A DNA stretch of 64,000 nt from Myxococcales bacterium 68-20. Lineage in GTDB: Bacteria > Myxococcota_A > Polyangia > Polyangiales > Polyangiaceae. Each line of letters opens with the position of its first letter. Position 1 is the stretch's first letter. Both the position numbers and the translations under genes were made by a program. The notes beneath the pieces were generated by a model. It ran no database searches. It worked only from the letters and a program-made list of their open reading frames with translations, and was not told where the DNA came from. Positions 1 through 64,000 of this stretch are shown here, one piece after another. The stretch lies in NCBI GenBank assembly GCA_001899635.1, contig MKVQ01000016.1, positions 155,178-219,177 on the forward strand, read 5' to 3'.

Positions 1-151
1 TTGTCGGCGCCCGCATCACCGTGAGCGCGCAGGACGGTGAGCGCCTCGCCCGAGGCCGCAGCCCGCGGATCGGCCGCCGAAAGCGCGCGCGCACGCGAGC
101 CGGCGCCGCGAGGCGACGACGGAGCGATGCACACCGGCGACGATGCGCCCG

Positions 152-1570
152 TCAGGGCTCCTCGTAGGGTCCGCGAATCCACGGCTCGGCGATCCTCCGC
201 CAGTTCCCCTCGCCGCCGAGCCCGGCCATCACGCTGGCGAGGCCCCACTGGAGGCGGTTCATGAAGGTGTGGTCCTGCGGCATGTGGATCGGCTTCGGGA
301 GGTTCGGCAGTACGTCGCCCTCCTTCGGCTTCATGATCCGCTTCCCGCCGCGCACGAGGAAGGCGACCGCCTCGCGGGCGACCTGGTGGGTGTGGCGGAA
401 GGTGCCGTCGGTCGTCAGCGGCTCGAGGATCATCTTCGAGTAGTCGATGAAGAGCCGGAACGACTCGGTGTCGTTCGGGTCGTAGCCGAGCACCTCGACG
501 CAAGCGCGCTCGAACGCCTCCCAGTCCCCATCCATCGCCGTCGCGATGTAGCGCTTCGTCCCGGCGAGGAGATGCGGCGGCATCTTCTTCACGCAGCCGT
601 AGTCGAGGAAGGCGACGCGGCCGCCGCCGAGGAAGCGGTAGTTCCCCGGATGCGGGTCGGCATAGAGCACGCCGTGCTTGAAGAGCGAGCGGAACATGAA
701 GCGCCAGATCGTAGCGCTCGCCGCGTTGCGCTCCTCCTGATCCGCTCGCTTGCAGAACGCGGCGTAGTCCTCCCCGCCGATCATCTCGAGGGTGAGCACG
801 CGCTTGGTGGAGAACGCGTTCCACACGCGCGGGATGACGATCTCGTCGTCGCCGTCGTGGATCCGCCGGAACATCTCGGCGTTCTCGGCCTCGAGGCCGT
901 AGTCGAGCTCCGCGAGGAAGACCGCCTTGATCTCGTCGAGCGTCTCCTTCGTGTGATACTTGCGGCCCACCGGCGCGATCATCGACTCGAGCATCGAGAT
1001 GCTCTTGAGGTCGTTCACGATCGCCTTGTCGATGTCGGGGTACTGCACCTTCACCGCGACGCGGTCGCCGCTCTTCGTCACGGCGCGGTGCACCTGACCG
1101 ATGCTCGCCGCGGCGAACGGATCGGGCTCCCACTCCTCGAAGATCTCCTCGGGACGACCGAGCTCCTTCGTGACGACCTTCTCGGCGGCCTCGCGCGAGA
1201 GCGGCGGCGCCTTCGCCTGGAGCTTCTTCAGGACCTCCTGGAACTTCTCCTCGTAGCCGGGCGGCGCGAGACCGTCGATGTACGACGCCATTTGCCCGAG
1301 CTTGAGCGGCAGGCCCTTCATCTCGCCGAGCGTCTTCAGCATCGCCTCGGCGGTCTTCTTCGCGTTGTCGAGGACCCGCTGCTGGGCCTCACGCTCCGCG
1401 TCGGCGTCGCTTCGCTTTCCGAACGCCGCTCGGCGCATCGCCTCGGTCGCGATCGGAAGCGCCCGCGTCGAGAGCGCACCGAGCCGCGCCAGGCGCCCGA
1501 GACGGGACGCCGGCGGCGCGTGGGGTCGCCGCTCCGGCATGGATCGATCCGTCTCGTCCTCTTCCGACAT
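152..1570 (-). CDS. ABC1/UbiB-family atypical kinase
   Basis: A 472-residue protein of the ABC1/ADCK/UbiB kinase-like family. Members bind ATP and support ubiquinone or other isoprenoid-lipid metabolism, usually at the membrane. Family marks are the KxGQ motif (KLGQ, about residues 90-93), the alanine-rich nucleotide loop followed by SIGQVHRA (about 155-162), the lysine of VAVKVQYP (about 174), the catalytic stretch ADPHPGN and the metal-binding FLDYG (about 310-330). The reading frame extends 18 codons upstream, but the start at 1570 (MSEEDETD) is preferred because the extension has no family character. No clear Shine-Dalgarno sequence is visible. It is transcribed alone. The 151 bases downstream show nothing convincing. 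The substrate cannot be told from sequence. Confidence 0.88.
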   Translation of the reverse strand: MSEEDETDRSMPERRPHAPPASRLGRLARLGALSTRALPIATEAMRRAAFGKRSDADAEREAQQRVLDNAKKTAEAMLKTLGEMKGLPLKLGQMASYIDGLAPPGYEEKFQEVLKKLQAKAPPLSREAAEKVVTKELGRPEEIFEEWEPDPFAAASIGQVHRAVTKSGDRVAVKVQYPDIDKAIVNDLKSISMLESMIAPVGRKYHTKETLDEIKAVFLAELDYGLEAENAEMFRRIHDGDDEIVIPRVWNAFSTKRVLTLEMIGGEDYAAFCKRADQEERNAASATIWRFMFRSLFKHGVLYADPHPGNYRFLGGGRVAFLDYGCVKKMPPHLLAGTKRYIATAMDGDWEAFERACVEVLGYDPNDTESFRLFIDYSKMILEPLTTDGTFRHTHQVAREAVAFLVRGGKRIMKPKEGDVLPNLPKPIHMPQDHTFMNRLQWGLASVMAGLGGEGNWRRIAEPWIRGPYEEP

Positions 1571-2068
1571 GAGCGGCGGATTCTGCCATGAGGACGCCAC
1601 AACCCAAAGCTCGACCGGTCCCATCGTCTCGCGATTTCACGAGCACCGAAGGCGCAGCGCTGCGGGTGAATTGGGACGCGAGCCCCATTTTCATGCGCTG
1701 TGCTCACGACCACTCTCACGACCACGCGGCGAAACCGTCGCCGTCTCGCTCATCGTCGCGGCGCGCATCGAGATGCCGGATGGAGCGTTGCGAGCTGCTC
1801 ATCGATCACCTCGTCGAGCACGAAGCTCGCCCATCTCGCCCAGGTCTCCGCGTCGGCGCGGCCGCCGAACGAAGGCGTGGCCGTCGGCTCGTGCAGCGGA
1901 GCGGAGGCGCGGGAGCTCTTCTTCGACACCGTCGAGCAGGCCATCGTCTCGGGCGCTCGAACGCCACGCCATCCTGCAGGCAATCCGCGCGAGGCCGAGC
2001 ATCGTCGCCGCACCGGCAGCCTGACCCGCGGACATACGCCCCCGCTTTGGGTATGCTCGCGCTCACGC
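1571..2068. other. Intergenic region with a REP-like repeat
   Basis: About 500 bases without a supported gene, between the divergent UbiB-like gene and the lipoprotein gene. Open frames here have no recognisable protein character. The only structure seen is a copy of the dispersed REP-like element at 1641-1689, listed separately. Confidence 0.6.
1641..1689 (+). repeat. REP-like intergenic repeat, copy A
   Basis: The sequence CCGAAGGCGCA, then GCTGCGGGTG, then TTGGGAC-GCGA-GCCCCAT matches in order and spacing the better-preserved copy at 54595-54639. The terminal palindrome is slightly decayed here. Related copies lie at 33650-33683 and 56199-56254. Confidence 0.65.
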
Positions 2069-2539
2069 ATGCGTCGCTATATCCCTGCCCTCCTCCTCAC
2101 GCTCACCGCGATCGCGTTCCCCCTCGCTGGCTGCAGCGAGCTGATCGACAAGCTCAAGAACCGCGGGGCGGGTGACGATGGCGGAGCCGATGCGGCCGTC
2201 GCTGAGCTCACGGCCGACGCCGAGACGGCCCCAGCCCCGGCTCCGACCGAGACCGCAGCCGAGCCGATCCCGACCACGACCACGACGGCCGCCCCGACCA
2301 TCGCGCCCACGACGACGGCGACGACGAAGCCGGTCGCGACGGACGCCGGCGTGGTCGACTCCGGCGCGAAGGTCGTCGACGCCGCGGCGCCCGCCGTCAC
2401 CGACGCCGGCGCCACGAAGACGGACAGCGGCGCCGCGCCCGCGCCCGTTCCCACGCCGACCTTCAAGCTCCCCTCCGGCCTCCTCGACGGCGGGCTCTTC
2501 CGGTTCGACGCCGGCGGCTTCAGGCTGCCGGGGACGTGA
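2069..2539 (+). CDS. Low-complexity lipoprotein, function unknown
   Basis: A 156-residue protein. The start at 2069 gives a signal peptide (MRRYIPALLLTLTAIAF) with a lipobox ending PLAGC, so a lipoprotein anchored through Cys-19 or so is predicted. The rest is rich in Thr, Pro, Ala and Asp (TTTTT and APTIAP runs, repeated DAG and DSG motifs), typical of a flexible surface linker. The C-terminus is Gly/Phe/Leu-rich (LDGGLFRFDAGG). No domain is recognised. The same frame is open upstream to 1700, but that part has no protein character and lies before the signal peptide. It precedes the serpin gene by about 225 bases on the same strand. Confidence 0.7.
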   Translation: MRRYIPALLLTLTAIAFPLAGCSELIDKLKNRGAGDDGGADAAVAELTADAETAPAPAPTETAAEPIPTTTTTAAPTIAPTTTATTKPVATDAGVVDSGAKVVDAAAPAVTDAGATKTDSGAAPAPVPTPTFKLPSGLLDGGLFRFDAGGFRLPGT

Positions 2540-2723
2540 GCCGGCGCCGCCCCGCCGGCCGTCCGCAGACCTGAGCGGGTCGCGAGCGCGCTGCAACGCG
2601 CTCGCGACCGAAAGCGCCGCCGCCCCTGCACCGGGCGCCCTGGATTGTGCCAGGGCCAGGCAGGTGGCACACGCGAACGTCGAGCAATTCTCGGTGAAAG
2701 CCGGCCCATGCGTGCCGTTGGCA

Positions 2724-2739
2724 TGGCACGGTCTCTGCT
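2724..2739 (+). promoter_or_regulatory. Candidate sigma-54 (-24/-12) promoter of the serpin gene
   Basis: TGGCACG at 2724-2730, four bases, then CTGC and T. This matches the consensus TGGCACG-N4-TTGCW with one mismatch in the -12 element; the invariant GG and GC are correctly spaced. Transcription would begin near 2750, just before a GGAGG at 2752-2756 and the GTG at 2765. Inferred from sequence only. Confidence 0.45.
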
Positions 2740-2764
2740 GACGGTCGGGGTGGAGGCTGCAACC

Positions 2765-4060
2765 GTGAAGACTCTCTCGAACGTCGCTGTCGTCCTCGCC
2801 GCCGTCGGTCTGGCCGCATGCTCGTCGTCGCGCGACGCGGTCGAGGTCGACGTCGTCCGCTCGGCGCAGCAGCGGGACATGAGCCCGCAGCTGTCGGACG
2901 CCGAGCGCGCGACGCTCACAGCGAGCCAGGCCGACTTCGCGGTCGACATCTACCAGGCCGTCCGTAAGCAGCCCGAGAGCGTCGACAAGGACATCTTCCT
3001 CTCGCCGCACAGCGCGTCGATCGCGCTCGCGATGACCTACGCAGGCGCGCGTGGCGAGACCGCCGCGGAGATGAAGAAGGCGCTGCACTTCGATCTGCCC
3101 GACGACCGTCTCCACAAGGCGTTCGACTATCTCGACCTCGCGCTCGCGCGCCGCGGCAGGAACGCCGAGGGCAAGGACGGCAAACCGTTCCGCCTCGACG
3201 TCACCAACTCGATCTGGGGTCAGAAGGGCACGTCGTTCGAGGCGCCATTCCTCGACACCCTCGCCGTCAACTACGGCGCGGGGCTCAACATCGTCGACTT
3301 CATCGCCGAGACCGAGAAGTCGCGCAGCACGATCAACGCCTGGGTCGAAGAGAAGACCGCGAAGCGCATCATGAACATCCTGCCGAGAGGTTTGGTCGAC
3401 TCGACGACGCGCCTCGTCCTGGTGAACGCCGTCTACTTCAACGCGGCGTGGGCATCGAAATTCGAGCCGCGCGCGACCTCACAAGCTCCCTTCACGAAGG
3501 CCGACGGGAGCGTCGTGCACGTGGCGATGATGAACGGCCAGTCGTCCCGCCCCTACGCGAAGGGCGACGGATACGAGGCCGTCGAGATGGCCTACGACGG
3601 CGGTGAGCTCGCGATGCTCGTCATCGCGCCCACGGCCGGGACGTTCGCGACCTTCGAGTCGTCGCTCACCGGCGGCAAGGTGCTCGACATCCTCGCGGGC
3701 CTCGAAACGACTCACGTGAGCCTCCACTTCCCGAAGCTGAAGGTCGACGGCACATTCGACCTGAAGGAGCCGCTGACGTCGCTGGGCATGAAGCAGGCAT
3801 TCGACGGGAGCGCCGACTTCAGCGGCATCAGCACGGCGGAGCCACTCCGAGTGGCGAACGTCCTCCACAAGACGTTCCTCGAGCTGGACGAGAATGGCAC
3901 CGAGGCGGCGGCGGCGACGGCGGTGGTCGTCGGCCGAAAGGCGACCTCCGGCGACTCCCCGATCGTGATGAAGGTCGACCGCCCCTTCATCACGGCGATC
4001 GTCGACCGTCAGACGAAGACGCTCGTCTTCCTCGGACGCGTCCTCGAGCCGAAGCTCTGA
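2765..4060 (+). CDS. Serpin-family protease inhibitor, lipoprotein
   Basis: A 431-residue serpin. The GTG start at 2765 is chosen because GGAGG precedes it by about 8 bases and it gives a short signal peptide with lipobox LAAC. An ATG at 2723 overlaps the candidate promoter. Serpin marks are FLSPHSASIALAM (shutter region), NAVYFNAAWASKF (the conserved NAxYFxxxW motif) and the reactive-centre hinge GTEAAAATAV near residue 380. The hinge is the small-residue type of inhibitory serpins. Counting from hinge Gly as P15 puts Lys at P1 (GRK-A), which suggests a trypsin-like target; the register is inferred. Serpins trap serine or cysteine proteases covalently. This one is probably outer-membrane or surface-exposed. 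A strong terminator follows at 4191. Confidence 0.93.
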   Translation: MKTLSNVAVVLAAVGLAACSSSRDAVEVDVVRSAQQRDMSPQLSDAERATLTASQADFAVDIYQAVRKQPESVDKDIFLSPHSASIALAMTYAGARGETAAEMKKALHFDLPDDRLHKAFDYLDLALARRGRNAEGKDGKPFRLDVTNSIWGQKGTSFEAPFLDTLAVNYGAGLNIVDFIAETEKSRSTINAWVEEKTAKRIMNILPRGLVDSTTRLVLVNAVYFNAAWASKFEPRATSQAPFTKADGSVVHVAMMNGQSSRPYAKGDGYEAVEMAYDGGELAMLVIAPTAGTFATFESSLTGGKVLDILAGLETTHVSLHFPKLKVDGTFDLKEPLTSLGMKQAFDGSADFSGISTAEPLRVANVLHKTFLELDENGTEAAAATAVVVGRKATSGDSPIVMKVDRPFITAIVDRQTKTLVFLGRVLEPKL

Positions 4061-4692
4061 TTCGTTTCTACCCGGCGGGCACCTTTCGAGTTTGTCCGCC
4101 TGATCCTTCATCGATGCACGACCGAAGGCTCTGGCGCGCGTGATCTCGCGCACTTCGACGCTGGCACGGATCACGCAAGTACGGGGGCAGCGCTGCGGCG
4201 AGGCTTGTCCCCCCCCGAGCCCGCCGCAGCGTTTTTTCTTTCCATCGCGCCCGACGACGCGCGCCGCGGATGCGAACCTGCCCCCCGAGCGGGCGATTCG
4301 TTGGTCGACGTCACGCCCCGAGCCCTTTCCCCGGTGGCGTGAGGTGGACGGGCGACACGTTCAGCGTGCACCCGCCATGAGTGAGGGCCTGGTTGACGGT
4401 CGGCGTGCCGGCGCTCTCGGGCGGGTGGGGCGACCACCGATCCACGAGGACCGGCGCGGCCGATGCGTCGCCCCCACCATCGCGATCCGGTAGCGAGCAG
4501 AAGCGCTGTTCGGGAGCAGATGCATCGGCCTCGACGGGGACACGGCTCGTCCTCGAGAGAGCTCCAAGCTGCAGCGATCCCGCCGACTTGCCGGAGAGAG
4601 AGCACCCGCTCGAGCCCCGAGGAGGCTCATCGGGACGCCAAACTTGACCCGCTCCCCCGCGCGGCGAAATCTGCTACCGGAGAGCCCTTCGA
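4061..4692. other. Intergenic region between serpin and kinase genes
   Basis: About 630 bases with no supported gene. It holds the intrinsic terminator at 4191-4237. Open frames on both strands are Arg/Pro/Ser-rich with no recognisable motif. No promoter for the kinase gene could be assigned with confidence. Confidence 0.6.
4191..4237 (+). terminator. Intrinsic terminator downstream of serpin gene
   Basis: Perfect 10-bp stem (CGCTGCGGCG at 4191-4200, CGCCGCAGCG at 4222-4231), extended inward by GGCT/AGCC after a bulged A and followed by six T. It lies 130 bases after the serpin stop. Confidence 0.85.
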
Positions 4693-6087
4693 ATGGTCGC
4701 CGCTTCGTCCTCCGGATCTTCGCCCGCGCTGCCGACCTCCGAGGAAAACGCGCTTCCGCGAAAGTTCGGCCCCTACACCCTGTTCGAGCCTGTCGGTCGC
4801 GGCGGTATGGCGGAGCTCTTCCTCGCGCGCGCCGAGACGGAGCTCGGCGCCACGCGGCTCGTCGTCGTGAAGCTCATTCTTCCGGCCTTCTCGGACGACC
4901 CGCGCTTCGCCGAGATGCTCATCCACGAGGCGAAGCTCGCCGCAGGGCTCAGCCATCGTCACATCGTCCAGGTCCACGACCTCGGGCGCGACGAGGACCG
5001 CCTCTACATCGCCATGGAGTACGTCGAGGGCTTCGACCTCAACGCGCTCCTCCGGCTCTGCACGGAGAAGAGCGAAGGCCTCCCCGCGCAGCACGCCCTC
5101 GGCATCGTCGTCGACATCCTCGAGGGCCTCGACTACGCCCACCGCCGCCTCACCGAGTCCGGCGCGCCACTCGGCATCGTCCATCGCGATGTCTCGCCGT
5201 CCAACGTCCTCATCTCGTACGACGGCGAGGTGAAGCTCTGCGACTTCGGCATCGCGCACGCGAACGACCTGGTCCGCGAAGAAGCGAGCGAGGCGCTCAA
5301 GGGCAAGGCCGGCTACATGAGCCCCGAGCATGCACGCGCCGAGGCGCTCGACGCCCGCTCCGACGTCTTCGCCGCCGGGATCATCCTCTGGGAGCTGCTC
5401 GCCGGTCGCCGCCTCTACAGGTCGAAGAGCGACGTACCCCTGCTCGAGCAGGCGCGCCGCGCGGAGATCCCGCCCCTCCCCGACAAGGGACTGCCCGATC
5501 ACGCCGAGCTCGAACGCATCGTCCATAAGGCGCTCGCGCCGAACCGCGACGACCGCTACGCGTCGGCCAGCGCGTTCCAGCGCGACCTCGAGGCCTACCT
5601 CGCGAAGGCGGGTCTCCTCGCGAGCCGTCTCAAGCTCGGCGAGTGGATCGCCGAGACGTTCGGGACCAAGCTGATCGAGAAGCGTCGCGCGAGCGAGTGT
5701 CGCCTGCCGAAGAGCGCCCCGCCGCCGCCGCGGCCGTCGGGCGCCGTCCGCTCACGGCCGGCGGCCACGGGTGAGAGCGTGCGCGTCCCCCCAGCCCCGC
5801 GGGTCCCGGCCGACCTCTCGATCGCAATCACACAGGAGGAGAGCGTCCCGCTCTTCGGGCCGGCCCATCTCGTGCCGGAGAAGTGGGGATCGTCACTCAC
5901 AGGTTCCACGATGGATGTCCAGCCCTCGACGAAGGTCGTCGATCCCAAGCCCGCCGAACAGACTCAACACAAGGAGACCGACGACGAGATCCTCGCGTGG
6001 GCGAGGAAGCGCGGCTACGTCACGTTCGCCTTCTTCTTCTGCTGCGCCGTTCTCGTCGCCACCGCCTGGATGATCCTCACGCGCTGA
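4693..6087 (+). CDS. Ser/Thr protein kinase with C-terminal membrane anchor
   Basis: A 464-residue Hanks-type kinase. The glycine loop VGRGGMAELFLA is at about 34-45, the ATP lysine is Lys-60 (VVVKL), the catalytic loop HRDVSPSN starts at about 164 and the metal-binding DFG at about 184. SPSN instead of KPEN in the catalytic loop is common in myxobacterial PknB-like kinases. A variable Pro-rich linker follows (about 335-430). A single hydrophobic segment near the C-terminus (about 440-461) would leave the kinase domain in the cytoplasm with almost no outside sensor. Start ATG 4693. No partner phosphatase is adjacent. The convergent FMN-binding gene ends 58 bases away. Confidence 0.93.
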   Translation: MVAASSSGSSPALPTSEENALPRKFGPYTLFEPVGRGGMAELFLARAETELGATRLVVVKLILPAFSDDPRFAEMLIHEAKLAAGLSHRHIVQVHDLGRDEDRLYIAMEYVEGFDLNALLRLCTEKSEGLPAQHALGIVVDILEGLDYAHRRLTESGAPLGIVHRDVSPSNVLISYDGEVKLCDFGIAHANDLVREEASEALKGKAGYMSPEHARAEALDARSDVFAAGIILWELLAGRRLYRSKSDVPLLEQARRAEIPPLPDKGLPDHAELERIVHKALAPNRDDRYASASAFQRDLEAYLAKAGLLASRLKLGEWIAETFGTKLIEKRRASECRLPKSAPPPPRPSGAVRSRPAATGESVRVPPAPRVPADLSIAITQEESVPLFGPAHLVPEKWGSSLTGSTMDVQPSTKVVDPKPAEQTQHKETDDEILAWARKRGYVTFAFFFCCAVLVATAWMILTR

Positions 6088-6145
6088 CGCGCGCAGCTTC
6101 GTGCGATCGGCGACGGACTCGACGTGGGCGACCGGAGGAGCACCT

Positions 6146-7099
6146 TCAGCTCCTGGTCGTGGGGGAGGGATTGAACGGGGATCGTTCGACGAGTCGCAAC
6201 CGGAACGGGAGCGACAGGCGTTGCTCGATCCATCGCTCGGTGTGAAAGGTCCACGAGCGCCCCGTCCCTCCGGTCGCTAGCTCGCGGTCGCCGACGCCAA
6301 AGCGGAGCTCGGCGCGGCCGGCGAGATGGAGGAGCCTTTTTTGGTCGAAGTCCCAGAAGAGCAGCGCGGCGCGCGGGTTGGTCGTGATGTTCCCGAGCGT
6401 ATTGAACATGCTGTTGCCCACGTAGTCGGGAATCGAGAGCGCCCCGTCATCATCGACGTGCACGAACCCAGGCTCGCCACCGCGATGCGAGGCGTCAGCA
6501 TGGCCCTCCGGATGGACCGTCACCACGAAGAGAGTGTCTGCAGCGCGTACGAGTGCCCGCTGAGGCTCGAGAAGCGCCGTTCCGCTCGAGACCGTCTGCT
6601 CGCTTCGGGTGGTGCTCGAGTCGAAGTCGGCGTCGATCTCGACGACGCGCTTCTGGATGTACTTCGGACAGCTCTGGTACGACTCATCGACCTCCAGCAC
6701 GAGGCGCGCTAGGTCGAGCGCGCGCACGCGCCCGTTGAGGCGAAGCCGCCGCCGTGTCGCGAGCTCGATGGCGAGACCGCTGATGCGGTCACCCACCGCG
6801 AGCGCTGCCAGCACAGGGTCGAGGTGTCGATCGCGCTCGGGCTCGAGCGCGATCGACAACGCCTTTCCTTCTGCCTCGACCCGCAAGAAGCCCGGGTCTC
6901 CGAAGAGGACGGTCGCTTCGCAGGCGTGCTCGCCGTCGGCTCGGCCGAGCACGAGGTGGCGCTGCATCGCGAGGAAGCGAAACGCGGGCACGGCGACGCG
7001 ATCTCGGATCGTCCTGGCAGTGAGCAACGCAACATCGCGCTCACCGGCGAGCTCTTGCACCCGCACCTCGCCTTCGTGGTAGGGCTCTCTGATCTTCAC
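6146..7099 (-). CDS. Pyridoxamine 5'-phosphate oxidase-like FMN-binding protein
   Basis: A 317-residue protein with a C-terminal FMN-binding split-barrel. The stretch GEPGFVHVDDDGALSIPDY followed by GNITTNPRAALLFWDF is the typical barrel core of the flavin-nucleotide-binding subfamily (COG3576 type). The N-terminal half is a second, more divergent barrel-like region (HLVLGRADGEHACEATVLFGDPGF). The length fits the two-barrel members of this group rather than PdxH. Substrate unknown. It lies 84 bases downstream of the globin gene on the same strand and may be co-transcribed, which would place a haem protein next to a flavin protein. Start ATG 7099. Confidence 0.8.
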   Translation of the reverse strand: MKIREPYHEGEVRVQELAGERDVALLTARTIRDRVAVPAFRFLAMQRHLVLGRADGEHACEATVLFGDPGFLRVEAEGKALSIALEPERDRHLDPVLAALAVGDRISGLAIELATRRRLRLNGRVRALDLARLVLEVDESYQSCPKYIQKRVVEIDADFDSSTTRSEQTVSSGTALLEPQRALVRAADTLFVVTVHPEGHADASHRGGEPGFVHVDDDGALSIPDYVGNSMFNTLGNITTNPRAALLFWDFDQKRLLHLAGRAELRFGVGDRELATGGTGRSWTFHTERWIEQRLSLPFRLRLVERSPFNPSPTTRS

Positions 7100-7183
7100 C
7101 GCCTTGCTCCCGGTCGTGTTGTTCGGTTCGAGGTCTTCCAGAACGCCGCCGAAGGGCGTCGTACGAGTCGGACGGAGCGCGCG

Positions 7184-7639
7184 TCAGACCGGTGGGCTCG
7201 GAGTGAGGGTGCTCTCCCCAGGCGACGGAGCCGCAGCACGTCGCGCTCCCTCGATCATGAGCTCGGCCATCGCCGCGTAGGCCTCTTCCCACGCCTTCGC
7301 CACGCGTGGGCTCCAGGTGTCACCGGCGACCTCCGCGAGCGTTGCGATCAGCGCGTCGCCGACCCACGGATACATCTCTTCCGTCACGCCGTAGTCGATG
7401 TGCTTGGCGCCGAGCGCTCCCAGGGTCTCACCGAGCCAGACGCCATCGTCGAGCCGGTCCATTACGGCGACGAGCGCGCGCGTGAGCATCTGCTCCTGGC
7501 GGTCCGTCGAGCGACCGAAGAGCCCGATCACCTGCGGGTAGCGCTCGAAGAGGAGCGCGTAGAAACGCCGCGTCAGGTCGGGCGCGCGGGTGACGACGAG
7601 GTCGAAGCTCTCACGGAGGGCGGTCACGTCGAGGCTCAT
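7184..7639 (-). CDS. Single-domain globin
   Basis: A 151-residue globin resembling the haem domain of flavohaemoglobins and vgb-type bacterial haemoglobins. Visible marks are FYALLFERYPQVIGLF (B helix to CD corner), Gln in TDRQEQ at the distal E7 position, and the proximal F8 histidine in LGAKHIDYGV. There is no reductase domain, so it is a stand-alone globin. Likely roles are oxygen or nitric-oxide chemistry, but the choice cannot be made from sequence. The last 15-20 residues are Pro/Ser-rich and probably disordered. It is the first gene of a possible pair with the FMN-binding gene downstream. Confidence 0.9.
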   Translation of the reverse strand: MSLDVTALRESFDLVVTRAPDLTRRFYALLFERYPQVIGLFGRSTDRQEQMLTRALVAVMDRLDDGVWLGETLGALGAKHIDYGVTEEMYPWVGDALIATLAEVAGDTWSPRVAKAWEEAYAAMAELMIEGARRAAAPSPGESTLTPSPPV

Positions 7640-8145
7640 CGCTGTGCTCCTTGATGACGTTCCTCACGAGCAGAACTCATGCCCCGTCCGCGCGCGGAAC
7701 ATCTCGAGCACTTGCTGCCACAGGACGCGAGCTGAAGTGGGTCGCCAGAAATTGCCTGTGGGACGCAGACCGGAGACCGGGGATCGGTGAGCCAGAAAGA
7801 GCGCCGCTCGGGACGGAACCGTCGCGCATCTCCGAACGTCGCGACCCCGCATGGTCGATGGAAGCCGAGAGCGTCTTTCCTCCTCCACGCGGAGCTCGAA
7901 CCGAACACCCCTCCAGAGAAGCTGATCGACGCGGTCGAGGGGCATCACGCGATCGTCGGAGATGCGTCCCGGATTCTCGGGGCCGCTCGGACAGCTCGGA
8001 ATCGGCAAGGTGCATCGGCCGCTCCGGCGACTGCGCAGGCGTCGAGCAGACGCTCGCGCCCACCCGCTACAAGTCGACCCCCTCGTTCGTGAAGTCGCTC
8101 TGCAAGAAGGACTGAACTCGGGTCCCGGCGCTCGCGCGCCTCGCC
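7640..8145. other. Intergenic region, no gene recognised
   Basis: About 500 bases between the globin start and the SDR stop. Several overlapping open frames exist, but none shows a domain, a ribosome site or protein-like composition. It could be decayed coding sequence, but that cannot be supported. Confidence 0.5.
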
Positions 8146-8817
8146 TCACCACGCTCGAACGGCGCCATCCCAATTCATGAAGCGGCCGGTCGTCTCGAGC
8201 GTCAGCCGATCGAGCAGATCGATCAACCCGGTCGCGCTCTCCTCGGGCGCGATCGACGCGTCGGCGCCGCCCATGTCCGTGCGCACCCAACCTGGATGCG
8301 CGATGACGACCGCGATGCCCTCCTGCGCGAGGTCTTCGGCGACCCCCTGCATCACCTTGTTCAGCGCGGCCTTCGAGGCTCGGTACGCGATGCGGTCCGA
8401 CCCGGGATAGGTCATGCTGCCGAGCTGACTCGAGACCGCCATCACCTTCCCCGCCTTCGAGCGCCGGAGCAGCGGCAAGAACGCCTGCACGACGCGCAGC
8501 GGACCGAGGACGTTGACGTCGAGCGTCTCGGCGAAGCCCGCGAAGTCGAATCCTGGATCGAGCGTATTCTGCGAGAGCGGCCCGATGATGCCTGCGTTGT
8601 TGACGAGCACGTCGATCGGCTCGTCGAGCGTCGCCGCCGCGGCCTTGATCTGATCCTCGTCTCGGACGTCGAATCTGACCGTGGAGAAGCGCTCGTGCTC
8701 GACCGGTCCCTCACCGGTCCGCACCGAGCCGATCACGCGATCGCCTCGCGCGAGGAGAGCCTTGGTCAGGGCGAGGCCGACGCCGCGTCCGCAGCCGGTC
8801 ACGAGATACGTGCTCAT
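8146..8817 (-). CDS. Short-chain dehydrogenase, C-factor/sniffer type
   Basis: A 223-residue classical SDR. It has the NAD(P) motif TGCGRGVG near the N-terminus, NNAG at about 72, catalytic Ser in AVSSQLGS, catalytic Tyr and Lys in YRASK, and HPGWVRTDMGG near the end. The short length and the HPGW-TDMGG motif place it with the carbonyl-reductase/sniffer subfamily, which includes Myxococcus C-factor CsgA. Subfamily membership is seen; a developmental signalling role would be inference only. The start at 8817 (MSTYLVTG) is close to the glycine motif, as usual. It follows the acetyltransferase gene by 36 bases on the same strand and is probably co-transcribed with it. Confidence 0.9.
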   Translation of the reverse strand: MSTYLVTGCGRGVGLALTKALLARGDRVIGSVRTGEGPVEHERFSTVRFDVRDEDQIKAAAATLDEPIDVLVNNAGIIGPLSQNTLDPGFDFAGFAETLDVNVLGPLRVVQAFLPLLRRSKAGKVMAVSSQLGSMTYPGSDRIAYRASKAALNKVMQGVAEDLAQEGIAVVIAHPGWVRTDMGGADASIAPEESATGLIDLLDRLTLETTGRFMNWDGAVRAW

Positions 8818-8853
8818 CGAACGCGAGCCTCCATGACAGCATCCGCTTCCACG

Positions 8854-9426
8854 TCAGATCCGTCGAACGATGCGCGCCGGATTGCCGACGGCAACCACGT
8901 TCGCGGGTAGGTCGCGCACGACGACGGAACCAGCTCCGACGACGGTGTTCTCCCCGATGGTGACGCCGGGACAGACGATGACGCCGCCGCCGAGCCAGAC
9001 GTTGTCGCCGATCGCGATCGGCTTCGCGCCTTCGATCTTGGCGCGACGCGGCTCCGGCTCGATCGGATGAGTGGGCGTCAGCAGCTGGACGTTCGGGCTG
9101 ATCTGAACGTCTTCGCCGATCGTGATCGGAGCCACGTCGAGGGCCACGAGGTTGAAGTTCGCGAACGTCCGGGCCCCGATCCGGATCTGGGAGCCGTAGT
9201 CGCAGAAGAACGGCGGACGGATCTCGACCCCCTCACCGACGCTGGCGCAGAGCTCGCGCAGGATGCGTTGGCGCTCGTCGGGTCGCTCGACCGACGTTCG
9301 GTTGTACTGCTCGCAGAGAACGGCCGCGCGCCGGCTCTCCCGCTGGAGCTCCGGGTCGCTCGCGATGTAGGGATCCCCCGCAAGCATCCGCTCCCGCTGC
9401 GAGCGACCGTCTGTGTCGTTCGACAT
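8854..9426 (-). CDS. Maltose/galactoside-type O-acetyltransferase
   Basis: A 190-residue left-handed parallel beta-helix acyltransferase of the Maa/LacA (MAT/GAT) type. The N-terminal cap (MLAGDPYIASDPEL, about 14-27) is the Mac domain. Hexapeptide repeats run from about residue 70 (IRPPFFCDYGSQIRIG) to the end. Family marks are FANFNLVALD, the catalytic His in LTPTHP, and NVWLGGGVIVCPGVTIG. It transfers acetyl from acetyl-CoA to a sugar hydroxyl. The start at 9426 (MSNDTDG) gives the usual family length. It is probably cotranscribed with the SDR gene downstream. Confidence 0.93.
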   Translation of the reverse strand: MSNDTDGRSQRERMLAGDPYIASDPELQRESRRAAVLCEQYNRTSVERPDERQRILRELCASVGEGVEIRPPFFCDYGSQIRIGARTFANFNLVALDVAPITIGEDVQISPNVQLLTPTHPIEPEPRRAKIEGAKPIAIGDNVWLGGGVIVCPGVTIGENTVVGAGSVVVRDLPANVVAVGNPARIVRRI

Positions 9427-9523
9427 GCCGGAAGCGTAAGGAGCAACGCGCGCCGTGCCAGGCCCATCGTCGAAGCGCTGCCGTGGCGTCGCCCGAAACA
9501 GGACGGGTCGACGTCCGGCCCGT

Positions 9524-9961
9524 CTAGGCCGCGACGGCCTGCAGCTTTCGCGTGAGCTCCTTCAACTCTTCCCGAAGGCGGCCGAGCTCGCCGAGGGAGA
9601 GCTGCGTCTTGCAGAAGATGTCCTTCGCGACCTCGGACGCCTTTCGCTCGAGACGCCTGCCTTTTGCCGTGAGGAAGATCTCGACGACACGCTCGTCGAC
9701 GGTGCTCCGGCGACGCTCGACGAGGCCATGGGCTTCGAGACGCTTCAAGAGCGGCGTGAGCGTGGCGGAATCGAGGTGGAGGCGCTCGCCGATGCGAGAA
9801 ACGCGAGCACCGTCCTCCTCCCAGAGCGTCAAGAGGACGAGGTATTGCGGATAGGTAACGCCCAGCGCCTCGAGCAGCGGCTGATAGGCCCCAGTCATCG
9901 CGCGTGAAGCGGCGTGAAGCGCGAAGCAGAGCTGGTTATCGAGCTTGAGGACGTCACTCAT
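9524..9961 (-). CDS. ohrR: OhrR, MarR-family organic peroxide sensor
   Basis: A 145-residue MarR regulator. The sequence DNQLCFALHAASRAMT near the N-terminus contains the reactive Cys of OhrR proteins, which is oxidised by organic hydroperoxides and releases DNA. The winged helix (RVSRIGERLHLDSATLTPLL, then GLVERRRSTVDER) is intact. The start at 9961 (MSDVLKLD) is preferred over an in-frame ATG 14 codons upstream because it matches the family N-terminus. It lies 38 bases downstream of ohr, the first gene of the pair. The palindrome at 10511-10538 is its likely operator, giving auto-repression. Confidence 0.92.
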   Translation of the reverse strand: MSDVLKLDNQLCFALHAASRAMTGAYQPLLEALGVTYPQYLVLLTLWEEDGARVSRIGERLHLDSATLTPLLKRLEAHGLVERRRSTVDERVVEIFLTAKGRRLERKASEVAKDIFCKTQLSLGELGRLREELKELTRKLQAVAA

Positions 9962-9999
9962 GTCGGCACCATCATCCCCCATCCTTCCGCCGTCCGCGA

Positions 10000-10440
10000 T
10001 CACTCAGCGAGGCGAACATCGACGACGATGTTGCCGCGCGTCGCGTTCGAATACGGGCAAACCTGGTGTGCCGTATCGAGCAACGCCGTGGCCTGCTCCC
10101 GCGGGAGCTCGGGGATCGACGCGACCAGCTCGACCGCGAGTCCGAATCCCTGCCCCACCTGACCGAGCGAGACCTTCGCGGTGATGCTCACCGGTCCAGG
10201 TGTGATCTTCTGCGCTCGCGCCACGTGCGAGAGCGCGCTCCCGAAGCACGCCGCGTACCCCGCAGCGAAGAGCTGCTCCGGGTTCGTACCCCCGACACCG
10301 CTCCCGCCGAGCGCCTTCGGAGGAACGAGGGCCACGTCGAGGACGCCGTCATCGGACTTCGCGCGGCCTTCACGCCCGGCAGTCGCCGTCGCCGTCGCCG
10401 TGTAGAGGGGCTTCTCGAGAACTGCGGGGGATTGGCTCAT
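10000..10440 (-). CDS. ohr: Organic hydroperoxide resistance protein Ohr
   Basis: A 146-residue Ohr/OsmC-fold peroxidase that reduces fatty-acid and other organic hydroperoxides using two cysteines. Both are present: YAACFGSAL near the middle, and HQVCPYSNATRGN near the C-terminus, the Ohr signature. The start at 10440 (MSQSPAVL) is preferred over an ATG six codons earlier because GGAGA lies 7-8 bases upstream. It heads an ohr-ohrR pair and has an untranslated leader of about 70 bases from the palindrome. Confidence 0.95.
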   Translation of the reverse strand: MSQSPAVLEKPLYTATATATAGREGRAKSDDGVLDVALVPPKALGGSGVGGTNPEQLFAAGYAACFGSALSHVARAQKITPGPVSITAKVSLGQVGQGFGLAVELVASIPELPREQATALLDTAHQVCPYSNATRGNIVVDVRLAE

Positions 10441-10510
10441 CTGACTTTTCTCCGGCATGGGGGACACGACGTCCCAGGTGCCGGTCAAGTTACAGCCCAT
10501 TCCATCGCAC

Positions 10511-10538
10511 GCAACTAAATCGTGCACGATTTAGTTGC
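10511..10538 (-). promoter_or_regulatory. Perfect 28-bp palindrome, probable OhrR operator
   Basis: Two 14-base arms (GCAACTAAATCGTG and its exact complement) meet with no spacer. The site is AT-richer than its surroundings and lies just upstream of ohr-ohrR. Its position and symmetry are those of a MarR-family operator. Confidence 0.85.
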
Positions 10539-10599
10539 TCGCACCCGATCAACACCGTCTAGACGTCGATCGCTCGGTCCGGTTGCCGACGGCGCGAAC

Positions 10600-10621
10600 G
10601 GGCCCGCCTTGTCGCGGGCCC
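10600..10621 (-). terminator. GC-rich hairpin after lipoprotein gene
   Basis: GGGCCCGC and GCGGGCCC form a perfect 8-bp stem around a 6-base loop, 13 bases past the stop of the minus-strand lipoprotein gene. No T run follows, so termination is inferred. Confidence 0.5.
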
Positions 10622-10633
10622 CTGAGCGCGAGA

Positions 10634-11041
10634 TCAGTTCACGTGCTGGCTGAACACGGTCTCGCCGGAGGGCGAGGCGGCGGTAGCCTCTTTCTCGGCG
10701 GAGATGGTGAGATCGAAGCTCGTCTCGGGGACCGAGCCGGTCCACTTGCCCTTGCGATCCGACTCGTCGTAGGCAAGCCCGCCGGACCGCGCCCAAGCTC
10801 CACCGGAGTCCTTGCGGTGCCACACGACGTAGGTGGTGGCGCCGTCGGTGACGCGGCCGGGCGGCGGGAGATTGACGGCCTCGATCTCGAGCTGCGTCAG
10901 GCTCTGGTCCTTCTGCACCTTGGCGACGATCTTGGCGTCGGCTCCGGGGGCGCGAGCCGAGGACGCGACCTCGTACTTGAGAGGGCCACCGCACGCAGCG
11001 GCGGCAAGGGAAAGCAAGAGAACGAACGCGGGCATCTTCAT
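10634..11041 (-). CDS. Small lipoprotein of unknown function
   Basis: A 135-residue protein. With the start at 11041 (MKMPAFVLLLSLAAAACGG) it has a clear lipoprotein signal peptide and lipobox AAAC. The mature part has a beta-rich look (YVVWHRKDSGGAWARSG, WTGSVPETSFDLTISAE). No named domain is recognised, though the layout recalls small beta-sandwich envelope lipoproteins. The open frame extends 15 codons further upstream, which would spoil the signal peptide. It is a single gene, divergent from priA, with about 175 bases between them. Confidence 0.75.
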   Translation of the reverse strand: MKMPAFVLLLSLAAAACGGPLKYEVASSARAPGADAKIVAKVQKDQSLTQLEIEAVNLPPPGRVTDGATTYVVWHRKDSGGAWARSGGLAYDESDRKGKWTGSVPETSFDLTISAEKEATAASPSGETVFSQHVN

Positions 11042-11215
11042 ACGGCGGACCTTCAGCAACTCCCGCGCCGCGTCCGCAGTCGCCAAGAGCCATCGGATTT
11101 TCGTAGCCCCGGACCCTCAGGGTGTAGCGCCGACGCTACGAACTGCCGCGCCGCCGCTACACCGGAAGGGCGTGTGCGCGTTGCCGCGCGGCGCGATCTC
11201 GTGCATTGAACGCCC

Positions 11216-13522
<2,307 letters not shown>

Positions 13523-13623
13523 CCGTCGATCTTCGTTTGCCGCCTGCCATCGCGTCGACGTCGACCCCGTAGCCGCGAACCAGAGAGCGGAAGAGGCTCG
13601 ACGGTGACAGAGGGAGTCGCAGA

Positions 13624-14199
13624 TCAGTCGGTCGCGTTCGTCGCCGCGGTGGCCTTCACGGCCTTCTCCGCCTCGGCCTTGAGCGCGACGAGCCCCTGTT
13701 CGAAATCGCCGCCCACGAGCTTGTCCATGTCGAAGACGAGCGACGCGGCCTTGCCGACGAAGCTGTTCTCCCCGTCCATCGCCCACGTGACCTTCGTACC
13801 GTCCTCGGTCGGCGTGAACGTGAAGGTGGCGGTGTTGACGGCCTCGAACGGCTTGAAGAACTCGAGCTTGATCACCACGAGCGAGGGATCACTCTTCTCG
13901 ATCGTCATGCGGCCTGCGCCGACCTTGTCACCGCTGAACGAGTAGATCGCGCCGTTGCCCGACCGAGGCCCCTCGAACGTGCGCGTCAGCTGCGGATCGA
14001 GCTTCTCGTACGGCGACCACGTGGACCACGCATGGAAGTCGTTCACACGCGCGAACGCGTGGTCCGCCGGCGCGGCCATGGTGATCGAGCGCTCGACATG
14101 GAAGGTCGACGGCCGGGTGGCGATCGCGACGCCGAGCACACCGACGGCGGCGACGACACCAATCAGAGCCGAACGGATCACCTTCTTCTTGTTCATCAC
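13624..14199 (-). CDS. SRPBCC (polyketide cyclase-like) protein, membrane-anchored
   Basis: A 191-residue protein of the START/SRPBCC fold. An N-terminal hydrophobic segment (about 8-27) may be a membrane anchor or uncleaved signal. The SRPBCC domain begins at FHVERSITMAAPADHAFARV and continues through the typical HAWSTWSPYEKLDP and FFKPFEAVNTATFTFTP. These proteins bind hydrophobic ligands in a deep pocket; the ligand is unknown. The C-terminus is Ala/Lys-rich. It is the first gene of the block between the two copies of the priA 3' end and is divergent from the FMN-binding gene in that block. Confidence 0.82.
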   Translation of the reverse strand: MMNKKKVIRSALIGVVAAVGVLGVAIATRPSTFHVERSITMAAPADHAFARVNDFHAWSTWSPYEKLDPQLTRTFEGPRSGNGAIYSFSGDKVGAGRMTIEKSDPSLVVIKLEFFKPFEAVNTATFTFTPTEDGTKVTWAMDGENSFVGKAASLVFDMDKLVGGDFEQGLVALKAEAEKAVKATAATNATD

Positions 14200-14470
14200 G
14201 GTTCCCTTTCATTGCCGGACGGCGTCGACCGTCCCCGCCTTCACAACCACGACAATCGGGCCCCCACGGGATCGACACGCTCGACGAACTTTTTTTCGGG
14301 GCCCCCTACTGCGCCAACTTCACCTGTCGGTCCGCCGCGAAAGTCCGGTGAACGCGGCCGGCGAGGCATGCAAGCACGGCAATAGGCGAGGATGCCGCCG
14401 GCCCCGAGACGGCTCATCGTCCGGGCGAGCTACGCCTTGCGCGCGCTGGCTCTGGGCGATAGTCGGCGCC

Positions 14471-15112
14471 ATGACCAAGCACCCGCTCACCTCGGAGACG
14501 ATCGAGACGGAGGCGGCGCTCCGGGACCTGATCGGCGAGCCGACCGAGCTCGTGTGCTCGAAGATCAGCGACCGCCTCAACTCGCTGACGCGGAAGTTCA
14601 TCGAGCGGTCGCCGTTCCTCTGTCTCGGCACCGCAGACGAGAACGGAAGCTGCGACGTGAGCCCGCGTGGCGACCCGGCGGGCTTCGTTCGCATCCTCGA
14701 CGACCGGACGCTGCTCATCCCCGAACGCCCGGGCAATCGCATCGCCGACTCGCTGCGGAACATCCTCCGCAACCCCCATGTGGCGTTGCTCTTCGTGATC
14801 CCCGGCGTGTCCGACACCTTTCGCGTCAACGGACGCGCGATACTGACGACCGACCAGGCATTGCTCGCTCCCTGCACGGTCGAGGGCAAGACGCCGAAGC
14901 TCGGGATCCTCGTCGACATCGAGTCCGCGTACACCCACTGCTCGAAGGCGTTCCTCCGCTCGCAGCTCTGGGATCCTGCGCGCTTCGTCGATCGCTCCGA
15001 GCTCCCGACGAGCGGAGCGATTCACCGCGAGCTCGCGGGCGAGGACTTCGACGCCGAGAAGTACGACGCGGAGCGCGCCGCACGGTATGCGCGCCGCGAA
15101 GGCTTCTACTGA
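14471..15112 (+). CDS. FMN-binding split-barrel protein, MSMEG_1061-like
   Basis: A 213-residue pyridoxamine-phosphate-oxidase-fold protein. The start at 14471 (MTKHPLTSET) is chosen because the family N-terminus begins there; the frame is open upstream but not protein-like. Typical barrel sequence is SPFLCLGTADENGSCDVSPRGDPAGFV, read in two parts (SPFLCLGTADENG and CDVSPRGDPAGFV), followed by LLIPERPGNRIADSLRNI and HVALLFVIPGV. The region with CSKAFLRSQLW is usual for this FMN-dependent subfamily. It probably reduces or binds a flavin or F420-like cofactor; substrate unknown. It lies in the block flanked by priA-tail repeats, upstream of the Ser/Thr kinase gene. Confidence 0.85.
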   Translation: MTKHPLTSETIETEAALRDLIGEPTELVCSKISDRLNSLTRKFIERSPFLCLGTADENGSCDVSPRGDPAGFVRILDDRTLLIPERPGNRIADSLRNILRNPHVALLFVIPGVSDTFRVNGRAILTTDQALLAPCTVEGKTPKLGILVDIESAYTHCSKAFLRSQLWDPARFVDRSELPTSGAIHRELAGEDFDAEKYDAERAARYARREGFY

Positions 15113-15137
15113 GCTTGCCGGACCAGAATGGACGGGC

Positions 15138-15172
15138 TCGATCGACGTCGCCCCCGTCGGAGCGCTATAGCC
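15138..15172 (+). repeat. Direct repeat, copy 2: duplicated priA tail
   Basis: Matches 13490-13524 at 33 of 35 bases and still reads SIDVAPVGAL-stop in the corresponding frame, against SIDVDPVGAL-stop in priA. It lies 40 bases upstream of the kinase start at 15213, in non-coding sequence. Confidence 0.85.
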
Positions 15173-15212
15173 TCGGAGAGCGTCCCGCACCGACCAGCCG
15201 ACCGAGACGAGC

Positions 15213-16724
15213 TTGACCTCATCCTCTTCGCCGCCGCCCAACCAGAACGAGAGGGAGCTCAAGGACGGGCGCTACACGCTCCTGCGCCGGCTCGGGGAAG
15301 GCTCGCAGGGTGAGACGTACGAGGCACGGGACAACGGCGCCCATTCGACGAGGCCGCGTCCGCGACCGGAAGCGCTCGTCGATGACTTCCACCGCTACGT
15401 CTCCCGCGCACGAGCCGGGGCGACGACCGACACGCGCGGCGTGGTCGCGATCAAGTGCTTCCGTGTGGGCAAGGCGAAGGCCTGGAAGGACGTCGAGCTC
15501 GCCGAGCGCGAGGCGAGGACGCTCGCGTCGCTCGATCACCCGCGCCTGCCGAAGTACATCGAGCACTTCGAGGAGGACGGCGCGCTCTACCTCGTGATGG
15601 AGAAGATCGAGGGCGAGAGCCTCGCCAGCCTCCGTTCGCGCAAGCAGACGCTCGACGTCACCGAGGTCACTCGGATGCTCGAGGACATCGCCGACGCGCT
15701 CCGGTACCTCCATGGGCGCGCGCCCTTCATCGTCCATCGCGACATCAAGCCCGGGAACGTCATCCGCCGGCCCGACGGGTCCTACGCGCTCGTCGACTTC
15801 GGAGCCGTCCGCGATCGGCTCAAGCCCGCCGGCGGGAGCACCGTCGTCGGGACCTTCGGCTACATGGCTCCGGAGCAGTTCCAGGGACGCGCCTCGCCGA
15901 AGTCGGACGTCTACGGGCTCGGCGCCACCGCGGTCGCCATGCTCACCGGCTGCGAGCCCGAGGAGCTGCCGCACGAAGGCTTGGGCATCGACGTCCCGCG
16001 CGCGTTGCCGAAAGGGACGCCGCCGGGGCTCGTGCGCGCGCTGTCCGCGATGCTCCGGCCCGATCCGGATCGACGGGTGGACTCGGTCGACGAGGCGCTC
16101 GTTTTCCTACGCGCGAAGACGAGGTCCGAGGCTCCGAAGAAGTCCGCCGCATCGGAGGCGCCGCCGAAGCCGCTCACACGCGACGAGAAGCGAGAGCTCC
16201 GGCGTCAGAAGAAGCGCGAGGCTCGCGAAGAGAAGCGCAAGCGCCGCGCTCTCGCGCGCTCGAGACGGCCCCCCTTCGTCCCGCGCTTCTTCGCACAGCT
16301 CGGGCTCTTCATCGCCCTCCTCGCCGTCTGGCTGACGGTGGGCCTCCTCGTCCCGCTCCTTCTCCGGCTCCTCTCACTGGTGTTCGGCGAAGCGCTCCGA
16401 CGCGCAGCGAACGCCTGCGTCCGCGCAGCGAGCCGGAGCCAAGCCGCGCTTGGCCGCGCATCGTCGTGGCTCTCGGGGCACCGCGCGGAGGATTCCGAAC
16501 CGGCACGCGTCCGCGTGGCGAGCGCGCTCGATCGGGTGCGGGCCGTCACCGAGGACGAGGCTCAAGAGCTCGCGATCGCCCAGGCAGAGGCGCGCGGCGA
16601 GGACGCAGACGCGTGGCTCGAAGAGCGGCTCGCGGCCGAGACGGAACGGCTCCGGATGGAGGATGAGCGCGAGCGCCTCCGTCGCCGGTCCACCACGCCT
16701 TCCCACGGGAAGCGCCGCGGCTGA
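15213..16724 (+). CDS. Ser/Thr protein kinase with C-terminal membrane segment
   Basis: A 503-residue Hanks kinase. The glycine loop LGEGSQGETYEA is at about 27-38. An insertion of about 25 residues separates it from the ATP lysine (VAIKCF, Lys at about 81). Catalytic HRDIKPGN starts at about 175 and DFG at about 195; KSDVYGLG and the rest of the C-lobe are intact. A Lys/Arg-rich stretch (about 315-350) precedes a strongly hydrophobic segment (about 355-385, LFIALLAVWLTVGLLVPLLL), then a Glu/Arg-rich tail. The start is TTG at 15213, the only suitable codon before the kinase domain; its ribosome site is weak. No partner is evident. Confidence 0.9.
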   Translation: MTSSSSPPPNQNERELKDGRYTLLRRLGEGSQGETYEARDNGAHSTRPRPRPEALVDDFHRYVSRARAGATTDTRGVVAIKCFRVGKAKAWKDVELAEREARTLASLDHPRLPKYIEHFEEDGALYLVMEKIEGESLASLRSRKQTLDVTEVTRMLEDIADALRYLHGRAPFIVHRDIKPGNVIRRPDGSYALVDFGAVRDRLKPAGGSTVVGTFGYMAPEQFQGRASPKSDVYGLGATAVAMLTGCEPEELPHEGLGIDVPRALPKGTPPGLVRALSAMLRPDPDRRVDSVDEALVFLRAKTRSEAPKKSAASEAPPKPLTRDEKRELRRQKKREAREEKRKRRALARSRRPPFVPRFFAQLGLFIALLAVWLTVGLLVPLLLRLLSLVFGEALRRAANACVRAASRSQAALGRASSWLSGHRAEDSEPARVRVASALDRVRAVTEDEAQELAIAQAEARGEDADAWLEERLAAETERLRMEDERERLRRRSTTPSHGKRRG

Positions 16725-16795
16725 GGACCGATTGAGACGCATTTCACACGGCCGCCGGCCGTGACGAGGCGGGGAGCGCGCGGTATATCCCGCTT

Positions 16796-17404
16796 GTGGT
16801 CCCACCGCTGTCGACCCGCCTGACGACGCAGCGCTTGGTCCTGCGCCCGCCGCGCACGGGAGACATCGGCGAGCTCCGAAGGCTCCTCCGGCACAACCAG
16901 GCCCACCTCAATCCGTGGAACCCGGCGCCGCGGCCCGGCGAGGACCCGACGTCGATCACCGAGGTCTCGAACACCGTGCTCCGTCACCGGCGCGAGTGGA
17001 AGAGCGGCCGGTCGTTCTCGTTCATGCTCGCGCTCCTTACCGACCCGGGACGCCTGATCGGCAAGATCGCGCTCAACGGCATCATGCGCGGCGCAATGCA
17101 CGGCGCCTATCTCGGATACTGGATGGACGTCGATCACCAGAACGGCGGGCTCTGCACCGAGGGCATCTCCGCCGTCCTCGACTTCGCGTTCGGGCCCGCG
17201 CGCCTCCATCGGGTGCAGGCCGCGATCATGCCGCACAACCCGAGGAGCCTCCGCGTCATCGAGAAGCTCGGCTTCCGCCGCGAGGGCTACGCCGAGCGCT
17301 ACTTGCAGATCGCAGGCAAATGGGAGGACCACATCCTGTTTGCCCGGACACGCGAGGAGCACCCCGTGCCAGACGGCAGCCGACACGACAACGCCGTCGC
17401 CTGA
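16796..17404 (+). CDS. GNAT acetyltransferase, RimJ/RimL type
   Basis: A 202-residue GNAT protein starting with GTG at 16796. RLTTQRLVLRPPRTGDI at the N-terminus is the usual RimJ/RimL opening. GAYLGYWMDVDHQNGGLCTEGI carries the acetyl-CoA-binding region (shown here as GAYLGYWMD and GLCTEGI), and LHRVQAAIMPHNPRSLRVIEKLGFRREGY (in part HNPRSLRVIEKLGF) is the conserved C-terminal motif. It probably N-acetylates a ribosomal protein or a small amine; the target cannot be told. It lies between the kinase and comF genes on the same strand, with gaps of about 70 and 56 bases. Confidence 0.88.
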   Translation: MVPPLSTRLTTQRLVLRPPRTGDIGELRRLLRHNQAHLNPWNPAPRPGEDPTSITEVSNTVLRHRREWKSGRSFSFMLALLTDPGRLIGKIALNGIMRGAMHGAYLGYWMDVDHQNGGLCTEGISAVLDFAFGPARLHRVQAAIMPHNPRSLRVIEKLGFRREGYAERYLQIAGKWEDHILFARTREEHPVPDGSRHDNAVA

Positions 17405-17460
17405 CGGAAGGGACACCTCGAGGTCGACAAAGCGCGCAACCGCCGCCGGCGACGGCCGAC

Positions 17461-18126
17461 GTGGGGGCCGTGCCCTCGCTCCGAGCACTCGGTGCCGTCG
17501 CCGCGAACATCCTCGGCGAGCTGGTTGGTCCGTCTCGGTGCGCCGCGTGCGATCTACCGGTCACCGCCAGCGTCCTCTTCTGTCCGCCTTGCGCCGCGTC
17601 GGTCGAGCACGCGCCCGAGCGCGACGTTCACACGAGCGGATGGACGTCGGCGTTCGAGTACGGCGGAGCGATGGCGACCGCCATCACACGGCTCAAGTAC
17701 GAAGACCGCGCCGATCTGGGACCGCTCCTCGGACGATCGATGCTCCGTGTCTCGGAGAGCTTCCGCGGCGCCGTCGATCTCGTCGTTCCGGTCCCCCTTC
17801 ATCCACGCCGGCTCGCCGATCGGGGCTACAACCAGGCCGCTCTCCTCGCCGCACCGGTCGCGCGCTCGCTCGGAGTCGAGCTCGCGCCGCGAGCGCTCGA
17901 ACGACATCGCGATACGACCCGCCAGGCGTCGCTCGATCGCGAGCGGCGGATCGTGAACGTCGCCGGTGTCTTCACCGCGCGCGATCCATCGCGCATGGAT
18001 GGCGCGCGCGTCCTCCTCGTCGACGACGTGCGCACCACCGGCGCCACGCTCGAGGGATGCACAGCCGCGCTCCGTGATGTGGGCGTGCGCGCAGTGCTCG
18101 CCCTCGTTCTCGCGCATCGCGCCTGA
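17461..18126 (+). CDS. comF: ComF-family phosphoribosyltransferase-like protein
   Basis: A 221-residue ComF/GntX homologue. The N-terminal zinc ribbon has two CxxC pairs (CAACDLPV and CPPC). YGGAMATAITRLKYEDR and PVPLHPRRLADRGYNQA are family marks, and the PRPP-binding motif VLLVDDVRTTGATL is intact near the C-terminus. In naturally competent bacteria ComF acts in DNA uptake; in others the role is uncertain. GTG at 17461 or 17470 could start translation, and 17461 is chosen here. The frame is open upstream through the GNAT gene in another phase, but only this part resembles the family. Confidence 0.92.
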   Translation: MGAVPSLRALGAVAANILGELVGPSRCAACDLPVTASVLFCPPCAASVEHAPERDVHTSGWTSAFEYGGAMATAITRLKYEDRADLGPLLGRSMLRVSESFRGAVDLVVPVPLHPRRLADRGYNQAALLAAPVARSLGVELAPRALERHRDTTRQASLDRERRIVNVAGVFTARDPSRMDGARVLLVDDVRTTGATLEGCTAALRDVGVRAVLALVLAHRA

Positions 18127-18538
18127 GCTCTAGCTCGTGGCTTCCGGACTTCAGCCTGCAGACTACATCGTTCGCAACGCGCCGAGGTCATCGGAAACCG
18201 AACGTGCTCGTGATGGCCGACGACCTCGTCGTCGAGGTGACCCCACGGACGCCGACCTTTCCTCGGCGCTGCAGATCAGAGGCGTCGCAACGAGCCGAGG
18301 TCGTCGTAAGCTCGAACTGTTCGTGATGATCGACACCTCATGGTCGAGGTGAACGCACGGACACGCGAATTTTCCGGTCTCGCAGAGGTGAGGGATGTGC
18401 GCGCATCGACGCCTGAAGCCACGAGCCATTCGCCCGAGTGGGTGATGGCGAGTCCCCACATGACAAGGCGAGCGACCACCCCGAGCAGACAATGACACGA
18501 CGAGCAGCGACCCGCGGTATCATGGGCTGGGCGCTCCG
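18127..18538. other. Intergenic region with imperfect tandem duplication
   Basis: About 410 bases without a supported gene. Most of it is taken up by two diverged copies of a unit of about 114 bases (18155-18382), listed separately. The rest leads into the start of the GYF-domain gene. Confidence 0.6.
18155..18382. repeat. Imperfect tandem duplication, unit about 114 bp
   Basis: Copy 1 begins CTGCAGA at 18155 and copy 2 at 18269. Shared blocks in order are TCGCAACG, GCCGAGGTC, CGAAC, TCGTGATG, TCGAGGTGA and GCACGGAC or its close variant CCACGGAC. The copies have clearly diverged and do not share an open reading frame. Confidence 0.65.
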
Positions 18539-20629
18539 ATGAGCAACGATCTGTGGCGGTGGGCCGATCCGGATGGTCAGCAGCGAAGAGTGCGGCTCGA
18601 TGAGCTCCGCGCGGCACTCGCCGAGGGGCACATCGCCCCCAACACGCCCGTGTGGCGAGCTGGTTGGCAGAGCTGGCAGGCCGCCCACGAGGTCCCCGAG
18701 CTCTCGTCGGCGTCGCTCGGTGGAGCGACCGGTGTGGTGCTCAACATCCCGCCGCCTCCGCTCGCGATGGTCGCCGTGCAGCAGGAGTACGAGGCGGCTT
18801 CAGGGTCGATGGCTCCACCCCCGGTGAAGTCCGACGTCGAGGAGGAGCCGCCGCCTCCGCCACGCTACGTCCCCGCGCAGACCAAGTCCCCGTCGATTCA
18901 TCCGTCGCCCGGTCCGCTCAAGACGCAGCTGGGCGGCTCCGCGTACGTTCCCGTCGCCAGCGGAGGTGCGCCTCCCAGTCCGGGCTCGTCGCGTGGCGCC
19001 GTCCCCGACGGCGCGGCACCGAAGCTGGCTCCGAGCCTTCCGACTACGATCGGGATCCCGCCTCCGCCGGAGGTGCTTGCGGCCGCCGCAGCCCGCACTC
19101 GCTCCGCGCCCCCGCCCCCACCTCCGGCAAAGCCGCGCGCGCCTGGCGCGGAGATGATCGAGGAGCTGAGCGGCTCGATGCTCCTCGACTCTCCCTCGAC
19201 GTCGGACCTGAGCGCTGCCGGTTCCGACGGCCTGCCTGCGCCCACCGATCCGCTGGTGCAGGACGGCTTGGGGCAGCCGGCCGACGATGACATCGTCGAC
19301 GCCGGTATCCCGCGTCGCCCCAACCTCACGCTGCTCCTCGACGACATCGCGGCGATCAAGCAAGGGCGACCGCCGAAGAACAAGCTCCTCATCGGCGTGG
19401 TCGGCGTCCTAGCTCTGTCCGTCCTGATCATGCTCGTCGCGGGCATCGCGAGCCTGTTCAGCGGCCCGTCGTCCTCGAGCTCGAGCGACTCGAAGAAGAC
19501 GGCGGCCTCCGCGTCGGCTGCGTCCGGCAGCGCACCGGCTACGTCGGCGACGACGACGACGACCGCCGCGGCCTCCGCGCCCGCCGAGATCCCTCCGCCG
19601 CCACCTCCGCAGGAGACGAAGAGCGGCGTCGTGCTCGGCGACTGCACCCTCTCGGGCGACGCGAGAACGCTCGCTCCGCGCGCCGTGATCGCGAGCGCGA
19701 TCGAAGCACGCGCTCTCGACGGTCGGCTCGCGCTCGGCTTCGCGGCCTCCGCACGGGACGCAGTGGCGATGTCGCTCGATCCTTCATCGCTCGCGCCGAC
19801 GGCCACCGTGCACGCGAAGCCGGCTGGCGGTGATGCTCGACGCGTCACGCCGATGCTCTCCGGCAGCAAGCTGATCGCGATGCCCGATGTCGATCGCAAG
19901 AACGATCACCTCGCGAGTCGCCGCGTCGTCGCAGCGAGCTCGCTCATCGACGTCGGCGTCTCCGACGGCGAGATCGTGTGGGCGCCGCACAAGAAAGACA
20001 GCTCGGCGAAGCTCTTCTCCGTCGACGGCGAAGGACCGATCGAGGCCCTGCGCGCGATCCCGCTCACCGACCGAAAGGGGATCGCGCTGACCTTCCGTCG
20101 CGGCAACGCGATCCACGTCGGTGTCGCCAAGGGCGACAGCGTGCTCGAGGCCGAGGGCCCGCTCTCGAAGATCAGCGGATCGGGTCAGGTCGGCTCGCCT
20201 GCGATCGCAGCAAGCGGCGACAACGTCATCGTCGCCTGGGCCGATCGCGCGGGCACCGGCGCTGATTGGTCGATCCGCTGGGCGACGATCACGATCGGCA
20301 GCGAGGCGACCGAGGGCACACCGTTCACCTTGCCGGCCGGCGGCCTCGGCGAGCACGCGATGTCTCCGAGCCTCGCGTCTCTCGGCGGCGGGCGGTTCCT
20401 CCTCGCATGGACGGAAGGTCCCGTCTCCAACCATCAGGTCCGAGCCATCACGATGGGCAAAGACGGCTCGCCGTCCGGCGCGGCGCTCTCGATCTCCGCA
20501 TCGGGCGTCAACGCAGGTCAGCCTGCGGCGGTCGTCGGTTCGGACGGGCGCGGCGCGATCGCATTCCTCGCGGCGCGGGGCAAGGCGCTCGAGGTGCAGG
20601 CGGCCCCGATCAACTGCTCACCTCGGTGA
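18539..20629 (+). CDS. GYF_2-domain membrane protein with large periplasmic region
   Basis: A 696-residue protein. The N-terminus (WRWADPDGQQRRV, then APNTPVWRAGWQSWQAA) is a GYF_2/DUF4339-type domain, about residues 5-55. A Pro-rich linker (about 75-250) contains PPPPP runs. A single hydrophobic segment lies at about 281-308 (LLIGVVGVLALSVLIMLVAG), followed by Ser/Thr-rich sequence. The C-terminal 330 residues have the spaced Gly/Trp pattern of beta-propeller-like repeats (AWADRAGTGADWSIRWA, AWTEGPVSNHQVRAI). The GYF domain would be cytoplasmic and the propeller-like part outside. Function unknown; GYF_2 domains are thought to bind Pro-rich partners. Start ATG 18539. The lipoprotein gene follows by 46 bases. 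Confidence 0.8.
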   Translation: MSNDLWRWADPDGQQRRVRLDELRAALAEGHIAPNTPVWRAGWQSWQAAHEVPELSSASLGGATGVVLNIPPPPLAMVAVQQEYEAASGSMAPPPVKSDVEEEPPPPPRYVPAQTKSPSIHPSPGPLKTQLGGSAYVPVASGGAPPSPGSSRGAVPDGAAPKLAPSLPTTIGIPPPPEVLAAAAARTRSAPPPPPPAKPRAPGAEMIEELSGSMLLDSPSTSDLSAAGSDGLPAPTDPLVQDGLGQPADDDIVDAGIPRRPNLTLLLDDIAAIKQGRPPKNKLLIGVVGVLALSVLIMLVAGIASLFSGPSSSSSSDSKKTAASASAASGSAPATSATTTTTAAASAPAEIPPPPPPQETKSGVVLGDCTLSGDARTLAPRAVIASAIEARALDGRLALGFAASARDAVAMSLDPSSLAPTATVHAKPAGGDARRVTPMLSGSKLIAMPDVDRKNDHLASRRVVAASSLIDVGVSDGEIVWAPHKKDSSAKLFSVDGEGPIEALRAIPLTDRKGIALTFRRGNAIHVGVAKGDSVLEAEGPLSKISGSGQVGSPAIAASGDNVIVAWADRAGTGADWSIRWATITIGSEATEGTPFTLPAGGLGEHAMSPSLASLGGGRFLLAWTEGPVSNHQVRAITMGKDGSPSGAALSISASGVNAGQPAAVVGSDGRGAIAFLAARGKALEVQAAPINCSPR

Positions 20630-20675
20630 GCGTCTTCGTCATGCGGCGTACTGCTGAAAAAGGAGCTCGAGATCG

Positions 20676-21509
20676 ATGAGGCTTCGTAAGACGGCCGCGG
20701 CGATGGCGATCGCGGTGGGCGTCGCGTGCTCCGCGCTCACCGGTTGCGACTTCATTCTCACGCCCACGAAGGTCGCGAATGGCGAGCGCTATCAATCCGG
20801 AGACGGCCGGTACGACGCCTACTTCGCTGCCGTCCATCAGGAGCAGGTGGCATCGGCCAACTGGCCGGACGACTCGAAGGCCGCACGAAAGCCGATCGTG
20901 ACCGCGCTTGATCTCCGGCCAGGCGCGTCGAACGGCACCATCCTCGCCGCCACGCGCGGAAAGAAGGGCGAGGGCTCGCTCGGCTCCGCCGTCGAACAGA
21001 CCACCGCAGCCGAGCTCGAGCGGGCACGGCGCCTCAAGGCCGCCGCTGCGAAGCTCGACGAGATGCTGAAGCGGGGCGAGGAGCTGAAGAAGCAGACGAT
21101 CGAGGACAAGAAGAACCTCGGCGTGGACAAGGCCGACGAGAAGAAGGTCGCGAAGAAGGACGAGGTGAAGCGCGAGATGTCCGCAGCCGTCGACGCGGTC
21201 GAGTCGATGGCGAGCGACGCGCGCAAGGGCGCCAAGGAGGCCGAAGACCTCGCGATGAAGCTGAAGGCCGCGTGGACCGGCCGGGAAGAAGACGAACGCG
21301 CGCCCGCCAAGATCGAGGACGAGAAGCGCGACGACAAGAAGGACGAGAGACGCGACGACAAGAAGAAGCCCGAGCCCGTCGCGAAGAAGGCGACGCCGCG
21401 CACGGACGCGCCGAAGAAGCCCAAGCCCGAGGCCTCGCCGGAGGAGAAGCCGGCAAAGCCGGCGAAGCCCGCGCCGCCGCCGCCGTCGGACGAGGTCTTC
21501 AATCCCTGA
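20676..21509 (+). CDS. Lipoprotein with Lys/Glu-rich coiled coil
   Basis: A 277-residue predicted lipoprotein. The start at 20676 is supported by AAGGAG about 10 bases upstream. The signal peptide ends with lipobox LTGC (about 21-24). Residues 25-95 are a small folded-looking region (NGERYQSGDGRYDAYFAAVHQEQV). The middle (about 105-205) is a highly charged helix or coiled coil, and the C-terminal 70 residues are Lys/Pro/Glu/Asp repeats, probably disordered, ending in PPPPPSDEVFNP. It could span the periplasm. It is close behind the GYF-domain gene and probably cotranscribed. No named domain. Confidence 0.78.
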   Translation: MRLRKTAAAMAIAVGVACSALTGCDFILTPTKVANGERYQSGDGRYDAYFAAVHQEQVASANWPDDSKAARKPIVTALDLRPGASNGTILAATRGKKGEGSLGSAVEQTTAAELERARRLKAAAAKLDEMLKRGEELKKQTIEDKKNLGVDKADEKKVAKKDEVKREMSAAVDAVESMASDARKGAKEAEDLAMKLKAAWTGREEDERAPAKIEDEKRDDKKDERRDDKKKPEPVAKKATPRTDAPKKPKPEASPEEKPAKPAKPAPPPPSDEVFNP

Positions 21510-21672
21510 CGTCTCGCGCCGCGTGTTTGGCGGGTCCGCGTCCACCATCGCCCCGACTCACGTCGCGTCCCACTGCGAACGCGCGCGCACCGGCTGATCG
21601 CCGCGCCCCCCTCTCGACGTGAAACGGTGCGGACGGGACGCGGCGGGCACGTCGCTGCGCCAGGGCAGATTT

Positions 21673-21777
21673 CTATTATAACGAACGGCCCACGTCGAGC
21701 TCGACGGCCGCGATTTGCGGCCTGGACGCCGGATCTTGACGTTCCGCGTTAACGGATCTACATCCATTATAATGAAC
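21673..21777 (+). promoter_or_regulatory. Two AT-rich ATTATAA boxes before rhodanese-like gene
   Basis: TCTATTATAACGAAC begins at 21672 and TCCATTATAATGAAC at 21763, 91 bases apart with three differences. They stand out in GC-rich DNA. The second contains a perfect TATAAT (21768-21773) that overlaps the ATG of the gene, so it is better read as an operator than as this gene's -10. Confidence 0.45.
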
Positions 21778-22341
21778 ACCGCGGCCACATCGGAGGGCAG
21801 GGGCGATGGCTTCATCAGCTCGCGCTGGCTCGCGGAGAACCTCGGAGCGAAGTGGCTCCGCATCCTCGACGTCCGCGGCCCGGCGCCCGTGCGCGACGAC
21901 CGGAGCGGGACGCGTCTCCGCGAAGCCGAGGATCCGCCGCGCTTCGTCGAGCTCGGTCCGCGTGCCGGATGGCTGCGCGCCGGCAGCTGGCCCAAGGGCC
22001 CTCAGCCTCCAACCTCGTTCCTTCGTGCTCACATCCCCGGCTCGACGAGCCTCGATGTCGGCGGGCGCCTCTTCGACGACACCGGAGCGCTCGTCTGCGC
22101 TCCGGTGCTCGCGATGGCGATGAGCGCGGCCGGCGTGGGCGACGAGCACACGATCGTGCTCGTGGACGACGGTCGCCCGAGCGCCGCGCTCGTCGCGGCC
22201 TGGATCCTCCGGCGATTCGGGCACGCCGACACGCACGTCCTCACGGGTGGGTTTCCGCGCTGGCTCGCCGAGGGCCGCCCGATCACCCAGGCCGTGGTGA
22301 AGCACCCGTTCGCGAGCTTCACTGCGAGGACGCCGTCATGA
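21772..22341 (+). CDS. Rhodanese-like protein lacking the catalytic cysteine
   Basis: A 189-residue single rhodanese-like domain. LRILDVRGP, HIPGSTSLDVGGRLFDD, AAGVGDEHTIVLVDDGR and HVLTGGFPRWLAEG follow the N-terminal (non-catalytic) domain of thiosulfate/3-mercaptopyruvate sulfurtransferases. At the active-loop position it has DDGRPSAA, with no Cys, so sulfurtransferase activity is not expected. A segment of about 30 residues (EDPPRFVELGPRAGWLR) is inserted after the first motif. ATG at 21772 is the only close start but has no ribosome site. Its stop overlaps the start of the DUF2325 gene (ATGA), so the two are translationally coupled. Role unknown; possibly a binding or regulatory partner. 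Confidence 0.75.
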   Translation: MNTAATSEGRGDGFISSRWLAENLGAKWLRILDVRGPAPVRDDRSGTRLREAEDPPRFVELGPRAGWLRAGSWPKGPQPPTSFLRAHIPGSTSLDVGGRLFDDTGALVCAPVLAMAMSAAGVGDEHTIVLVDDGRPSAALVAAWILRRFGHADTHVLTGGFPRWLAEGRPITQAVVKHPFASFTARTPS

Positions 22342-22730
22342 GCGCGCGGCGCCTCGAGGCGCGTGACGACCGGAGCGGCGTTCTCCCCACGCAGCGATCG
22401 ATTCGCGTGCTCGTCGTCGGTGGGCTCACCAGGCTCGATCCACACTATCGGGATACGCCCTCGACCGAGATCGAGATCGATTCGATCAACGGCGACGGCC
22501 CATCCCTCGAGACGCGCGCCGAGGCTGCCGACGCGATCGTCCTCGTGGTCGGCAACGTTTCCCACGCCGCCGCGGCGAAGGTGCGGAGCATCGCACGCCG
22601 TCGCGGTACGCCCCTCGCGTCGGCGACGGGCGCGAGCGTCTCCCGCGTACGCGCCGCGATCGCGCTCGCGTACATCGCCGTCCGGGACGGCGAGGGCCTC
22701 GGCTTGGAGCCGCGCCTGCGCCTCGTGTGA
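22338..22730 (+). CDS. DUF2325-like protein
   Basis: A 130-residue protein whose order of motifs matches DUF2325: a first strand VLVVGG, an Arg/Tyr segment (LDPHYRD), then DAIVLVVGNVSHAAAAKVRSI (in part VGNVSHAAAAKV), followed by ARRRGTPLASATGASVSRV. The fold is expected to be a small Rossmann-like alpha/beta domain of unknown function. Start ATG at 22338 overlaps the rhodanese-like stop by four bases, so expression is coupled to it. It ends three bases before the stop of the convergent gene at 22734. Confidence 0.72.
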   Translation: MSARRLEARDDRSGVLPTQRSIRVLVVGGLTRLDPHYRDTPSTEIEIDSINGDGPSLETRAEAADAIVLVVGNVSHAAAAKVRSIARRRGTPLASATGASVSRVRAAIALAYIAVRDGEGLGLEPRLRLV

Positions 22731-22733
22731 CGG

Positions 22734-24404
22734 TCAGGGACCGAGCAGCTCGAAGGTGGCCTGCCCTTCGTACAAGGAGGCGACGAGGACTCCGTTCTTG
22801 ATCGCGAACTCCTCGGGCGTCTTCGGGACGAGGAGCTTCTGGACCACGGCGCCCGTATGGGCGTTGAGAACGTAGACGTAGTGGCTTTCGCCCGTGAACC
22901 CGTAGCCCGTGACGAGGTAGTCCCCGAGAAGCATGATCGGACCACTCGAGGTGAGGTTCGGAGAGCGCCACTTCACGGTCCCGTCGCAGGCGTCGAGCGC
23001 GATGACGTTGTTTCCTCCCTGCGGGAACTCCCGAGCGTAGCCGTTGAAGTTCATCGACATGAACACGGCGCTTCCGGAGCGGACGACTTGACCGATACCG
23101 TTGAACGGGTTGGCCTCGTTCACGACCACGGGCTTGCCTGCGCCGTTCGCGAGGCGAGCTCCGTAAGAGCATTTGCCGCCAGCCCAGCCACGACCGCTCT
23201 TTCCGGCCGGCTTGACGTCGAGCACGCTGAAGGACACGCCATCGACCGTCGCCGAGTTCGCCGCGATCGGCGATGAAGGGAGCGACCACGACGAGGAGTC
23301 GGTGCACGGATCGACGAACAGCCTCGTGGAGAGGATTTGCTGGCCGAGGCTCTTTCCGATCGTCTGCGAGCCACGAGGTCCGGTTCGCTGATCGGAGAAC
23401 GCGAGATTCGGTTTGCTACCAGGGCGAAGGAGCGGCTTCAGCGGCTTGTTCGACCAGTCGGCTGGCGTGCACGAGGCTGCCCCGGCCGCGGCCGGCGGGA
23501 CCGCCGAGCCCACCTCGCGCGATGCGGTCGCCGGCGGAGGCGCGCTCTGACGAGCGGGTTCGCGCTCGGCGCTCTCCTTGAACGCGCTCGGCGCGCTGGC
23601 CTTCGGAGCCGCCGGCGGTCCCGCTTGGGAGGTCTGGGCGCCGCTCGACGCCAGAGGGACGAGCCCGATTCGGAGAGGCACCCCGCACCGGTCGTCCTCC
23701 TTCCCGTCTCGCTGCGATGCCTTGCACGCGTCGATGTTGCCTTCGTCACCGAGCACCTCGATCTCGGCGACGCTCCGGGCTCCCCCGCCCGCGCCCAGGA
23801 GATCGAGCGAGCCCTGCATGGTGCGGGACTCACCCGCTCCCATCACGAACGCACCCACGTAGATGGTGCTGACGACGTGGGTTGCCCGCGCGCAGTCGAG
23901 GCCGCTCAGATCCGACGCCTGGACGGACGTGCCGCGTGGCAATGCGTAGAGACCGGCAAGCATGTAGTCGGTACGGATCGACCGATTGCCCTTCAACTTC
24001 CCCTGAAGACGAGCGGCTCCGAGCGGAAGCTCCGCGAAGAGCTCGTCATCGGTGCTGGCGACCTTGCGCTCGTTGGCGCTGTAGGCGGAGAACTTGTAGG
24101 CCCCTCCGACGCTGCAGTTGGGAAGGAGCTCGAGCTCCGCGACGCAGCCCTCCGCGTGATAGCGAACGACGACGAGCCCGTCCTGCCGGATGCGCTTCAG
24201 GTTTGCGCGAGACCCCGGGTCCCACGCCATGAGATCCGGCTCGCTGAGGGGGCGCACAGGGCTGCATTGCCGACCACCGAACGACTCTCCGCCCGAAGTC
24301 GGAGTCTTCAGCGGTTCGTCCGGCAGGTTCATGCGCGGCGAGCACGCTCCGACGATGAGTCCGACCGCGAGCGTCGAAGCCAGGCCCCACGACCGATGTC
24401 TCAT
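22734..24404 (-). CDS. Large lipoprotein of unknown function
   Basis: A 556-residue protein. The start at 24404 is fixed by GGAGG six to seven bases upstream and by the signal peptide (MRHRSWGLASTLAVGLIVGAC) with lipobox VGAC. The N-terminal 240 residues contain six to eight spaced cysteines (ECGRQCSPV-like CSP, EGCVAE, LPNCSVGG, LDCARATH, DACKAS, DRCGVP), suggesting disulphides. After an Ala/Pro linker, the C-terminal 230 residues resemble PQQ-type propeller blades (VIALDACDGTVKWRSP, HYVYVLNAHTGAVVQKL). It may be a surface or periplasmic binding protein. The TlpA-like gene lies 92 bases upstream on the same strand. Confidence 0.75.
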   Translation of the reverse strand: MRHRSWGLASTLAVGLIVGACSPRMNLPDEPLKTPTSGGESFGGRQCSPVRPLSEPDLMAWDPGSRANLKRIRQDGLVVVRYHAEGCVAELELLPNCSVGGAYKFSAYSANERKVASTDDELFAELPLGAARLQGKLKGNRSIRTDYMLAGLYALPRGTSVQASDLSGLDCARATHVVSTIYVGAFVMGAGESRTMQGSLDLLGAGGGARSVAEIEVLGDEGNIDACKASQRDGKEDDRCGVPLRIGLVPLASSGAQTSQAGPPAAPKASAPSAFKESAEREPARQSAPPPATASREVGSAVPPAAAGAASCTPADWSNKPLKPLLRPGSKPNLAFSDQRTGPRGSQTIGKSLGQQILSTRLFVDPCTDSSSWSLPSSPIAANSATVDGVSFSVLDVKPAGKSGRGWAGGKCSYGARLANGAGKPVVVNEANPFNGIGQVVRSGSAVFMSMNFNGYAREFPQGGNNVIALDACDGTVKWRSPNLTSSGPIMLLGDYLVTGYGFTGESHYVYVLNAHTGAVVQKLLVPKTPEEFAIKNGVLVASLYEGQATFELLGP

Positions 24405-24496
24405 TCCGAATTCCTCCACTACTTGGTCCTGTTCCTGCGCCCGATGACGATGAGGATCACGAGCGCTCGCGTCGGGCGAGCCGACCGAAGACTCAC

Positions 24497-25006
24497 TCAC
24501 TCCGGCAACGCGGCGACGACGTCTTCTGCGCGCGACGTGCTCGAGGCCACCCACCTCACGGCCCCGCTGGCGTCGAGGATGATCGTGGCGGGCAGCGCGG
24601 TGATCCCCGCCTCTCGCCGTCCGGTCCCGTTTCGGTCCACCAGAAACGGCGCGACGACTCCCCACGACGCAAGCGCGCGCCGGGCATCGTCGGTCGATTC
24701 GCTGTCGGAGACGACCCCGACGAGGACCAGACGCGCCCCTCTGGCCGCGAGCTCGCTCTGCTTGGCGTGGAGCGCGGGCACCTTCTCCTTGCACGGCTCG
24801 CACGTAGGGCTGAAGAAATCGAGCACGGTCGAGCGTGCACCCGAGATCGGCACCGACACGAGAGCGCCCTCGTTGCTCGGAAGGGAGAAGCTCACCGTCC
24901 GCGTCCCGTTCGACGAGGCCATCGCTGGCGCGCTCGCGCCGGAGCCTCCACATCCACACGCCAGCGCCGCAAGGACGACTGAAACGAACGCGAGCTCTGG
25001 CCGCAT
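24497..25006 (-). CDS. TlpA-like thiol-disulphide lipoprotein
   Basis: A 169-residue thioredoxin-fold protein of the TlpA/ResA/AhpC-TSA group. The start at 25006 (MRPELAFVSVVLAALACGCGG) gives a lipoprotein signal peptide. The active site is CEPC in FFSPTCEPCKEKVPAL, and the cis-proline region is ITALPATIILD. It acts in the periplasm or at a membrane surface, reducing or isomerising disulphides or supporting cytochrome c maturation. The Cys-rich lipoprotein gene downstream (22734-24404) could be a client; this is inference from position. The frame reaches 25027, but those codons would precede the signal peptide. Confidence 0.9.
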   Translation of the reverse strand: MRPELAFVSVVLAALACGCGGSGASAPAMASSNGTRTVSFSLPSNEGALVSVPISGARSTVLDFFSPTCEPCKEKVPALHAKQSELAARGARLVLVGVVSDSESTDDARRALASWGVVAPFLVDRNGTGRREAGITALPATIILDASGAVRWVASSTSRAEDVVAALPE

Positions 25007-25096
25007 CGGCGGCAGCTTATCGGCCAAGCTCCGCTGCGGGAAGGGGACACCCCACGAGAAGCGGGTGTGCGGCTGGCTGAGCTACAGGAGCGCAGG

Positions 25097-27925
25097 TCAG
25101 GGCAGCTTCACTGCCTTCGCTTCGGCGTTCTCCGGATCGAGCTCGAGCGCTGAGTCGCGGTGCTTCTTCGCCTCCGCGGTCCTCTTCAGCACGACGAGTG
25201 ACTGAGCGAGGAGGCCGTGCGCGCTCGCCTTCTCCTTGTCCTTCATGTTGGTGAGGAGCGCCGTCTCGAGCTCGAAGGCGGCCTTGTCGTGGGCGTTCTG
25301 CGCCTGCAGCGCACGGGCATAGAGGAGGTGCGTCGGACCGCCGGTGACGTCGACGAAGATCGCGCTCTCGCCCACGCGTCGCGCCTCGTCCCACTGCTTC
25401 GTGGCCACGAGCTTCTCGAGGAGCATGCGCCAGATCTTCTTGTCGTGCTGCTCGAGCTGCGTGAGCTTGCGCAGGAGCTCGAGCTCGTCGCCGTCCTTCG
25501 TCTGCGCCGATGCGGGGTCCTTCGCCTCGTGCACCAGATCGAAGAGGCCCTTGAGGGGATCGATCTGACTCGGATCGAGGCGATGCGCGGCCTCGAGGTG
25601 GTAGCGCATCTTCGCCTTGTCCTCCCTCCCCTCGGCGATGTCGGCGAGGAGCATGTGGACCACGAAGCCGTCCTTGCCGGCGCTCCGCATCGCGTCGAGG
25701 TGCATCGAAGCGCCGGCCGCGTCCTTCTTCGTAAGGGCGAGCTTGGCCGAGACGAAGCGAGCGTCGCCGTGCTTCGGATCGATCGAAAGCGCCGCCTCGA
25801 GCTCCTTGCTCGCGTCGGCGTGTTTGCCGGTGCGGAGGAACGAGAGCGCGAGCTGGACGTGCGCGCCGGGATCGTTCGGGTTGTCCTTCACCGCCCGCTT
25901 CGCGTCGTCGAGATCGCGCGGCTTGAGGGTGAAGATGTACTGATCCTTGTACCGGGAGAGACGAGCGAGCTGCCACTGGCGATAGCCCTTGTCGTACTCC
26001 TCGGGCGTGACGCCGAACGCGGTCTTGATCACCTCCGGCGTCTTCTTCCCCTGTCCCCACAGCTCGAGCGCCTTGACGACGCCCTTCATCCCGAAGCGCT
26101 CGACCGTCCAGACCAACATCTGGCTGGCGGCGTAATACGCCGTGGTGACGTCGGCCGCGTCGTCCGCGTGGGTGAAGGCGCGGTTCATGTCGACAGCGCC
26201 GGGAAGCTTGTTCTGCGTGATCGCCTGATAGAGCTCGGGATCGAGCTCGCGCGCCCATTCCGGCCGCCGCGCGATCGTCTCGTATTCGCTGAGGCCCTCG
26301 GTGAACCAGCGCGGGACGTGGTTCTTCGAGAGCTGGATCGCGAAGACGTGACCGAGCTCGTGCCAGACGACGTTGCCCCAGTTGAAGGGCTCCGCCTTCG
26401 GGCTGATCGCCGCGATCATTCCGCCGAAGCACACGCCCTGGATACCGATATTCGGCAGGCCGCTCGTCCGCACGCTGAACTGCTCGCGGTTCGCGTAGAG
26501 CTCGACCTGCACGGGCACCTTCGGGACGAAGCCGTAGCGAGCCTTCATCGAGGCCCACGCCTCCCCGAGCAGCCGCGGGACGTAGCGCTCCATGACCGGC
26601 CGCTCGTCCTTCGCGTAGCGAACCTTGAAGACGCCGTCCGAGAGCAGGTCGTACTGCTGCGGGATCTGCTGCTCGTACATGTTGAGCGTGTTGAAGACGC
26701 GGACGTTGAACTTGTCCTTCGTCCACGCCTTCCGGATCGCCTCGAGGCCCTTGTCCTCGTCGCCGGCGCGCATCTGCGTGAGCCCGAGCACGGCCCAGGC
26801 CTTGCCGTCGTCGGGATCGATCTTCGTCGCCTCCTTCATCATCGAGACGATGTCGTCGTAGCGGTGCTCCCACTCGGCGTACTCGCCGACGATGCCGTAG
26901 AAGCTCGCGAACTCGGGGTTCCTCGCGAAGACGTCCTTCTTCTGGGTCTCGAAGCCGCGCGGATCGTCGTCGAGGAAGCGCGCCGCCGCCTTCAGGCTGA
27001 GGAGCTCGAGATGGCTCGGGTTCGAGGCGAGGCCCTCGGCGACCGCCTTGTCCGTGCGCTCGATGTCCATGTCGCGGAGCGCGAGACCGGCGCGCACGGC
27101 GAACGCGCCCGCGTGACGCGGATTGATCGCGAGCGCCTCCTTCACCAGCTTCTCGGCCGCGTCGAAGTCGAGCGTCTGTTCGAGCTTCACGCGGGCCATC
27201 ATGACGAGCGCGTCGGCGCGCTTCGGCGCGAGCGCGAGCGCCTCCTTCGTCACTTCCTCAGCGTGACCGGGATCGTACTTGTCGAGGAAGAGCTCCGCCT
27301 CCCAGAGGAGCGTCTCGACGCGCTTCTTGTCGGCGCGCTCGCTCTCCTTGAATGCGGTGTTCGCGTCCTTCGCGCTGCGGAGCAGGAACGCCGCGCGCCC
27401 GACCTGCGCGAGGCCCTCGGCGTCGGTCTGGGTGATCGTGTTGTCGTTGTAGTCCTCGATCACCTTCTTCAGCGGATCGTCGGCGTCGGCGCGCTTGCCC
27501 GTCGCGATGAGCGCCTCGCCGAGGAGCAGCTTCGCGCGTCGGGCGTCGACGGTCTTGCCAGACTTGAGCGTCTCGAGGAGCGCGATCGCGTCCTTCGTCT
27601 TTCCCTGCGCGAGCAAGACCTCGGCACGGAGAACACCGGCGCGGACCTTGAGCGCAGGAGCCGACGCGGCGGCCTGTGCGTGCTTCTCCGCATCGGCGTA
27701 TCTGCCCTGCTCGAGCGCCGCGCGAGCGAGCGCGATCTTCGCCTCCGGCTCGCCCGCGCCCTTCACCTGCGCGAGCTCGGACTCCGCCTTGGCGTAGTCG
27801 CTCGCGGCGAGCGCGGCGAGGCCGGAAGCAAGCGGCCCGGCGGGCGGCGAGGGCTGCGCGTCGGTCGTGCCGGACGCGAGGAGCAGGGACAGCGCAAGGC
27901 ACGGGAGAAGACGCGAGCGGCGCAT
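25097..27925 (-). CDS. TPR-repeat protein with gluzincin-type metallopeptidase domain
   Basis: A 942-residue secreted protein with a signal peptide (MRRSRLLPCLALSLLLASG). TPR-like helical repeats, many with LLLGEALIATGK or ALAINPRHAGAFAV character, fill residues 30-430 and 650-942. Between them (about 430-650) is a peptidase-MA-like domain with the zinc motif HELGH in VVWHELGHVFAIQ and the downstream Glu in FTEGLSEYE, as in gluzincins. The length and two-TPR-plus-peptidase layout are typical of large deltaproteobacterial and myxobacterial proteins of this kind. Substrate unknown. It is probably a single transcription unit; the next gene downstream starts 90 bases after its stop. Confidence 0.88.
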   Translation of the reverse strand: MRRSRLLPCLALSLLLASGTTDAQPSPPAGPLASGLAALAASDYAKAESELAQVKGAGEPEAKIALARAALEQGRYADAEKHAQAAASAPALKVRAGVLRAEVLLAQGKTKDAIALLETLKSGKTVDARRAKLLLGEALIATGKRADADDPLKKVIEDYNDNTITQTDAEGLAQVGRAAFLLRSAKDANTAFKESERADKKRVETLLWEAELFLDKYDPGHAEEVTKEALALAPKRADALVMMARVKLEQTLDFDAAEKLVKEALAINPRHAGAFAVRAGLALRDMDIERTDKAVAEGLASNPSHLELLSLKAAARFLDDDPRGFETQKKDVFARNPEFASFYGIVGEYAEWEHRYDDIVSMMKEATKIDPDDGKAWAVLGLTQMRAGDEDKGLEAIRKAWTKDKFNVRVFNTLNMYEQQIPQQYDLLSDGVFKVRYAKDERPVMERYVPRLLGEAWASMKARYGFVPKVPVQVELYANREQFSVRTSGLPNIGIQGVCFGGMIAAISPKAEPFNWGNVVWHELGHVFAIQLSKNHVPRWFTEGLSEYETIARRPEWARELDPELYQAITQNKLPGAVDMNRAFTHADDAADVTTAYYAASQMLVWTVERFGMKGVVKALELWGQGKKTPEVIKTAFGVTPEEYDKGYRQWQLARLSRYKDQYIFTLKPRDLDDAKRAVKDNPNDPGAHVQLALSFLRTGKHADASKELEAALSIDPKHGDARFVSAKLALTKKDAAGASMHLDAMRSAGKDGFVVHMLLADIAEGREDKAKMRYHLEAAHRLDPSQIDPLKGLFDLVHEAKDPASAQTKDGDELELLRKLTQLEQHDKKIWRMLLEKLVATKQWDEARRVGESAIFVDVTGGPTHLLYARALQAQNAHDKAAFELETALLTNMKDKEKASAHGLLAQSLVVLKRTAEAKKHRDSALELDPENAEAKAVKLP

Positions 27926-28127
27926 GCGGGTCCGACCAAGGTAGCCGAATCCTCATGACTGCTCGACGCCCAGCTGAGAGACGTCCCGATCGATTGCAGC
28001 TCGGGATGCTCGGCGCGGTCCGGATGCTCGAGCTCAGACGCGTGCGCATGAAGCTCGTCGTCGAAGCCGTGCGCTGAGCTTCATGTCGGTGCGCCACGGG
28101 CGCACGCGCATTTTGTCGACCGCGTCC

Positions 28128-28190
28128 TTGACCTGGCGCGACCGAGACCGTACATAACCTTTCGGTTCTACAACCCTGAGGTTATGAACA
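28128..28190 (+). promoter_or_regulatory. Promoter and overlapping ArsR operator
   Basis: TTGACC (28128-28133), a 17-base spacer and TACATA (28151-28156) make a good sigma-70 promoter. CATAACCT (28153-28160) and AGGTTATG (28179-28186) form an inverted repeat that covers the -10 and reaches into the start codon. Inside it, AACC-N4-GGTT occurs twice (28157-28168 and 28172-28183). Confidence 0.7.
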
Positions 28191-28543
28191 TGCTCGCCGA
28201 ACGACTCGACGCGACCTTCGCAGCGCTCGCCGATCCGACCCGCCGCGCGATCATCGCGCGCCTGTCGAAGGGAGAGGCCTCCGTGATGGAGCTCGCGGAG
28301 CCGTTCGACATGAGCCAGCCGGCGATCTCGAAGCATCTGAAGGTGCTCGAGCGCGCCGGGCTGGTCTCACGCGGGCGCGACGCGCAACGCCGGCCCTGCC
28401 GGCTCGAGGCAGCGCCCCTGCGCGAGGCCACCGACTGGCTGCAGCGCTACGCCGATCGCATGGAGGCGCGCTTCCAGAGTCTCGACAACCTGCTCGAAGA
28501 GCTGAAGGAAAAGGAGAACGCTCATGGTCGAAAAAAGAAGTAG
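28184..28543 (+). CDS. ArsR-family transcriptional regulator
   Basis: A 119-residue winged-helix ArsR/SmtB-type repressor. DPTRRAIIARL, MELAEPFDMSQPAISKHLKVLERAGLV (in part MSQPAISKHLKVLE) and GRDAQRRPCRLE are standard for the subfamily that is paired with AHSA1/SRPBCC genes. No metal-binding Cys pair is present, so it is not a typical metal sensor. ATG 28184 overlaps its own probable operator; ATG 28190, with GAGG eight bases upstream, may be the real start. It overlaps the AHSA1 gene by 20 bases, so the two are translated together and probably auto-regulated. Confidence 0.93.
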   Translation: MNMLAERLDATFAALADPTRRAIIARLSKGEASVMELAEPFDMSQPAISKHLKVLERAGLVSRGRDAQRRPCRLEAAPLREATDWLQRYADRMEARFQSLDNLLEELKEKENAHGRKKK

Positions 28544-29060
28544 CGGCAAGCTCGAGGTCTCGCTGCCCTCCGACAAGGAGATCCTGCTGACGCGCGTCTT
28601 CGATGCGCCCCGGCATCTCGTGTTCGAGACGATGACGAAGGTCGATTACGTCCGCCGCTGGTGGTGCTGCATGGACGGCTTCAAGATGACCGTCTGCGAC
28701 ATCGATCTCCGCGTCGGCGGCAAGTACCGCTACGTGATGGTCGGACCGGACGGCAACGAGGTCGGCTTCCGCGGCGAGTACCGGGAGCTGGTGATCCCCG
28801 AGCGCATCGTGCACACGGAGATCTTCGAGCCGTTCCCGGACAACCCGGCGCTCGTGACGCTGACCCTCGAGGAGCGGGACGGGAAGACCTTCTACCGATC
28901 GCTCGTCCTCCACGACTCGAAGGAGGCGCGCGACATGCACGTCAACTCCGGCATGGAGGTCGGCGCGAACCTCGCCCTCGATCGCCTCGAGGAGGTCGCA
29001 CGCTCGCTCTCCGGTACGAACCGCGGAAGCGGTACATCAGCCACGCACTCGCAGGCCTGA
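28524..29060 (+). CDS. AHSA1/SRPBCC-domain protein
   Basis: A 178-residue protein of the Aha1-C-terminal-like SRPBCC family. Marks are LTRVFDAPRHLVFETMT, VRRWWCCMDGFKMTVCDIDLRVGGKYRYVM (in part DLRVGGKYRYVM) and FRGEYRELVIPERIVHTE. Such genes commonly sit directly behind an ArsR gene, as here with a 20-base overlap, and often act in stress responses through an unknown ligand. Start ATG 28524. The C-terminal 20 residues are Ser/Gly/Thr-rich. The pair is transcribed from the promoter at 28128-28156. Confidence 0.93.
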   Translation: MVEKRSSGKLEVSLPSDKEILLTRVFDAPRHLVFETMTKVDYVRRWWCCMDGFKMTVCDIDLRVGGKYRYVMVGPDGNEVGFRGEYRELVIPERIVHTEIFEPFPDNPALVTLTLEERDGKTFYRSLVLHDSKEARDMHVNSGMEVGANLALDRLEEVARSLSGTNRGSGTSATHSQA

Positions 29061-29240
29061 TCGCGCCGACGAACGCCCCGTCGCGCCCCGACCGCTGCCG
29101 AACGAGCGGCGGGGCGCGGGCGGGGGCGGAGAACATGGAGGGGTGAGCAAACGCGTGCCCCCTGGACCAGACGCGAGCTGCCTTCTGCGGTCCTCTCGCG
29201 GCTGGTGCTGTTCAGGCAGCGGTCCGGCCCAGGCCGGCCG

Positions 29241-29750
29241 TCACGTCTGCGCAGCGTCGAGCTCGAGCATCATCTCGACCCCGTCCTCGCCATCGCTGTA
29301 ATACGCCTTCCGGACGTTGAACTGCGTGAAGCCGAGGCGCTCGTAGAGGCGGATCGCGTCCGCGTTCGACGCGCGCACCTCGAGGAGCACCTTCACGGCC
29401 GCATGGGTCCGCGCATAGACGAGGAGCTCATCGACCAGGGCTCGCCCGATCCCACGGCGGCGAGCGGCGGGCGCGACCGCGACGTTGAGCAGATGGAGCT
29501 CGTCGGCGACGTGCCAGAAGAGGATGTATCCGAGGACGTCCCCCGCAGGACCGCGCGCGATCCGGATCCGAGCCCAGCTCCGCGCGAGCTCTTCACGCAA
29601 GCTCTTCTCGCGCGCCGCGCGCGGGTCGTCCCGGTCCGCTCCGAGGTCGCTCGGATGGAAGGACGCGAGATCGATCGCAAGCGTCGCCTCGATCTCGGCT
29701 TCGGTCATCGGCTCGATGGTCAACAGGTCTCCCGTCACGAGGCCGAGCAT
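29241..29750 (-). CDS. rimI: Ribosomal-protein-alanine N-acetyltransferase RimI
   Basis: A 169-residue GNAT protein. LNVAVAPAARRRGIGRALVDELL is the acetyl-CoA motif (in part ARRRGIGRALVDEL), and ASNADAIRLYERLGFTQFNVRKAYY (in part NADAIRLYERLGF) is the RimI C-terminal motif. RimI acetylates the N-terminal Ala of ribosomal protein S18. The start at 29750 (MLGLVTGDLL) has an AAAGG six to seven bases upstream. It is the last gene on the minus strand after the chemosensory genes, 40 bases from the CheA stop, and may be read through from that operon. Confidence 0.9.
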   Translation of the reverse strand: MLGLVTGDLLTIEPMTEAEIEATLAIDLASFHPSDLGADRDDPRAAREKSLREELARSWARIRIARGPAGDVLGYILFWHVADELHLLNVAVAPAARRRGIGRALVDELLVYARTHAAVKVLLEVRASNADAIRLYERLGFTQFNVRKAYYSDGEDGVEMMLELDAAQT

Positions 29751-29790
29751 GCCGCCTTTCGCGACCGAGCGCGAGCGCCGCCGCGAGCCG

Positions 29791-31899
29791 TCAGGAGGGG
29801 CGGCGGGACGGCGGCGGGCGGGACGGCGGCTCCGAGATCCGCCCCTCCGGGACCCGACCGAGCGCGCGGGCGCGCGGAGCCAGTGCGTGGATGTCGAGGG
29901 CGAGCCGGATCGAACCGTCGCCGCGGACGATCGCTCCCGCGTACGGACCGATCCCCCAGAGGAGCGGCGAGAGCTGCCGCACGAGCACCTCCTCCGTGAT
30001 ACCGACCGAGTCGACGCCGACGCTGAAGGTCTCGCGTGCAAGCGCGGGCTCGGTTCGATCGAGGCCGTCGAGATCGACCACGAACGCGGGACGCGGGGCG
30101 ACGCGAGGCTCGAGGCACGCCGCGAGGTGCGGGACACGCTCGACCTCCGGGTCGATGTCGTCGTTGCGACGGACGCGCCTCGCGTTCGCGGCCGGGATCG
30201 CGAGCTCCACGTCGTCCGCCGTGACCCAGAGCACCGTCGCGAGGCCGCTCTCGATCGGGACGTCGACCCGCGCCTCGAACCCGAGCCCGTGACGGCTGGA
30301 GAGACGGATCGAGCCGCCGAGCCGCTGCACGCTCGCAAGCGTGATGTCGAGGCCGATACCACGGCCTGCGAGGAGATCGGGGCTCTGTTCGCGCGTGGAG
30401 AAGCCGGGGAGGAAGAGAAGCTCGAGGAGCGTTTGATCGTCGGCGGCCTCGGCCAGGACCTCGGTCACGACGCCGGTCTCGACCGCACGCGCGCGCACCG
30501 CCGAGACATCGACCCCGGCGCCGTCGTCGGCGATGCCGATCGATAGCCGGTTGCCGGTGCGGCTCGCGCTGAACGTCAGCGTCGCCTCGCGAGGCTTGCC
30601 CAGCGCCTGGCGTGCATCCGGGCTCTCGATCCCGTGGGCGATCGCATTGCGTGCAAGCTGCAAGCAAGGCTCCATCAACGCCTCGACGAGGCGTCGGTCC
30701 ACCGGCTCGTCGGCTCCCTGTGTCCGCACCGCGACGACGCGACCGGTACGACGTGCCTCGGCATACACGGAGGCCGCGAGGCGGGAGAACATCCCCCTGA
30801 CCGGCGTCTGGCGCATCGTCGACAGGATCTTCTTTGCCGCCCCCGCCTCGTCCTTCAGCGCCTGATCGCTGACCTTGAGGCGATCGGCGACCGTATCGAG
30901 CTCGTCACCGAGCTGCGCGAGCGATTGCGACGCACGCTCGATCCTCCGCAGCGCCGCCGCCGGCGCTCCCCACGGCCGCGGAGGCCCGATCAGGCGAAGC
31001 GCCTCCGCGAGCTCGGCGCGCAACCGCCGAACCTGACGTGCATGCTCGATCGCTCCGACCACCCGTGCGGCGACGCGCTCGCGCGCGACCGCAATCCCGG
31101 ACGCATGATCGAGGAGGCGATCGACGGACTGCGCAGAGACTCGGATCGTGCCGTCGCCTTCTCGCCGCGCGTCGTCCTCCGGCCGTGTGCTCGGGCGGAG
31201 CCTCGTCCGCGGGCGCGCGGGTACACCACGGAGCGTCGCGAGAGCGGCCTCGGGATCGTCGAGCAACGTGCCGAGCACGGCGCGCCATCCCGCGACCTCT
31301 TCGAGCGCAGCCGTCGCCGGGTGCGGCGCACCGCTGGTGACGACGCGAAGACGCTCCTCGAGCCCGTGGCAGAACCACGCCATCGGCTCGTCTCCGACCG
31401 CGCTCGCTGCGCCCTTCATCGTGTGGACGTGACGGTAGACGTCGGCAGCAGCCTCCTCCGGCTGCGCGTCGGTCGCGGTGAGCGCGTCGTCGATCCGCGC
31501 GAGCCGATCGGTGACCTCGGCGATGTACTGCGTGCGGACGAGCGGATCGAGCGCGCCCGCGACCAGATCCTGCGGGGGCACGGGCCACGCTCCGCTCGCC
31601 GCGCGCTCACCTGCACCGAGACGCTGAATCGCCCGGCGCACCGTCGTCGCGGCCTCGGCGAGGGCCGTATCGTCGCCCTCGCGGAGCCTCCGCTCGAGCC
31701 GCAACATCGCAGCCGCGAGCTCGGGCTCGCCGGCGAGCCCCGCCGAGCCTTTCAGCGCATGGACCGTACGGCGCGCCGACTCGAGCGTCGCCTCGCCGGT
31801 CTGCCCCTCGACGAGCTCGACGAGCGCGTCCAACGCGACCAGATGGCGCTCGAGCTCGAGGATCAAGATCCGCGTGAGCTCGGGATCGCGCGCCGACAC
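29791..31899 (-). CDS. CheA-type histidine kinase with two HPt domains
   Basis: A 702-residue CheA-like protein. There are two HPt domains: phospho-His in VHALKGSAG at about 47 and in VHTMKGAAS at about 160. A dimerisation region precedes the HATPase domain (about 390-545), with N-box NAIAHGIESPDAR, G1 box GIADDGAGVDV, FSTRE and GRGIGLDI. A CheW-like domain follows (about 550-675, LATVLWVTADDVELAIPAANAR). A Pro/Arg/Ser tail ends the protein. The order and length fit CheA with a duplicated HPt. The start is five bases after the stop of the MCP gene, so the two are tightly coupled. No CheY-only protein is nearby; the output may be the receiver-DUF4388 protein. Confidence 0.92.
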   Translation of the reverse strand: MSARDPELTRILILELERHLVALDALVELVEGQTGEATLESARRTVHALKGSAGLAGEPELAAAMLRLERRLREGDDTALAEAATTVRRAIQRLGAGERAASGAWPVPPQDLVAGALDPLVRTQYIAEVTDRLARIDDALTATDAQPEEAAADVYRHVHTMKGAASAVGDEPMAWFCHGLEERLRVVTSGAPHPATAALEEVAGWRAVLGTLLDDPEAALATLRGVPARPRTRLRPSTRPEDDARREGDGTIRVSAQSVDRLLDHASGIAVARERVAARVVGAIEHARQVRRLRAELAEALRLIGPPRPWGAPAAALRRIERASQSLAQLGDELDTVADRLKVSDQALKDEAGAAKKILSTMRQTPVRGMFSRLAASVYAEARRTGRVVAVRTQGADEPVDRRLVEALMEPCLQLARNAIAHGIESPDARQALGKPREATLTFSASRTGNRLSIGIADDGAGVDVSAVRARAVETGVVTEVLAEAADDQTLLELLFLPGFSTREQSPDLLAGRGIGLDITLASVQRLGGSIRLSSRHGLGFEARVDVPIESGLATVLWVTADDVELAIPAANARRVRRNDDIDPEVERVPHLAACLEPRVAPRPAFVVDLDGLDRTEPALARETFSVGVDSVGITEEVLVRQLSPLLWGIGPYAGAIVRGDGSIRLALDIHALAPRARALGRVPEGRISEPPSRPPPSRRPS

Positions 31900-31904
31900 G
31901 ATGC

Positions 31905-32687
31905 TCAGCTCTCCGGTTCGTCTTCGCCTTCGAGGAGGCGCAGTAGAGGCTCGAGCACGGGCCGGAGCGCAGCGACGACGAGCGTCTGAGGCGCCCGTCC
32001 GCTCAGCGCATCGAGCGCCCCGACGAGCGCACGTGCGTGCTCGGTCGCAGCGGAGATCGCTCGTGCAGTCTCGGGATCGCTCCCGGTCGTCTTCTGGAGG
32101 CGATCGCCGATCTCCGAGAGAGCGCGCTCCGCATCAGCCGATGCCCCGCCCACGCGCGCCGCCTCCTGCGCGACCTCGGCGGAGGCCTCTCGGGCGCGAT
32201 CGAGGCTCGAGTGCACCTGCGTGAGCTCGCTGCCAAGCTCGCCCAGCGCTGCGCCGAGCTCCCGACACGCCTCCGACCCGCGCGTGGCCTGCGCGCGGAT
32301 CTCCTCCGACACGAGGGCGAGCGCTTGTCCCGGCCCCTCGCCGAGCCGTGCACCTTCGAGACCTGCATTCAGCGCCACGAGCTCGAGGCGCGCAAACGTC
32401 TCCTTGAGGCGCGAGAAACCTCCGGACAGGTCGCCCGAGCGTGTCGACACACCACGGGCGCGGTCGGCGAGCGCGTCCACAACCCCGCGCTGCTTCGCGA
32501 GGTGGGACGCGATTCGCTGCGCGGCCTCGCCCGTCTCCCGGACCGCCGCCGACGCGCGCTGATGCAATGCCCAGAGCGCGCTCTCCTCGGCCGCCCGTCC
32601 CGCCGCGCCCGCCCCCGTCGTGTCGCGGGCGCCACGGCGCAGCAGGCGGAAGAGTCGACGCTTCGGCTTTTCTCCAGAGCCCGCCAT
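31905..32687 (-). CDS. Soluble methyl-accepting chemotaxis-like signalling protein
   Basis: A 260-residue protein with an MCP hairpin-tip sequence (VALNAGLEGARLGEG, then ALVSEEIRAQATR), matching the conserved NASIEAARAGE and ADEIRKLAE region. It has no transmembrane segment and no recognisable ligand domain, so it is a cytoplasmic signalling stub. The N-terminal 25 residues are basic. The start at 32687 is preferred over 32768. It lies 9 bases after a duplicate of the cheW 3' end with its stop codon, so 32687 is where this gene would start in an uninterrupted cheW-mcp-cheA operon. No Glu/Gln methylation pair is obvious. Confidence 0.85.
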   Translation of the reverse strand: MAGSGEKPKRRLFRLLRRGARDTTGAGAAGRAAEESALWALHQRASAAVRETGEAAQRIASHLAKQRGVVDALADRARGVSTRSGDLSGGFSRLKETFARLELVALNAGLEGARLGEGPGQALALVSEEIRAQATRGSEACRELGAALGELGSELTQVHSSLDRAREASAEVAQEAARVGGASADAERALSEIGDRLQKTTGSDPETARAISAATEHARALVGALDALSGRAPQTLVVAALRPVLEPLLRLLEGEDEPES

Positions 32688-32696
32688 GGCGACCAG

Positions 32697-32727
32697 GAAG
32701 GCTACACCGCCCAGGGCCCTTCGCGCA
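32697..32727 (-). repeat. Direct repeat: duplicated cheW tail before the MCP gene
   Basis: Matches 33687-33717 at 28 of 31 positions in the same orientation, 990 bases apart. It reads MREGPWAV-stop where cheW reads VREGRWAV-stop. Confidence 0.88.
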
Positions 32728-32786
32728 TCCGGCTTCGCTTGCAAGACGCTCGCGATGAACCGTGGCATCTTGTCCCTAAGCTCGAC

Positions 32787-33593
32787 ATGTTCGACGAGGT
32801 CCTGGTGCTCGGGGCGGGGTACGCCGGCATGGCCGTGCTTGCGCTCGCGCGCGGGCGCGGCCTCGCGACGAAGGCCGTCGTCCGCAGCGCAGCTCGCGCC
32901 GAAGCGCTACGGGACCACGCAGTCGTCGTAGCGCCGGTGTTCGACGCCGCGCTCGCGACGCTCGCCGGCCCATCCACCCACGTCGTCGTCACCTTCCCGC
33001 CTGACGGAGCGACCGACGCGCGTGTCGCGCTTCGCGCCGGCGCAATCACCTACGTCTCGACCACCGGGGTCTACGGCGACCGGCGGGGCATCGTGAACGA
33101 CCAGACGCCGGTCACCGAGACGCCGAGCGCATCCGCAACGCTCCGCCTCGAGGCGGAGGACGTCTGGCGCCGGCGAGGGGCGACGGTGCTGAGATGCCCG
33201 GCGATCTACGGCAAAGACCGCGGTCTCCACGTTCGAGTCGTCAGCGGTCGACACAAGATCCCCGGGGACGGGAGCGGGTACGTGTCGAGAATCCACGTCG
33301 ACGATCTCGCGGCACTCATCCTTGCCGCGCCGCAGGCTCCAGGGGAGACCTTCGTGGTCGGCGACGAGAAACCCGCACGCCATGCCGACGTGGTCCGCTG
33401 GATCTGCACTGCGTACGGAGCTCCGATGCCCCCTTCCGTACCGCTCTCGGAGGTTCATGAGACCCTCCGCGGCGACCGGCAGGTCGATGCGTCGCGCGCG
33501 CTCCGCGTCCTCGGCGTGACGCTCCGCCATCCGAGCTACGAAGACGGCTACGCCCCAACGGCTGACGTCGAGCCAGCGACGCCTCGATCGTAG
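32787..33593 (+). CDS. NAD-dependent epimerase/dehydratase-like protein
   Basis: A 268-residue extended-SDR protein. The start at 32787 (MFDEVLVLGAGYAGMAV) gives the Rossmann motif GAGYAG. YVSTTGVYGDRRG is the strand typical of YeeZ-type sugar-nucleotide-epimerase-like proteins. LRCPAIYGKDRGLHVRV and SRIHVDDLAALILAA complete the family pattern. The usual YxxxK is not obvious, so catalysis is uncertain. It lies on the opposite strand to the chemosensory operon it interrupts, between two copies of the cheW 3' end, and its start is 100 bases from the MCP start. It is probably a separate insertion rather than part of chemosensing. Confidence 0.82.
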   Translation: MFDEVLVLGAGYAGMAVLALARGRGLATKAVVRSAARAEALRDHAVVVAPVFDAALATLAGPSTHVVVTFPPDGATDARVALRAGAITYVSTTGVYGDRRGIVNDQTPVTETPSASATLRLEAEDVWRRRGATVLRCPAIYGKDRGLHVRVVSGRHKIPGDGSGYVSRIHVDDLAALILAAPQAPGETFVVGDEKPARHADVVRWICTAYGAPMPPSVPLSEVHETLRGDRQVDASRALRVLGVTLRHPSYEDGYAPTADVEPATPRS

Positions 33594-33649
33594 CGAGCGC
33601 GCGACCCGGACGGCGGCATCGACGTGGACCGGCGCCCGCTCGCGCTCCT

Positions 33650-33683
33650 CACCTCCGCGGGTGGTTGGGCCGCAAGCCCCAAG
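33650..33683 (+). repeat. REP-like intergenic repeat, copy B
   Basis: CACCTCCGCGGGTGG followed by TTGGGCC-GCAA-GCCCCAA. It shares order and spacing with the copy at 54608-54639 and lies between the epimerase stop and the cheW stop, inside the inserted block. Confidence 0.7.
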
Positions 33684-33686
33684 CTC

Positions 33687-33717
33687 GAGGGCTACACCGC
33701 CCAGCGGCCTTCGCGCA
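33687..33717 (-). repeat. Direct repeat: cheW 3' end
   Basis: The last codons of cheW (VREGRWAV), its TAG stop and the following few bases. The partner copy is at 32697-32727. Confidence 0.88.
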
Positions 33718-34129
33718 CCTTCGCGATCGCCGCAGCGACGTCGAACGTGCGAGCGGTCTCCCCGCCGACGTTCACCTCTCCCACGACTTCACCTGCCTCG
33801 AAGCGGCCGGTCGCGACGACGTCGATCCCGACGAGGCCCACGCTCTCACCGACGACGGCGCAGACGAGCATCGCCCCGGTCGGCTCCCTCACCTCGCCGG
33901 ATGGCTCCTCGAGCACGTCGAGAACGTCGAGCGCGTCGACCACGGGGATCATGTTGCCCTCGAACAGCGCGACACCTCGAAGCGCGTGCGGTCCGCCAGG
34001 GACGCGCGCCATCTCGGGGATCGGGCTGACCTTCATCGCGATCGAAGCGGGCAGGAAGTAGAGCTCTCCGGCGACACGAAACGCGACACCGCCGTGCTGC
34101 GGCTTCGCCGCGCTCGCCTCGTCGTTCAT
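33692..34129 (-). CDS. CheW-like coupling protein
   Basis: A 145-residue CheW-domain protein. VAFRVAGELYFLPASIAMKVSPIPEMARVPGGP (in part GELYFLPASIAMKV and PIPEMARVPGGP), LRGVALFEGNMIPVVDA and GLVGIDVVATGRFE are the expected beta-barrel segments. It links receptor and CheA. It starts three bases after the stop of the receiver-DUF4388 gene. Its 3' end is duplicated in front of the MCP gene. Start ATG 34129. Confidence 0.9.
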   Translation of the reverse strand: MNDEASAAKPQHGGVAFRVAGELYFLPASIAMKVSPIPEMARVPGGPHALRGVALFEGNMIPVVDALDVLDVLEEPSGEVREPTGAMLVCAVVGESVGLVGIDVVATGRFEAGEVVGEVNVGGETARTFDVAAAIAKVREGRWAV

Positions 34130-34132
34130 CGC

Positions 34133-35818
34133 TCAGCCCGCCCGACGCCGGAGCGCGCGCGCCTCGAGGAACTGGACGAGGATCCGGCACGCATCGAAGC
34201 TCGAGAGGTTGCTCGCCGCGACGACCGCGCGCACGGTGCGCTCGCCGTCGACCGCGTCGAGAACGGCCTTCTCCCGGGGCGGCAAGGAGGCGATGTCGAG
34301 CTTGCCGAACGCAGCGTCGTCGCGGAGGAGCACGGCGTCGAAGCTGCCGAGCGTGCGTTCGAGCACCCGCCACTCGTCGACGCGCCGGAATCCCTCCATC
34401 ACGACGGACGCCACGGGCAGCCCGAGCTTCGCGTTCTCTGCGAGCTCGCTCGGCGGCTCGCGGCGGAGCTCGAAGCGCCCCGCAGGCCACCGCAGCACCT
34501 CGTACAGGAGCTCGCTCGACTGGCGCGTGAGCGCGGAGCGGAGCTGGGACTCCACGATCTTGCCGGCGGCGAGGAGCGCCATCCCGAGCGGCCGCGGCTT
34601 CTGCGTGGCAGCCGCGAGGGCGACCATGATCTCCCCTCCCGGCATGGTCACCATCGCATGGTCATCGCGGCGCTCGGGCTCCGCCTCTGGGATGGCGGAA
34701 GGACGGCCCCACGGCAACGTGTCGGGCGGCGCCGACTCCCTCATCTGGATGGTCGAGCGCGGGGCCTCGGAGTCGTCCTCCTTGAGAAGGAGCCGCGGCT
34801 CGGAGCTCACGAGGAGCTCTCTTTCACTGCCCCTCTCGGTCGCCCCCTGCCCTTCGGCGCCGCGTCCACCGGGCTCGAGAATCGTCCGTCGCACGGTCGG
34901 AGCGAGGGAGACCCGCTGGGTGAACTCGTCAATCTCCGTCGGGGTGAGGACGCCTTCCTCGATGAAGAAGCGGCCGAGACGGAACTCGTCGCCGGCGCCG
35001 GAGGCCTCCACGAGATCGATCGCGCCTCCGCGGAAGGTCGTCCGGACCTCTGCGTTCCCGCTCGTGCAGACGAGGACACCCGTCTGGTTCTCCGTCTGGA
35101 GGAGCTGCAGGATCGCGCCGATCGGAACGGCGCCGAGGTCGCCGGAGAGCAGCGCGCCATTCCCATCCCGACGGTCGCTGACGATGGCCTCCATCATCTC
35201 GAGGATCGCCTCGTTGGTGAGGCTCTCGGCCAGCACGCCTGCGAGATCGGGCGACGAGACGACCTCGGGGCGGCCTGCAATCGTACGCGCCGCGATGCTG
35301 GCGAGCTTCTCGGCGACGATCTGAGCCAGATGCGTGCGCTTGGTCTCGTATTCGATCGCGGCCTGATCGTGGGGCTGAGCGGCGCCCGTGACGTCGTCGC
35401 AATCGACGTCCGGAAGGCGCGTCGAGCTCGCTCGCGTCGTGTTCACCTTGCGAAGAGCGTTCTCGATGACCGCGACGAGCGCCTGAGCGTCGAAGGGCTT
35501 CGTGATGGCGTCGAGCGCCCCGGTCTGCTGGACGAACTGATCGCGGATGCGATCAGCCTTGGCGCTCATGAGGACGACGGGCAGGGTCGCGAGCTCCGCG
35601 TTCTCCCGCAGCGCACGGCAGAACTGATAGCCGTTCATCCGAGGCATCACGAAGTCGACCAGCACGAGGTCTGCCTTCACCTCGCCGCTCGAGAGCGCGT
35701 CGTACGCATCCTGCCCGTCGGACGCGACCTTGGGGTCGTATCCGCTCCGCTCGAGGATCGTCGAGACCACCGTGCGGATCGTCGGGCTGTCGTCGACTAC
35801 GAGGATGCGCGTCGCCAT
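34133..35818 (-). CDS. Response regulator receiver with DUF4388 domain
   Basis: A 561-residue protein. The CheY-like receiver (about 1-120) has the acidic pair in LVVDDSPT, phospho-acceptor Asp in LVLVDFVMPRMNG, Ser/Thr in VLMSAK and Lys in ITKPFD, so it should be phosphorylatable. Two PATAN/DUF4388-type regions follow: SGDLGAVPIGAILQLLQTEN (about 215-290), and a C-terminal part after about 405 with SSELLYEVLRWPAGRFEL. The start at 35818 (MATRILVVDD) is required by the receiver. It heads the minus-strand chemosensory operon and is the likely output of the CheA. DUF4388 proteins are common in myxobacteria; their molecular target is not established. Confidence 0.92.
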   Translation of the reverse strand: MATRILVVDDSPTIRTVVSTILERSGYDPKVASDGQDAYDALSSGEVKADLVLVDFVMPRMNGYQFCRALRENAELATLPVVLMSAKADRIRDQFVQQTGALDAITKPFDAQALVAVIENALRKVNTTRASSTRLPDVDCDDVTGAAQPHDQAAIEYETKRTHLAQIVAEKLASIAARTIAGRPEVVSSPDLAGVLAESLTNEAILEMMEAIVSDRRDGNGALLSGDLGAVPIGAILQLLQTENQTGVLVCTSGNAEVRTTFRGGAIDLVEASGAGDEFRLGRFFIEEGVLTPTEIDEFTQRVSLAPTVRRTILEPGGRGAEGQGATERGSERELLVSSEPRLLLKEDDSEAPRSTIQMRESAPPDTLPWGRPSAIPEAEPERRDDHAMVTMPGGEIMVALAAATQKPRPLGMALLAAGKIVESQLRSALTRQSSELLYEVLRWPAGRFELRREPPSELAENAKLGLPVASVVMEGFRRVDEWRVLERTLGSFDAVLLRDDAAFGKLDIASLPPREKAVLDAVDGERTVRAVVAASNLSSFDACRILVQFLEARALRRRAG

Positions 35819-35940
35819 CGGAGGCGGACGAAAAGTACAACGCCGACGTGCCATCGGCCATCGAAACCGAGCCCGCGGCCACGGCCGGAATCGATATCGG
35901 ACGGCCCAGAAGGCCAAAAGGTCGTCTAGAGTACGAGCCC

Positions 35941-37296
35941 GTGAAGGTCCTCATCCGCGGGGGAACGCTGGTGCAATGCGACGCCGCCGGGACGGTCGCC
36001 CAGGGCGATCTGCTCGTCGATGACGGGCGCATTGCAGCGCTCGGACGTATCCCCAATCCGACCTCGGCCTCGAACGGCCGCGGGCTCGTCCGCGTGATCG
36101 ACGCGCGCGGCTGCGCGGTGATCCCGGGCTTCGTCCAGGCGCACGTGCACCTCTGCCAGGTGCTCTTCCGAGGGATGGCGGACGATCTGCCGCTCCTCGA
36201 CTGGCTCGAGCAGCGCATCTGGCCGTACGAGGCCGCGCACGACGACGCTTCGCTCTCCGCCAGCGCCGAGCTCGGCCTCCTCGAGATGATGCTCGCCGGC
36301 ACCACGACCATCCTCGACATGGGAACGGTGCACGCTTACGACGCCGTCTTCGACGCATGTGAGCGCGCCGGGATCCGCGTCTTCGGCGGCAAGACGATGA
36401 TGGATGCCGGCAAGGGCGTCCCGAAGGGTCTCCGCGAGACCACCGCGTCGAGCCTTCGCGAGGCCGACCGCCTTCGCGCGCACTGGAGCGGCAAGGGCAA
36501 CGGACGGCTCGCCTACGCGTACGCGCCGAGGTTCATCCTCTCGTGCACCGAAGCTCTGTTCCGCGGCACCGTCGAGCGCGCGAACGACGGCGCACGAGGT
36601 AGAGACCGCGCTCTCCTCCACAGCCATGTGGCCGAGCACCCCGACGAGCGCGGGGCGGTACGGCAAGCGCTCGGCGACGACGACATCACTATGCTCCGCA
36701 AGTGGGGCTTCAAGGGAGCGAACACCGTGCTCGCCCACGGCGTCCAGCTCACCGACAAGGAGATCGACGCGGTCGCGCGCGACGGGACGCGCATCGTCCA
36801 CTGCCCGAGCGCCAACTTGAAGCTCGGCTCCGGGATCGCACGGGTGCACGAGCTGGCTCGCCGCGGCGTCCAGCTCGCGCTCGGCGCGGACGGCGCGCCG
36901 TGCAACAACAACCTCGATCCCTGGGTGGAGCTCCGTCATGCCGCGCTGCTCGCGAAGGTGCGGACCGGCGTGACCACCCTCCCGGCGCGCCAGGCGCTCG
37001 AGCTGGCGACGATCGAGGGCGCACGCGCGCTCGGTATCGACGGCGAGGTGGGCTCGCTCGAGGTTGGCAAGCGCGCCGACCTCGTCGTGGTCCGCATGGA
37101 TGGCCCTCACGTCGAGCCCGGCGGCGATCCCTGGTCACGGCTCGTCTACGGGTGCACGTCGAAGGACGTCGTTCACGTGATGGCGGACGGACAGCTCGTC
37201 GTCCGCGACCGCGAGCACGCCCGCCTCGATCACGATCGGGTCCTCTCGAAGGCCCGTTCGCAGGCGAAGAAGCTCATGGCCCGCGTCAAAGCCTGA
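35941..37296 (+). CDS. Amidohydrolase, methylthioadenosine/guanine-deaminase type
   Basis: A 451-residue metal-dependent amidohydrolase starting with GTG at 35941. The metal site is HxH in VQAHVHLCQ (about 66-68), with His in LLHSHVAEHP (about 224) and LAHGVQLTD (about 265), and Asp in LGADGAPCNNNLD (about 320). The segment LFRGMADDLPLLDWLEQRIWPYE (in part DDLPLLDWLEQRIWPYE) is the hallmark of the SAH/MTA deaminase, guanine deaminase and TrzN group. It deaminates a purine or related base; the exact substrate is uncertain. It is divergent from the receiver-DUF4388 gene, with 122 bases between. Confidence 0.9.
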   Translation: MKVLIRGGTLVQCDAAGTVAQGDLLVDDGRIAALGRIPNPTSASNGRGLVRVIDARGCAVIPGFVQAHVHLCQVLFRGMADDLPLLDWLEQRIWPYEAAHDDASLSASAELGLLEMMLAGTTTILDMGTVHAYDAVFDACERAGIRVFGGKTMMDAGKGVPKGLRETTASSLREADRLRAHWSGKGNGRLAYAYAPRFILSCTEALFRGTVERANDGARGRDRALLHSHVAEHPDERGAVRQALGDDDITMLRKWGFKGANTVLAHGVQLTDKEIDAVARDGTRIVHCPSANLKLGSGIARVHELARRGVQLALGADGAPCNNNLDPWVELRHAALLAKVRTGVTTLPARQALELATIEGARALGIDGEVGSLEVGKRADLVVVRMDGPHVEPGGDPWSRLVYGCTSKDVVHVMADGQLVVRDREHARLDHDRVLSKARSQAKKLMARVKA

Positions 37297-37438
37297 CCGA
37301 CTCGGACGGCACCGACGGCCCGCGTGATGGCGAGCTGACGGGCTTGCCGCCAGCGTGGGGCGCAGCGCGCGCTCGTGAAGCTCGGCCTCGGGTAGGTCGA
37401 GTTGGTCGCTCCTCCATCGAGGTGATACGCAGGGACCC

Positions 37439-38203
37439 TTGCGTATCGCCGTTCACGGATCTGCTCGTGTCGATGCGCTCGCGCCTTGGCCTCCACTCCT
37501 CGCGACGGCGGGACCAGGCGGGGAGAGCGCGACGCACGCACACCACGCGATGCATATCGTCATCGCGCGGTCGGGGAGTCTTCGTGTCCGCGAAGGGAAA
37601 GGGCGCGCACGGAAAGCCGCGGGGATCCTCTCAGCTCCGGACGTTGCCCATGCGATCGACGCTCGAGGCACCGACGTCGTGCTCGTCTTCGTCGATCCGG
37701 AGAGCGACGCAGGGGAGCGACTTCGGCGCGAGCTGAGCGGCGTGCGTCTGCTGTCCGACGACGAGCGTACGAACATCCTCGCCGACCTCGCGCTCGATGC
37801 GTCCCCCGAAGAGGTGATGCGGTGGGCCGCGCGTGCCGTTCCTCGTTTCGCCGGAATGACCGACGGCCGGGCGAAGATGCATCCACGCGTTCGGAAGCTC
37901 CTTCGCGAGCTTCGCTCCCTGCCTCCCGACACGGACACCTCACTCGCTTCACTGGCCGCTCGCGCGGGGCTCTCCGAAGGCCGGCTGGTGCACGTCTTCC
38001 GTGAGTCGCTCGGCATTCCGCTTCGGCCCTATCTCTTGTGGCTCAAGGTGCAGCGTGCGGTCGTCGCCTTCACGACGGCTGCGTCGCTGACGCAGGCCGC
38101 GCACGACGCCGGCTTCTCCGATGCCGCGCACATGAGCCGGACGTTTCGCCGGATGTTCGGCGTGCCCGCCTCGGAGCTGAAACGAAGCATCCCGCACGCC
38201 TGA
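37439..38203 (+). CDS. AraC-family regulator with N-terminal cupin
   Basis: A 254-residue regulator with TTG start at 37439. The N-terminus has cupin features (THAHHAMHIVIARSGSLRVREG, in part HAHHAMHIVIA), possibly for ligand or metal binding. The C-terminal HTH_18 domain is complete: TSLASLAARAGLSEGRLVHVFRESLGIPLRPYLLWLKVQRAV (in part LAARAGLSEGRLVHVF) and QAAHDAGFSDAAHMSRTFRRMFGV (in part DAGFSDAAHMSRTF). It is on the same strand as the deaminase gene and the Mpo1-like gene, but the gap of about 140 bases suggests its own promoter. The regulated genes are unknown; the Mpo1-like gene downstream is a candidate. Confidence 0.9.
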   Translation: MRIAVHGSARVDALAPWPPLLATAGPGGESATHAHHAMHIVIARSGSLRVREGKGRARKAAGILSAPDVAHAIDARGTDVVLVFVDPESDAGERLRRELSGVRLLSDDERTNILADLALDASPEEVMRWAARAVPRFAGMTDGRAKMHPRVRKLLRELRSLPPDTDTSLASLAARAGLSEGRLVHVFRESLGIPLRPYLLWLKVQRAVVAFTTAASLTQAAHDAGFSDAAHMSRTFRRMFGVPASELKRSIPHA

Positions 38204-38301
38204 GCCGGGTAGTGCGCGGCTCGCTGGCGCCGACGATGGCCTCGGCACACCGCAGCCAGTTCGTACAAGCCGCCTCACCGAGGGCGCGACATGCTCCACG
38301 C

Positions 38302-38670
38302 ATGCTGTCTCCGGAGCTCTTCTCCTGGCAACGCCGCGGATACGGCGGCGCTCACGCCCACCGAACGAACCTGCTCGTCCACGCGCTCACCGTGCCCGTC
38401 TTCGTTTCTGGCATCGCCCTCGAAGCGCTCGCGATCGTGTCCCTCGACTGGCGGGCCGCGCTCGCAGGCGCCCTGGCGATGACGCTGGCGATGCTCGCCC
38501 AGGGACGAGGGCATCGACTCGAAGCCCGAGCGCCGGCGCCGTTTCGCTCGCCACTCGACGTGGTCGCGCGGATCTTCGCCGAACAGCTCGTCACGTTCCC
38601 GCGCTTCGTGCTGTCCGGCGACTTCGCGCGCGCCTGGCGAGAGAGCCGTCGACCGCGCTGCGACGGCTGA
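38302..38670 (+). CDS. Mpo1-like (DUF962/YGL010w-type) membrane protein
   Basis: A 122-residue protein. AHAHRTNLLVHALTVPVFVSGIA (in part HRTNLLVHALTVPVF), GRGHRLEARAPAPF and ARIFAEQLVTFPRFVLSGDFARAW (in part EQLVTFPRFVLSG) correspond to the His-rich motifs of DUF962/Mpo1 proteins. Yeast Mpo1 is an Fe(II)-dependent dioxygenase acting on 2-hydroxy fatty acids in the ER. Two hydrophobic segments lie at about 32-52 and 58-75. The start at 38302 is chosen as the first with family-like sequence; 38236 is an in-frame alternative. Confidence 0.8.
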   Translation: MLSPELFSWQRRGYGGAHAHRTNLLVHALTVPVFVSGIALEALAIVSLDWRAALAGALAMTLAMLAQGRGHRLEARAPAPFRSPLDVVARIFAEQLVTFPRFVLSGDFARAWRESRRPRCDG

Positions 38671-39551
38671 ATCCCGCCCCTGTGTCTTCGGGTGGGCCTG
38701 AGCTCGCGAGCGCCGAGGCGAGGTTTACGATCGCCTCCTGCACGAGCGCGAGGCGCTGGCTGACGCAGACGAGCGAGAGCTTCGGCAGCGCGATCGATGG
38801 AGCTTCACTTGCGGACGAGGGGCGGAGCCGCGAGTTGCTTGGCCTCGGCTTCGCCTCCGGCGGCAGTGGTCTCATTCCGATGACGGTCAACGTGCTTTCG
38901 AGCTCGTTCGGAGCGAAGGCGCCGACCGTCGCGCATGGCAGGGCGAGCGGGATAAGCCATCGCCTGCCTCGCGACCGAGCGCCGGTGAGCTCGCGAAGAG
39001 ATCGGAGCCTGTGGGCGGTCGAGGACTCCGGGACTCGACCCCGAGGAGGTACCAACGCGCTCGACGCGGCCAGGTCGAAGAGCCGCGCTGAGGGAACGCA
39101 TGATCCCGAAGGCGCGGCCCCGCAGGTCACGATGACGTGACCGATAGCTCGCGTCTGGAGAGAGAGCGGCTCTCGAGCCAATCGTGCGCAGCCGTTTGTT
39201 CCATGTCCGAGGGCGATTTCGAATTCCTCACTTGCGGACGCTCAGGTCTCGGATGACGCGACCTCGAACACCAAACCGACGGACGTGACCGATAGGTTGC
39301 CGCTCGAGAGAGAGCGACCGCTCGAGCCAATCGCGCGGCGGCCGTTCGTTCCATGACCGAGGACGATTTCGGATTCCGCGCTTGACGTCCATCCCGACGG
39401 CGGCCGGCGCGAGAGCGCGGTCGGTCGCTTCGACTGGGGCGTGCTGGCAGAGAGTCGCGTTCTCCGTGGCGATCGCGCGCGGAAGACCTCGCGACGTGAT
39501 CGGAGCGTCGAACGCCCTCGGACGGGCCCTTCCCGTGAGCCGCGAAACTGC
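38671..39551. other. Region without a clear gene; possible decayed ORF and tandem duplication
   Basis: About 880 bases. 38682-39140 (plus) and 38591-39181 (minus) are both open, and third-position GC is high in the shared wobble positions up to about 38800, then falls. The minus frame contains WLIPLALPCATVGAFAPNELE, split here as WLIPLALPCATVGAF and APNELESTLTVIGM, and QRLALVQEAIVNLASALA, which look protein-like. No family is recognised. 39120-39387 is a tandem duplication. Confidence 0.4.
39120..39387. repeat. Imperfect tandem duplication before the HNH gene
   Basis: GACGTGACCGATAG begins at 39134 and again at 39282 (148-base offset). It is followed in both by GAGAGAGAGCG, CTCGAGCCAATCG (CTCGAGCCAATCG and CTCGAGCCAATCG), CGTTTGTTCCATG against CGTTCGTTCCATG, and CGAGGGCGATTTCG against CGAGGACGATTTCG. 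The copies extend for about 105 bases each. Confidence 0.75.
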
Positions 39552-41150
39552 ATGTTAGAAGCGGTCATGGACAAGCTGGGGGATCTGTCCGACGAGGATC
39601 TGCTCACGCGTCTGCGCGGGCACGTCGGCAAGGGAAACGTCTGGTGCGCGGAGCTCATCGCGTACCTCGTCGAGGTCGACGAGCGGCGGCTCGATCGCGT
39701 TCATGCTTGCTCGTCGATGTGGGACTTCTGCACGCGCAAGCTCGGGATGAGCGAGGGCGAGGCTCATCGTCGGATCGCGGCGGCTCGCACAGTGCGGCGC
39801 TTCCCCCAGGTGCTCGGGCTCATCGAGCGGGGCGAGATTCACCTCTGTGCTCTCTATGTGCTGCGGAAACACCTCACGAGCGACAACGTCGACGAGCTGC
39901 TCCGCGAAGCGTCCGGCAAGAGCACGCGAGAGGTCGAGAAGATGGTGGCGGCACGCTTTCCGCAACCGGACGTGCCGACGTGCGTCGAGCCCGTCGCGAC
40001 GCAAGCGTCCTTGCCGCCGATATGGCCGGTGTCCGTCGCGACGCCCTCCAATGGAGTGCCTGCGTGGTCTCTATCGCTGGCGGCGTCGCCCGCACCTGGA
40101 CCTCGGCCGAGGGTCGAGCCGCTCTCGGCGGCGCGGTACCGCGTCGAGCTCACCGTGAGCGCCACGACGAAGGAGAAGATCGACCGCATCAAGGACCTGA
40201 TGCGCCATCGCAACCCGACCGGCGATCTGGAGACCATCCTCGACGCGTCGCTCGCGCTGCTGCTCGCCCAGCTGGAGAAGGAGCGGCTCGGCAAGACGCC
40301 TCGCCCAGGTGGCAGGAGGCGCAAACCTGCCGAGGAGACGAACGCGCGCGCCGCGGCCGCCTCAGCGCGTGCGGAGATCACGACGCGTGCTCCGATCGCG
40401 CCCGCTCGGGTGGAGGCGACCGCGGACGATCCGACCACGCCCGTGCAGTCAGAGACGAGTGCGCGCGAACCGGACGGACTCGTACCGGAAACGACGGCGG
40501 GCGGCCCGGACATCCCGATGCGCTCGGAGGCCAGCACGCAGCATCCGGACATCCCGATGCGCTCGGAAGCCAGGGCGCAGGAGCCAGACGCACACGCTCA
40601 CGCGGACGCGCCCAGCGGCCCCCCGGGAGTATCGTCGCGCGAGCCCGCGAATGCGGAGTCGAGCACGGCGGAGCCGGCCGAGGTCGAGGCTCTAGTGCGC
40701 GCCGCAGTTGCGGCCGCGGTGCAAGCGACGCGGCCTGCAGCGTCCACGTCTACAACGAAGGCGTCGCGAACGGCATCTCGGTATGTCCCGGCAGAGCTGC
40801 GGCGAGTGATCTTCGCGCGAGACGGCGAGCAGTGCACCTACGTGGGCCCAGACGGAGATCGCTGCCCCGCGCGAGGGTTCCTAGAGCTGGATCAGATCCA
40901 TCCGAAGGCGCACGGAGGGCCGGAGACGGCAGCCAACCTGCGCGTGAGGTGCAGGGCGCACAACGCGCTCTACGCCGAGCAGGTGTTCGGCCGCGCGCAC
41001 GTCGCGGGCCGTATGGACTTTCGACGCCGAAAGTGCGCGCCGCCGACACCGGCCTCCTTCGAGACCGCCGCCCGAGGTCTGCGGTCCATGGGCTTTCGCG
41101 AGCCCGAAGCGCATCGAGCGATCGAGCCGCTCGCGACTAGCGCGTCATGA
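39552..41150 (+). CDS. HNH endonuclease-family protein with altered active site
   Basis: A 532-residue protein of the myxobacterial HNH group. The N-terminal 240 residues are helical (DLLTRLRGHV, CTRKLGMSEGEAHRRIAAAR, EIHLCALYVL), as in DUF222-like partners. A long Ala/Thr/Pro/Glu region (about 255-405) contains the repeat HPDIPMRSEA or PDIPMRSEA twice. The HNH domain is C-terminal: CTYVGPDGDRC zinc-type pair, LELDQIHPKAHGG, and LRVRCRAHNALYAE. The first His of the usual HH or DH motif is replaced, giving DQIHP. Start ATG 39552, or 39567 with AGAAG upstream. The terminal motif FREPEAHRAIEPLA is repeated in a remnant at 41560-41720. Function unknown; likely a nuclease relative. Confidence 0.82.
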   Translation: MLEAVMDKLGDLSDEDLLTRLRGHVGKGNVWCAELIAYLVEVDERRLDRVHACSSMWDFCTRKLGMSEGEAHRRIAAARTVRRFPQVLGLIERGEIHLCALYVLRKHLTSDNVDELLREASGKSTREVEKMVAARFPQPDVPTCVEPVATQASLPPIWPVSVATPSNGVPAWSLSLAASPAPGPRPRVEPLSAARYRVELTVSATTKEKIDRIKDLMRHRNPTGDLETILDASLALLLAQLEKERLGKTPRPGGRRRKPAEETNARAAAASARAEITTRAPIAPARVEATADDPTTPVQSETSAREPDGLVPETTAGGPDIPMRSEASTQHPDIPMRSEARAQEPDAHAHADAPSGPPGVSSREPANAESSTAEPAEVEALVRAAVAAAVQATRPAASTSTTKASRTASRYVPAELRRVIFARDGEQCTYVGPDGDRCPARGFLELDQIHPKAHGGPETAANLRVRCRAHNALYAEQVFGRAHVAGRMDFRRRKCAPPTPASFETAARGLRSMGFREPEAHRAIEPLATSAS

Positions 41151-41559
41151 AAGCCACCCCCGTCGAGACGATCCTCCGCGAGGCGCAGCTCGTTGTCACG
41201 TAGACCGCGCCACCGATCACCGAGGACCAGCTCAACCGCATCACACGATGCGCGCTGCTGCTCCGTCGCGGCGCGCTGGCAATCCTCGGACGTCGTCGAT
41301 CGAGGACCTAGACCACCGAACGCGACGACGTCCGCACACGGCTCGACGCCAATGAGTTTTGGGGCGCCCTCGAGCCACCACACAACGTCGTTCCGGCCGA
41401 ACGAGATACGACGATCGCTGCTGGCATGCTCGCCGCCACCCAATCCGGATGGCCCACCTGGGATCGTTGCCGACCCAATGCGCAATCCCGCGCCTGTTCA
41501 GCGGAGCGCTGAATGGCATCGCGGCCGACCATCGGCGAATCGGAGGCCCCCGACGTCGG

Positions 41560-41720
41560 GCCGCTACGACAGGCTCGTCCTCGCGCTCGAGGAGCTCCCT
41601 CCCGACGGCCCGTGGACCTCTCGGCTCATCAGCGCGGGCCGTGTTTTTAGCGAGCCCGAAACCCGTCGAGCCCTCGAGCCCCTCGCGACGAAGCGCGACA
41701 TGCAAGCTGCTACGCCGTGA
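41560..41720 (+). pseudogene. Remnant of an HNH-gene 3' end
   Basis: The sequence ending FSEPETRRALEPLATKRD (41640-41705) matches FREPEAHRAIEPLATS at the 3' end of the HNH gene (41090-41140) at about three quarters of bases. The preceding region (YDRLVLALEELPPDG) has no HNH domain in frame, so only the tail of a paralogue is left. Confidence 0.5.
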
Positions 41721-41836
41721 AGGTACGAGCTTCACCAGGGGCGATGGGGCTCCATTCGCCTCCGGCGAGCACGCGGACAGCAGTCGACTCCCCGACCTCT
41801 TCGCAGACGATGCCCTGGTCGAGATAGGCCGCGCGA

Positions 41837-41861
41837 CGTCGACCGGGACAACCGGTCGACG
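41837..41861 (-). terminator. Hairpin downstream of FrzS-like gene
   Basis: CGTCGACCGG and CCGGTCGACG pair perfectly around a 5-base loop, followed in the minus direction by no T run. A second GGCGC/GCGCC hairpin lies at 41866-41880. Termination is inferred from position only. Confidence 0.4.
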
Positions 41862-41882
41862 CCTTGGCGCTGGAGGCGCCGG

Positions 41883-44534
41883 CTAGAGGCCAGCGCGGGC
41901 TTCGGTCTCTTCGATCTGGGAGAGGGCGACCGCGAGGGCGTCCTTCGCGCGCTCGAGCGAGGCCTTGTCCGCCTCGATCTTCGTGCTCGCCTTGTCGAGT
42001 GCGCTCGACTTGGAGGAGAGGACCACGCGCGTCTCGTCGAGCGACTGCTTCGCCGAAGACAGGTCCGCCTCGAGCACGACGCGGCGATCGCGCTCGCTGC
42101 CCAGGTCCTTCTCGAGGCCGGTCTTCGCCTCCTGCAGCGACGCGACCTGGGACTCGAGCTCCGACGTCTTCGACTCGAGCTGCGCGATCGACTGCTCGCG
42201 CTCGGCGAGGGTCGACTTCGTGGTCTCGAGCTCGCCGGTGAGCTCCGCGATGCGTGCGTCGGCCGCCTCCTTGTGGGCCTGCGCCGACGCACCGATCTCC
42301 GCGATGCGCTGCGCGGTCTCTTCCTTCGTCGCAGCGAGCGCGCTTGCGGCCTCTTCCTGTGCCGCCGCGAGCGCCGCCTGGGACGCCTCCTTGACCGACG
42401 CGATCTCCTGGCGAGCCTCTTCACGGAGGGCCTCCAGCTCCGCGCTTGCCTTCGCCTCGAGCTCGGCGAGCTTCGTATCGCGATCGGTCTCCGCCGCGGC
42501 GACCTTCGCGTCGCGGTCCGCGGTGACCTCGGCGACCACCGCATCGCGGTCCGCAGAGACCTCGGCGACCTTCGCATCGCGGTCCGCGGTGACCTCGGCG
42601 ACCTTCGCGTCGCGTTCGGCCGTGACCTCGGTCACCTTCGCGTCGCGTTCGGCCGTGACCTCGGCGATGCGAGCGTCTCGCTCGGACTCGGCGCGCTGCT
42701 TCGTCTCGGCGAGGGCGTTGTCGTGGTGGAGCTGGGTCTCCGTCTTCTCGTCGGCGTGCTTCTTCTGGAGCGCCTCGACGACGCTCTCGTGCTCCGATCG
42801 CGTGCTCGCGAGCGCTTCCTGATGCGCGCGCTGGAGCTCGTCGACCTTCTGCGAAGCCTCTTCCTTCAGCTGCGCTTCCTGCGCGGCGAGGGCCTGCGCC
42901 TTCGCCTCGTCGGCTGCGTTCTTCGCAGCTTCGAGCGCGGCGGCCTTCTCGCTCGCCGCCGCCTCGAGCTCGTTCACGCGACGCTCTTCGGCCTCCGCGA
43001 GCGCCTTCTCCCGCGCCTCGCGCTCCGCGGCAACGGCCTGCTCCCGCGCCTCGCGCTCCGCGGCGACGGCCTGCTCCTTCGCCTGACGCTCCGCAGCGAG
43101 GGCCTGCTCCTTCGCCTCGCGCTCCGCGGCGACGGCCTGCTCCTTCGCCTCGCGCTCCGCGGTGACGGCCTGCTCCTTCGCCTCGCGCTCCGCGGTGAGC
43201 GCGGCCTCGTGCTCGGTCTGGAGCGCCGAGACGAGCTCGGCTTGCTCCGCCGTGAACGCGGCCTTCTCCTTCGCGAAGGTCTCATCTCGCTGCGCGAGGT
43301 CGGCGGCGTGCGCGTCCTTCAGCGTCGCCAGCTCGGTCGCGCGGGCTTCGGCCTCCTGCTCGGCGCGCGCGGCGCGGCGCTTGAAGTCCTCGCCGGCCTT
43401 CTTCGCCTGCTCCTTGTCCGCCTGGAGCGCGTCGGCCTTCTCCTTCGCGTCGGCGAGCTCGCGCTCGGTCGCGATCACCTTGTCGTCGAGATCGTGCTTC
43501 TCCCGCTCGAGCGCGATCGAGCGCTCCCGGATGTCGACGATCTCCTTGTCCTTCTTCGAGAGTCCTTCCCTGAAGGAGAGGATCTCCTTGTCCTTCTTGT
43601 TCAGCGCCTCGCGCAGATCGAGGAACTCGCGACTCGAGACGCCGCCGGTCTTGCCGGCAGAGGCCTGCGCGAGCCGCGTCTTGAGGTCCTCGTTCTCGCG
43701 CGTCAGCCGGCTGATCTCCTCGGGATCCGCGGTGCCTCCGGCGCTCGCGGCCTCCTTTGCCTCCCGCGCTTCCTCGCTCGCGTCGGCAGCGGCCTTGCGA
43801 GCGCTCTCCGCGTCGCTCTGCGCCGCCGCGAGGCGCTCCTCCAGATCGCGGATCCGTGCCTCGGCGGCACTGACCGCGGCCTCGAGCTCATCCGTGCGTC
43901 CGTCGACGGCCGCGGGCTGAGGTCGCTGGCTCCGGCGCGCCTCCACCACCGGCGGCTCGGAGCCGGGTGTGAATGCTGCGTCGAGCGACACGGCGCCGTT
44001 GCCGTTCGCCTCGTGAGCGTGCTCCTCGGGCGGCACCGACATCCGCGGGGGCGGCGGGGCCTTCGACTGCATCTCCTCGATGACGATCTCATCGTCCTCG
44101 AGCGATTCCATGTCGAGCGACTCGGGCGGCGCGCTCGCGGGTGCCGGCGGCGCGGCGCTCCCGAGGGAGACGAACGGCTCGATGCGCGCGAGGAGGTCGT
44201 TCCAGGCGATCGGCTTGTGGACGTAGTCCTCGGCGCGGGTCCGCAGCTTGCGATGCTGCTCGAACGTCTCGTCGCTCGACTCGCTCGACATGATGATGAG
44301 CGGGACGTCCTTGAGCGCCGGATCCTTCTTCAGCTTGTTGCAGACGCTGAAGCCGTTCATCCGCGGCAGCTCGATCGAGAGCAGGATCAGATCCGGACGG
44401 CCGGTCGACGCCTGCTGGAGGCCCGTATTGCCGTCATCGACGACGTTGACGTTGCAACCGAGTTTCTGGAGCTCGGCTCGGAGCTCGCCTGCGAAGGTGG
44501 CGTCGCTCTCGAACACGAGGACTTTCTGGGACAT
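41883..44534 (-). CDS. FrzS-like pseudo-receiver with long coiled coil
   Basis: An 883-residue protein. The N-terminal receiver-like domain (about 1-120) resembles Myxococcus FrzS: VLVFESDATFAGELRAEL, LILLSIELPRMNGF and EQHRKLRTRAEDYVHKPI. The phospho-acceptor Asp is replaced by Ser (LLSIELP), so it cannot be phosphorylated at that site. A Pro-rich linker (about 125-220) leads to about 660 residues of coiled coil. Two runs of 11-residue repeats are visible: AEREAKEQAV-type near codons 445-515 (about 43000-43200 in DNA) and EVTAERDAKV-type near codons 620-690 (about 42470-42690). FrzS acts at the leading pole in type-IV-pilus motility. The start at 44534 (MSQKVLVFES) fits the receiver. hisIE lies 35 bases upstream on the same strand. 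Confidence 0.87.
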   Translation of the reverse strand: MSQKVLVFESDATFAGELRAELQKLGCNVNVVDDGNTGLQQASTGRPDLILLSIELPRMNGFSVCNKLKKDPALKDVPLIIMSSESSDETFEQHRKLRTRAEDYVHKPIAWNDLLARIEPFVSLGSAAPPAPASAPPESLDMESLEDDEIVIEEMQSKAPPPPRMSVPPEEHAHEANGNGAVSLDAAFTPGSEPPVVEARRSQRPQPAAVDGRTDELEAAVSAAEARIRDLEERLAAAQSDAESARKAAADASEEAREAKEAASAGGTADPEEISRLTRENEDLKTRLAQASAGKTGGVSSREFLDLREALNKKDKEILSFREGLSKKDKEIVDIRERSIALEREKHDLDDKVIATERELADAKEKADALQADKEQAKKAGEDFKRRAARAEQEAEARATELATLKDAHAADLAQRDETFAKEKAAFTAEQAELVSALQTEHEAALTAEREAKEQAVTAEREAKEQAVAAEREAKEQALAAERQAKEQAVAAEREAREQAVAAEREAREKALAEAEERRVNELEAAASEKAAALEAAKNAADEAKAQALAAQEAQLKEEASQKVDELQRAHQEALASTRSEHESVVEALQKKHADEKTETQLHHDNALAETKQRAESERDARIAEVTAERDAKVTEVTAERDAKVAEVTADRDAKVAEVSADRDAVVAEVTADRDAKVAAAETDRDTKLAELEAKASAELEALREEARQEIASVKEASQAALAAAQEEAASALAATKEETAQRIAEIGASAQAHKEAADARIAELTGELETTKSTLAEREQSIAQLESKTSELESQVASLQEAKTGLEKDLGSERDRRVVLEADLSSAKQSLDETRVVLSSKSSALDKASTKIEADKASLERAKDALAVALSQIEETEARAGL

Positions 44535-44569
44535 TGGCAGACGAGGATAGGTTCCCTCGAGAAATGGTG

Positions 44570-45253
44570 TCAAACCACGCCGCTGGGTTTGCGCTGTTTC
44601 TTCTCCTCGTGACCACCTGTCCCTTCACGCCGAGACAGCTCGCGGAGGACGGCGTCGATGCCGAGATCGCGTGAGCGGAGCGCGACCATGACGTGGAAGA
44701 GGACGTCGGCCGCCTCGCTCACGACGCGATCGGCGCTCTCCTCGGCGACGGCGCGCGCCAGCTCGTCGGCCTCTTCTCGCAGCTTCGCGCCGATCTTCGG
44801 AGGCCCCCCGTCGTAGAGGCTCTTCACGTAGCTCTTCTCGGCCGTGGCTGCTCTTCGGGCGAGGAGGACCGCGTCGAGCCGGGCGAGCAACGTCGAGGCG
44901 CTCGCGGGCTCCTCGATCTCGCCGGCCTCCGAGAGGCGGCGGAAGAAGCAGCTGGGCGCCCCCGTATGACACGTGGGCCCGTGCGGGGCGACCAGGTAGA
45001 CGATGGCGTCGGCATCGCAGTCGACCAGGATCGAGACGACATCGAGCGTGTTGCCGCTCGTCTTGCCCTTCTCCCAGAGCTCGCCACGCGATCGGCTGTA
45101 GAACGTCGCATGTCCGGTCTCGAGCGTCGCACGGACGGCCTCGGGCGTGGCCCAGGCGAGCATCCGGATCTCGCCGGTGCTGTGGTCCTGTGCGACCACG
45201 GGGAGGAGGTCGACATCACCCTTTCGTTCGAACTGCAGAGGCAGAGCCTTCAT
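44570..45253 (-). CDS. hisI: Bifunctional HisIE
   Basis: A 227-residue fusion of phosphoribosyl-AMP cyclohydrolase (HisI, about 1-110) and phosphoribosyl-ATP diphosphatase (HisE, about 125-220), steps two and three of histidine biosynthesis. HisI marks are ATFYSRSRGELWEKGKTSGN (in part SRSRGELWEKGKTSGN), VDCDADAIVYLV and GPTCHTGAPSCFF. HisE marks are KSYVKSLYDGG, KLREEADELARA and SEAADVLFHVMVAL. The start at 45253 (MKALPLQFE) gives the usual N-terminus. No other his genes are in the window. It lies just upstream of the FrzS-like gene with the same direction. Confidence 0.95.
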   Translation of the reverse strand: MKALPLQFERKGDVDLLPVVAQDHSTGEIRMLAWATPEAVRATLETGHATFYSRSRGELWEKGKTSGNTLDVVSILVDCDADAIVYLVAPHGPTCHTGAPSCFFRRLSEAGEIEEPASASTLLARLDAVLLARRAATAEKSYVKSLYDGGPPKIGAKLREEADELARAVAEESADRVVSEAADVLFHVMVALRSRDLGIDAVLRELSRREGTGGHEEKKQRKPSGVV

Positions 45254-45365
45254 GGGATCGGTCACGGCGACGGGTGTGATAGTCGATGAACGGCCGGGCG
45301 TCTCTGGACACTCCAGAGCTCGACCGTTGTTCCCCCCCTTTTCCCCCTGATTTGCGCAAGCCGTC

Positions 45366-46313
45366 ATGATCCGCGCCGAGCTCGCGTTTGCGACCCCGAG
45401 GAAGCTGCCGAAGGCCAGCGCGGTGAACGGCCGCGTCGTGGTCCTCGACGTCGCGTTTGCGTCCGAGGCCTCGGGCGGCGGGTTCGAGCGGATCACGAAG
45501 CCGTTCATCGACGGTCTCGGCCCGAGGCTCGCGGCGTGGGTCGACCATCACGACCACGCGCTACATGCACAATACAAGCATGACGACCGCTTCGTGCTCG
45601 CGACGAAGGCGCAGCACGGCGCGTGCCCCGAGATGGTGACCCCCGAGCTGTGCGCGCGGATCGGCAAGGTGGACACCATCGTGTGCCACACCGACTTCGA
45701 CGGTCTCTGCAGCGCTGCGAAGTGGCTCCGCGAGGGCGTGGAGCCCTATCCCGGCGCCGACGACGACGCGCGCGCGATCGACACGCGGCTCGGCGTGCCC
45801 AGCGCCACCGCACGTCGATTCGATCGGGCGATCCGCGCGCGGCCGCGTGACACCGCCCTCCTCGGGCTCATCGTCCGGCACCTCGCGAGCGGCCTCTCCG
45901 ACGACTCGCTCTGGAAGCCGATCGACGACGCCGGCAAGGAGCTCGACGCGGTGGAGAGGGTCACGAACGAGCTCGCGCGCAGCTACCACCGGATCGACGT
46001 CCTCAAGGTGAAGGTGAAGGGCGTCACGTCGATCGCGTTCCTCGACGTGCCCCGAAAGACCGAGCAGCAGAAGCGCGTTCGCTACGACAAGACCTCGCTC
46101 CTTCTCCACGGCCAGGAGCGAGCGGCGATCGCGCTGCTCGTCGACGGCGAGACCCTCACGCTCGCCGCGCCGTTCGACAGCGGGATCAACTTCCTCGACG
46201 TGCTGGGTCTGTCGGGCGGGATGCCGACGCTCGTGTCCGTCCAGCGCGAGCGGCTCGACGAAGCGCTCGGCCTCCTCGGCGTGTCACCGTCCGAGCTCGA
46301 CTCGCTGCGTTGA
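45366..46313 (+). CDS. DHH-like phosphoesterase family protein
   Basis: A 315-residue protein. WVDHHDHAL carries a DHH motif and CHTDFDGLCSAAKWL a second Asp motif, the pattern of DHH-type phosphoesterases. The N-terminal DVAFASEASGG may supply further metal ligands. The C-terminal third (LKVKVKGVTSIAFLDVPRK, GINFLDVLGLSGGMPTLVSVQ, in part DSGINFLDVLGLSGG) is less familiar and differs from the usual DHHA1 domain. Start ATG 45366. It is divergent from hisIE with about 110 bases between. Substrate unknown; nucleotide or oligonucleotide phosphodiesterase activity would be the family expectation. Confidence 0.7.
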   Translation: MIRAELAFATPRKLPKASAVNGRVVVLDVAFASEASGGGFERITKPFIDGLGPRLAAWVDHHDHALHAQYKHDDRFVLATKAQHGACPEMVTPELCARIGKVDTIVCHTDFDGLCSAAKWLREGVEPYPGADDDARAIDTRLGVPSATARRFDRAIRARPRDTALLGLIVRHLASGLSDDSLWKPIDDAGKELDAVERVTNELARSYHRIDVLKVKVKGVTSIAFLDVPRKTEQQKRVRYDKTSLLLHGQERAAIALLVDGETLTLAAPFDSGINFLDVLGLSGGMPTLVSVQRERLDEALGLLGVSPSELDSLR

Positions 46314-46630
46314 CCCGTCGCTGACGGCCCGGCCCGGCCGTCCCGTCTGGCAACGCCGGCCGCCCGGTCAAGGGCAGGTCCGGCAGGCGGGATTTCCGAG
46401 CCTCCCATTCGTCGAGATCCGGGAGCCAAGCTCCATTGCGGAGGTACGGATGAGCTACAACGCGGCTGCCGCGTTTCAATGTTGCGCCATGCGGGTTGCA
46501 ACAATGGAAAGCCCGTTCCACTCGAAACAGGGGCGTGGTAACGGGATCATTCCACAGTTGCAATGCGGCGGGGCCGGGCGGGAGCCCGCTGGGGCGACGC
46601 AGGGCAGAACGCCGAGGGGTGGGGGGTTCG
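46314..46630. other. Intergenic region with repeated TTGCAA motifs
   Basis: About 317 bases without a gene. TTGCAA occurs at 46496-46501 and 46558-46563, 62 bases apart. TGTTGC/GCAACA forms a small inverted repeat at 46480-46503. A CAATG flank is shared. These could be regulator sites for the gene at 46631. Confidence 0.4.
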
Positions 46631-47638
46631 ATGGTCGCAAGGGCGTGGGGTGAGCGGGCCGAGGGGAAGAAATGGCGTCCCGAGGCGCGCGGAATCGCGA
46701 AGAGTGAGGCCGCGACGAGCCGGACCGCCGGGGGGATCGAAGAGCGGTTCGTGCAGAACGAGGCGGTGTCGGTCTGCCTCCTCATCAACCGCCGCACCAG
46801 GACGATGCGCGTCATCGACTTCCGCGCGGGGCCGAGCCATGCCAAGCGCCTGTTCGTCTTGAAGCTCGCGAAGCGCGAGGGGATCGAGAAGGTCTACACC
46901 CTCGTCGAGAGAGACGAGCTGTCTACCTGGGTGAAGCTCGGCTTCTCGAAGGAGGCGAACATCCCGGGTTTCTACAAGCGGAGCGACGCGTTCCTCCTCG
47001 GCACCTCCGTTGCCAACGCGATGCTCGACGACGGCGCGCTCCTGCGGGAGACGCTCGCCGGCGACGATGACGACGACGCCACCGCCGCAAACGAGCCCTC
47101 TCCCGCGCACGACAGGATGGAGAAGACGCTCGTGCAGGCGAAGAAGCAGGTGAAGGCCCTGCTCGATCGCCTGCTCCCTCCCGCGAAGCTCGCGCAGGTG
47201 AAGGAAGCGGAGATCCACAAGACGCTCGAAAAGTCGCTCCGTACCGGGCGCGCGCTCACCGCGTTCGAGCCGTTCGGCCGCGACGTCGAGCGCCGCTACT
47301 TCCAGATCACCGCTCGAAACGGCTTCGATCTGATCGCCTCGACGGAGTCGCAGTCGTGCTTCGGCAATTCGTTCCTCGAGCTGCTCACCGCTCCGTCGAC
47401 GGAGCACGAGCGCCTCGCGACGATCAGCGGGCTCCGCACGCTGTGCGACAAGCTCCTCGCCGAAGGTGTCGTGAGCTGCTTCTCGCTCTCGCCGAGCGAC
47501 GACCTCGCGCTCGCGACGGCGTTCGTCTTCAACGGGTTCCGGCGCACCGGCCTGCTCGTCGGCCACATGCTCGTCGCCGGCAAGCGGAAGGACGCGATCG
47601 TCTGGTCGCGAAAGCTCGCAACCCCGACCGAGACCTGA
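46631..47638 (+). CDS. GNAT-like protein, function unknown
   Basis: A 335-residue protein starting at ATG 46631, with a G-rich run (GGGGGG) just upstream. The first 140 residues (VCLLINRRTRTMRVIDFRAGPSHAKRLFVLKLAKREGIEKVYTLVERDELSTWVKLGF, seen as TMRVIDFRAGPSHAKRL, EKVYTLVERDELSTWVKLGF and PGFYKRSDAFLLG) resemble the end of an acetyltransferase fold such as AblB-type enzymes. An acidic linker (DDDDDATAANEP) follows at about 150-175. The last 150 residues (ALTAFEPFGRDVERRYFQITARNGF) may be a second related domain, with FVFNGFRRTGLLVGHMLV near the end. Acetyl-CoA motifs are not clear, so the assignment is tentative. Confidence 0.65.
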   Translation: MVARAWGERAEGKKWRPEARGIAKSEAATSRTAGGIEERFVQNEAVSVCLLINRRTRTMRVIDFRAGPSHAKRLFVLKLAKREGIEKVYTLVERDELSTWVKLGFSKEANIPGFYKRSDAFLLGTSVANAMLDDGALLRETLAGDDDDDATAANEPSPAHDRMEKTLVQAKKQVKALLDRLLPPAKLAQVKEAEIHKTLEKSLRTGRALTAFEPFGRDVERRYFQITARNGFDLIASTESQSCFGNSFLELLTAPSTEHERLATISGLRTLCDKLLAEGVVSCFSLSPSDDLALATAFVFNGFRRTGLLVGHMLVAGKRKDAIVWSRKLATPTET

Positions 47639-47713
47639 CGCATCCGAAGCGTCGCGATCACTGCGTGAGGCGCGCTCCGTCTTCCTGCACGAGGAGCTGG
47701 TTCAGTCGACGGT

Positions 47714-48076
47714 TCAGTCGGGGTTGAGCGCCTTCGTGGCGTTCGGCTCCTCGACACACGCGACGGTGTTGTCCGGGTTGACGCGACAACGCTTCACGTG
47801 CGTGTCTCCCCGCCCGCAGCCGAGCACCGGCTTGCAGTTTCCCTCCCAGTAGGTGAGGTAGTAGTGGCTCGCGATGCCGCCAGCGGGAACGGCCGGAGCG
47901 GCGGCCGGCGCGCCTTCTTCTCCGGGCGCGCCCGCGGCCTTGACCGCAGGTGCGGAGGATGCCCCGCCGGCGGGGTCGATCCACTGGCGCCCGGTCATGG
48001 AGCGAACCGTGGTGCTGCACCCGAGCGTGGAGGAGAGCGCCACCACGCCGAGGATGATCGAAACGGCCTTGTTCAC
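47714..48076 (-). CDS. Small cysteine-pair lipoprotein, fourth of four
   Basis: A 120-residue lipoprotein (signal MNKAVSIILGVVALSSTLGC). An Ala/Pro/Gly linker leads to YYLTYWEGNCKPVLGCGRGDTHVKRCRVNPDNTVACVEEPN (in part DTHVKRCRVNPDNTVACVEE). The pattern V-K-x-C-x5-D-x-x-x-x-C is shared with the protein at 48658. It is the last gene of a four-gene cluster, 13 bases after the stop of the gene at 48090. The role is unknown; small lipoproteins of this size are common in myxobacterial genomes. Confidence 0.75.
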   Translation of the reverse strand: MNKAVSIILGVVALSSTLGCSTTVRSMTGRQWIDPAGGASSAPAVKAAGAPGEEGAPAAAPAVPAGGIASHYYLTYWEGNCKPVLGCGRGDTHVKRCRVNPDNTVACVEEPNATKALNPD

Positions 48077-48089
48077 GATGTTCTCCGCT

Positions 48090-48356
48090 TCAGATCGAGT
48101 CGGGGTTGACGTTTTCGAGGATCAGCGTGTCTTTGCAGGCGGCCGTGCCGTTGCTGGCGTCCTGGTCGCAGACCCGCATGTAGACGTCGAACAGGCTCTT
48201 CTTGTCCTTGTCCGAGCCGACGGTTGCGCCGGACTTGACGATGATGGTCTGGATCGACTTGTCGCTCGAGGCGTAGGTGTGGCCGACGAGGACCTTCGGC
48301 GGTGCGCAGCCGACGGCGGCGAGCGCAGTGAGACCGACGAGAACGAAGCTCTTCAT
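48090..48356 (-). CDS. Small cysteine-pair lipoprotein, third of four
   Basis: An 88-residue lipoprotein; the start at 48356 (MKSFVLVGLTALAAVGC) gives the signal peptide and lipobox AVGC. The mature part has VYMRVCDQDASNGTAACKDTLILENV (in part VCDQDASNGTAACKDT), a Cys pair 12 residues apart followed by a hydrophobic strand. It is between two similar genes, with a 17-base gap on the upstream side. No known domain. Confidence 0.75.
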   Translation of the reverse strand: MKSFVLVGLTALAAVGCAPPKVLVGHTYASSDKSIQTIIVKSGATVGSDKDKKSLFDVYMRVCDQDASNGTAACKDTLILENVNPDSI

Positions 48357-48373
48357 GATGGGGTTCCTCGCCT

Positions 48374-48655
48374 TCATCGAATGTTGGTGGCGTATCCGCC
48401 GGCGGACGCGCTGGCTTCGGGACAGACGACGTCGTTGCTACCGCCACAGAGGCGCTTGCACGTGAGCTTGTCGCCCTGCTCGGAGCACGAATAGAAGACG
48501 TACTCGCGGCTCGAGGTGACGAGGTACGATCGGTTGACCGAGACCTGCAGCGCCGTGAGCGGCTTGGTCTCGTGATCGGCGAACGCGACGATCTCGCGGT
48601 GAACGCAGCCCGAGCCGAGCGAGAGCAAGGCGGCGACGAGGAGGAGCTTCTTCAT
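48374..48655 (-). CDS. Small cysteine-pair lipoprotein, second of four
   Basis: A 93-residue lipoprotein starting at 48655 (MKKLLLVAALLSLGSGC). The mature part carries SREYVFYSCSEQGDKLTCKRLCGG (in part FYSCSEQGDKLTCKRLCGG) and a final Cys near VVCPEA, so four or five cysteines in total. It begins two bases after the stop of the gene at 48658 and is therefore translationally coupled to it. No known domain. Confidence 0.75.
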   Translation of the reverse strand: MKKLLLVAALLSLGSGCVHREIVAFADHETKPLTALQVSVNRSYLVTSSREYVFYSCSEQGDKLTCKRLCGGSNDVVCPEASASAGGYATNIR

Positions 48656-48657
48656 CG

Positions 48658-48873
48658 TCAGTCCTCCAGGGCGACGGTCATGGGGTGGCAGTTGGAGAGC
48701 GTGCCGTCGGCGCCGAGTTGGCACTTGACGACGCCTGTGTCGCCTCCTTCGATGTAGAGGAACTTGACCTGGTCGGCGCGGCTCGTAATCCCGCGAACCA
48801 CGCGTGGCGATCCGCATCCGATGGCTGCGAAGGCCATCGCGGCAAGGATGCCGAGAGCGATGGAGGTTTTCAT
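48658..48873 (-). CDS. Small cysteine-pair lipoprotein, first of four
   Basis: A 71-residue lipoprotein (MKTSIALGILAAMAFAAIGC). The mature part is VKFLYIEGGDTGVVKCQLGADGTLSNCHPMTVALED (in part TGVVKCQLGADGTLSNCHPM), with two cysteines 11 residues apart. It heads the four-gene cluster 48873-47714, all on the minus strand with gaps of 2-17 bases. A likely promoter lies in 48874-48928, but none could be assigned. Confidence 0.75.
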   Translation of the reverse strand: MKTSIALGILAAMAFAAIGCGSPRVVRGITSRADQVKFLYIEGGDTGVVKCQLGADGTLSNCHPMTVALED

Positions 48874-48928
48874 GACCGTCCACGCTACGTGGCAGCCCCC
48901 AACGGGGTCGATCGCATGAACATGTAGT

Positions 48929-48960
48929 GGGGCCGCGCTCCGGGAGACCGGCGCGGCCCC
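48929..48960 (-). terminator. Hairpin terminator after pdxH
   Basis: GGGGCCGCGC (48929-48938) and GCGCGGCCCC (48951-48960) form a perfect 10-bp stem with a 12-base loop. It lies 30 bases past the pdxH stop on the minus strand; no T run is seen. Confidence 0.6.
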
Positions 48961-48989
48961 TGCGAGCCGTCAACTGAGCATCGCCGCGA

Positions 48990-49634
48990 TCACGGCGCGA
49001 GGCGCTCGATCTTCCAGCGCCCTTCGCCGATTCGTGCGTAGCGCAGTCGATCGTGGAGGCGGCTCGGGCGCCCCTGCCAGAGCTCGACGCGCTCCGGCAC
49101 GAGGCGAAAGCCGCCCCAGTGCGGCGGGCGCGCGACCTCGCCGTCGCCGAAGCGCGCACGCACCTCGGCCAGGCTCGCCTCGAGCGCTGCGCGGCCCTCG
49201 AGCACGCCGCTCTGCTCCGACGCCCATGCGCCGAGCTGGCTCTCCCGCGGACGGCTCCGGAAGTAGGCCTCCGACTCCTCGGGCGAGACCTTCTCCACGC
49301 TGCCGGTCACCCGGATCTGCCGTTCGAGCAGGACCCAGAACAGGTTCACGCACGCCCGCGGGTTCTGCTCGAGCTGCTTGCCCTTGTCGCTCTCGTAGTT
49401 GGTGAAGAACACGAGGCCGCGGACGTCGACGCCCTTCAAGAGGACCACCCGCGCCGCCGGCTCGCCGTCGGGCGATGCGGTCGCGAGCGTCATCGCCGTC
49501 GGCTCGGGGTGCCCGGCGTCGATCGCATCGCGGAGCCATTTCTCGATCTGGCGAGACGGCGAAGGATCGAGGTCACGCTCGTCGAGCCCCGCGCGGGCGT
49601 ACTCGGTCCGAATCGCGGTGAGATCAGGAAGCAT
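48990..49634 (-). CDS. pdxH: Pyridoxamine 5'-phosphate oxidase
   Basis: A 214-residue PdxH, the FMN enzyme that makes pyridoxal 5'-phosphate from PNP or PMP. Typical features are VVLLKGVDVRGLVFFTNYESDKGKQL (in part RGLVFFTNYESDKGKQL), RQIRVTGSVEKVSPEESEAYF, the C-terminal dimer motif PPHWGGFRLVPERVELWQGR (in part WGGFRLVPERVELWQG) and the final RLAP. The start at 49634 fits the family N-terminus. It is a single gene with a hairpin after it and is the third FMN split-barrel gene in the window, but the only true PdxH. Confidence 0.96.
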   Translation of the reverse strand: MLPDLTAIRTEYARAGLDERDLDPSPSRQIEKWLRDAIDAGHPEPTAMTLATASPDGEPAARVVLLKGVDVRGLVFFTNYESDKGKQLEQNPRACVNLFWVLLERQIRVTGSVEKVSPEESEAYFRSRPRESQLGAWASEQSGVLEGRAALEASLAEVRARFGDGEVARPPHWGGFRLVPERVELWQGRPSRLHDRLRYARIGEGRWKIERLAP

Positions 49635-49882
49635 GGCTCCTCGCTAGCGCTGCCGTGACGAAAGAGCAAAACGAGAGCGCACGACGCGAGCGCAGAACGA
49701 CGAAAGCCGAGCGGCGAGCGGCGAACGGCGAGAGACGCCCGAGAGGGCGGCCGGAGGCGCGAGCGCGCGGCGGGCGTGCGAGCGGCCGGCGTGTCGAGCA
49801 AGGCGTTGCGCGGCTTTCGCCTGCGAGAGCCCATCTGATACGTTCTCCCCATCTTCGTCTTCAGGTCGGGGAGAGCACGATC

Positions 49883-51931
49883 ATGGCCGACGTACAGGGT
49901 GCGGGTACCACGCGAACGAACGGCGAGAGTGACCTCGACGCATCACCGATTGTCGCGAGGCTGACGAGGCTCTTCGATGAGCTCACCCGCGACAGCCGGC
50001 TCGCGAACGAGGTCGTGACGCGGCCGCATCCGCTCCTCATGACCGCGAGCCGCGACGACCTCACGGTCGTGGTCGCGCCGGCCGCCGTCTGGGAGCGCGG
50101 GCGCGACCTCCTCAAGCCGTTCACCCAACGCTTCGCCGAGGGCGCGGCGATGCTCGTCTTGCTCGGCTACCCGAGCGACGTCGACCTCCAGCAAGCAATG
50201 AACCGCGGCCTCGCGAGCGTCGTCGCGGCCGACCCGTCCGTCGACGAGCTGTACCTCGCAGCCGTCCGCGCGTTCGAGCTGCTCGAGGCGAAGGGACGCG
50301 CGGAGAGCCGCGGGAAGTGGCTCCGCCGCTACCGCTACGAGCTCGGGGAGCTGATCAACATCGCGCGGGCGATGACGACCGAGCGCGACGTCAACAAGCT
50401 TCTCGGCGTCATCCTCGAGAAGAGCCGCTTCGTCACCGGCGCGGACGCGGGGAGCATCTACGTCGTCGAGCAGGCCGACGAGCCGAGCGAGCGCTCGCCG
50501 AACGGACCGCGAGACAGCGAGCCGCCGCGGAGCATGGTGAGTCGCGGCCCGCTGCTCCGCTTCAAGCTCTCGCAGAACGACTCGGTCCACTACGACTCGA
50601 GCGAGTTCGTCATGCCGCTGTCGAACCGCTCGATCGCGGGCAGCGCGGCCCTCGCGAAGAGCGCCATCAACATCGCCGACGCCTACGAGATCCCGGCCGG
50701 CGCGCCGTACGGCTTCGACCGGCGCTTCGACGAGAAGATCGGCTACCGGACGAAGTCGATGCTCACCGTGCCCCTCGTCTCGCAGCGCGACGAGGTCATC
50801 GGCGTCATCCAGCTCATCAACAAGAAGAAGGACCCCGAGAAGAAGCTCTACTCGAAGGACGACATCGAGGAGCAGGTCGTCTCGTTCGACGAGCGCAGCG
50901 AGGAGCTGCTCGGCATGGTCGCCGCGCAGGCCGGCGTCTCGCTCGAGAATACGATGCTCTACGACGAGATTCGCCGCCTCTTCGAGGGGTTCGTGAAGGC
51001 GAGCGTCGAGGCGATCGAGTCACGCGACCCGACGACGAGCGGTCACTCGCGCCGCGTCGCCGATCTCACTGTCGAGCTCGCGAAGGTCGTCGACCTGGAG
51101 TCGGCCGGCGCCTATCGGGACGCGCACTTCACCCGGGAGGACCTCCGCGAGCTCGAGTACGCGAGCCTCCTCCACGACTTCGGCAAGATCGGCGTCCGCG
51201 AGAAGGTCCTCGTCAAGGCGAAGAAGCTCTACGACGAGCGTCTCGAGCTCATCCATGCACGGTTCGACTTCGTCGCGCGCTCGATCGAGGCCGACGTCCT
51301 CCGCCGCAAGCTTGCCGCCCTCGAACGCGGCGCCCCGAAGAGCGAGCTCGAGGCGCTCGATCGGGAGCAGACCGAGCGACGCGCGGAGCTCGACGCCGCC
51401 TGGCAGACGATCGAACAGGCGAACGAGCCCACCGTCCTCGCAGCGGGCGACTTCGCAAAGATCGAGCAGCTCGCGAAGGAGACGTACTTCGATCTCCGCG
51501 GCGAGATGAAGTTCCTCCTCGAGCCTGAAGACACGATCGCGCTCAGCGTGAAGCGCGGCTCGCTCACGCCGAGGGAGTACGACGAGATCACGAGCCACGT
51601 CGTCCACACCTTCAAGTTCCTCTCGAACATCCCGTGGGGGAAGGCGTTCCGTCGCGTGCCGCAGATCGCCGGCGCGCATCACGAGCGCCTCAACGGTACC
51701 GGCTACCCGAACCGCCTCCGCGCCGAGGAGATCCCGGTGCAGTCCAAGATGATGAGCATCTCGGACATCTACGACGCGCTCACGGCGAGCGACCGCCCGT
51801 ACAAGAAGGCCGTCCCCGTCGAGCGCGCGCTCGACATCCTCGAGTACGGGGTGAAGGACCAGCACCTCGATCCGGAGCTCGTCCGCATCTTCCGCGAGGC
51901 CCGCGTCTGGGAGCGTACGGGCGCGAAGTGA
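49883..51931 (+). CDS. GAF domain protein with HD-GYP phosphodiesterase domain
   Basis: A 682-residue protein. A GAF domain occupies about 160-420 (ITGADAGSIYVVE-type GADAGSIYVVEQ, then IGYRTKSMLTVPLVSQRDEVIGVIQLINKK, in part SMLTVPLVSQRDEVIGV). The HD-GYP domain follows. HD residues are in LLHDFGKIGV (about 430-440), and the GYP motif is in HHERLNGTGYPNRL (about 600). An insertion of about 90 residues separates the two halves. HD-GYP enzymes hydrolyse c-di-GMP. The start at 49883 has GGGGAG about nine bases upstream. It precedes the porin gene by 85 bases. It may tie c-di-GMP to the motility proteins elsewhere in the window; that is inference. Confidence 0.93.
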   Translation: MADVQGAGTTRTNGESDLDASPIVARLTRLFDELTRDSRLANEVVTRPHPLLMTASRDDLTVVVAPAAVWERGRDLLKPFTQRFAEGAAMLVLLGYPSDVDLQQAMNRGLASVVAADPSVDELYLAAVRAFELLEAKGRAESRGKWLRRYRYELGELINIARAMTTERDVNKLLGVILEKSRFVTGADAGSIYVVEQADEPSERSPNGPRDSEPPRSMVSRGPLLRFKLSQNDSVHYDSSEFVMPLSNRSIAGSAALAKSAINIADAYEIPAGAPYGFDRRFDEKIGYRTKSMLTVPLVSQRDEVIGVIQLINKKKDPEKKLYSKDDIEEQVVSFDERSEELLGMVAAQAGVSLENTMLYDEIRRLFEGFVKASVEAIESRDPTTSGHSRRVADLTVELAKVVDLESAGAYRDAHFTREDLRELEYASLLHDFGKIGVREKVLVKAKKLYDERLELIHARFDFVARSIEADVLRRKLAALERGAPKSELEALDREQTERRAELDAAWQTIEQANEPTVLAAGDFAKIEQLAKETYFDLRGEMKFLLEPEDTIALSVKRGSLTPREYDEITSHVVHTFKFLSNIPWGKAFRRVPQIAGAHHERLNGTGYPNRLRAEEIPVQSKMMSISDIYDALTASDRPYKKAVPVERALDILEYGVKDQHLDPELVRIFREARVWERTGAK

Positions 51932-51962
51932 GATCGGCGGCGCGCACTGTCGCGTGATGCAA

Positions 51963-51979
51963 CGTCGACGGAGTCGACG
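51963..51979. other. Short perfect inverted repeat
   Basis: CGTCGAC-GGA-GTCGACG in the 85 bases between the HD-GYP stop and the porin start. It could be a weak terminator or a regulator site. Confidence 0.4.
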
Positions 51980-52016
51980 CTAAGTAGGCGGATCGGGCGA
52001 TCTCGATCCGTGCATA

Positions 52017-53534
52017 ATGCGCCCGATGCTCACGAGCCGGGCGCGCTTCGCCATCACGCTCTCCATGGCCTTGCTCGCTCCCGCTCGTGCCCTCGCGCAG
52101 CCTGCGCCGGCACCGGAGCCCGAAGCGCCGGCGGACAAGCCCGCGCAGTCGCCTTCCGAGGACGGCTGGAAGAGCCCGGCGAAGGCCGCGGATCCGCCGC
52201 TCCTTCCCGCCCCCAGCCAGGGAGGCCCGCCGACGTCGACGTCGGGCACGGACGTCGCTTCGTCGGAGCAGCCGTCGGTGACACCGGCCATCGTCGTAGC
52301 CGACGAGGAGCACGAGTCGCGGCAGGACGCGCGGCTCCGCGCGCTCGAACGCCGGGTCCAGCAGGACGAGCAGCACATCCGCAAGCTCGAGGAGCGCGTC
52401 GGGCTCTGGAAGAATCTGCGGCTCGAGTCGTTCATCCAGCCGCAGCTCCTCGTGCAGACGTACAACTCGGCGGCCTCGCCGAACGTCCAGCCGAACGGCG
52501 AGCTCCCCACCGGGATCGGCGCGAACGACACGATCGCGAAGATCGACGGCACCACCACCAACGGCACCTTCTTCCGCGTCCGCCGCGCCCGCATGCGCAC
52601 GTTCTACGAGACGGACGTGATGAGACTGTTCCTCCAGATCGACGTCCTGCCTGCCGGCGGCGTCGGTCCGGGCATCGGGACGATCTTGCGCAACGCCGAG
52701 GCGACGGGGATCGCGCGCTGGACGCGTGACGTCCGCACCGAGGTCAGTGCGGGCCTCATGTTCACCCCGTTCCGGGCCGAGCTCCTCGAGCCGTCGATGA
52801 CTCGCCCGTTCATCGAGCGGACCTGGTTCATCCAGAACGTCTTTCCGATCGAGCGCGACTTCGGCGTGAAGGCGAGGACCATCGCGCTCGACGACCGCCT
52901 CGTCGTCGACGTCGCTGCCGTCAACGGACAGCGCCTCGGCGAGCGCTACGTCGTCGCGCTCCCGGACCTGAACCGCTCGAAGGACCTCGTCGCCTACGCG
53001 ACCTACCGCCTCGGCCCCGTCACGCTCGGAGCGAGCGGCTATCTCGGCCGCGGACAGATCGTCGACGCGCAGGCGCTCCGCTTCAAGCAGTACTCGAGGT
53101 GGGCGACGAACGTTCAGGCGTCCGCCGGCTACAAGCTGCTCCGCGACGTCGGCGAGTCACGCCTCTCCGGCGAGCTCACGTTCACGCGCAACATGGACTC
53201 CGGCGTGATCTACCCGTTCGCGGTGCCGACGATCCCCAGCAACTTCACCGACGACGTCGCGAACATCGACGGACGCGCGCTCTACGTGCGGTTCGAGCAG
53301 GACATAAAGCGCCACGCGGTGGTCGGGTACCGCTACGACATGTACACGCCCAACTCGGCGATCAAGAACAACGCCCGCGACACGCATGCGTTCCTCGCCA
53401 CGTGGAAGATCTCGCCGAACCTGCGCTTCATGAGCGAGCTCGGCTGGGCGATCGACAACGTCCACCGCTTCGGGGCGCCGGCGCCGTCGAAGCACATCGT
53501 GTACTTCTCGAACGTGCTCCAGGCGATGTTCTGA
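52017..53534 (+). CDS. Outer-membrane porin, OprO/OprP type
   Basis: A 505-residue protein with a signal peptide (MLTSRARFAITLSMALLAPARALA; start at 52017 or 52026). A Pro/Ala/Ser-rich spacer (about 30-95) and a short coiled coil (LRALERRVQQDEQHIRKLEERV, in part ALERRVQQDEQHIRKLEE) precede the barrel, as in phosphate-selective porins. The barrel has FFRVRRARMRTFYETDVMRLFLQID (in part FFRVRRARMRTFYETD), alternating strands and a terminal aromatic residue (LQAMF), the usual BAM signal. It is probably a passive channel for anions such as phosphate. No pho box was seen. Confidence 0.85.
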   Translation: MRPMLTSRARFAITLSMALLAPARALAQPAPAPEPEAPADKPAQSPSEDGWKSPAKAADPPLLPAPSQGGPPTSTSGTDVASSEQPSVTPAIVVADEEHESRQDARLRALERRVQQDEQHIRKLEERVGLWKNLRLESFIQPQLLVQTYNSAASPNVQPNGELPTGIGANDTIAKIDGTTTNGTFFRVRRARMRTFYETDVMRLFLQIDVLPAGGVGPGIGTILRNAEATGIARWTRDVRTEVSAGLMFTPFRAELLEPSMTRPFIERTWFIQNVFPIERDFGVKARTIALDDRLVVDVAAVNGQRLGERYVVALPDLNRSKDLVAYATYRLGPVTLGASGYLGRGQIVDAQALRFKQYSRWATNVQASAGYKLLRDVGESRLSGELTFTRNMDSGVIYPFAVPTIPSNFTDDVANIDGRALYVRFEQDIKRHAVVGYRYDMYTPNSAIKNNARDTHAFLATWKISPNLRFMSELGWAIDNVHRFGAPAPSKHIVYFSNVLQAMF

Positions 53535-53558
53535 ACGGCGGCGCGCGGCGCGAGCCGG

Positions 53559-54503
53559 TCAGCCTTCGAGCCGACCGCGCGCCTCGACGATCGCGTCGCG
53601 GATCGACGCAAGGGAGCGCACGCCGAACGTGATCGCTCCCCCCGACCCGAGCGCCTCGTCGACCGCGCGCCCGATGTCGTCCTCGCTCGCATCCGCAGGC
53701 AGCGCGGCGAGCAGCGCCTCGAGCCGCGCGAGCGCATCGCGTGACACCATGAGCTCACCGCCGACGCGGAGCCGTCCCGAAGCATCGAGCCCCGCGCCGA
53801 TCGTGCCGATCGCCTCCTCACGCGTCGCCGACCACGCCACCTCGCACGTACCTTCGTCGATCGACGGAGCCTCCCCGCTCGGTCGATCGACGTGGGCGCT
53901 CGCGCTCGTCCGGTACGCGTCGACGACCACCTCCACGACGCGTTGCGGGTCCAGCGCTCGGCCCGCGATCTCGTCGAGCGTCGCCGGCACCTTGCCGAGG
54001 AACGACGGTCGATCGCTGACCGAAAGCGGCGTGCTCACCGCGACGACGGCCTCGAAGAGCGCGCGGTTCGTCGTCGCCTCGTGCCCGAGACCGACGAGGG
54101 CCACCGGCCGGTGCGCCGCGCTGATCCAGTCGCGTCCGAAGTAGCTCACCGGCACGCCCGCCGCTCGGGTGAGCGCGCGGAGGAGCGGCCGGACGTAGCG
54201 ATTGAGGAGCTTGTCCGGCGTACACGCGATCAGCGCATCGGGGCGCGCCAGCGAGAGCTGGAGCCACACCGTGCCCGGCCCGACCCGCGCAGCGCCGCCG
54301 CCCGATCCGCGCCGGAGGGCGCGTGCGTAGGCGCCCTCACCGAGCTCGCCCGCCCGCTGGAAGGCTCCGAGGACGACGGCCTCGTCCGACGGCGAGCCGA
54401 TCGCGAGCAGTGCATCGGCGCCGCGAGTGGGCCCCCACCCGCGCGAGCGAGCCGCAAACACCGCCGCCGCCCCCTCGAGCCGTTCGATCGCGAGCGAGCC
54501 CAT
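53559..54503 (-). CDS. Lipoate-protein ligase A-like protein
   Basis: A 314-residue protein of the BPL/LplA/LipB fold. RRGSGGGAARVGPGTVWLQLSL (in part RRGSGGGAARVGPG) matches the lipoate-ligase motif RRxSGGGAVYHxPG; LLNRYVRPLLRALTRAAGV and YFGRDWISAAHRPVALVG follow as expected. The catalytic Lys normally seen in the KIAG-like motif is absent here (HRPVALVGLGH), so standard ligase activity is doubtful. The C-terminal 110 residues are of unclear role. Start ATG 54503. It may bind lipoate or act as a transferase; function unknown. Confidence 0.68.
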   Translation of the reverse strand: MGSLAIERLEGAAAVFAARSRGWGPTRGADALLAIGSPSDEAVVLGAFQRAGELGEGAYARALRRGSGGGAARVGPGTVWLQLSLARPDALIACTPDKLLNRYVRPLLRALTRAAGVPVSYFGRDWISAAHRPVALVGLGHEATTNRALFEAVVAVSTPLSVSDRPSFLGKVPATLDEIAGRALDPQRVVEVVVDAYRTSASAHVDRPSGEAPSIDEGTCEVAWSATREEAIGTIGAGLDASGRLRVGGELMVSRDALARLEALLAALPADASEDDIGRAVDEALGSGGAITFGVRSLASIRDAIVEARGRLEG

Positions 54504-54547
54504 GATTCCGGCGCATCATGGCACACCGGCCACTCGAGGTCCTCTCG

Positions 54548-54650
54548 TCGAGGGGTTTCACCCCTCGAGCTCCCCGAATCGTCCAACGCAATGCGCGCCG
54601 AAGGCGCACCTCTGCGGGTGGTTGGGGCGCGAGCCCCAAGTCCTTGGACG
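54548..54650 (+). repeat. REP-like intergenic repeat, copy C
   Basis: The best-preserved copy. Hairpins in order are TCGAGGGG/CCCCTCGA (54548-54568), outer arms CGTCCAA/TTGGACG (54580-54586 and 54644-54650), GCGCC-GAA-GGCGC (54595-54607) and TTGGGGC-GCGA-GCCCCAA (54622-54639), with GCGGGTGG just before the last. It lies upstream of the M20 gene. Confidence 0.8.
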
Positions 54651-54728
54651 GCTCTTCAGCACGGACAAGACTCGACGAGCCCGCGCGACACGGCTCACGC
54701 GACAGCGCGAGTGCGCTATCCTCGCGCC

Positions 54729-56123
54729 GTGCCGGACGACCAGAAGAGCGCTTCGATCGACTGGAAGAACGAGGGGGCCGCATGCGTCGAGCTCCTCCGC
54801 GATCTGATCCGCATCCCGACGGTGAACAAGGGAACGGGCGAAGCGGGCGACGCCAACGAGCGCGTCGCCGCAGAGCGCCTTGCGGAGCACCTCCGAGCCG
54901 CGGGTGTCGAGCCCAAGATCGTCGAGAAGAAGAAGGGCCGCGGGAACCTGATCGCGCGGATCAAGGGAGACGGCACGAAGCCGCCGCTCCTCCTCAACGC
55001 GCATCTCGACGTGGTCGAAGCCGACGCGAGTGCATGGCGACACGACCCCTTCGGCGCCGAGATCCACGACGGCTACATCTGGGGCCGCGGCGCGATCGAC
55101 ATGAAACACATGGCCGCTATGAGCGCCTGCGTGATGGCGCTCATCGCACGGCACGTGAAGGAAGGCGGCCGGCTCGAGCGCGACGTCATCTTCGCCGCCG
55201 TCGCCGACGAGGAGGCCGGCTGCGGGCTCGGGAGCATGTACCTCGTCGACGAGCATGCCGACGACGTGCGTGCAGAATACATGCTCGGCGAGATCGGCGC
55301 GTTCTCGCTCCACCTCTTCGGGCGGACCTTCTATCCGATCCAGGTCGCAGAGAAGGGCGTGTGCTGGGTGCGCGCGACGTACCAGGGCTCGCCCGGCCAC
55401 GGCTCGATGCCCGATCCCGAGAGCGCGGTCCTCAAGCTCGCAGGCGCGATCGAGCGGCTCGGCAAGAAGCGCTTCCCGATGCACCCGACGCGCGTCGTCC
55501 GCGAGTTCCTCGAGGGCCTGGCGCGCGAGCTCCCTACCCCGCAGCGTCAGGTGCTGAGGCGCCTGACGACGCCGCAGGTCGCGGCGCTCATCCTCGACTA
55601 CCTCATCCGCGACCCGGGCCAGCAGCGGTCCTTCGGCGCGATGCTGTCGAACACCGCCTCGCCGACCGTCGTCCGCGCAGGCTCGAAGGTGAACGTGATC
55701 CCGGGGCGGGCGTCGGTGGACATCGACGGCCGCACGCTGCCGGGCCAGAGCGAAATCTCGTTCCTCGCCGAGCTCAGGAATGCCCTCGGAGAGGAGCCGG
55801 CGAGCCTCGAGGTCCTACGGTCGCTTCCGCCGGTCGAGGCGCCCTCCACGACGCCCCTCTTCGAGCTGCTCGCGTCCACCCTGAAACAGCACGATCCGAC
55901 CGGGGTGCCGCTCCCCTACCTCATCCCGGGCTTCACGGACGCGAAGGCCTATACGCGCCTCGGGACCCACTGCTACGGCTTCACCCCGCTCCGGTTCGAT
56001 CCGACGCACGAGATCAGCTTCACCGCCATGTATCACGGGCACGACGAGCGGGTGCCCGTCGACGGCCTGAAGTGGGGGCTGCGAATCCTCTACGACGCGG
56101 TGTCTCGATTCGCGGGGAAGTAG
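54729..56123 (+). CDS. M20 family metallopeptidase/deacylase
   Basis: A 464-residue M20 enzyme with GTG start at 54729. The two-zinc site is complete: His and Asp in LNAHLDVV, Asp in GRGAIDMKH, the two Glu of ADEEAGCG (catalytic and bridging), and His in YHGHDERV near the end. The lid or dimerisation domain holds QGSPGHGSMP. The family includes carboxypeptidases, N-acyl-amino-acid deacylases and ArgE/DapE relatives, so the substrate is open. A REP-like repeat lies upstream and another downstream. It is a single gene. Confidence 0.93.
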   Translation: MPDDQKSASIDWKNEGAACVELLRDLIRIPTVNKGTGEAGDANERVAAERLAEHLRAAGVEPKIVEKKKGRGNLIARIKGDGTKPPLLLNAHLDVVEADASAWRHDPFGAEIHDGYIWGRGAIDMKHMAAMSACVMALIARHVKEGGRLERDVIFAAVADEEAGCGLGSMYLVDEHADDVRAEYMLGEIGAFSLHLFGRTFYPIQVAEKGVCWVRATYQGSPGHGSMPDPESAVLKLAGAIERLGKKRFPMHPTRVVREFLEGLARELPTPQRQVLRRLTTPQVAALILDYLIRDPGQQRSFGAMLSNTASPTVVRAGSKVNVIPGRASVDIDGRTLPGQSEISFLAELRNALGEEPASLEVLRSLPPVEAPSTTPLFELLASTLKQHDPTGVPLPYLIPGFTDAKAYTRLGTHCYGFTPLRFDPTHEISFTAMYHGHDERVPVDGLKWGLRILYDAVSRFAGK

Positions 56124-56507
56124 CCTCCGGCCGTGCTCTGCCCCGAACGGCCGCCCTTGATGGGGGCGAGAGTCGAGCTCAGCCCGCCCTCGCGGGGCCC
56201 AAGTTGGGGCTCGCGCCCCAACTACCCGCAGTAAAGCCCCAACCACCCGCAGTGGAAGGCTGGCCAGCGGCCGGAAAGGGCGCGGAGCGAGGGCGGAGCG
56301 AGGGGAAGAAGGGCAAGGTGGGGGTGAAGCGACGGCCTGCCGATCCGCGCACTTGTCGGGAGCTAGCTCCATCGGATAGAACCGAAAGCTGCCTCCCGTA
56401 TCTGATAGCAACACGGGCACGTCGAAGGTCACGTCCGAGGACACCTTCGCGGGGACCCAGAGAGTGGTGGGGCGACGACGCGCGAGCGAGCCTCGCGGAG
56501 GGTTCGG
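56124..56507. other. Intergenic region with REP-like repeat
   Basis: About 384 bases before mglB, holding the REP-like copy at 56199-56254. No gene is seen. The mglBA promoter should lie in the last 150 bases, but no clear -35/-10 or -24/-12 pair was found. Confidence 0.55.
56199..56254 (-). repeat. REP-like intergenic repeat, copy D (double)
   Basis: In reverse orientation. TTGGGGC-TCGC-GCCCCAA at 56204-56221 is followed by CCCGCAG, a partial second copy of GCCCCAACCACCCGCAG. The element is therefore present about one and a half times. Confidence 0.75.
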
Positions 56508-56990
56508 ATGATCAATCCCCAGATGGTGATGTACGAGGAGGAGTTCAATCAGATCCAGGCGGTCGTGGACCGTTTGGTTCGTGACGCGAACGCCAAGGTC
56601 GTCTTCATCGTCGACAAGAACGGTCAGCTCATCGCGGCGGCCGGCGACATCGACAACGTCGACACGACCAGCCTCGCCTCTCTCACCGCGGGTAACATCG
56701 CGGCGACGGGCGGCATGGCCAAGCTGCTCAAGGAGAACGAGTTCGCCACCCAGTTTCACGAAGGTGAAAAGGCGAACATCCACATCCAGCTCGTCGGCAA
56801 TCGCGTCATCCTCGTCGTGATCTTCGATTCACGCTCGAGCCTCGGCCTCGTCCGTCTCCGCGTGAAGAAGGCGAGCGAGGAGCTCAATCACATCTTCGAA
56901 GCACTGCTGAAGAAGGTGCAGGAGCCGGGCGCCGATTCACCGTTCGCCGAGATCACGGACGAGGACATCGACAACCTGTTCAACGACTGA
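56508..56990 (+). CDS. mglB: MglB, Roadblock-domain GAP for MglA
   Basis: A 160-residue MglB. MYEEEFNQIQAVVDRLVRDANAKVVFIVDKNGQ (in part MYEEEFNQIQAVVDRL and DANAKVVFIVDKNGQ), TTSLASLTAGNIAATGG and SSLGLVRLRVKKASEEL match Myxococcus MglB closely. The C-terminus DDIDNLF-type DEDIDNLFND is also conserved. MglB dimers activate GTP hydrolysis by MglA and set front-rear polarity. The start at 56508 has GGAGGG upstream. mglA follows by 42 bases in the same direction, as in Myxococcus. Confidence 0.97.
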   Translation: MINPQMVMYEEEFNQIQAVVDRLVRDANAKVVFIVDKNGQLIAAAGDIDNVDTTSLASLTAGNIAATGGMAKLLKENEFATQFHEGEKANIHIQLVGNRVILVVIFDSRSSLGLVRLRVKKASEELNHIFEALLKKVQEPGADSPFAEITDEDIDNLFND

Positions 56991-57032
56991 CGGCGGCCGT
57001 CCGCAGGGCCGAAAGAGCGGGAAAGAAGAGCG

Positions 57033-57620
57033 ATGAGTTTCATCAACTACATGGCCCGGGAGATCAACTGCAAGTTGGTCTATTACGGCCCGGGTCTCTG
57101 CGGGAAGACCACCAACCTGCAGTACATCTACGAGCGCACCAACCCGGAAGCGAAGGGCAAAATGATCAGCCTCGCGACGGAGACGGAGCGCACGCTGTTC
57201 TTCGATTTCCTCCCGCTCTCGTTGGGTGAGATCCGCGGGTTCAAGACCCGCTTCCACCTCTACACGGTGCCCGGCCAGGTCTTCTACGACGCGTCCCGCA
57301 AGCTGATCCTGAAGGGCGTCGACGGCGTCGTCTTCGTCGCCGACTCGCAGATCGAGCGTACCGAGGCGAACCTCGAGTCCGTCGAGAACCTCCGGACGAA
57401 CCTCGCCGAGCAGGGGTACTCGCTCGACAAGCTCCCCTACGTCGTCCAGTACAACAAGCGCGACCTGCCGAACGTCGCGAGCGTCGAGGAGCTTCGTCAG
57501 ATGCTCAACCCGACCAACGTGCCCGACTTCGAGGCCGTGGCGCGCACCGGCGTCGGCGTGTTCGACACGCTGAAGGCCGTCGCGAAGCTCGTCCTCACGG
57601 AGCTGAAGAAGGGTAGCTGA
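57033..57620 (+). CDS. mglA: MglA, Ras-like polarity GTPase
   Basis: A 195-residue small GTPase that directs motility polarity. P-loop [17 protein letters not shown] is at about 18-34, the switch region with [24 protein letters not shown] (in part [15 protein letters not shown]) carries the Thr typical of MglA, and NKRD (about 139-142) is the guanine motif. [10 protein letters not shown] and [21 protein letters not shown] match Myxococcus MglA. Switch residues needed for MglB-stimulated hydrolysis (Gln in PGQ) are intact. Start ATG 57033 with GGAAAG-type purines upstream. A strong terminator follows at 57646, so mglBA is a two-gene unit. Confidence 0.97.
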
Positions 57621-57645
57621 CCGCGCCCGCCTTTCGCTGCACGGC

Positions 57646-57682
57646 GGCGCGTTCCCTCGTGGGACGCGCCGCTTTTCGTTTG
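57646..57682 (+). terminator. Intrinsic terminator after mglA
   Basis: GGCGCG-TTCCC and GGGA-CGCGCC pair over a TCGT loop with one bulge, followed by GCTTTTCGTTT. It lies 25 bases past the mglA stop. Confidence 0.85.
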
Positions 57683-57716
57683 TGCCGCGGCTCGATACAG
57701 GGCGCGCAGCGAGCCG

Positions 57717-58046
57717 TCAGCGACCGAGGGATGCCGCGGGCGAGGCCGCCTCTGCTGCCGGGGGCTCGACATCGCCGCCCGCTTCGATCAAGGCGAGCGC
57801 CGCGACGCTGCCGAAGACGCTCATCACCGCGGCGAGCAGCAGCATCAGCGCGAACGAGCCGAGGACGTAGAGCGCCGGCGGGGTCTCGCTCCGGCGGGAT
57901 CCGGGACGCGGGTACGCGTACGCGCCTGGAAATGGGGGCTGCGCATAGGCGTGAGCCGCGTTGGCGAACGGAGCGCCGGCGCGAGCGGGGTGCACCACGG
58001 GCGCGTGGTGGCCAGCCGGGCGGGACCAAGGAGCAGGCGACGACAT
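57717..58046 (-). CDS. Small single-pass membrane protein, unknown
   Basis: A 109-residue protein. The start at 58046 (MSSPAPWSRP) is supported by GGGGAGAG about six bases upstream. The N-terminal 55 residues are Pro/Ala/Tyr/His-rich, and one hydrophobic segment lies at about 60-85 (ALYVLGSFALMLLLAAVMSV). The tail is Ala/Glu-rich. It is convergent with mglBA and divergent from the sigma-54 activator gene. No domain is recognised. Confidence 0.6.
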   Translation of the reverse strand: MSSPAPWSRPAGHHAPVVHPARAGAPFANAAHAYAQPPFPGAYAYPRPGSRRSETPPALYVLGSFALMLLLAAVMSVFGSVAALALIEAGGDVEPPAAEAASPAASLGR

Positions 58047-58432
58047 GTTCTCTCCCCTCAGAGGCTGGGTCGTTCGCCCGGTCGCGAGAAATCTCACGAC
58101 CGGACCGCGAGTCCTACGCTCGGCCTCCGGGGAGCTTCCCGGAAGAGCGACGCACGAAGGTCGTAGCACGACCTACATCGCGAGCACGTGGACCGGTCGC
58201 GTTTGGTCGTGTTTCCGCCCCGCGGCCCGCGATCGCCCCCGCCCTGCTCGATGGTTGATGTTCCAACTATCCGCTAGATCGACGTCATGTCTCCGGAACG
58301 CAACACGAACGCTCTCCGACGCGAGCTCGACTCGCGAGTCGCGTGGCAGATCCTTGCCCGAGCAGGCACACGTGTCCTCGGGATGCGGGCGGAGCGCGAT
58401 CGAGCGTCGCGCGCGGGGATCTAGAGGGCGCC
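58047..58432. other. Intergenic region before the sigma-54 activator gene
   Basis: About 386 bases without a gene. A TGGCA-N5-TTGC string at 58344-58357 resembles a sigma-54 promoter but has the wrong spacing. No REP-like copy is seen. Confidence 0.5.
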
Positions 58433-59795
<1,363 letters not shown>

Positions 59796-59806
<11 letters not shown>

Positions 59807-61211
59807 CACCGTTCCCGAGGCGAGAGGCTCGGACGCCCGCCGACTCGCGAAGCTTCGCCCACCCCCGCGCGGCTGGACGCTCACGGTCGCGATGCTGCTC
59901 TCCATCGCGGTCATCATCGCGGCAGCGGTGTGGTCTGCGGCGAGCGAACAAGAGGACGCGCTCGCTGATCTCTCCCACGAACAGGCGCTGCTCGCGACCG
60001 CGGTCGCGATCGACTTCGAGGCCCGACTCGCGAGCCACCACGGCGCGGCGGCCAGAGACGAGAGCACGATCCTCGACGAGGTGCTGCTCGAGCTGCTCGC
60101 AGGCGCCCGCAGGCTCGAGGAGCAGGGCGAGCTGCTCGTGATGGTCGCGCGCCCGGGGCAGCGGGGGTTTTTGACGACGGACCGCCGCGTCATCCCCTCG
60201 GCGAGGATCCGCTCGGCCCTCGACGGCTCGGACGCGTCGGTCGTGATCCCACGGGAGGAAGCGCCGTCGCTCGGCCTCCCCCGCCGCACGGCCGTCGCGG
60301 GCGTGGCCCGCGTCGCCTCCCGCGGGCCACAACCGTGGGGGATCGTCGTGGTCACGTCGGCGGAGCGGCTCCGGGATCGCCAGCGACAAGACACGTGGCG
60401 TCTCGGGTTCACGGTGGTCATCGCGACGGCGGTCGTCGGTGGGCTCGGCGGGATCGCGCGACGCCGCATGCGGAGCGCGCTCGATCTCGAGCGTGCCATT
60501 GCCATCTCGACCGTCCTCCGGGAGCGTGAGGCGGCGCTCGCGAAGGCGGACAAGATGGCGACACTCGCCGCCCTCTCGACCGGCATCGCGCACGAGCTCG
60601 GAACGCCCCTCTCCGTGATCGTCGGGCGCGTCGAGCAGGTGCTCGGACGCATGACCGAGGACGAGCGGTCCTCGTCCGCGCTCCGGATCGTCCTCGAACA
60701 GGTCGAGCGCATCCGGCGCATCGTCCGAGGTTGCCTCGCGCTCGCGCGTGGCGACGCCCCCCATCTCGTCCCGACGCCGCCGGAGGCGGTCGCCCGACGC
60801 GCCGCGGACCTCGTACGCCACCGCTTCGACAAGGCCGAGGTCGAGCTCGTCCCGCGGATCGACGCCGACCTCGCGAACGTCGCCTGCGATCCGTCACTGC
60901 TCGAGCAAGCGATCGTGAACGTCCTCCTCAACGCATGCCACGCGACGCCGGCAGGAGGACACGTCTCACTCGACGTGCACGCGAGCGACGGACGCATCTT
61001 CTTCGTCGTTGACGACGACGGCGTCGGAATCCCGGACGCCGTCGCCGAGCGCGCATCCGAGCCGTTCTTCAGCACGAAGCGAGAGGAAGGCGGCACCGGG
61101 CTCGGGCTCACGATCGCGCGCGAGATCGTCAAGCACCACCGCGGAGAGCTCACCGTCGCGCGCCGCACGGACGGACCGGGCACGAGAGCCGTCATCGCCG
61201 TCGGCACCTGA
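59796..61211 (+). CDS. Membrane sensor histidine kinase
   Basis: A 471-residue kinase. GTG at 59796 starts 11 bases inside the upstream stop region, so translation is coupled. Two membrane segments (about 29-48 and 197-213) bracket a periplasmic sensor of about 150 residues with no named domain. The HisKA box is ALSTGIAHELGTPLSVIVGRV (in part STGIAHELGTPLSV), with the phospho-His in IAHELG; the HATPase domain has NVLLNACHATPAGG, DDGVGIPD, FFSTK and GTGLGLTIAREIVKHHRGELTV (in part GTGLGLTIAREIV). It should phosphorylate the NtrC-type regulator. The signal is unknown; the downstream efflux genes suggest a metal or toxic compound. Confidence 0.92.
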
Positions 61212-61216
61212 GCTCA

Positions 61217-61310
61217 GCGGGAGGAATTCCGATCGAGCGCGGAGAATTTCCGCCTCGCACGAGCGTCATCGCGACGATCGCCGTGCGATTGGACTGGCGC
61301 GCGGTGTGCT
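61217..61310 (+). promoter_or_regulatory. Candidate enhancer boxes and -24/-12 element before tolC
   Basis: GGAATTCC (61223-61230) and GCGGA-GAATT-TCCGC (61239-61253) are two related dyads about 20 bases (two turns) apart. TGGCGCG-N4-GTGC at 61295-61309 has the GG and GC of a sigma-54 promoter with correct spacing but two deviations, 17 bases before the ATG. The arrangement fits an NtrC-type activator site. Confidence 0.45.
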
Positions 61311-61326
61311 TGGCGTCGGGTCGCCG

Positions 61327-62733
61327 ATGTCCCGCCCCGTCTCTGGACGACTCGCGGGCACGCTCGCAAGCGTGCTCGCTCTGATCGCGATGCCCGCTCG
61401 TGCGGAGGCCGTCGTACCAAAGACGTTCGAGGAGCCCTCGCGAACAATGACCCTCGACCAAGCGATCGAGCACGCCCGCGCGAACCACCCGCGGCTCGCC
61501 GCGGCTCGCCTTCGGCTCGCGGCAGCGCGGCGCGACGCGGAGGTCCCCGGCGGGCAGTGGCTCCCGCGTGTGGGAGGATTCGCGCAGATCGTCGGCGCGA
61601 CGACGAACAACAGCACCGCGACGCAGATCGGGGTCCCGACCGTGGACATCCCGCGCGTCGGCGGAACGGCGATCAACAACCGACCCCATTTCGATCCCTA
61701 CCCGACGACGATGATCGCCGTCGGCGCACGGCAGCAGCTCTTCGACTTTGGCCGCGTCGCCGCGGAGAGCGCCGCGGCGACACTCGCCGCGGAGGTGGAG
61801 CAGAGCCGTGCGGGCGGCGCAGCGCTCGACGTCGATTTCTTCGTCGAGCAGGCCTACTACGCGGTCCTCGCTGCAGCGGCGGTCGAGGCGGCATCGCGTG
61901 GCGCGCACGAGCGCGCCGTCGCGCATCGAGATCTGGCGAAGGCGAACGTGCGAGCCGGTCTCCGGCCGCCGATCGAGTCGACCCGCGCCGAGGCCGACGT
62001 GGCGCGCTACGAGGCGGGCCTGACACGCTCGCGCGGAGCTCTGCACGTGGCGCGAGCCGTCTTCGCAGCGGCGGCCGCGGTCGACGACACCGAGCTCGGC
62101 ACGGCCGGGGATCCGCCGGCGGCGAGGACGTTGCCGGCTCTGACGGAGCTGGTCCGCCGCGCCGAGGCTTCGCCGCTCGTCCGCGAGGGGCACGCACGCG
62201 TGCTCGCGCAGCGGGCCGAGACCCGACGGCTCGAGGCGCAGACGCGACCGACGCTCTACGCCACCGGCTCGATCAACGGCCGCGCCGGCGGATCGCCGCC
62301 GAACGGCGGATCGCTCCCGCCCGGCAACGGCTGGGCACCGATCGTCCCCAACTACGACGTCGGGGTCGTCCTCGCGTGGCCGCTGGTGGAGCCGACGTGG
62401 GATCGACGAGCGGACGCATCGCGCCAGCGTGAGCACGCCGCCGAATCAGACACCGCGTTCGCGCTCCGCGAAGCACGCGCCGCCATCACCACGGCGTGGC
62501 ACGAGGCCGAGATCGCAAGCCTCACGCTCGACGCTCTCGAGCGCAGCGCGGAGGCCGCGAAGGCCAACTACGACCAAGCCGAGCGCCGCTTCGAGGTCGG
62601 GCTCGGGACGAGCACCGAGGTGGCCGATGCGCAGGCGCTCCGCACGGAGGCGGATATCCAGCTTGCGATCGGCCGCTTCCAGAAGGCGCGAACGCGCGTG
62701 ATCCTCGCGCGCGCCGCGGCGGAGGTCCGATGA
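61327..62733 (+). CDS. TolC-family outer-membrane efflux protein
   Basis: A 468-residue TolC/OEP protein with a signal peptide (MSRPVSGRLAGTLASVLALIAMPARA). It has the two-fold repeat of the family: TMTLDQAIEHARANHPRLAAARLRLAAARRDAEV (in part LDQAIEHARANHPRLAAARLRL) in the first half, and IVPNYDVGVVLAWPLVE in the second, with long helical stretches (REARAAITTAWHEAEIASLTLDALERSAEAAKANYDQAERRFEVGLGTSTEVADAQ, seen as ANYDQAERRFEVGLGT and STEVADAQ). It forms the exit duct. The start at 61327 is 18 bases after the -24/-12-like element. Its stop overlaps the next start as ATGA. Confidence 0.92.
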   Translation: MSRPVSGRLAGTLASVLALIAMPARAEAVVPKTFEEPSRTMTLDQAIEHARANHPRLAAARLRLAAARRDAEVPGGQWLPRVGGFAQIVGATTNNSTATQIGVPTVDIPRVGGTAINNRPHFDPYPTTMIAVGARQQLFDFGRVAAESAAATLAAEVEQSRAGGAALDVDFFVEQAYYAVLAAAAVEAASRGAHERAVAHRDLAKANVRAGLRPPIESTRAEADVARYEAGLTRSRGALHVARAVFAAAAAVDDTELGTAGDPPAARTLPALTELVRRAEASPLVREGHARVLAQRAETRRLEAQTRPTLYATGSINGRAGGSPPNGGSLPPGNGWAPIVPNYDVGVVLAWPLVEPTWDRRADASRQREHAAESDTAFALREARAAITTAWHEAEIASLTLDALERSAEAAKANYDQAERRFEVGLGTSTEVADAQALRTEADIQLAIGRFQKARTRVILARAAAEVR

Positions 62734-63992
62734 CGACACGAGATCCGGCGCCGGGCGGAGCGCATCGAGCAGCCGACGCGGCGCGATCGAGCACGGGGGC
62801 TCCGACGAAGGGCTGGCTCGTCCCTGTCGTCATCGTGAGCCTCGTCGTCGTCACGCTACTCTCCGGAGCGTTCCTGATCCGTCGGGCCGAGAGCGCGGTG
62901 AACAAGGTCGCGCTCTCCGACGAGCCCAAGGGCGTCACCGTCGTGGCGGCCCAGGCGGTCCGCTATCGCGGGACACGTCGCTATGTGGGCACGTTGGAGC
63001 CGTGGCAGGAGGCCCGCGTCGGACCGCAGCTCGCCTCCGGATTCGTCGACACCGTGCTCGTCCGTCCCGGCGCGACTGCGAAACGCGGCGACGTCTTGGC
63101 AACGCTCGACTGCAGGAACGCCTCCGCAGCGAGCTCGGCGATCGCCCACCAAGCTCGCGCCCTCGAGGCGCAACAGAAGGCGGCCGCGCGCGAGGCGTCC
63201 CGGCTCGGCGAGCTCCTCGATGGCGGCTTCGCGTCACCGAACGAGGTCGAGCAGAAGCTCGCTCGATCCGCTGCGACCGAGGCGCAGATCCAGGCCCTCC
63301 TCGCGCAAGCCTCGAGCAAGTCGCTCGAGGTCGGGGACTGCCTTCTCCGCGCTCCGTTCGACGGCGAGATCGCCGCGCGTCTCGCGGACCCCGGCACGTT
63401 CGTCCGTCCAGGGATGCCCATCGTGCAGCTCGTCGACCGCTCGGTGGTGCGGCTCACGGCGTTCGTCCCGGAGATCGACTTCGACGCGGTGCCGCCGAAG
63501 ACGAACGTGACGATCCATCTTCTCGCGACGGGAAAGAAGCTGACAGGCGAGGTCGCGCGCCGCGCTCCGGCGGCGGATCTCTCGACGCGGACGGTTCGCT
63601 TCGAGGTCGACCTCGCGAACAACACGCACGAGATCCCCGTTGGAACGACCGCGGAGATCTCCGTCGAGGTCGGAGCCCCGGTCGACGCGACCGAGGTACC
63701 GCTCCTCGCAGCGAAAGTGCGCGGGAAGAAGGCATCGATCTTCGTGATCGAGGAGTCGTTCGCGAGGAAGGTAGACGTCGACGTGCTCGGCGAGCGTGAC
63801 GGCAGCCTGTTCGTGACGACGGCCCTCGCGCCGGGGGCACACGTCGTCACGCAGGGCCGCTCGCTCCTCGCGAACGGCGATCGCGTCACCGCCAAGGTCG
63901 AGGGCGCGTCGAAGCGCACCGCGCCTCTGAAGGACGCCGGAGCTCCGGCAGAGAAGGCAGCCGTGGACCGACCCGTCGAGAACGCACCATGA
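62730..63992 (+). CDS. RND efflux membrane-fusion protein
   Basis: A 420-residue HlyD/AcrA-type periplasmic adaptor. An N-terminal membrane anchor (about 28-50) is followed by a lipoyl-like half (YVGTLEPWQEARVGPQLASGFVDTVLVRPG, in part SGFVDTVLVRPGATAKRGDVLA), a short alpha hairpin (about 125-200) and the second half (RAPFDGEIAARLADPGTFVRPG, in part APFDGEIAARLADPG). The beta-barrel and membrane-proximal domains occupy the rest, and the C-terminal 40 residues are Lys/Ala/Pro-rich. GGAGG lies 4-5 bases before ATG 62730, which overlaps the tolC stop. Its own stop overlaps the next start (ATGA at 63989). Confidence 0.92.
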   Translation: MTTRDPAPGGAHRAADAARSSTGAPTKGWLVPVVIVSLVVVTLLSGAFLIRRAESAVNKVALSDEPKGVTVVAAQAVRYRGTRRYVGTLEPWQEARVGPQLASGFVDTVLVRPGATAKRGDVLATLDCRNASAASSAIAHQARALEAQQKAAAREASRLGELLDGGFASPNEVEQKLARSAATEAQIQALLAQASSKSLEVGDCLLRAPFDGEIAARLADPGTFVRPGMPIVQLVDRSVVRLTAFVPEIDFDAVPPKTNVTIHLLATGKKLTGEVARRAPAADLSTRTVRFEVDLANNTHEIPVGTTAEISVEVGAPVDATEVPLLAAKVRGKKASIFVIEESFARKVDVDVLGERDGSLFVTTALAPGAHVVTQGRSLLANGDRVTAKVEGASKRTAPLKDAGAPAEKAAVDRPVENAP

Positions 63993-64000
63993 CGCGGCTG
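63989..64000 (+). CDS. Start of next gene, expected RND transporter (partial)
   Basis: ATGACGCGGCTG (MTRL) overlaps the stop of the membrane-fusion gene by four bases. It is cut by the window edge after four codons. An inner-membrane RND pump is expected from the tolC-adaptor order, but the sequence itself cannot show this. Confidence 0.45.

Follow-up and report, generated by a model that had tools for sequence, protein, structure and literature searches.

An insertion of about 0.95 kb separates cheW from the MCP gene (mcp) in the chemotaxis locus of Myxococcales bacterium 68-20 and is bordered on both sides by a copy of the junction that it entered. Insertion with duplication of the junction was found to recur in this genome (11.9 Mb in 52 contigs). 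The best explanation, which we favour with moderate confidence, is a repair-type insertion that duplicated the junction, the duplicate being kept for the junction's two jobs, and that has been recurrent in the genome. The chemotaxis locus was studied within a 64,000-nucleotide stretch of contig MKVQ01000016.1, referred to here as the window, and positions are those of the window unless a contig or locus is named.

Gene calls and domain matches bore out the original prediction of receiver, cheW, MCP and cheA genes in that order on the minus strand, with a plus-strand epimerase gene between cheW and mcp. The receiver gene, which also matched DUF4388 (34133-35797, minus strand; domain matches), lies upstream of the cheW-like gene (33692-34129, minus strand; gene call and domain match). 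On the other side of the interruption are the MCP signalling-domain gene (31905-32687, minus strand), recognised by its domain and seen from comparison with relatives to have lost its adjacency to cheW, and a CheA-like gene with Hpt and HATPase domains (29791-31899, minus strand; domain matches). The ATG at 32687 assigned to mcp was correctly placed; the reading frame is open further upstream, to an ATG at 32768. The inserted gene (32787-33593, plus strand) encodes a protein of 268 aa. The gene is SDR-like, and the name epimerase proved weak, with a Pfam Epimerase match of 19.2 bits just below the cut-off of 20.9 bits.

The direct repeat previously read at 32697-32727 and 33687-33717 was recovered by alignment as 31 nt with 28 identities, and the two tails do read MREGPWAV-stop and VREGRWAV-stop. 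The first copy (33687-33717, minus strand) comprises the last cheW codons and the stop codon, and similarity to the relative G006 stretches it to 33684. The second copy (32697-32727, minus strand) lies beside mcp and leads into the native cheW-mcp junction; G006 has the same arrangement (tagccttc....tcgccATG). The inserted DNA between the copies measures 959 nt (32728-33686); aligned to G006, it comes to 953 nt (32731-33683). The flanking repeat scored 23.5, compared with 15.0 or less in 30 shuffles of its own flanks. When the 11.9-Mb genome was searched with a degenerate 28-nt pattern allowing up to 3 mismatches, only the two known places matched and no third copy was found; the reversed pattern, used as a control, gave 0 matches. 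Given the score and the lack of a third genomic copy, the repeat is not due to chance.

We compared the junction with those of the 12 genus genomes, own included, of which 11 had a CheW match; the match in G002 was short and partial, with no mcp beside it. In eight of the nine same-genus relatives with a chemotaxis locus, mcp directly follows cheW. The comparison with such relatives, which the original prediction had named as a test, came out in its favour: the two nearest, G005 and G006, hold a single copy of the junction stretch. BLASTN alignments from the two sides of the insert overlapped at this empty site by 37 bp in G006 and by 31 bp in G005, indicating an insertion of about 953 bp with a target duplication of 31 or 37 bp. 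The claim that about 960 bases had entered at the 3' end of cheW, with its last codons present on both sides, was thus confirmed by the distance between the repeats, by alignment and by the single junction in relatives. The chemotaxis locus (case 1) is a well-shown insertion with duplication, which left the genes on both sides intact. The ninth relative, G009, carries a different 3.4-kb insert between cheW and mcp without duplication (best repeat score 9.5), which rules out the notion that every insertion at the cheW-mcp junction needs one. Adjoining the chemotaxis locus is a variable region, a 4.6-kb block (37297-41893) unlike the content of G005 and G006 at the same place and showing no BLASTN overlap against either genome.

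The inserted block had been described as an epimerase cassette, a word that we do not retain. Of 108 genomes of the family, the own genome among them, 68 had epimerase matches. Thirty other epimerase loci scored 14.5 or less as flanking repeats, compared with 23.5 here, and the gene was therefore rejected as a travelling cassette; one of the 30 (L029) scored 0.5 above its own shuffles. No chemotaxis genes were found beside the other epimerase locus in any of 29 loci compared. Rough ORF clustering of 15 loci from 14 genomes found epimerase neighbours common to both genomes in some other genera and to two copies within G010; in the own genus, the same clustering found no immediate neighbour common to loci of different genomes.

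The window holds a second junction with the same structure (case 2), on which the original prediction was silent. Here the duplicated stretch is the 3' end of priA (11216-13522, plus strand; PriA_C and PriA_3primeBD domains). By repeat comparison, the first copy (13490-13524, plus strand) is the priA 3' end with its stop codon, and the second (15138-15172, plus strand) is the native priA-kinase junction, with TAGCCT at 15168-15173 as in relatives; the two are identical at 33 of 35 nt. The inserted 1.6 kb (13525-15137), between the two copies, carries a polyketide-cyclase/SRPBCC gene (13624-14199, minus strand) and a PPOX-type flavoprotein gene (14471-15112, plus strand), both named by family match. 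Downstream is a Ser/Thr kinase-like gene (15213-16724, plus strand; domain/family match). In G006 and G005, priA adjoins the kinase and the alignments overlap by 38 and 37 bp, respectively; in the other nine relatives the kinase was not seen beside priA within 1.5 kb, or lay further off. Inspection by eye showed part of the priA tail for a third time at about 13553-13576, which would fit repeated copying during repair.

TANNNT-type boxes beside start codons have been reported for leaderless transcripts in other bacteria. Over 2.055 Mb of the present genome, such boxes peaked 12-18 nt before start codons; among the surveyed genes, 153 of 1318 had TANNNT in positions -18 to -9, compared with 40 of 1318 on the reverse strand. 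The peak suggests that many transcripts are leaderless or have short leaders. Upstream of mcp, TANNNT was present at -12 to -17 in all ten genus genomes having the locus, own included, and in 11 of the 12 sources judged among 22, the other 10 being without a recognisable MCP start and not judged. The putative -10 box of mcp in the window is TAGCCT (32699-32704, minus strand), with its first base at -17 in the mcp-side copy, and in G000, G005 and G006 the box begins at the cheW stop codon. The mcp of G009, the relative with the 3.4-kb insert, retains TAGCCT at -14. As mcp appears to have a promoter of its own, it need not have relied on transcription from cheW.

The two copies of each junction were then compared for coding and for the box. 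In case 1, a cheW codon is altered (Arg to Pro) in the mcp-side copy, which kept TAGCCT; the cheW-side copy, with its coding unchanged, reads TAGCCC at the box. Similarly, the kinase-side copy of case 2 kept CTATAGCCT and has a changed priA codon (Asp to Ala), and the priA-side copy kept the coding and reads CTGTAGCCG at the box position. The downstream copies of both cases thus keep TAGCCT, and the upstream copies read TAGCCC or TAGCCG. As the last base of the case 2 box falls just outside the duplication, the box may have been lost through the edge of the insert; since it also lies 45 nt before the called kinase start, this box is less certain than that of mcp. Comparison of the copies supports a dual role for the cheW-mcp junction, as the end of cheW and as putative mcp promoter, and a later division of labour between the two.

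We surveyed 2.055 Mb (17%) of the genome for duplicated gene ends. Genes were called with a purpose-written codon model, and the last 45 nt + 12 nt of each gene were compared with the region from 72 nt to 8 kb downstream. Requiring a score of at least 20 and a second copy in intergenic DNA, we obtained hits for 9 of 1580 gene ends, compared with 1 of 1580 segments taken 150 nt inside genes and 1 of 1580 taken 300 nt inside; the excess of duplicated 3' ends anticipated by the original prediction was therefore present in this sample. Gene starts gave 3 of 1578 by the same criteria, and random pairing between contigs gave 0-1 of 1580 in each of five runs. A mismatched-pair control gave 2-4 of about 1578 at a score of at least 20; since its best score came from a full-length match, it probably included adjacent genes, and the pairing between contigs was used in its place. 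With the intergenic condition lifted, there were hits for 11 of 1580 gene ends, 2 of 1580 (150 nt) and 8 of 1580 (300 nt) internal segments, and 5 gene starts, which places the 300-nt control near the gene ends. The in-gene controls are biased because selection removes insertions inside genes.

Two of the nine gene-end hits were close tandem copies (74 and 85 nt apart) and not events. The remaining seven ends correspond to five events, and two gene-start hits to a sixth; one place (C4 190317) was left out as a repeat-rich protein, and the internal hit C4 287743 was retained as a control count. With limits chosen after the data were seen (score of at least 22, copies more than 300 bp apart, intergenic second copy), 7 of 1580 ends compared with 1 of 3160 internal segments (Fisher p=0.0026), and the event-wise count was 5 vs 1 (Fisher p=0.018). 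When case 5 (below) was left out, the values were p=0.0068 for 6 ends and p=0.045 for 4 events. On C43 of the own genome (14002-14298), a degenerate copy of a gene 3' end lies 85 nt downstream of the original, perhaps a frayed tandem duplication. Loci of relatives totalling about 575 kb, partly overlapping and mostly with short flanks, gave hits for 0 of 414 gene ends, and named loci totalling 595 kb, some from the same relatives, gave 1 of 432. In another deltaproteobacterial MAG, the 3' end of a gene recurs without mismatch over 45 nt, 386 nt downstream of that gene (L246:15710-16185, JACRCQ010000077.1).

The genes of the four further cases were named by Pfam and NCBIfam. Case 3 (C16) is a 206-nt duplication at a convergent metallophosphoesterase/VanY-type peptidase pair, and case 4 (C5) a 46-nt duplication at a convergent HAD phosphatase/sulfatase pair. 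The alignments overlapped in four of eight relatives with both flanks of case 3 in one locus (64-185 bp) and in three of nine for case 4 (34-51 bp); in both cases, half or more of the relatives showed no overlap. G005 has an insert without a long repeat at the case 3 gene pair, and the case 3 junction carries other inserts in G005 and G006 (L166, L165); this junction may be an insertion hot spot. Case 6 (C4) is a 170-nt duplication across the starts of a divergent kinase/sigma-54 regulator pair, supported by the gene spacing of a single relative: in G003 the two genes are neighbours 134 nt apart, and about 147 nt would be expected. Case 5 (C4) has a 124-nt duplication of the 3' end of anthranilate synthase component I. 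We set this case apart, as its far side was not syntenic in nine relatives and its insert contains a broken Y2/ISCR-type transposase, and it may be element-borne. Judged by the sequences of relatives, at least four events besides case 1 are supported in the genome, with a sixth candidate unconfirmed.

A single crossover of the Campbell type, in which a circle carrying a piece of the junction and foreign DNA recombines with the chromosome and leaves a flanking direct repeat, would yield exactly such a structure with a repeat of any length. The copies differ at 3 of 31 and 2 of 35 bases in cases 1 and 2, as a copy imported from a relative might. However, this route needs a donor circle with a new chimeric joint each time, and 31-35 bp, the length of the repeats in these two cases, is short for homologous recombination. 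In addition, both copies have bases in common that are unlike those of both near relatives, one in case 1 and three in case 2, two of the latter being at or beyond the edge of the duplication. Few as they are, these shared bases favour copying within this lineage, and we regard Campbell-type integration as an unlikely source of the duplications.

Over the six cases, the duplications measured 31, 35-41, 46, 124, 170 and 206 nt, and the inserts, of 0.85 to 6.5 kb, had a different gene content each time. Compared with its flanks, the insert was lower in G+C by 3.0 to 6.3 points in each of cases 2-5, and in cases 1 and 6 the two differed by no more than 1 point. The longest exact inverted match between the 60-nt ends of an insert was 4-6 nt in the six cases, with only exact matches considered. 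No word longer than 10 nt was common to insert ends (66 pairs), and none longer than 9 nt to the duplicated units of the six cases. Scans of the eight called genes in cases 1-4 and 6, and of ten more ORFs in cases 3, 4 and 6, returned no match to a transposase family. Case 5 contains broken pieces of a Y2/IS91-ISCR-type transposase at L225:13399-14471 (C4 353399-354471), in ORFs beyond the called genes (Y2_Tnp, E=1.8e-18; ISCR clade Ia, E=6.5e-26, 90.9 bits vs a cut-off of 925). For case 1, the statement that no usual insertion sequence is present agrees with these results, as no transposase family and no exact inverted ends longer than 6 nt were found.

The inserts could be transposons that have decayed, or elements lacking a transposase, with long target duplications as in the IS1202 group; they could also be products of one-ended capture of the IS91/ISCR type, to which the transposase pieces of case 5 would belong. 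We know of no target duplication made by IS91/ISCR elements. Members of the IS1202 group are described as duplicating 16-28 bp of target and as possessing both a transposase and inverted ends (PMC10132070); they resemble the present cases in that inserted DNA lies between unusually long direct copies of the target. In contrast to that description, the five cases other than case 5 had no transposase family match and no exact inverted ends beyond 6 nt, and the duplications, at 31-206 nt, do not have the constant length of transposon targets. Transposition is thus a very unlikely explanation for the group.

Phages and islands integrate at gene 3' ends by means of an integrase, as e14 does in icd. 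The present inserts resemble such elements in having a gene 3' end on both sides with the reading frame kept, and five of the six cases are at gene 3' ends that were left intact, as would follow from site-specific integration between attL and attR with the integrase since lost or acting in trans. Unlike those elements, the inserts are small and the targets and lengths differ each time. The starts of two genes, not a 3' end, are the target in case 6; the repeat of case 1 occurs at no other place in the genome; and the duplicated units have no exact word longer than 9 nt in common as a core site. No integrase or recombinase over the curated cut-off was found among the scanned inserted proteins; a single Arm-DNA-bind_3 match, in case 5, was below cut-off. 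We consider site-specific integration highly improbable.

The REP-like element predicted inside the case 1 block is real. It lies at the cheW-side end of the insert (33650-33683, plus strand) and is a member of a family whose core, GGTGGTTGGGGCGCGAGCCCCAAG, has 124 matches in the genome at up to 3 mismatches, including window positions 33660-33683 and 54620-54641. G005 has 2 matches, G006 has 1 and the nine other genus genomes have 0. Some of the REP-like elements have a longer composite repeat (hairpin GAGGGGTTTCACCCCTCGAG ... TCGTCCAA ... TTGGACGGCTCTTCA) at their flanks, at 54540-54660 in the window, in L077 and L083, and at C5 372167/395809. REP-like elements occurred in two of the six inserts, where length would predict 0.19 (P=0.015) and intergenic length 0.5, and none was found in the case 2 insert with up to 5 mismatches. 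The Y1 (RAYT-type) transposase family PF01797 had no match in the own genome and was matched in 5 of 14 control genomes. Mobilisation in which the REP-like element took part would suit both its position, ending within a few bases of the case 1 duplication, and the amplification of the family here, but with no Y1 transposase and weak enrichment in inserts we rejected REP-driven movement as the least probable of the readings.

Apart from case 5, the cases combine unrelated inserts, flanking duplications of variable length and no element ends, as repair would leave, and we class the five supported cases as repair-type insertions. Inserts unrelated to one another, with duplications of many lengths, suggest that staggered breaks were repaired and DNA was captured in the process, or that templates were switched, and we infer a repair route of this kind. 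For case 1, the repair-type explanation would have about 0.95 kb with one intact epimerase-like gene entering the compact cheW-mcp junction of an ancestor, probably after its split from the closest relatives sampled, with duplication of 31-37 bp of junction sequence around the insert. Most likely, a break with long staggered ends would have been repaired by end joining: filling in of the protruding strands would duplicate the target, and a third piece of DNA would be captured between. Alternatively, template switching during repair synthesis could leave the same scar. Two Ku genes over cut-off are present in the genome. The duplicate would have been tolerated and kept because the stretch codes for the end of CheW and carries the putative mcp promoter (-10 box TAGCCT), each copy afterwards retaining one job. 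Duplications of 170 and 206 nt call for unusually long overhangs, which counts against this explanation, and the REP-like element right at the end of the case 1 insert is unaccounted for by it.

End joining as a route for intake of foreign DNA is reportedly a theme of work by Dupuy in 2019, the title of which names bacterial NHEJ and the acquisition of heterologous DNA. A search of the open-licence literature with a few word combinations returned nothing on a duplicated-junction pattern in bacteria, which is weak evidence of absence. In human and mouse cells, tandem duplications are described as arising when complementary 3' protruding ends at a break are filled in and then joined (PMC8355091). 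The likeness to the present cases is the direct duplication of the break site from protruding ends; the events described in that source are seemingly without captured DNA, whereas here the setting is bacterial and genes lie between the copies.

Case 1 and four supported events with unrelated inserts make this a recurrent way for genes to enter tight junctions in the genome. More tentatively, insertion of this transposase-free, duplication-coupled type may be filtered by two-job junctions, where an insertion would survive only if it copied the junction and the copies would then divide the jobs, leaving a datable record of gene gain that can be read from sequence alone. To our knowledge, the entry of single genes into tightly packed operons without mobile-element machinery is poorly documented. 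Here it has left a legible scar, with coding falling to one copy of the junction and promoter function to the other. Should the pattern extend over the whole genome, such gains could be listed and dated, and the idea that genes are captured through end-joining repair could be tested directly.
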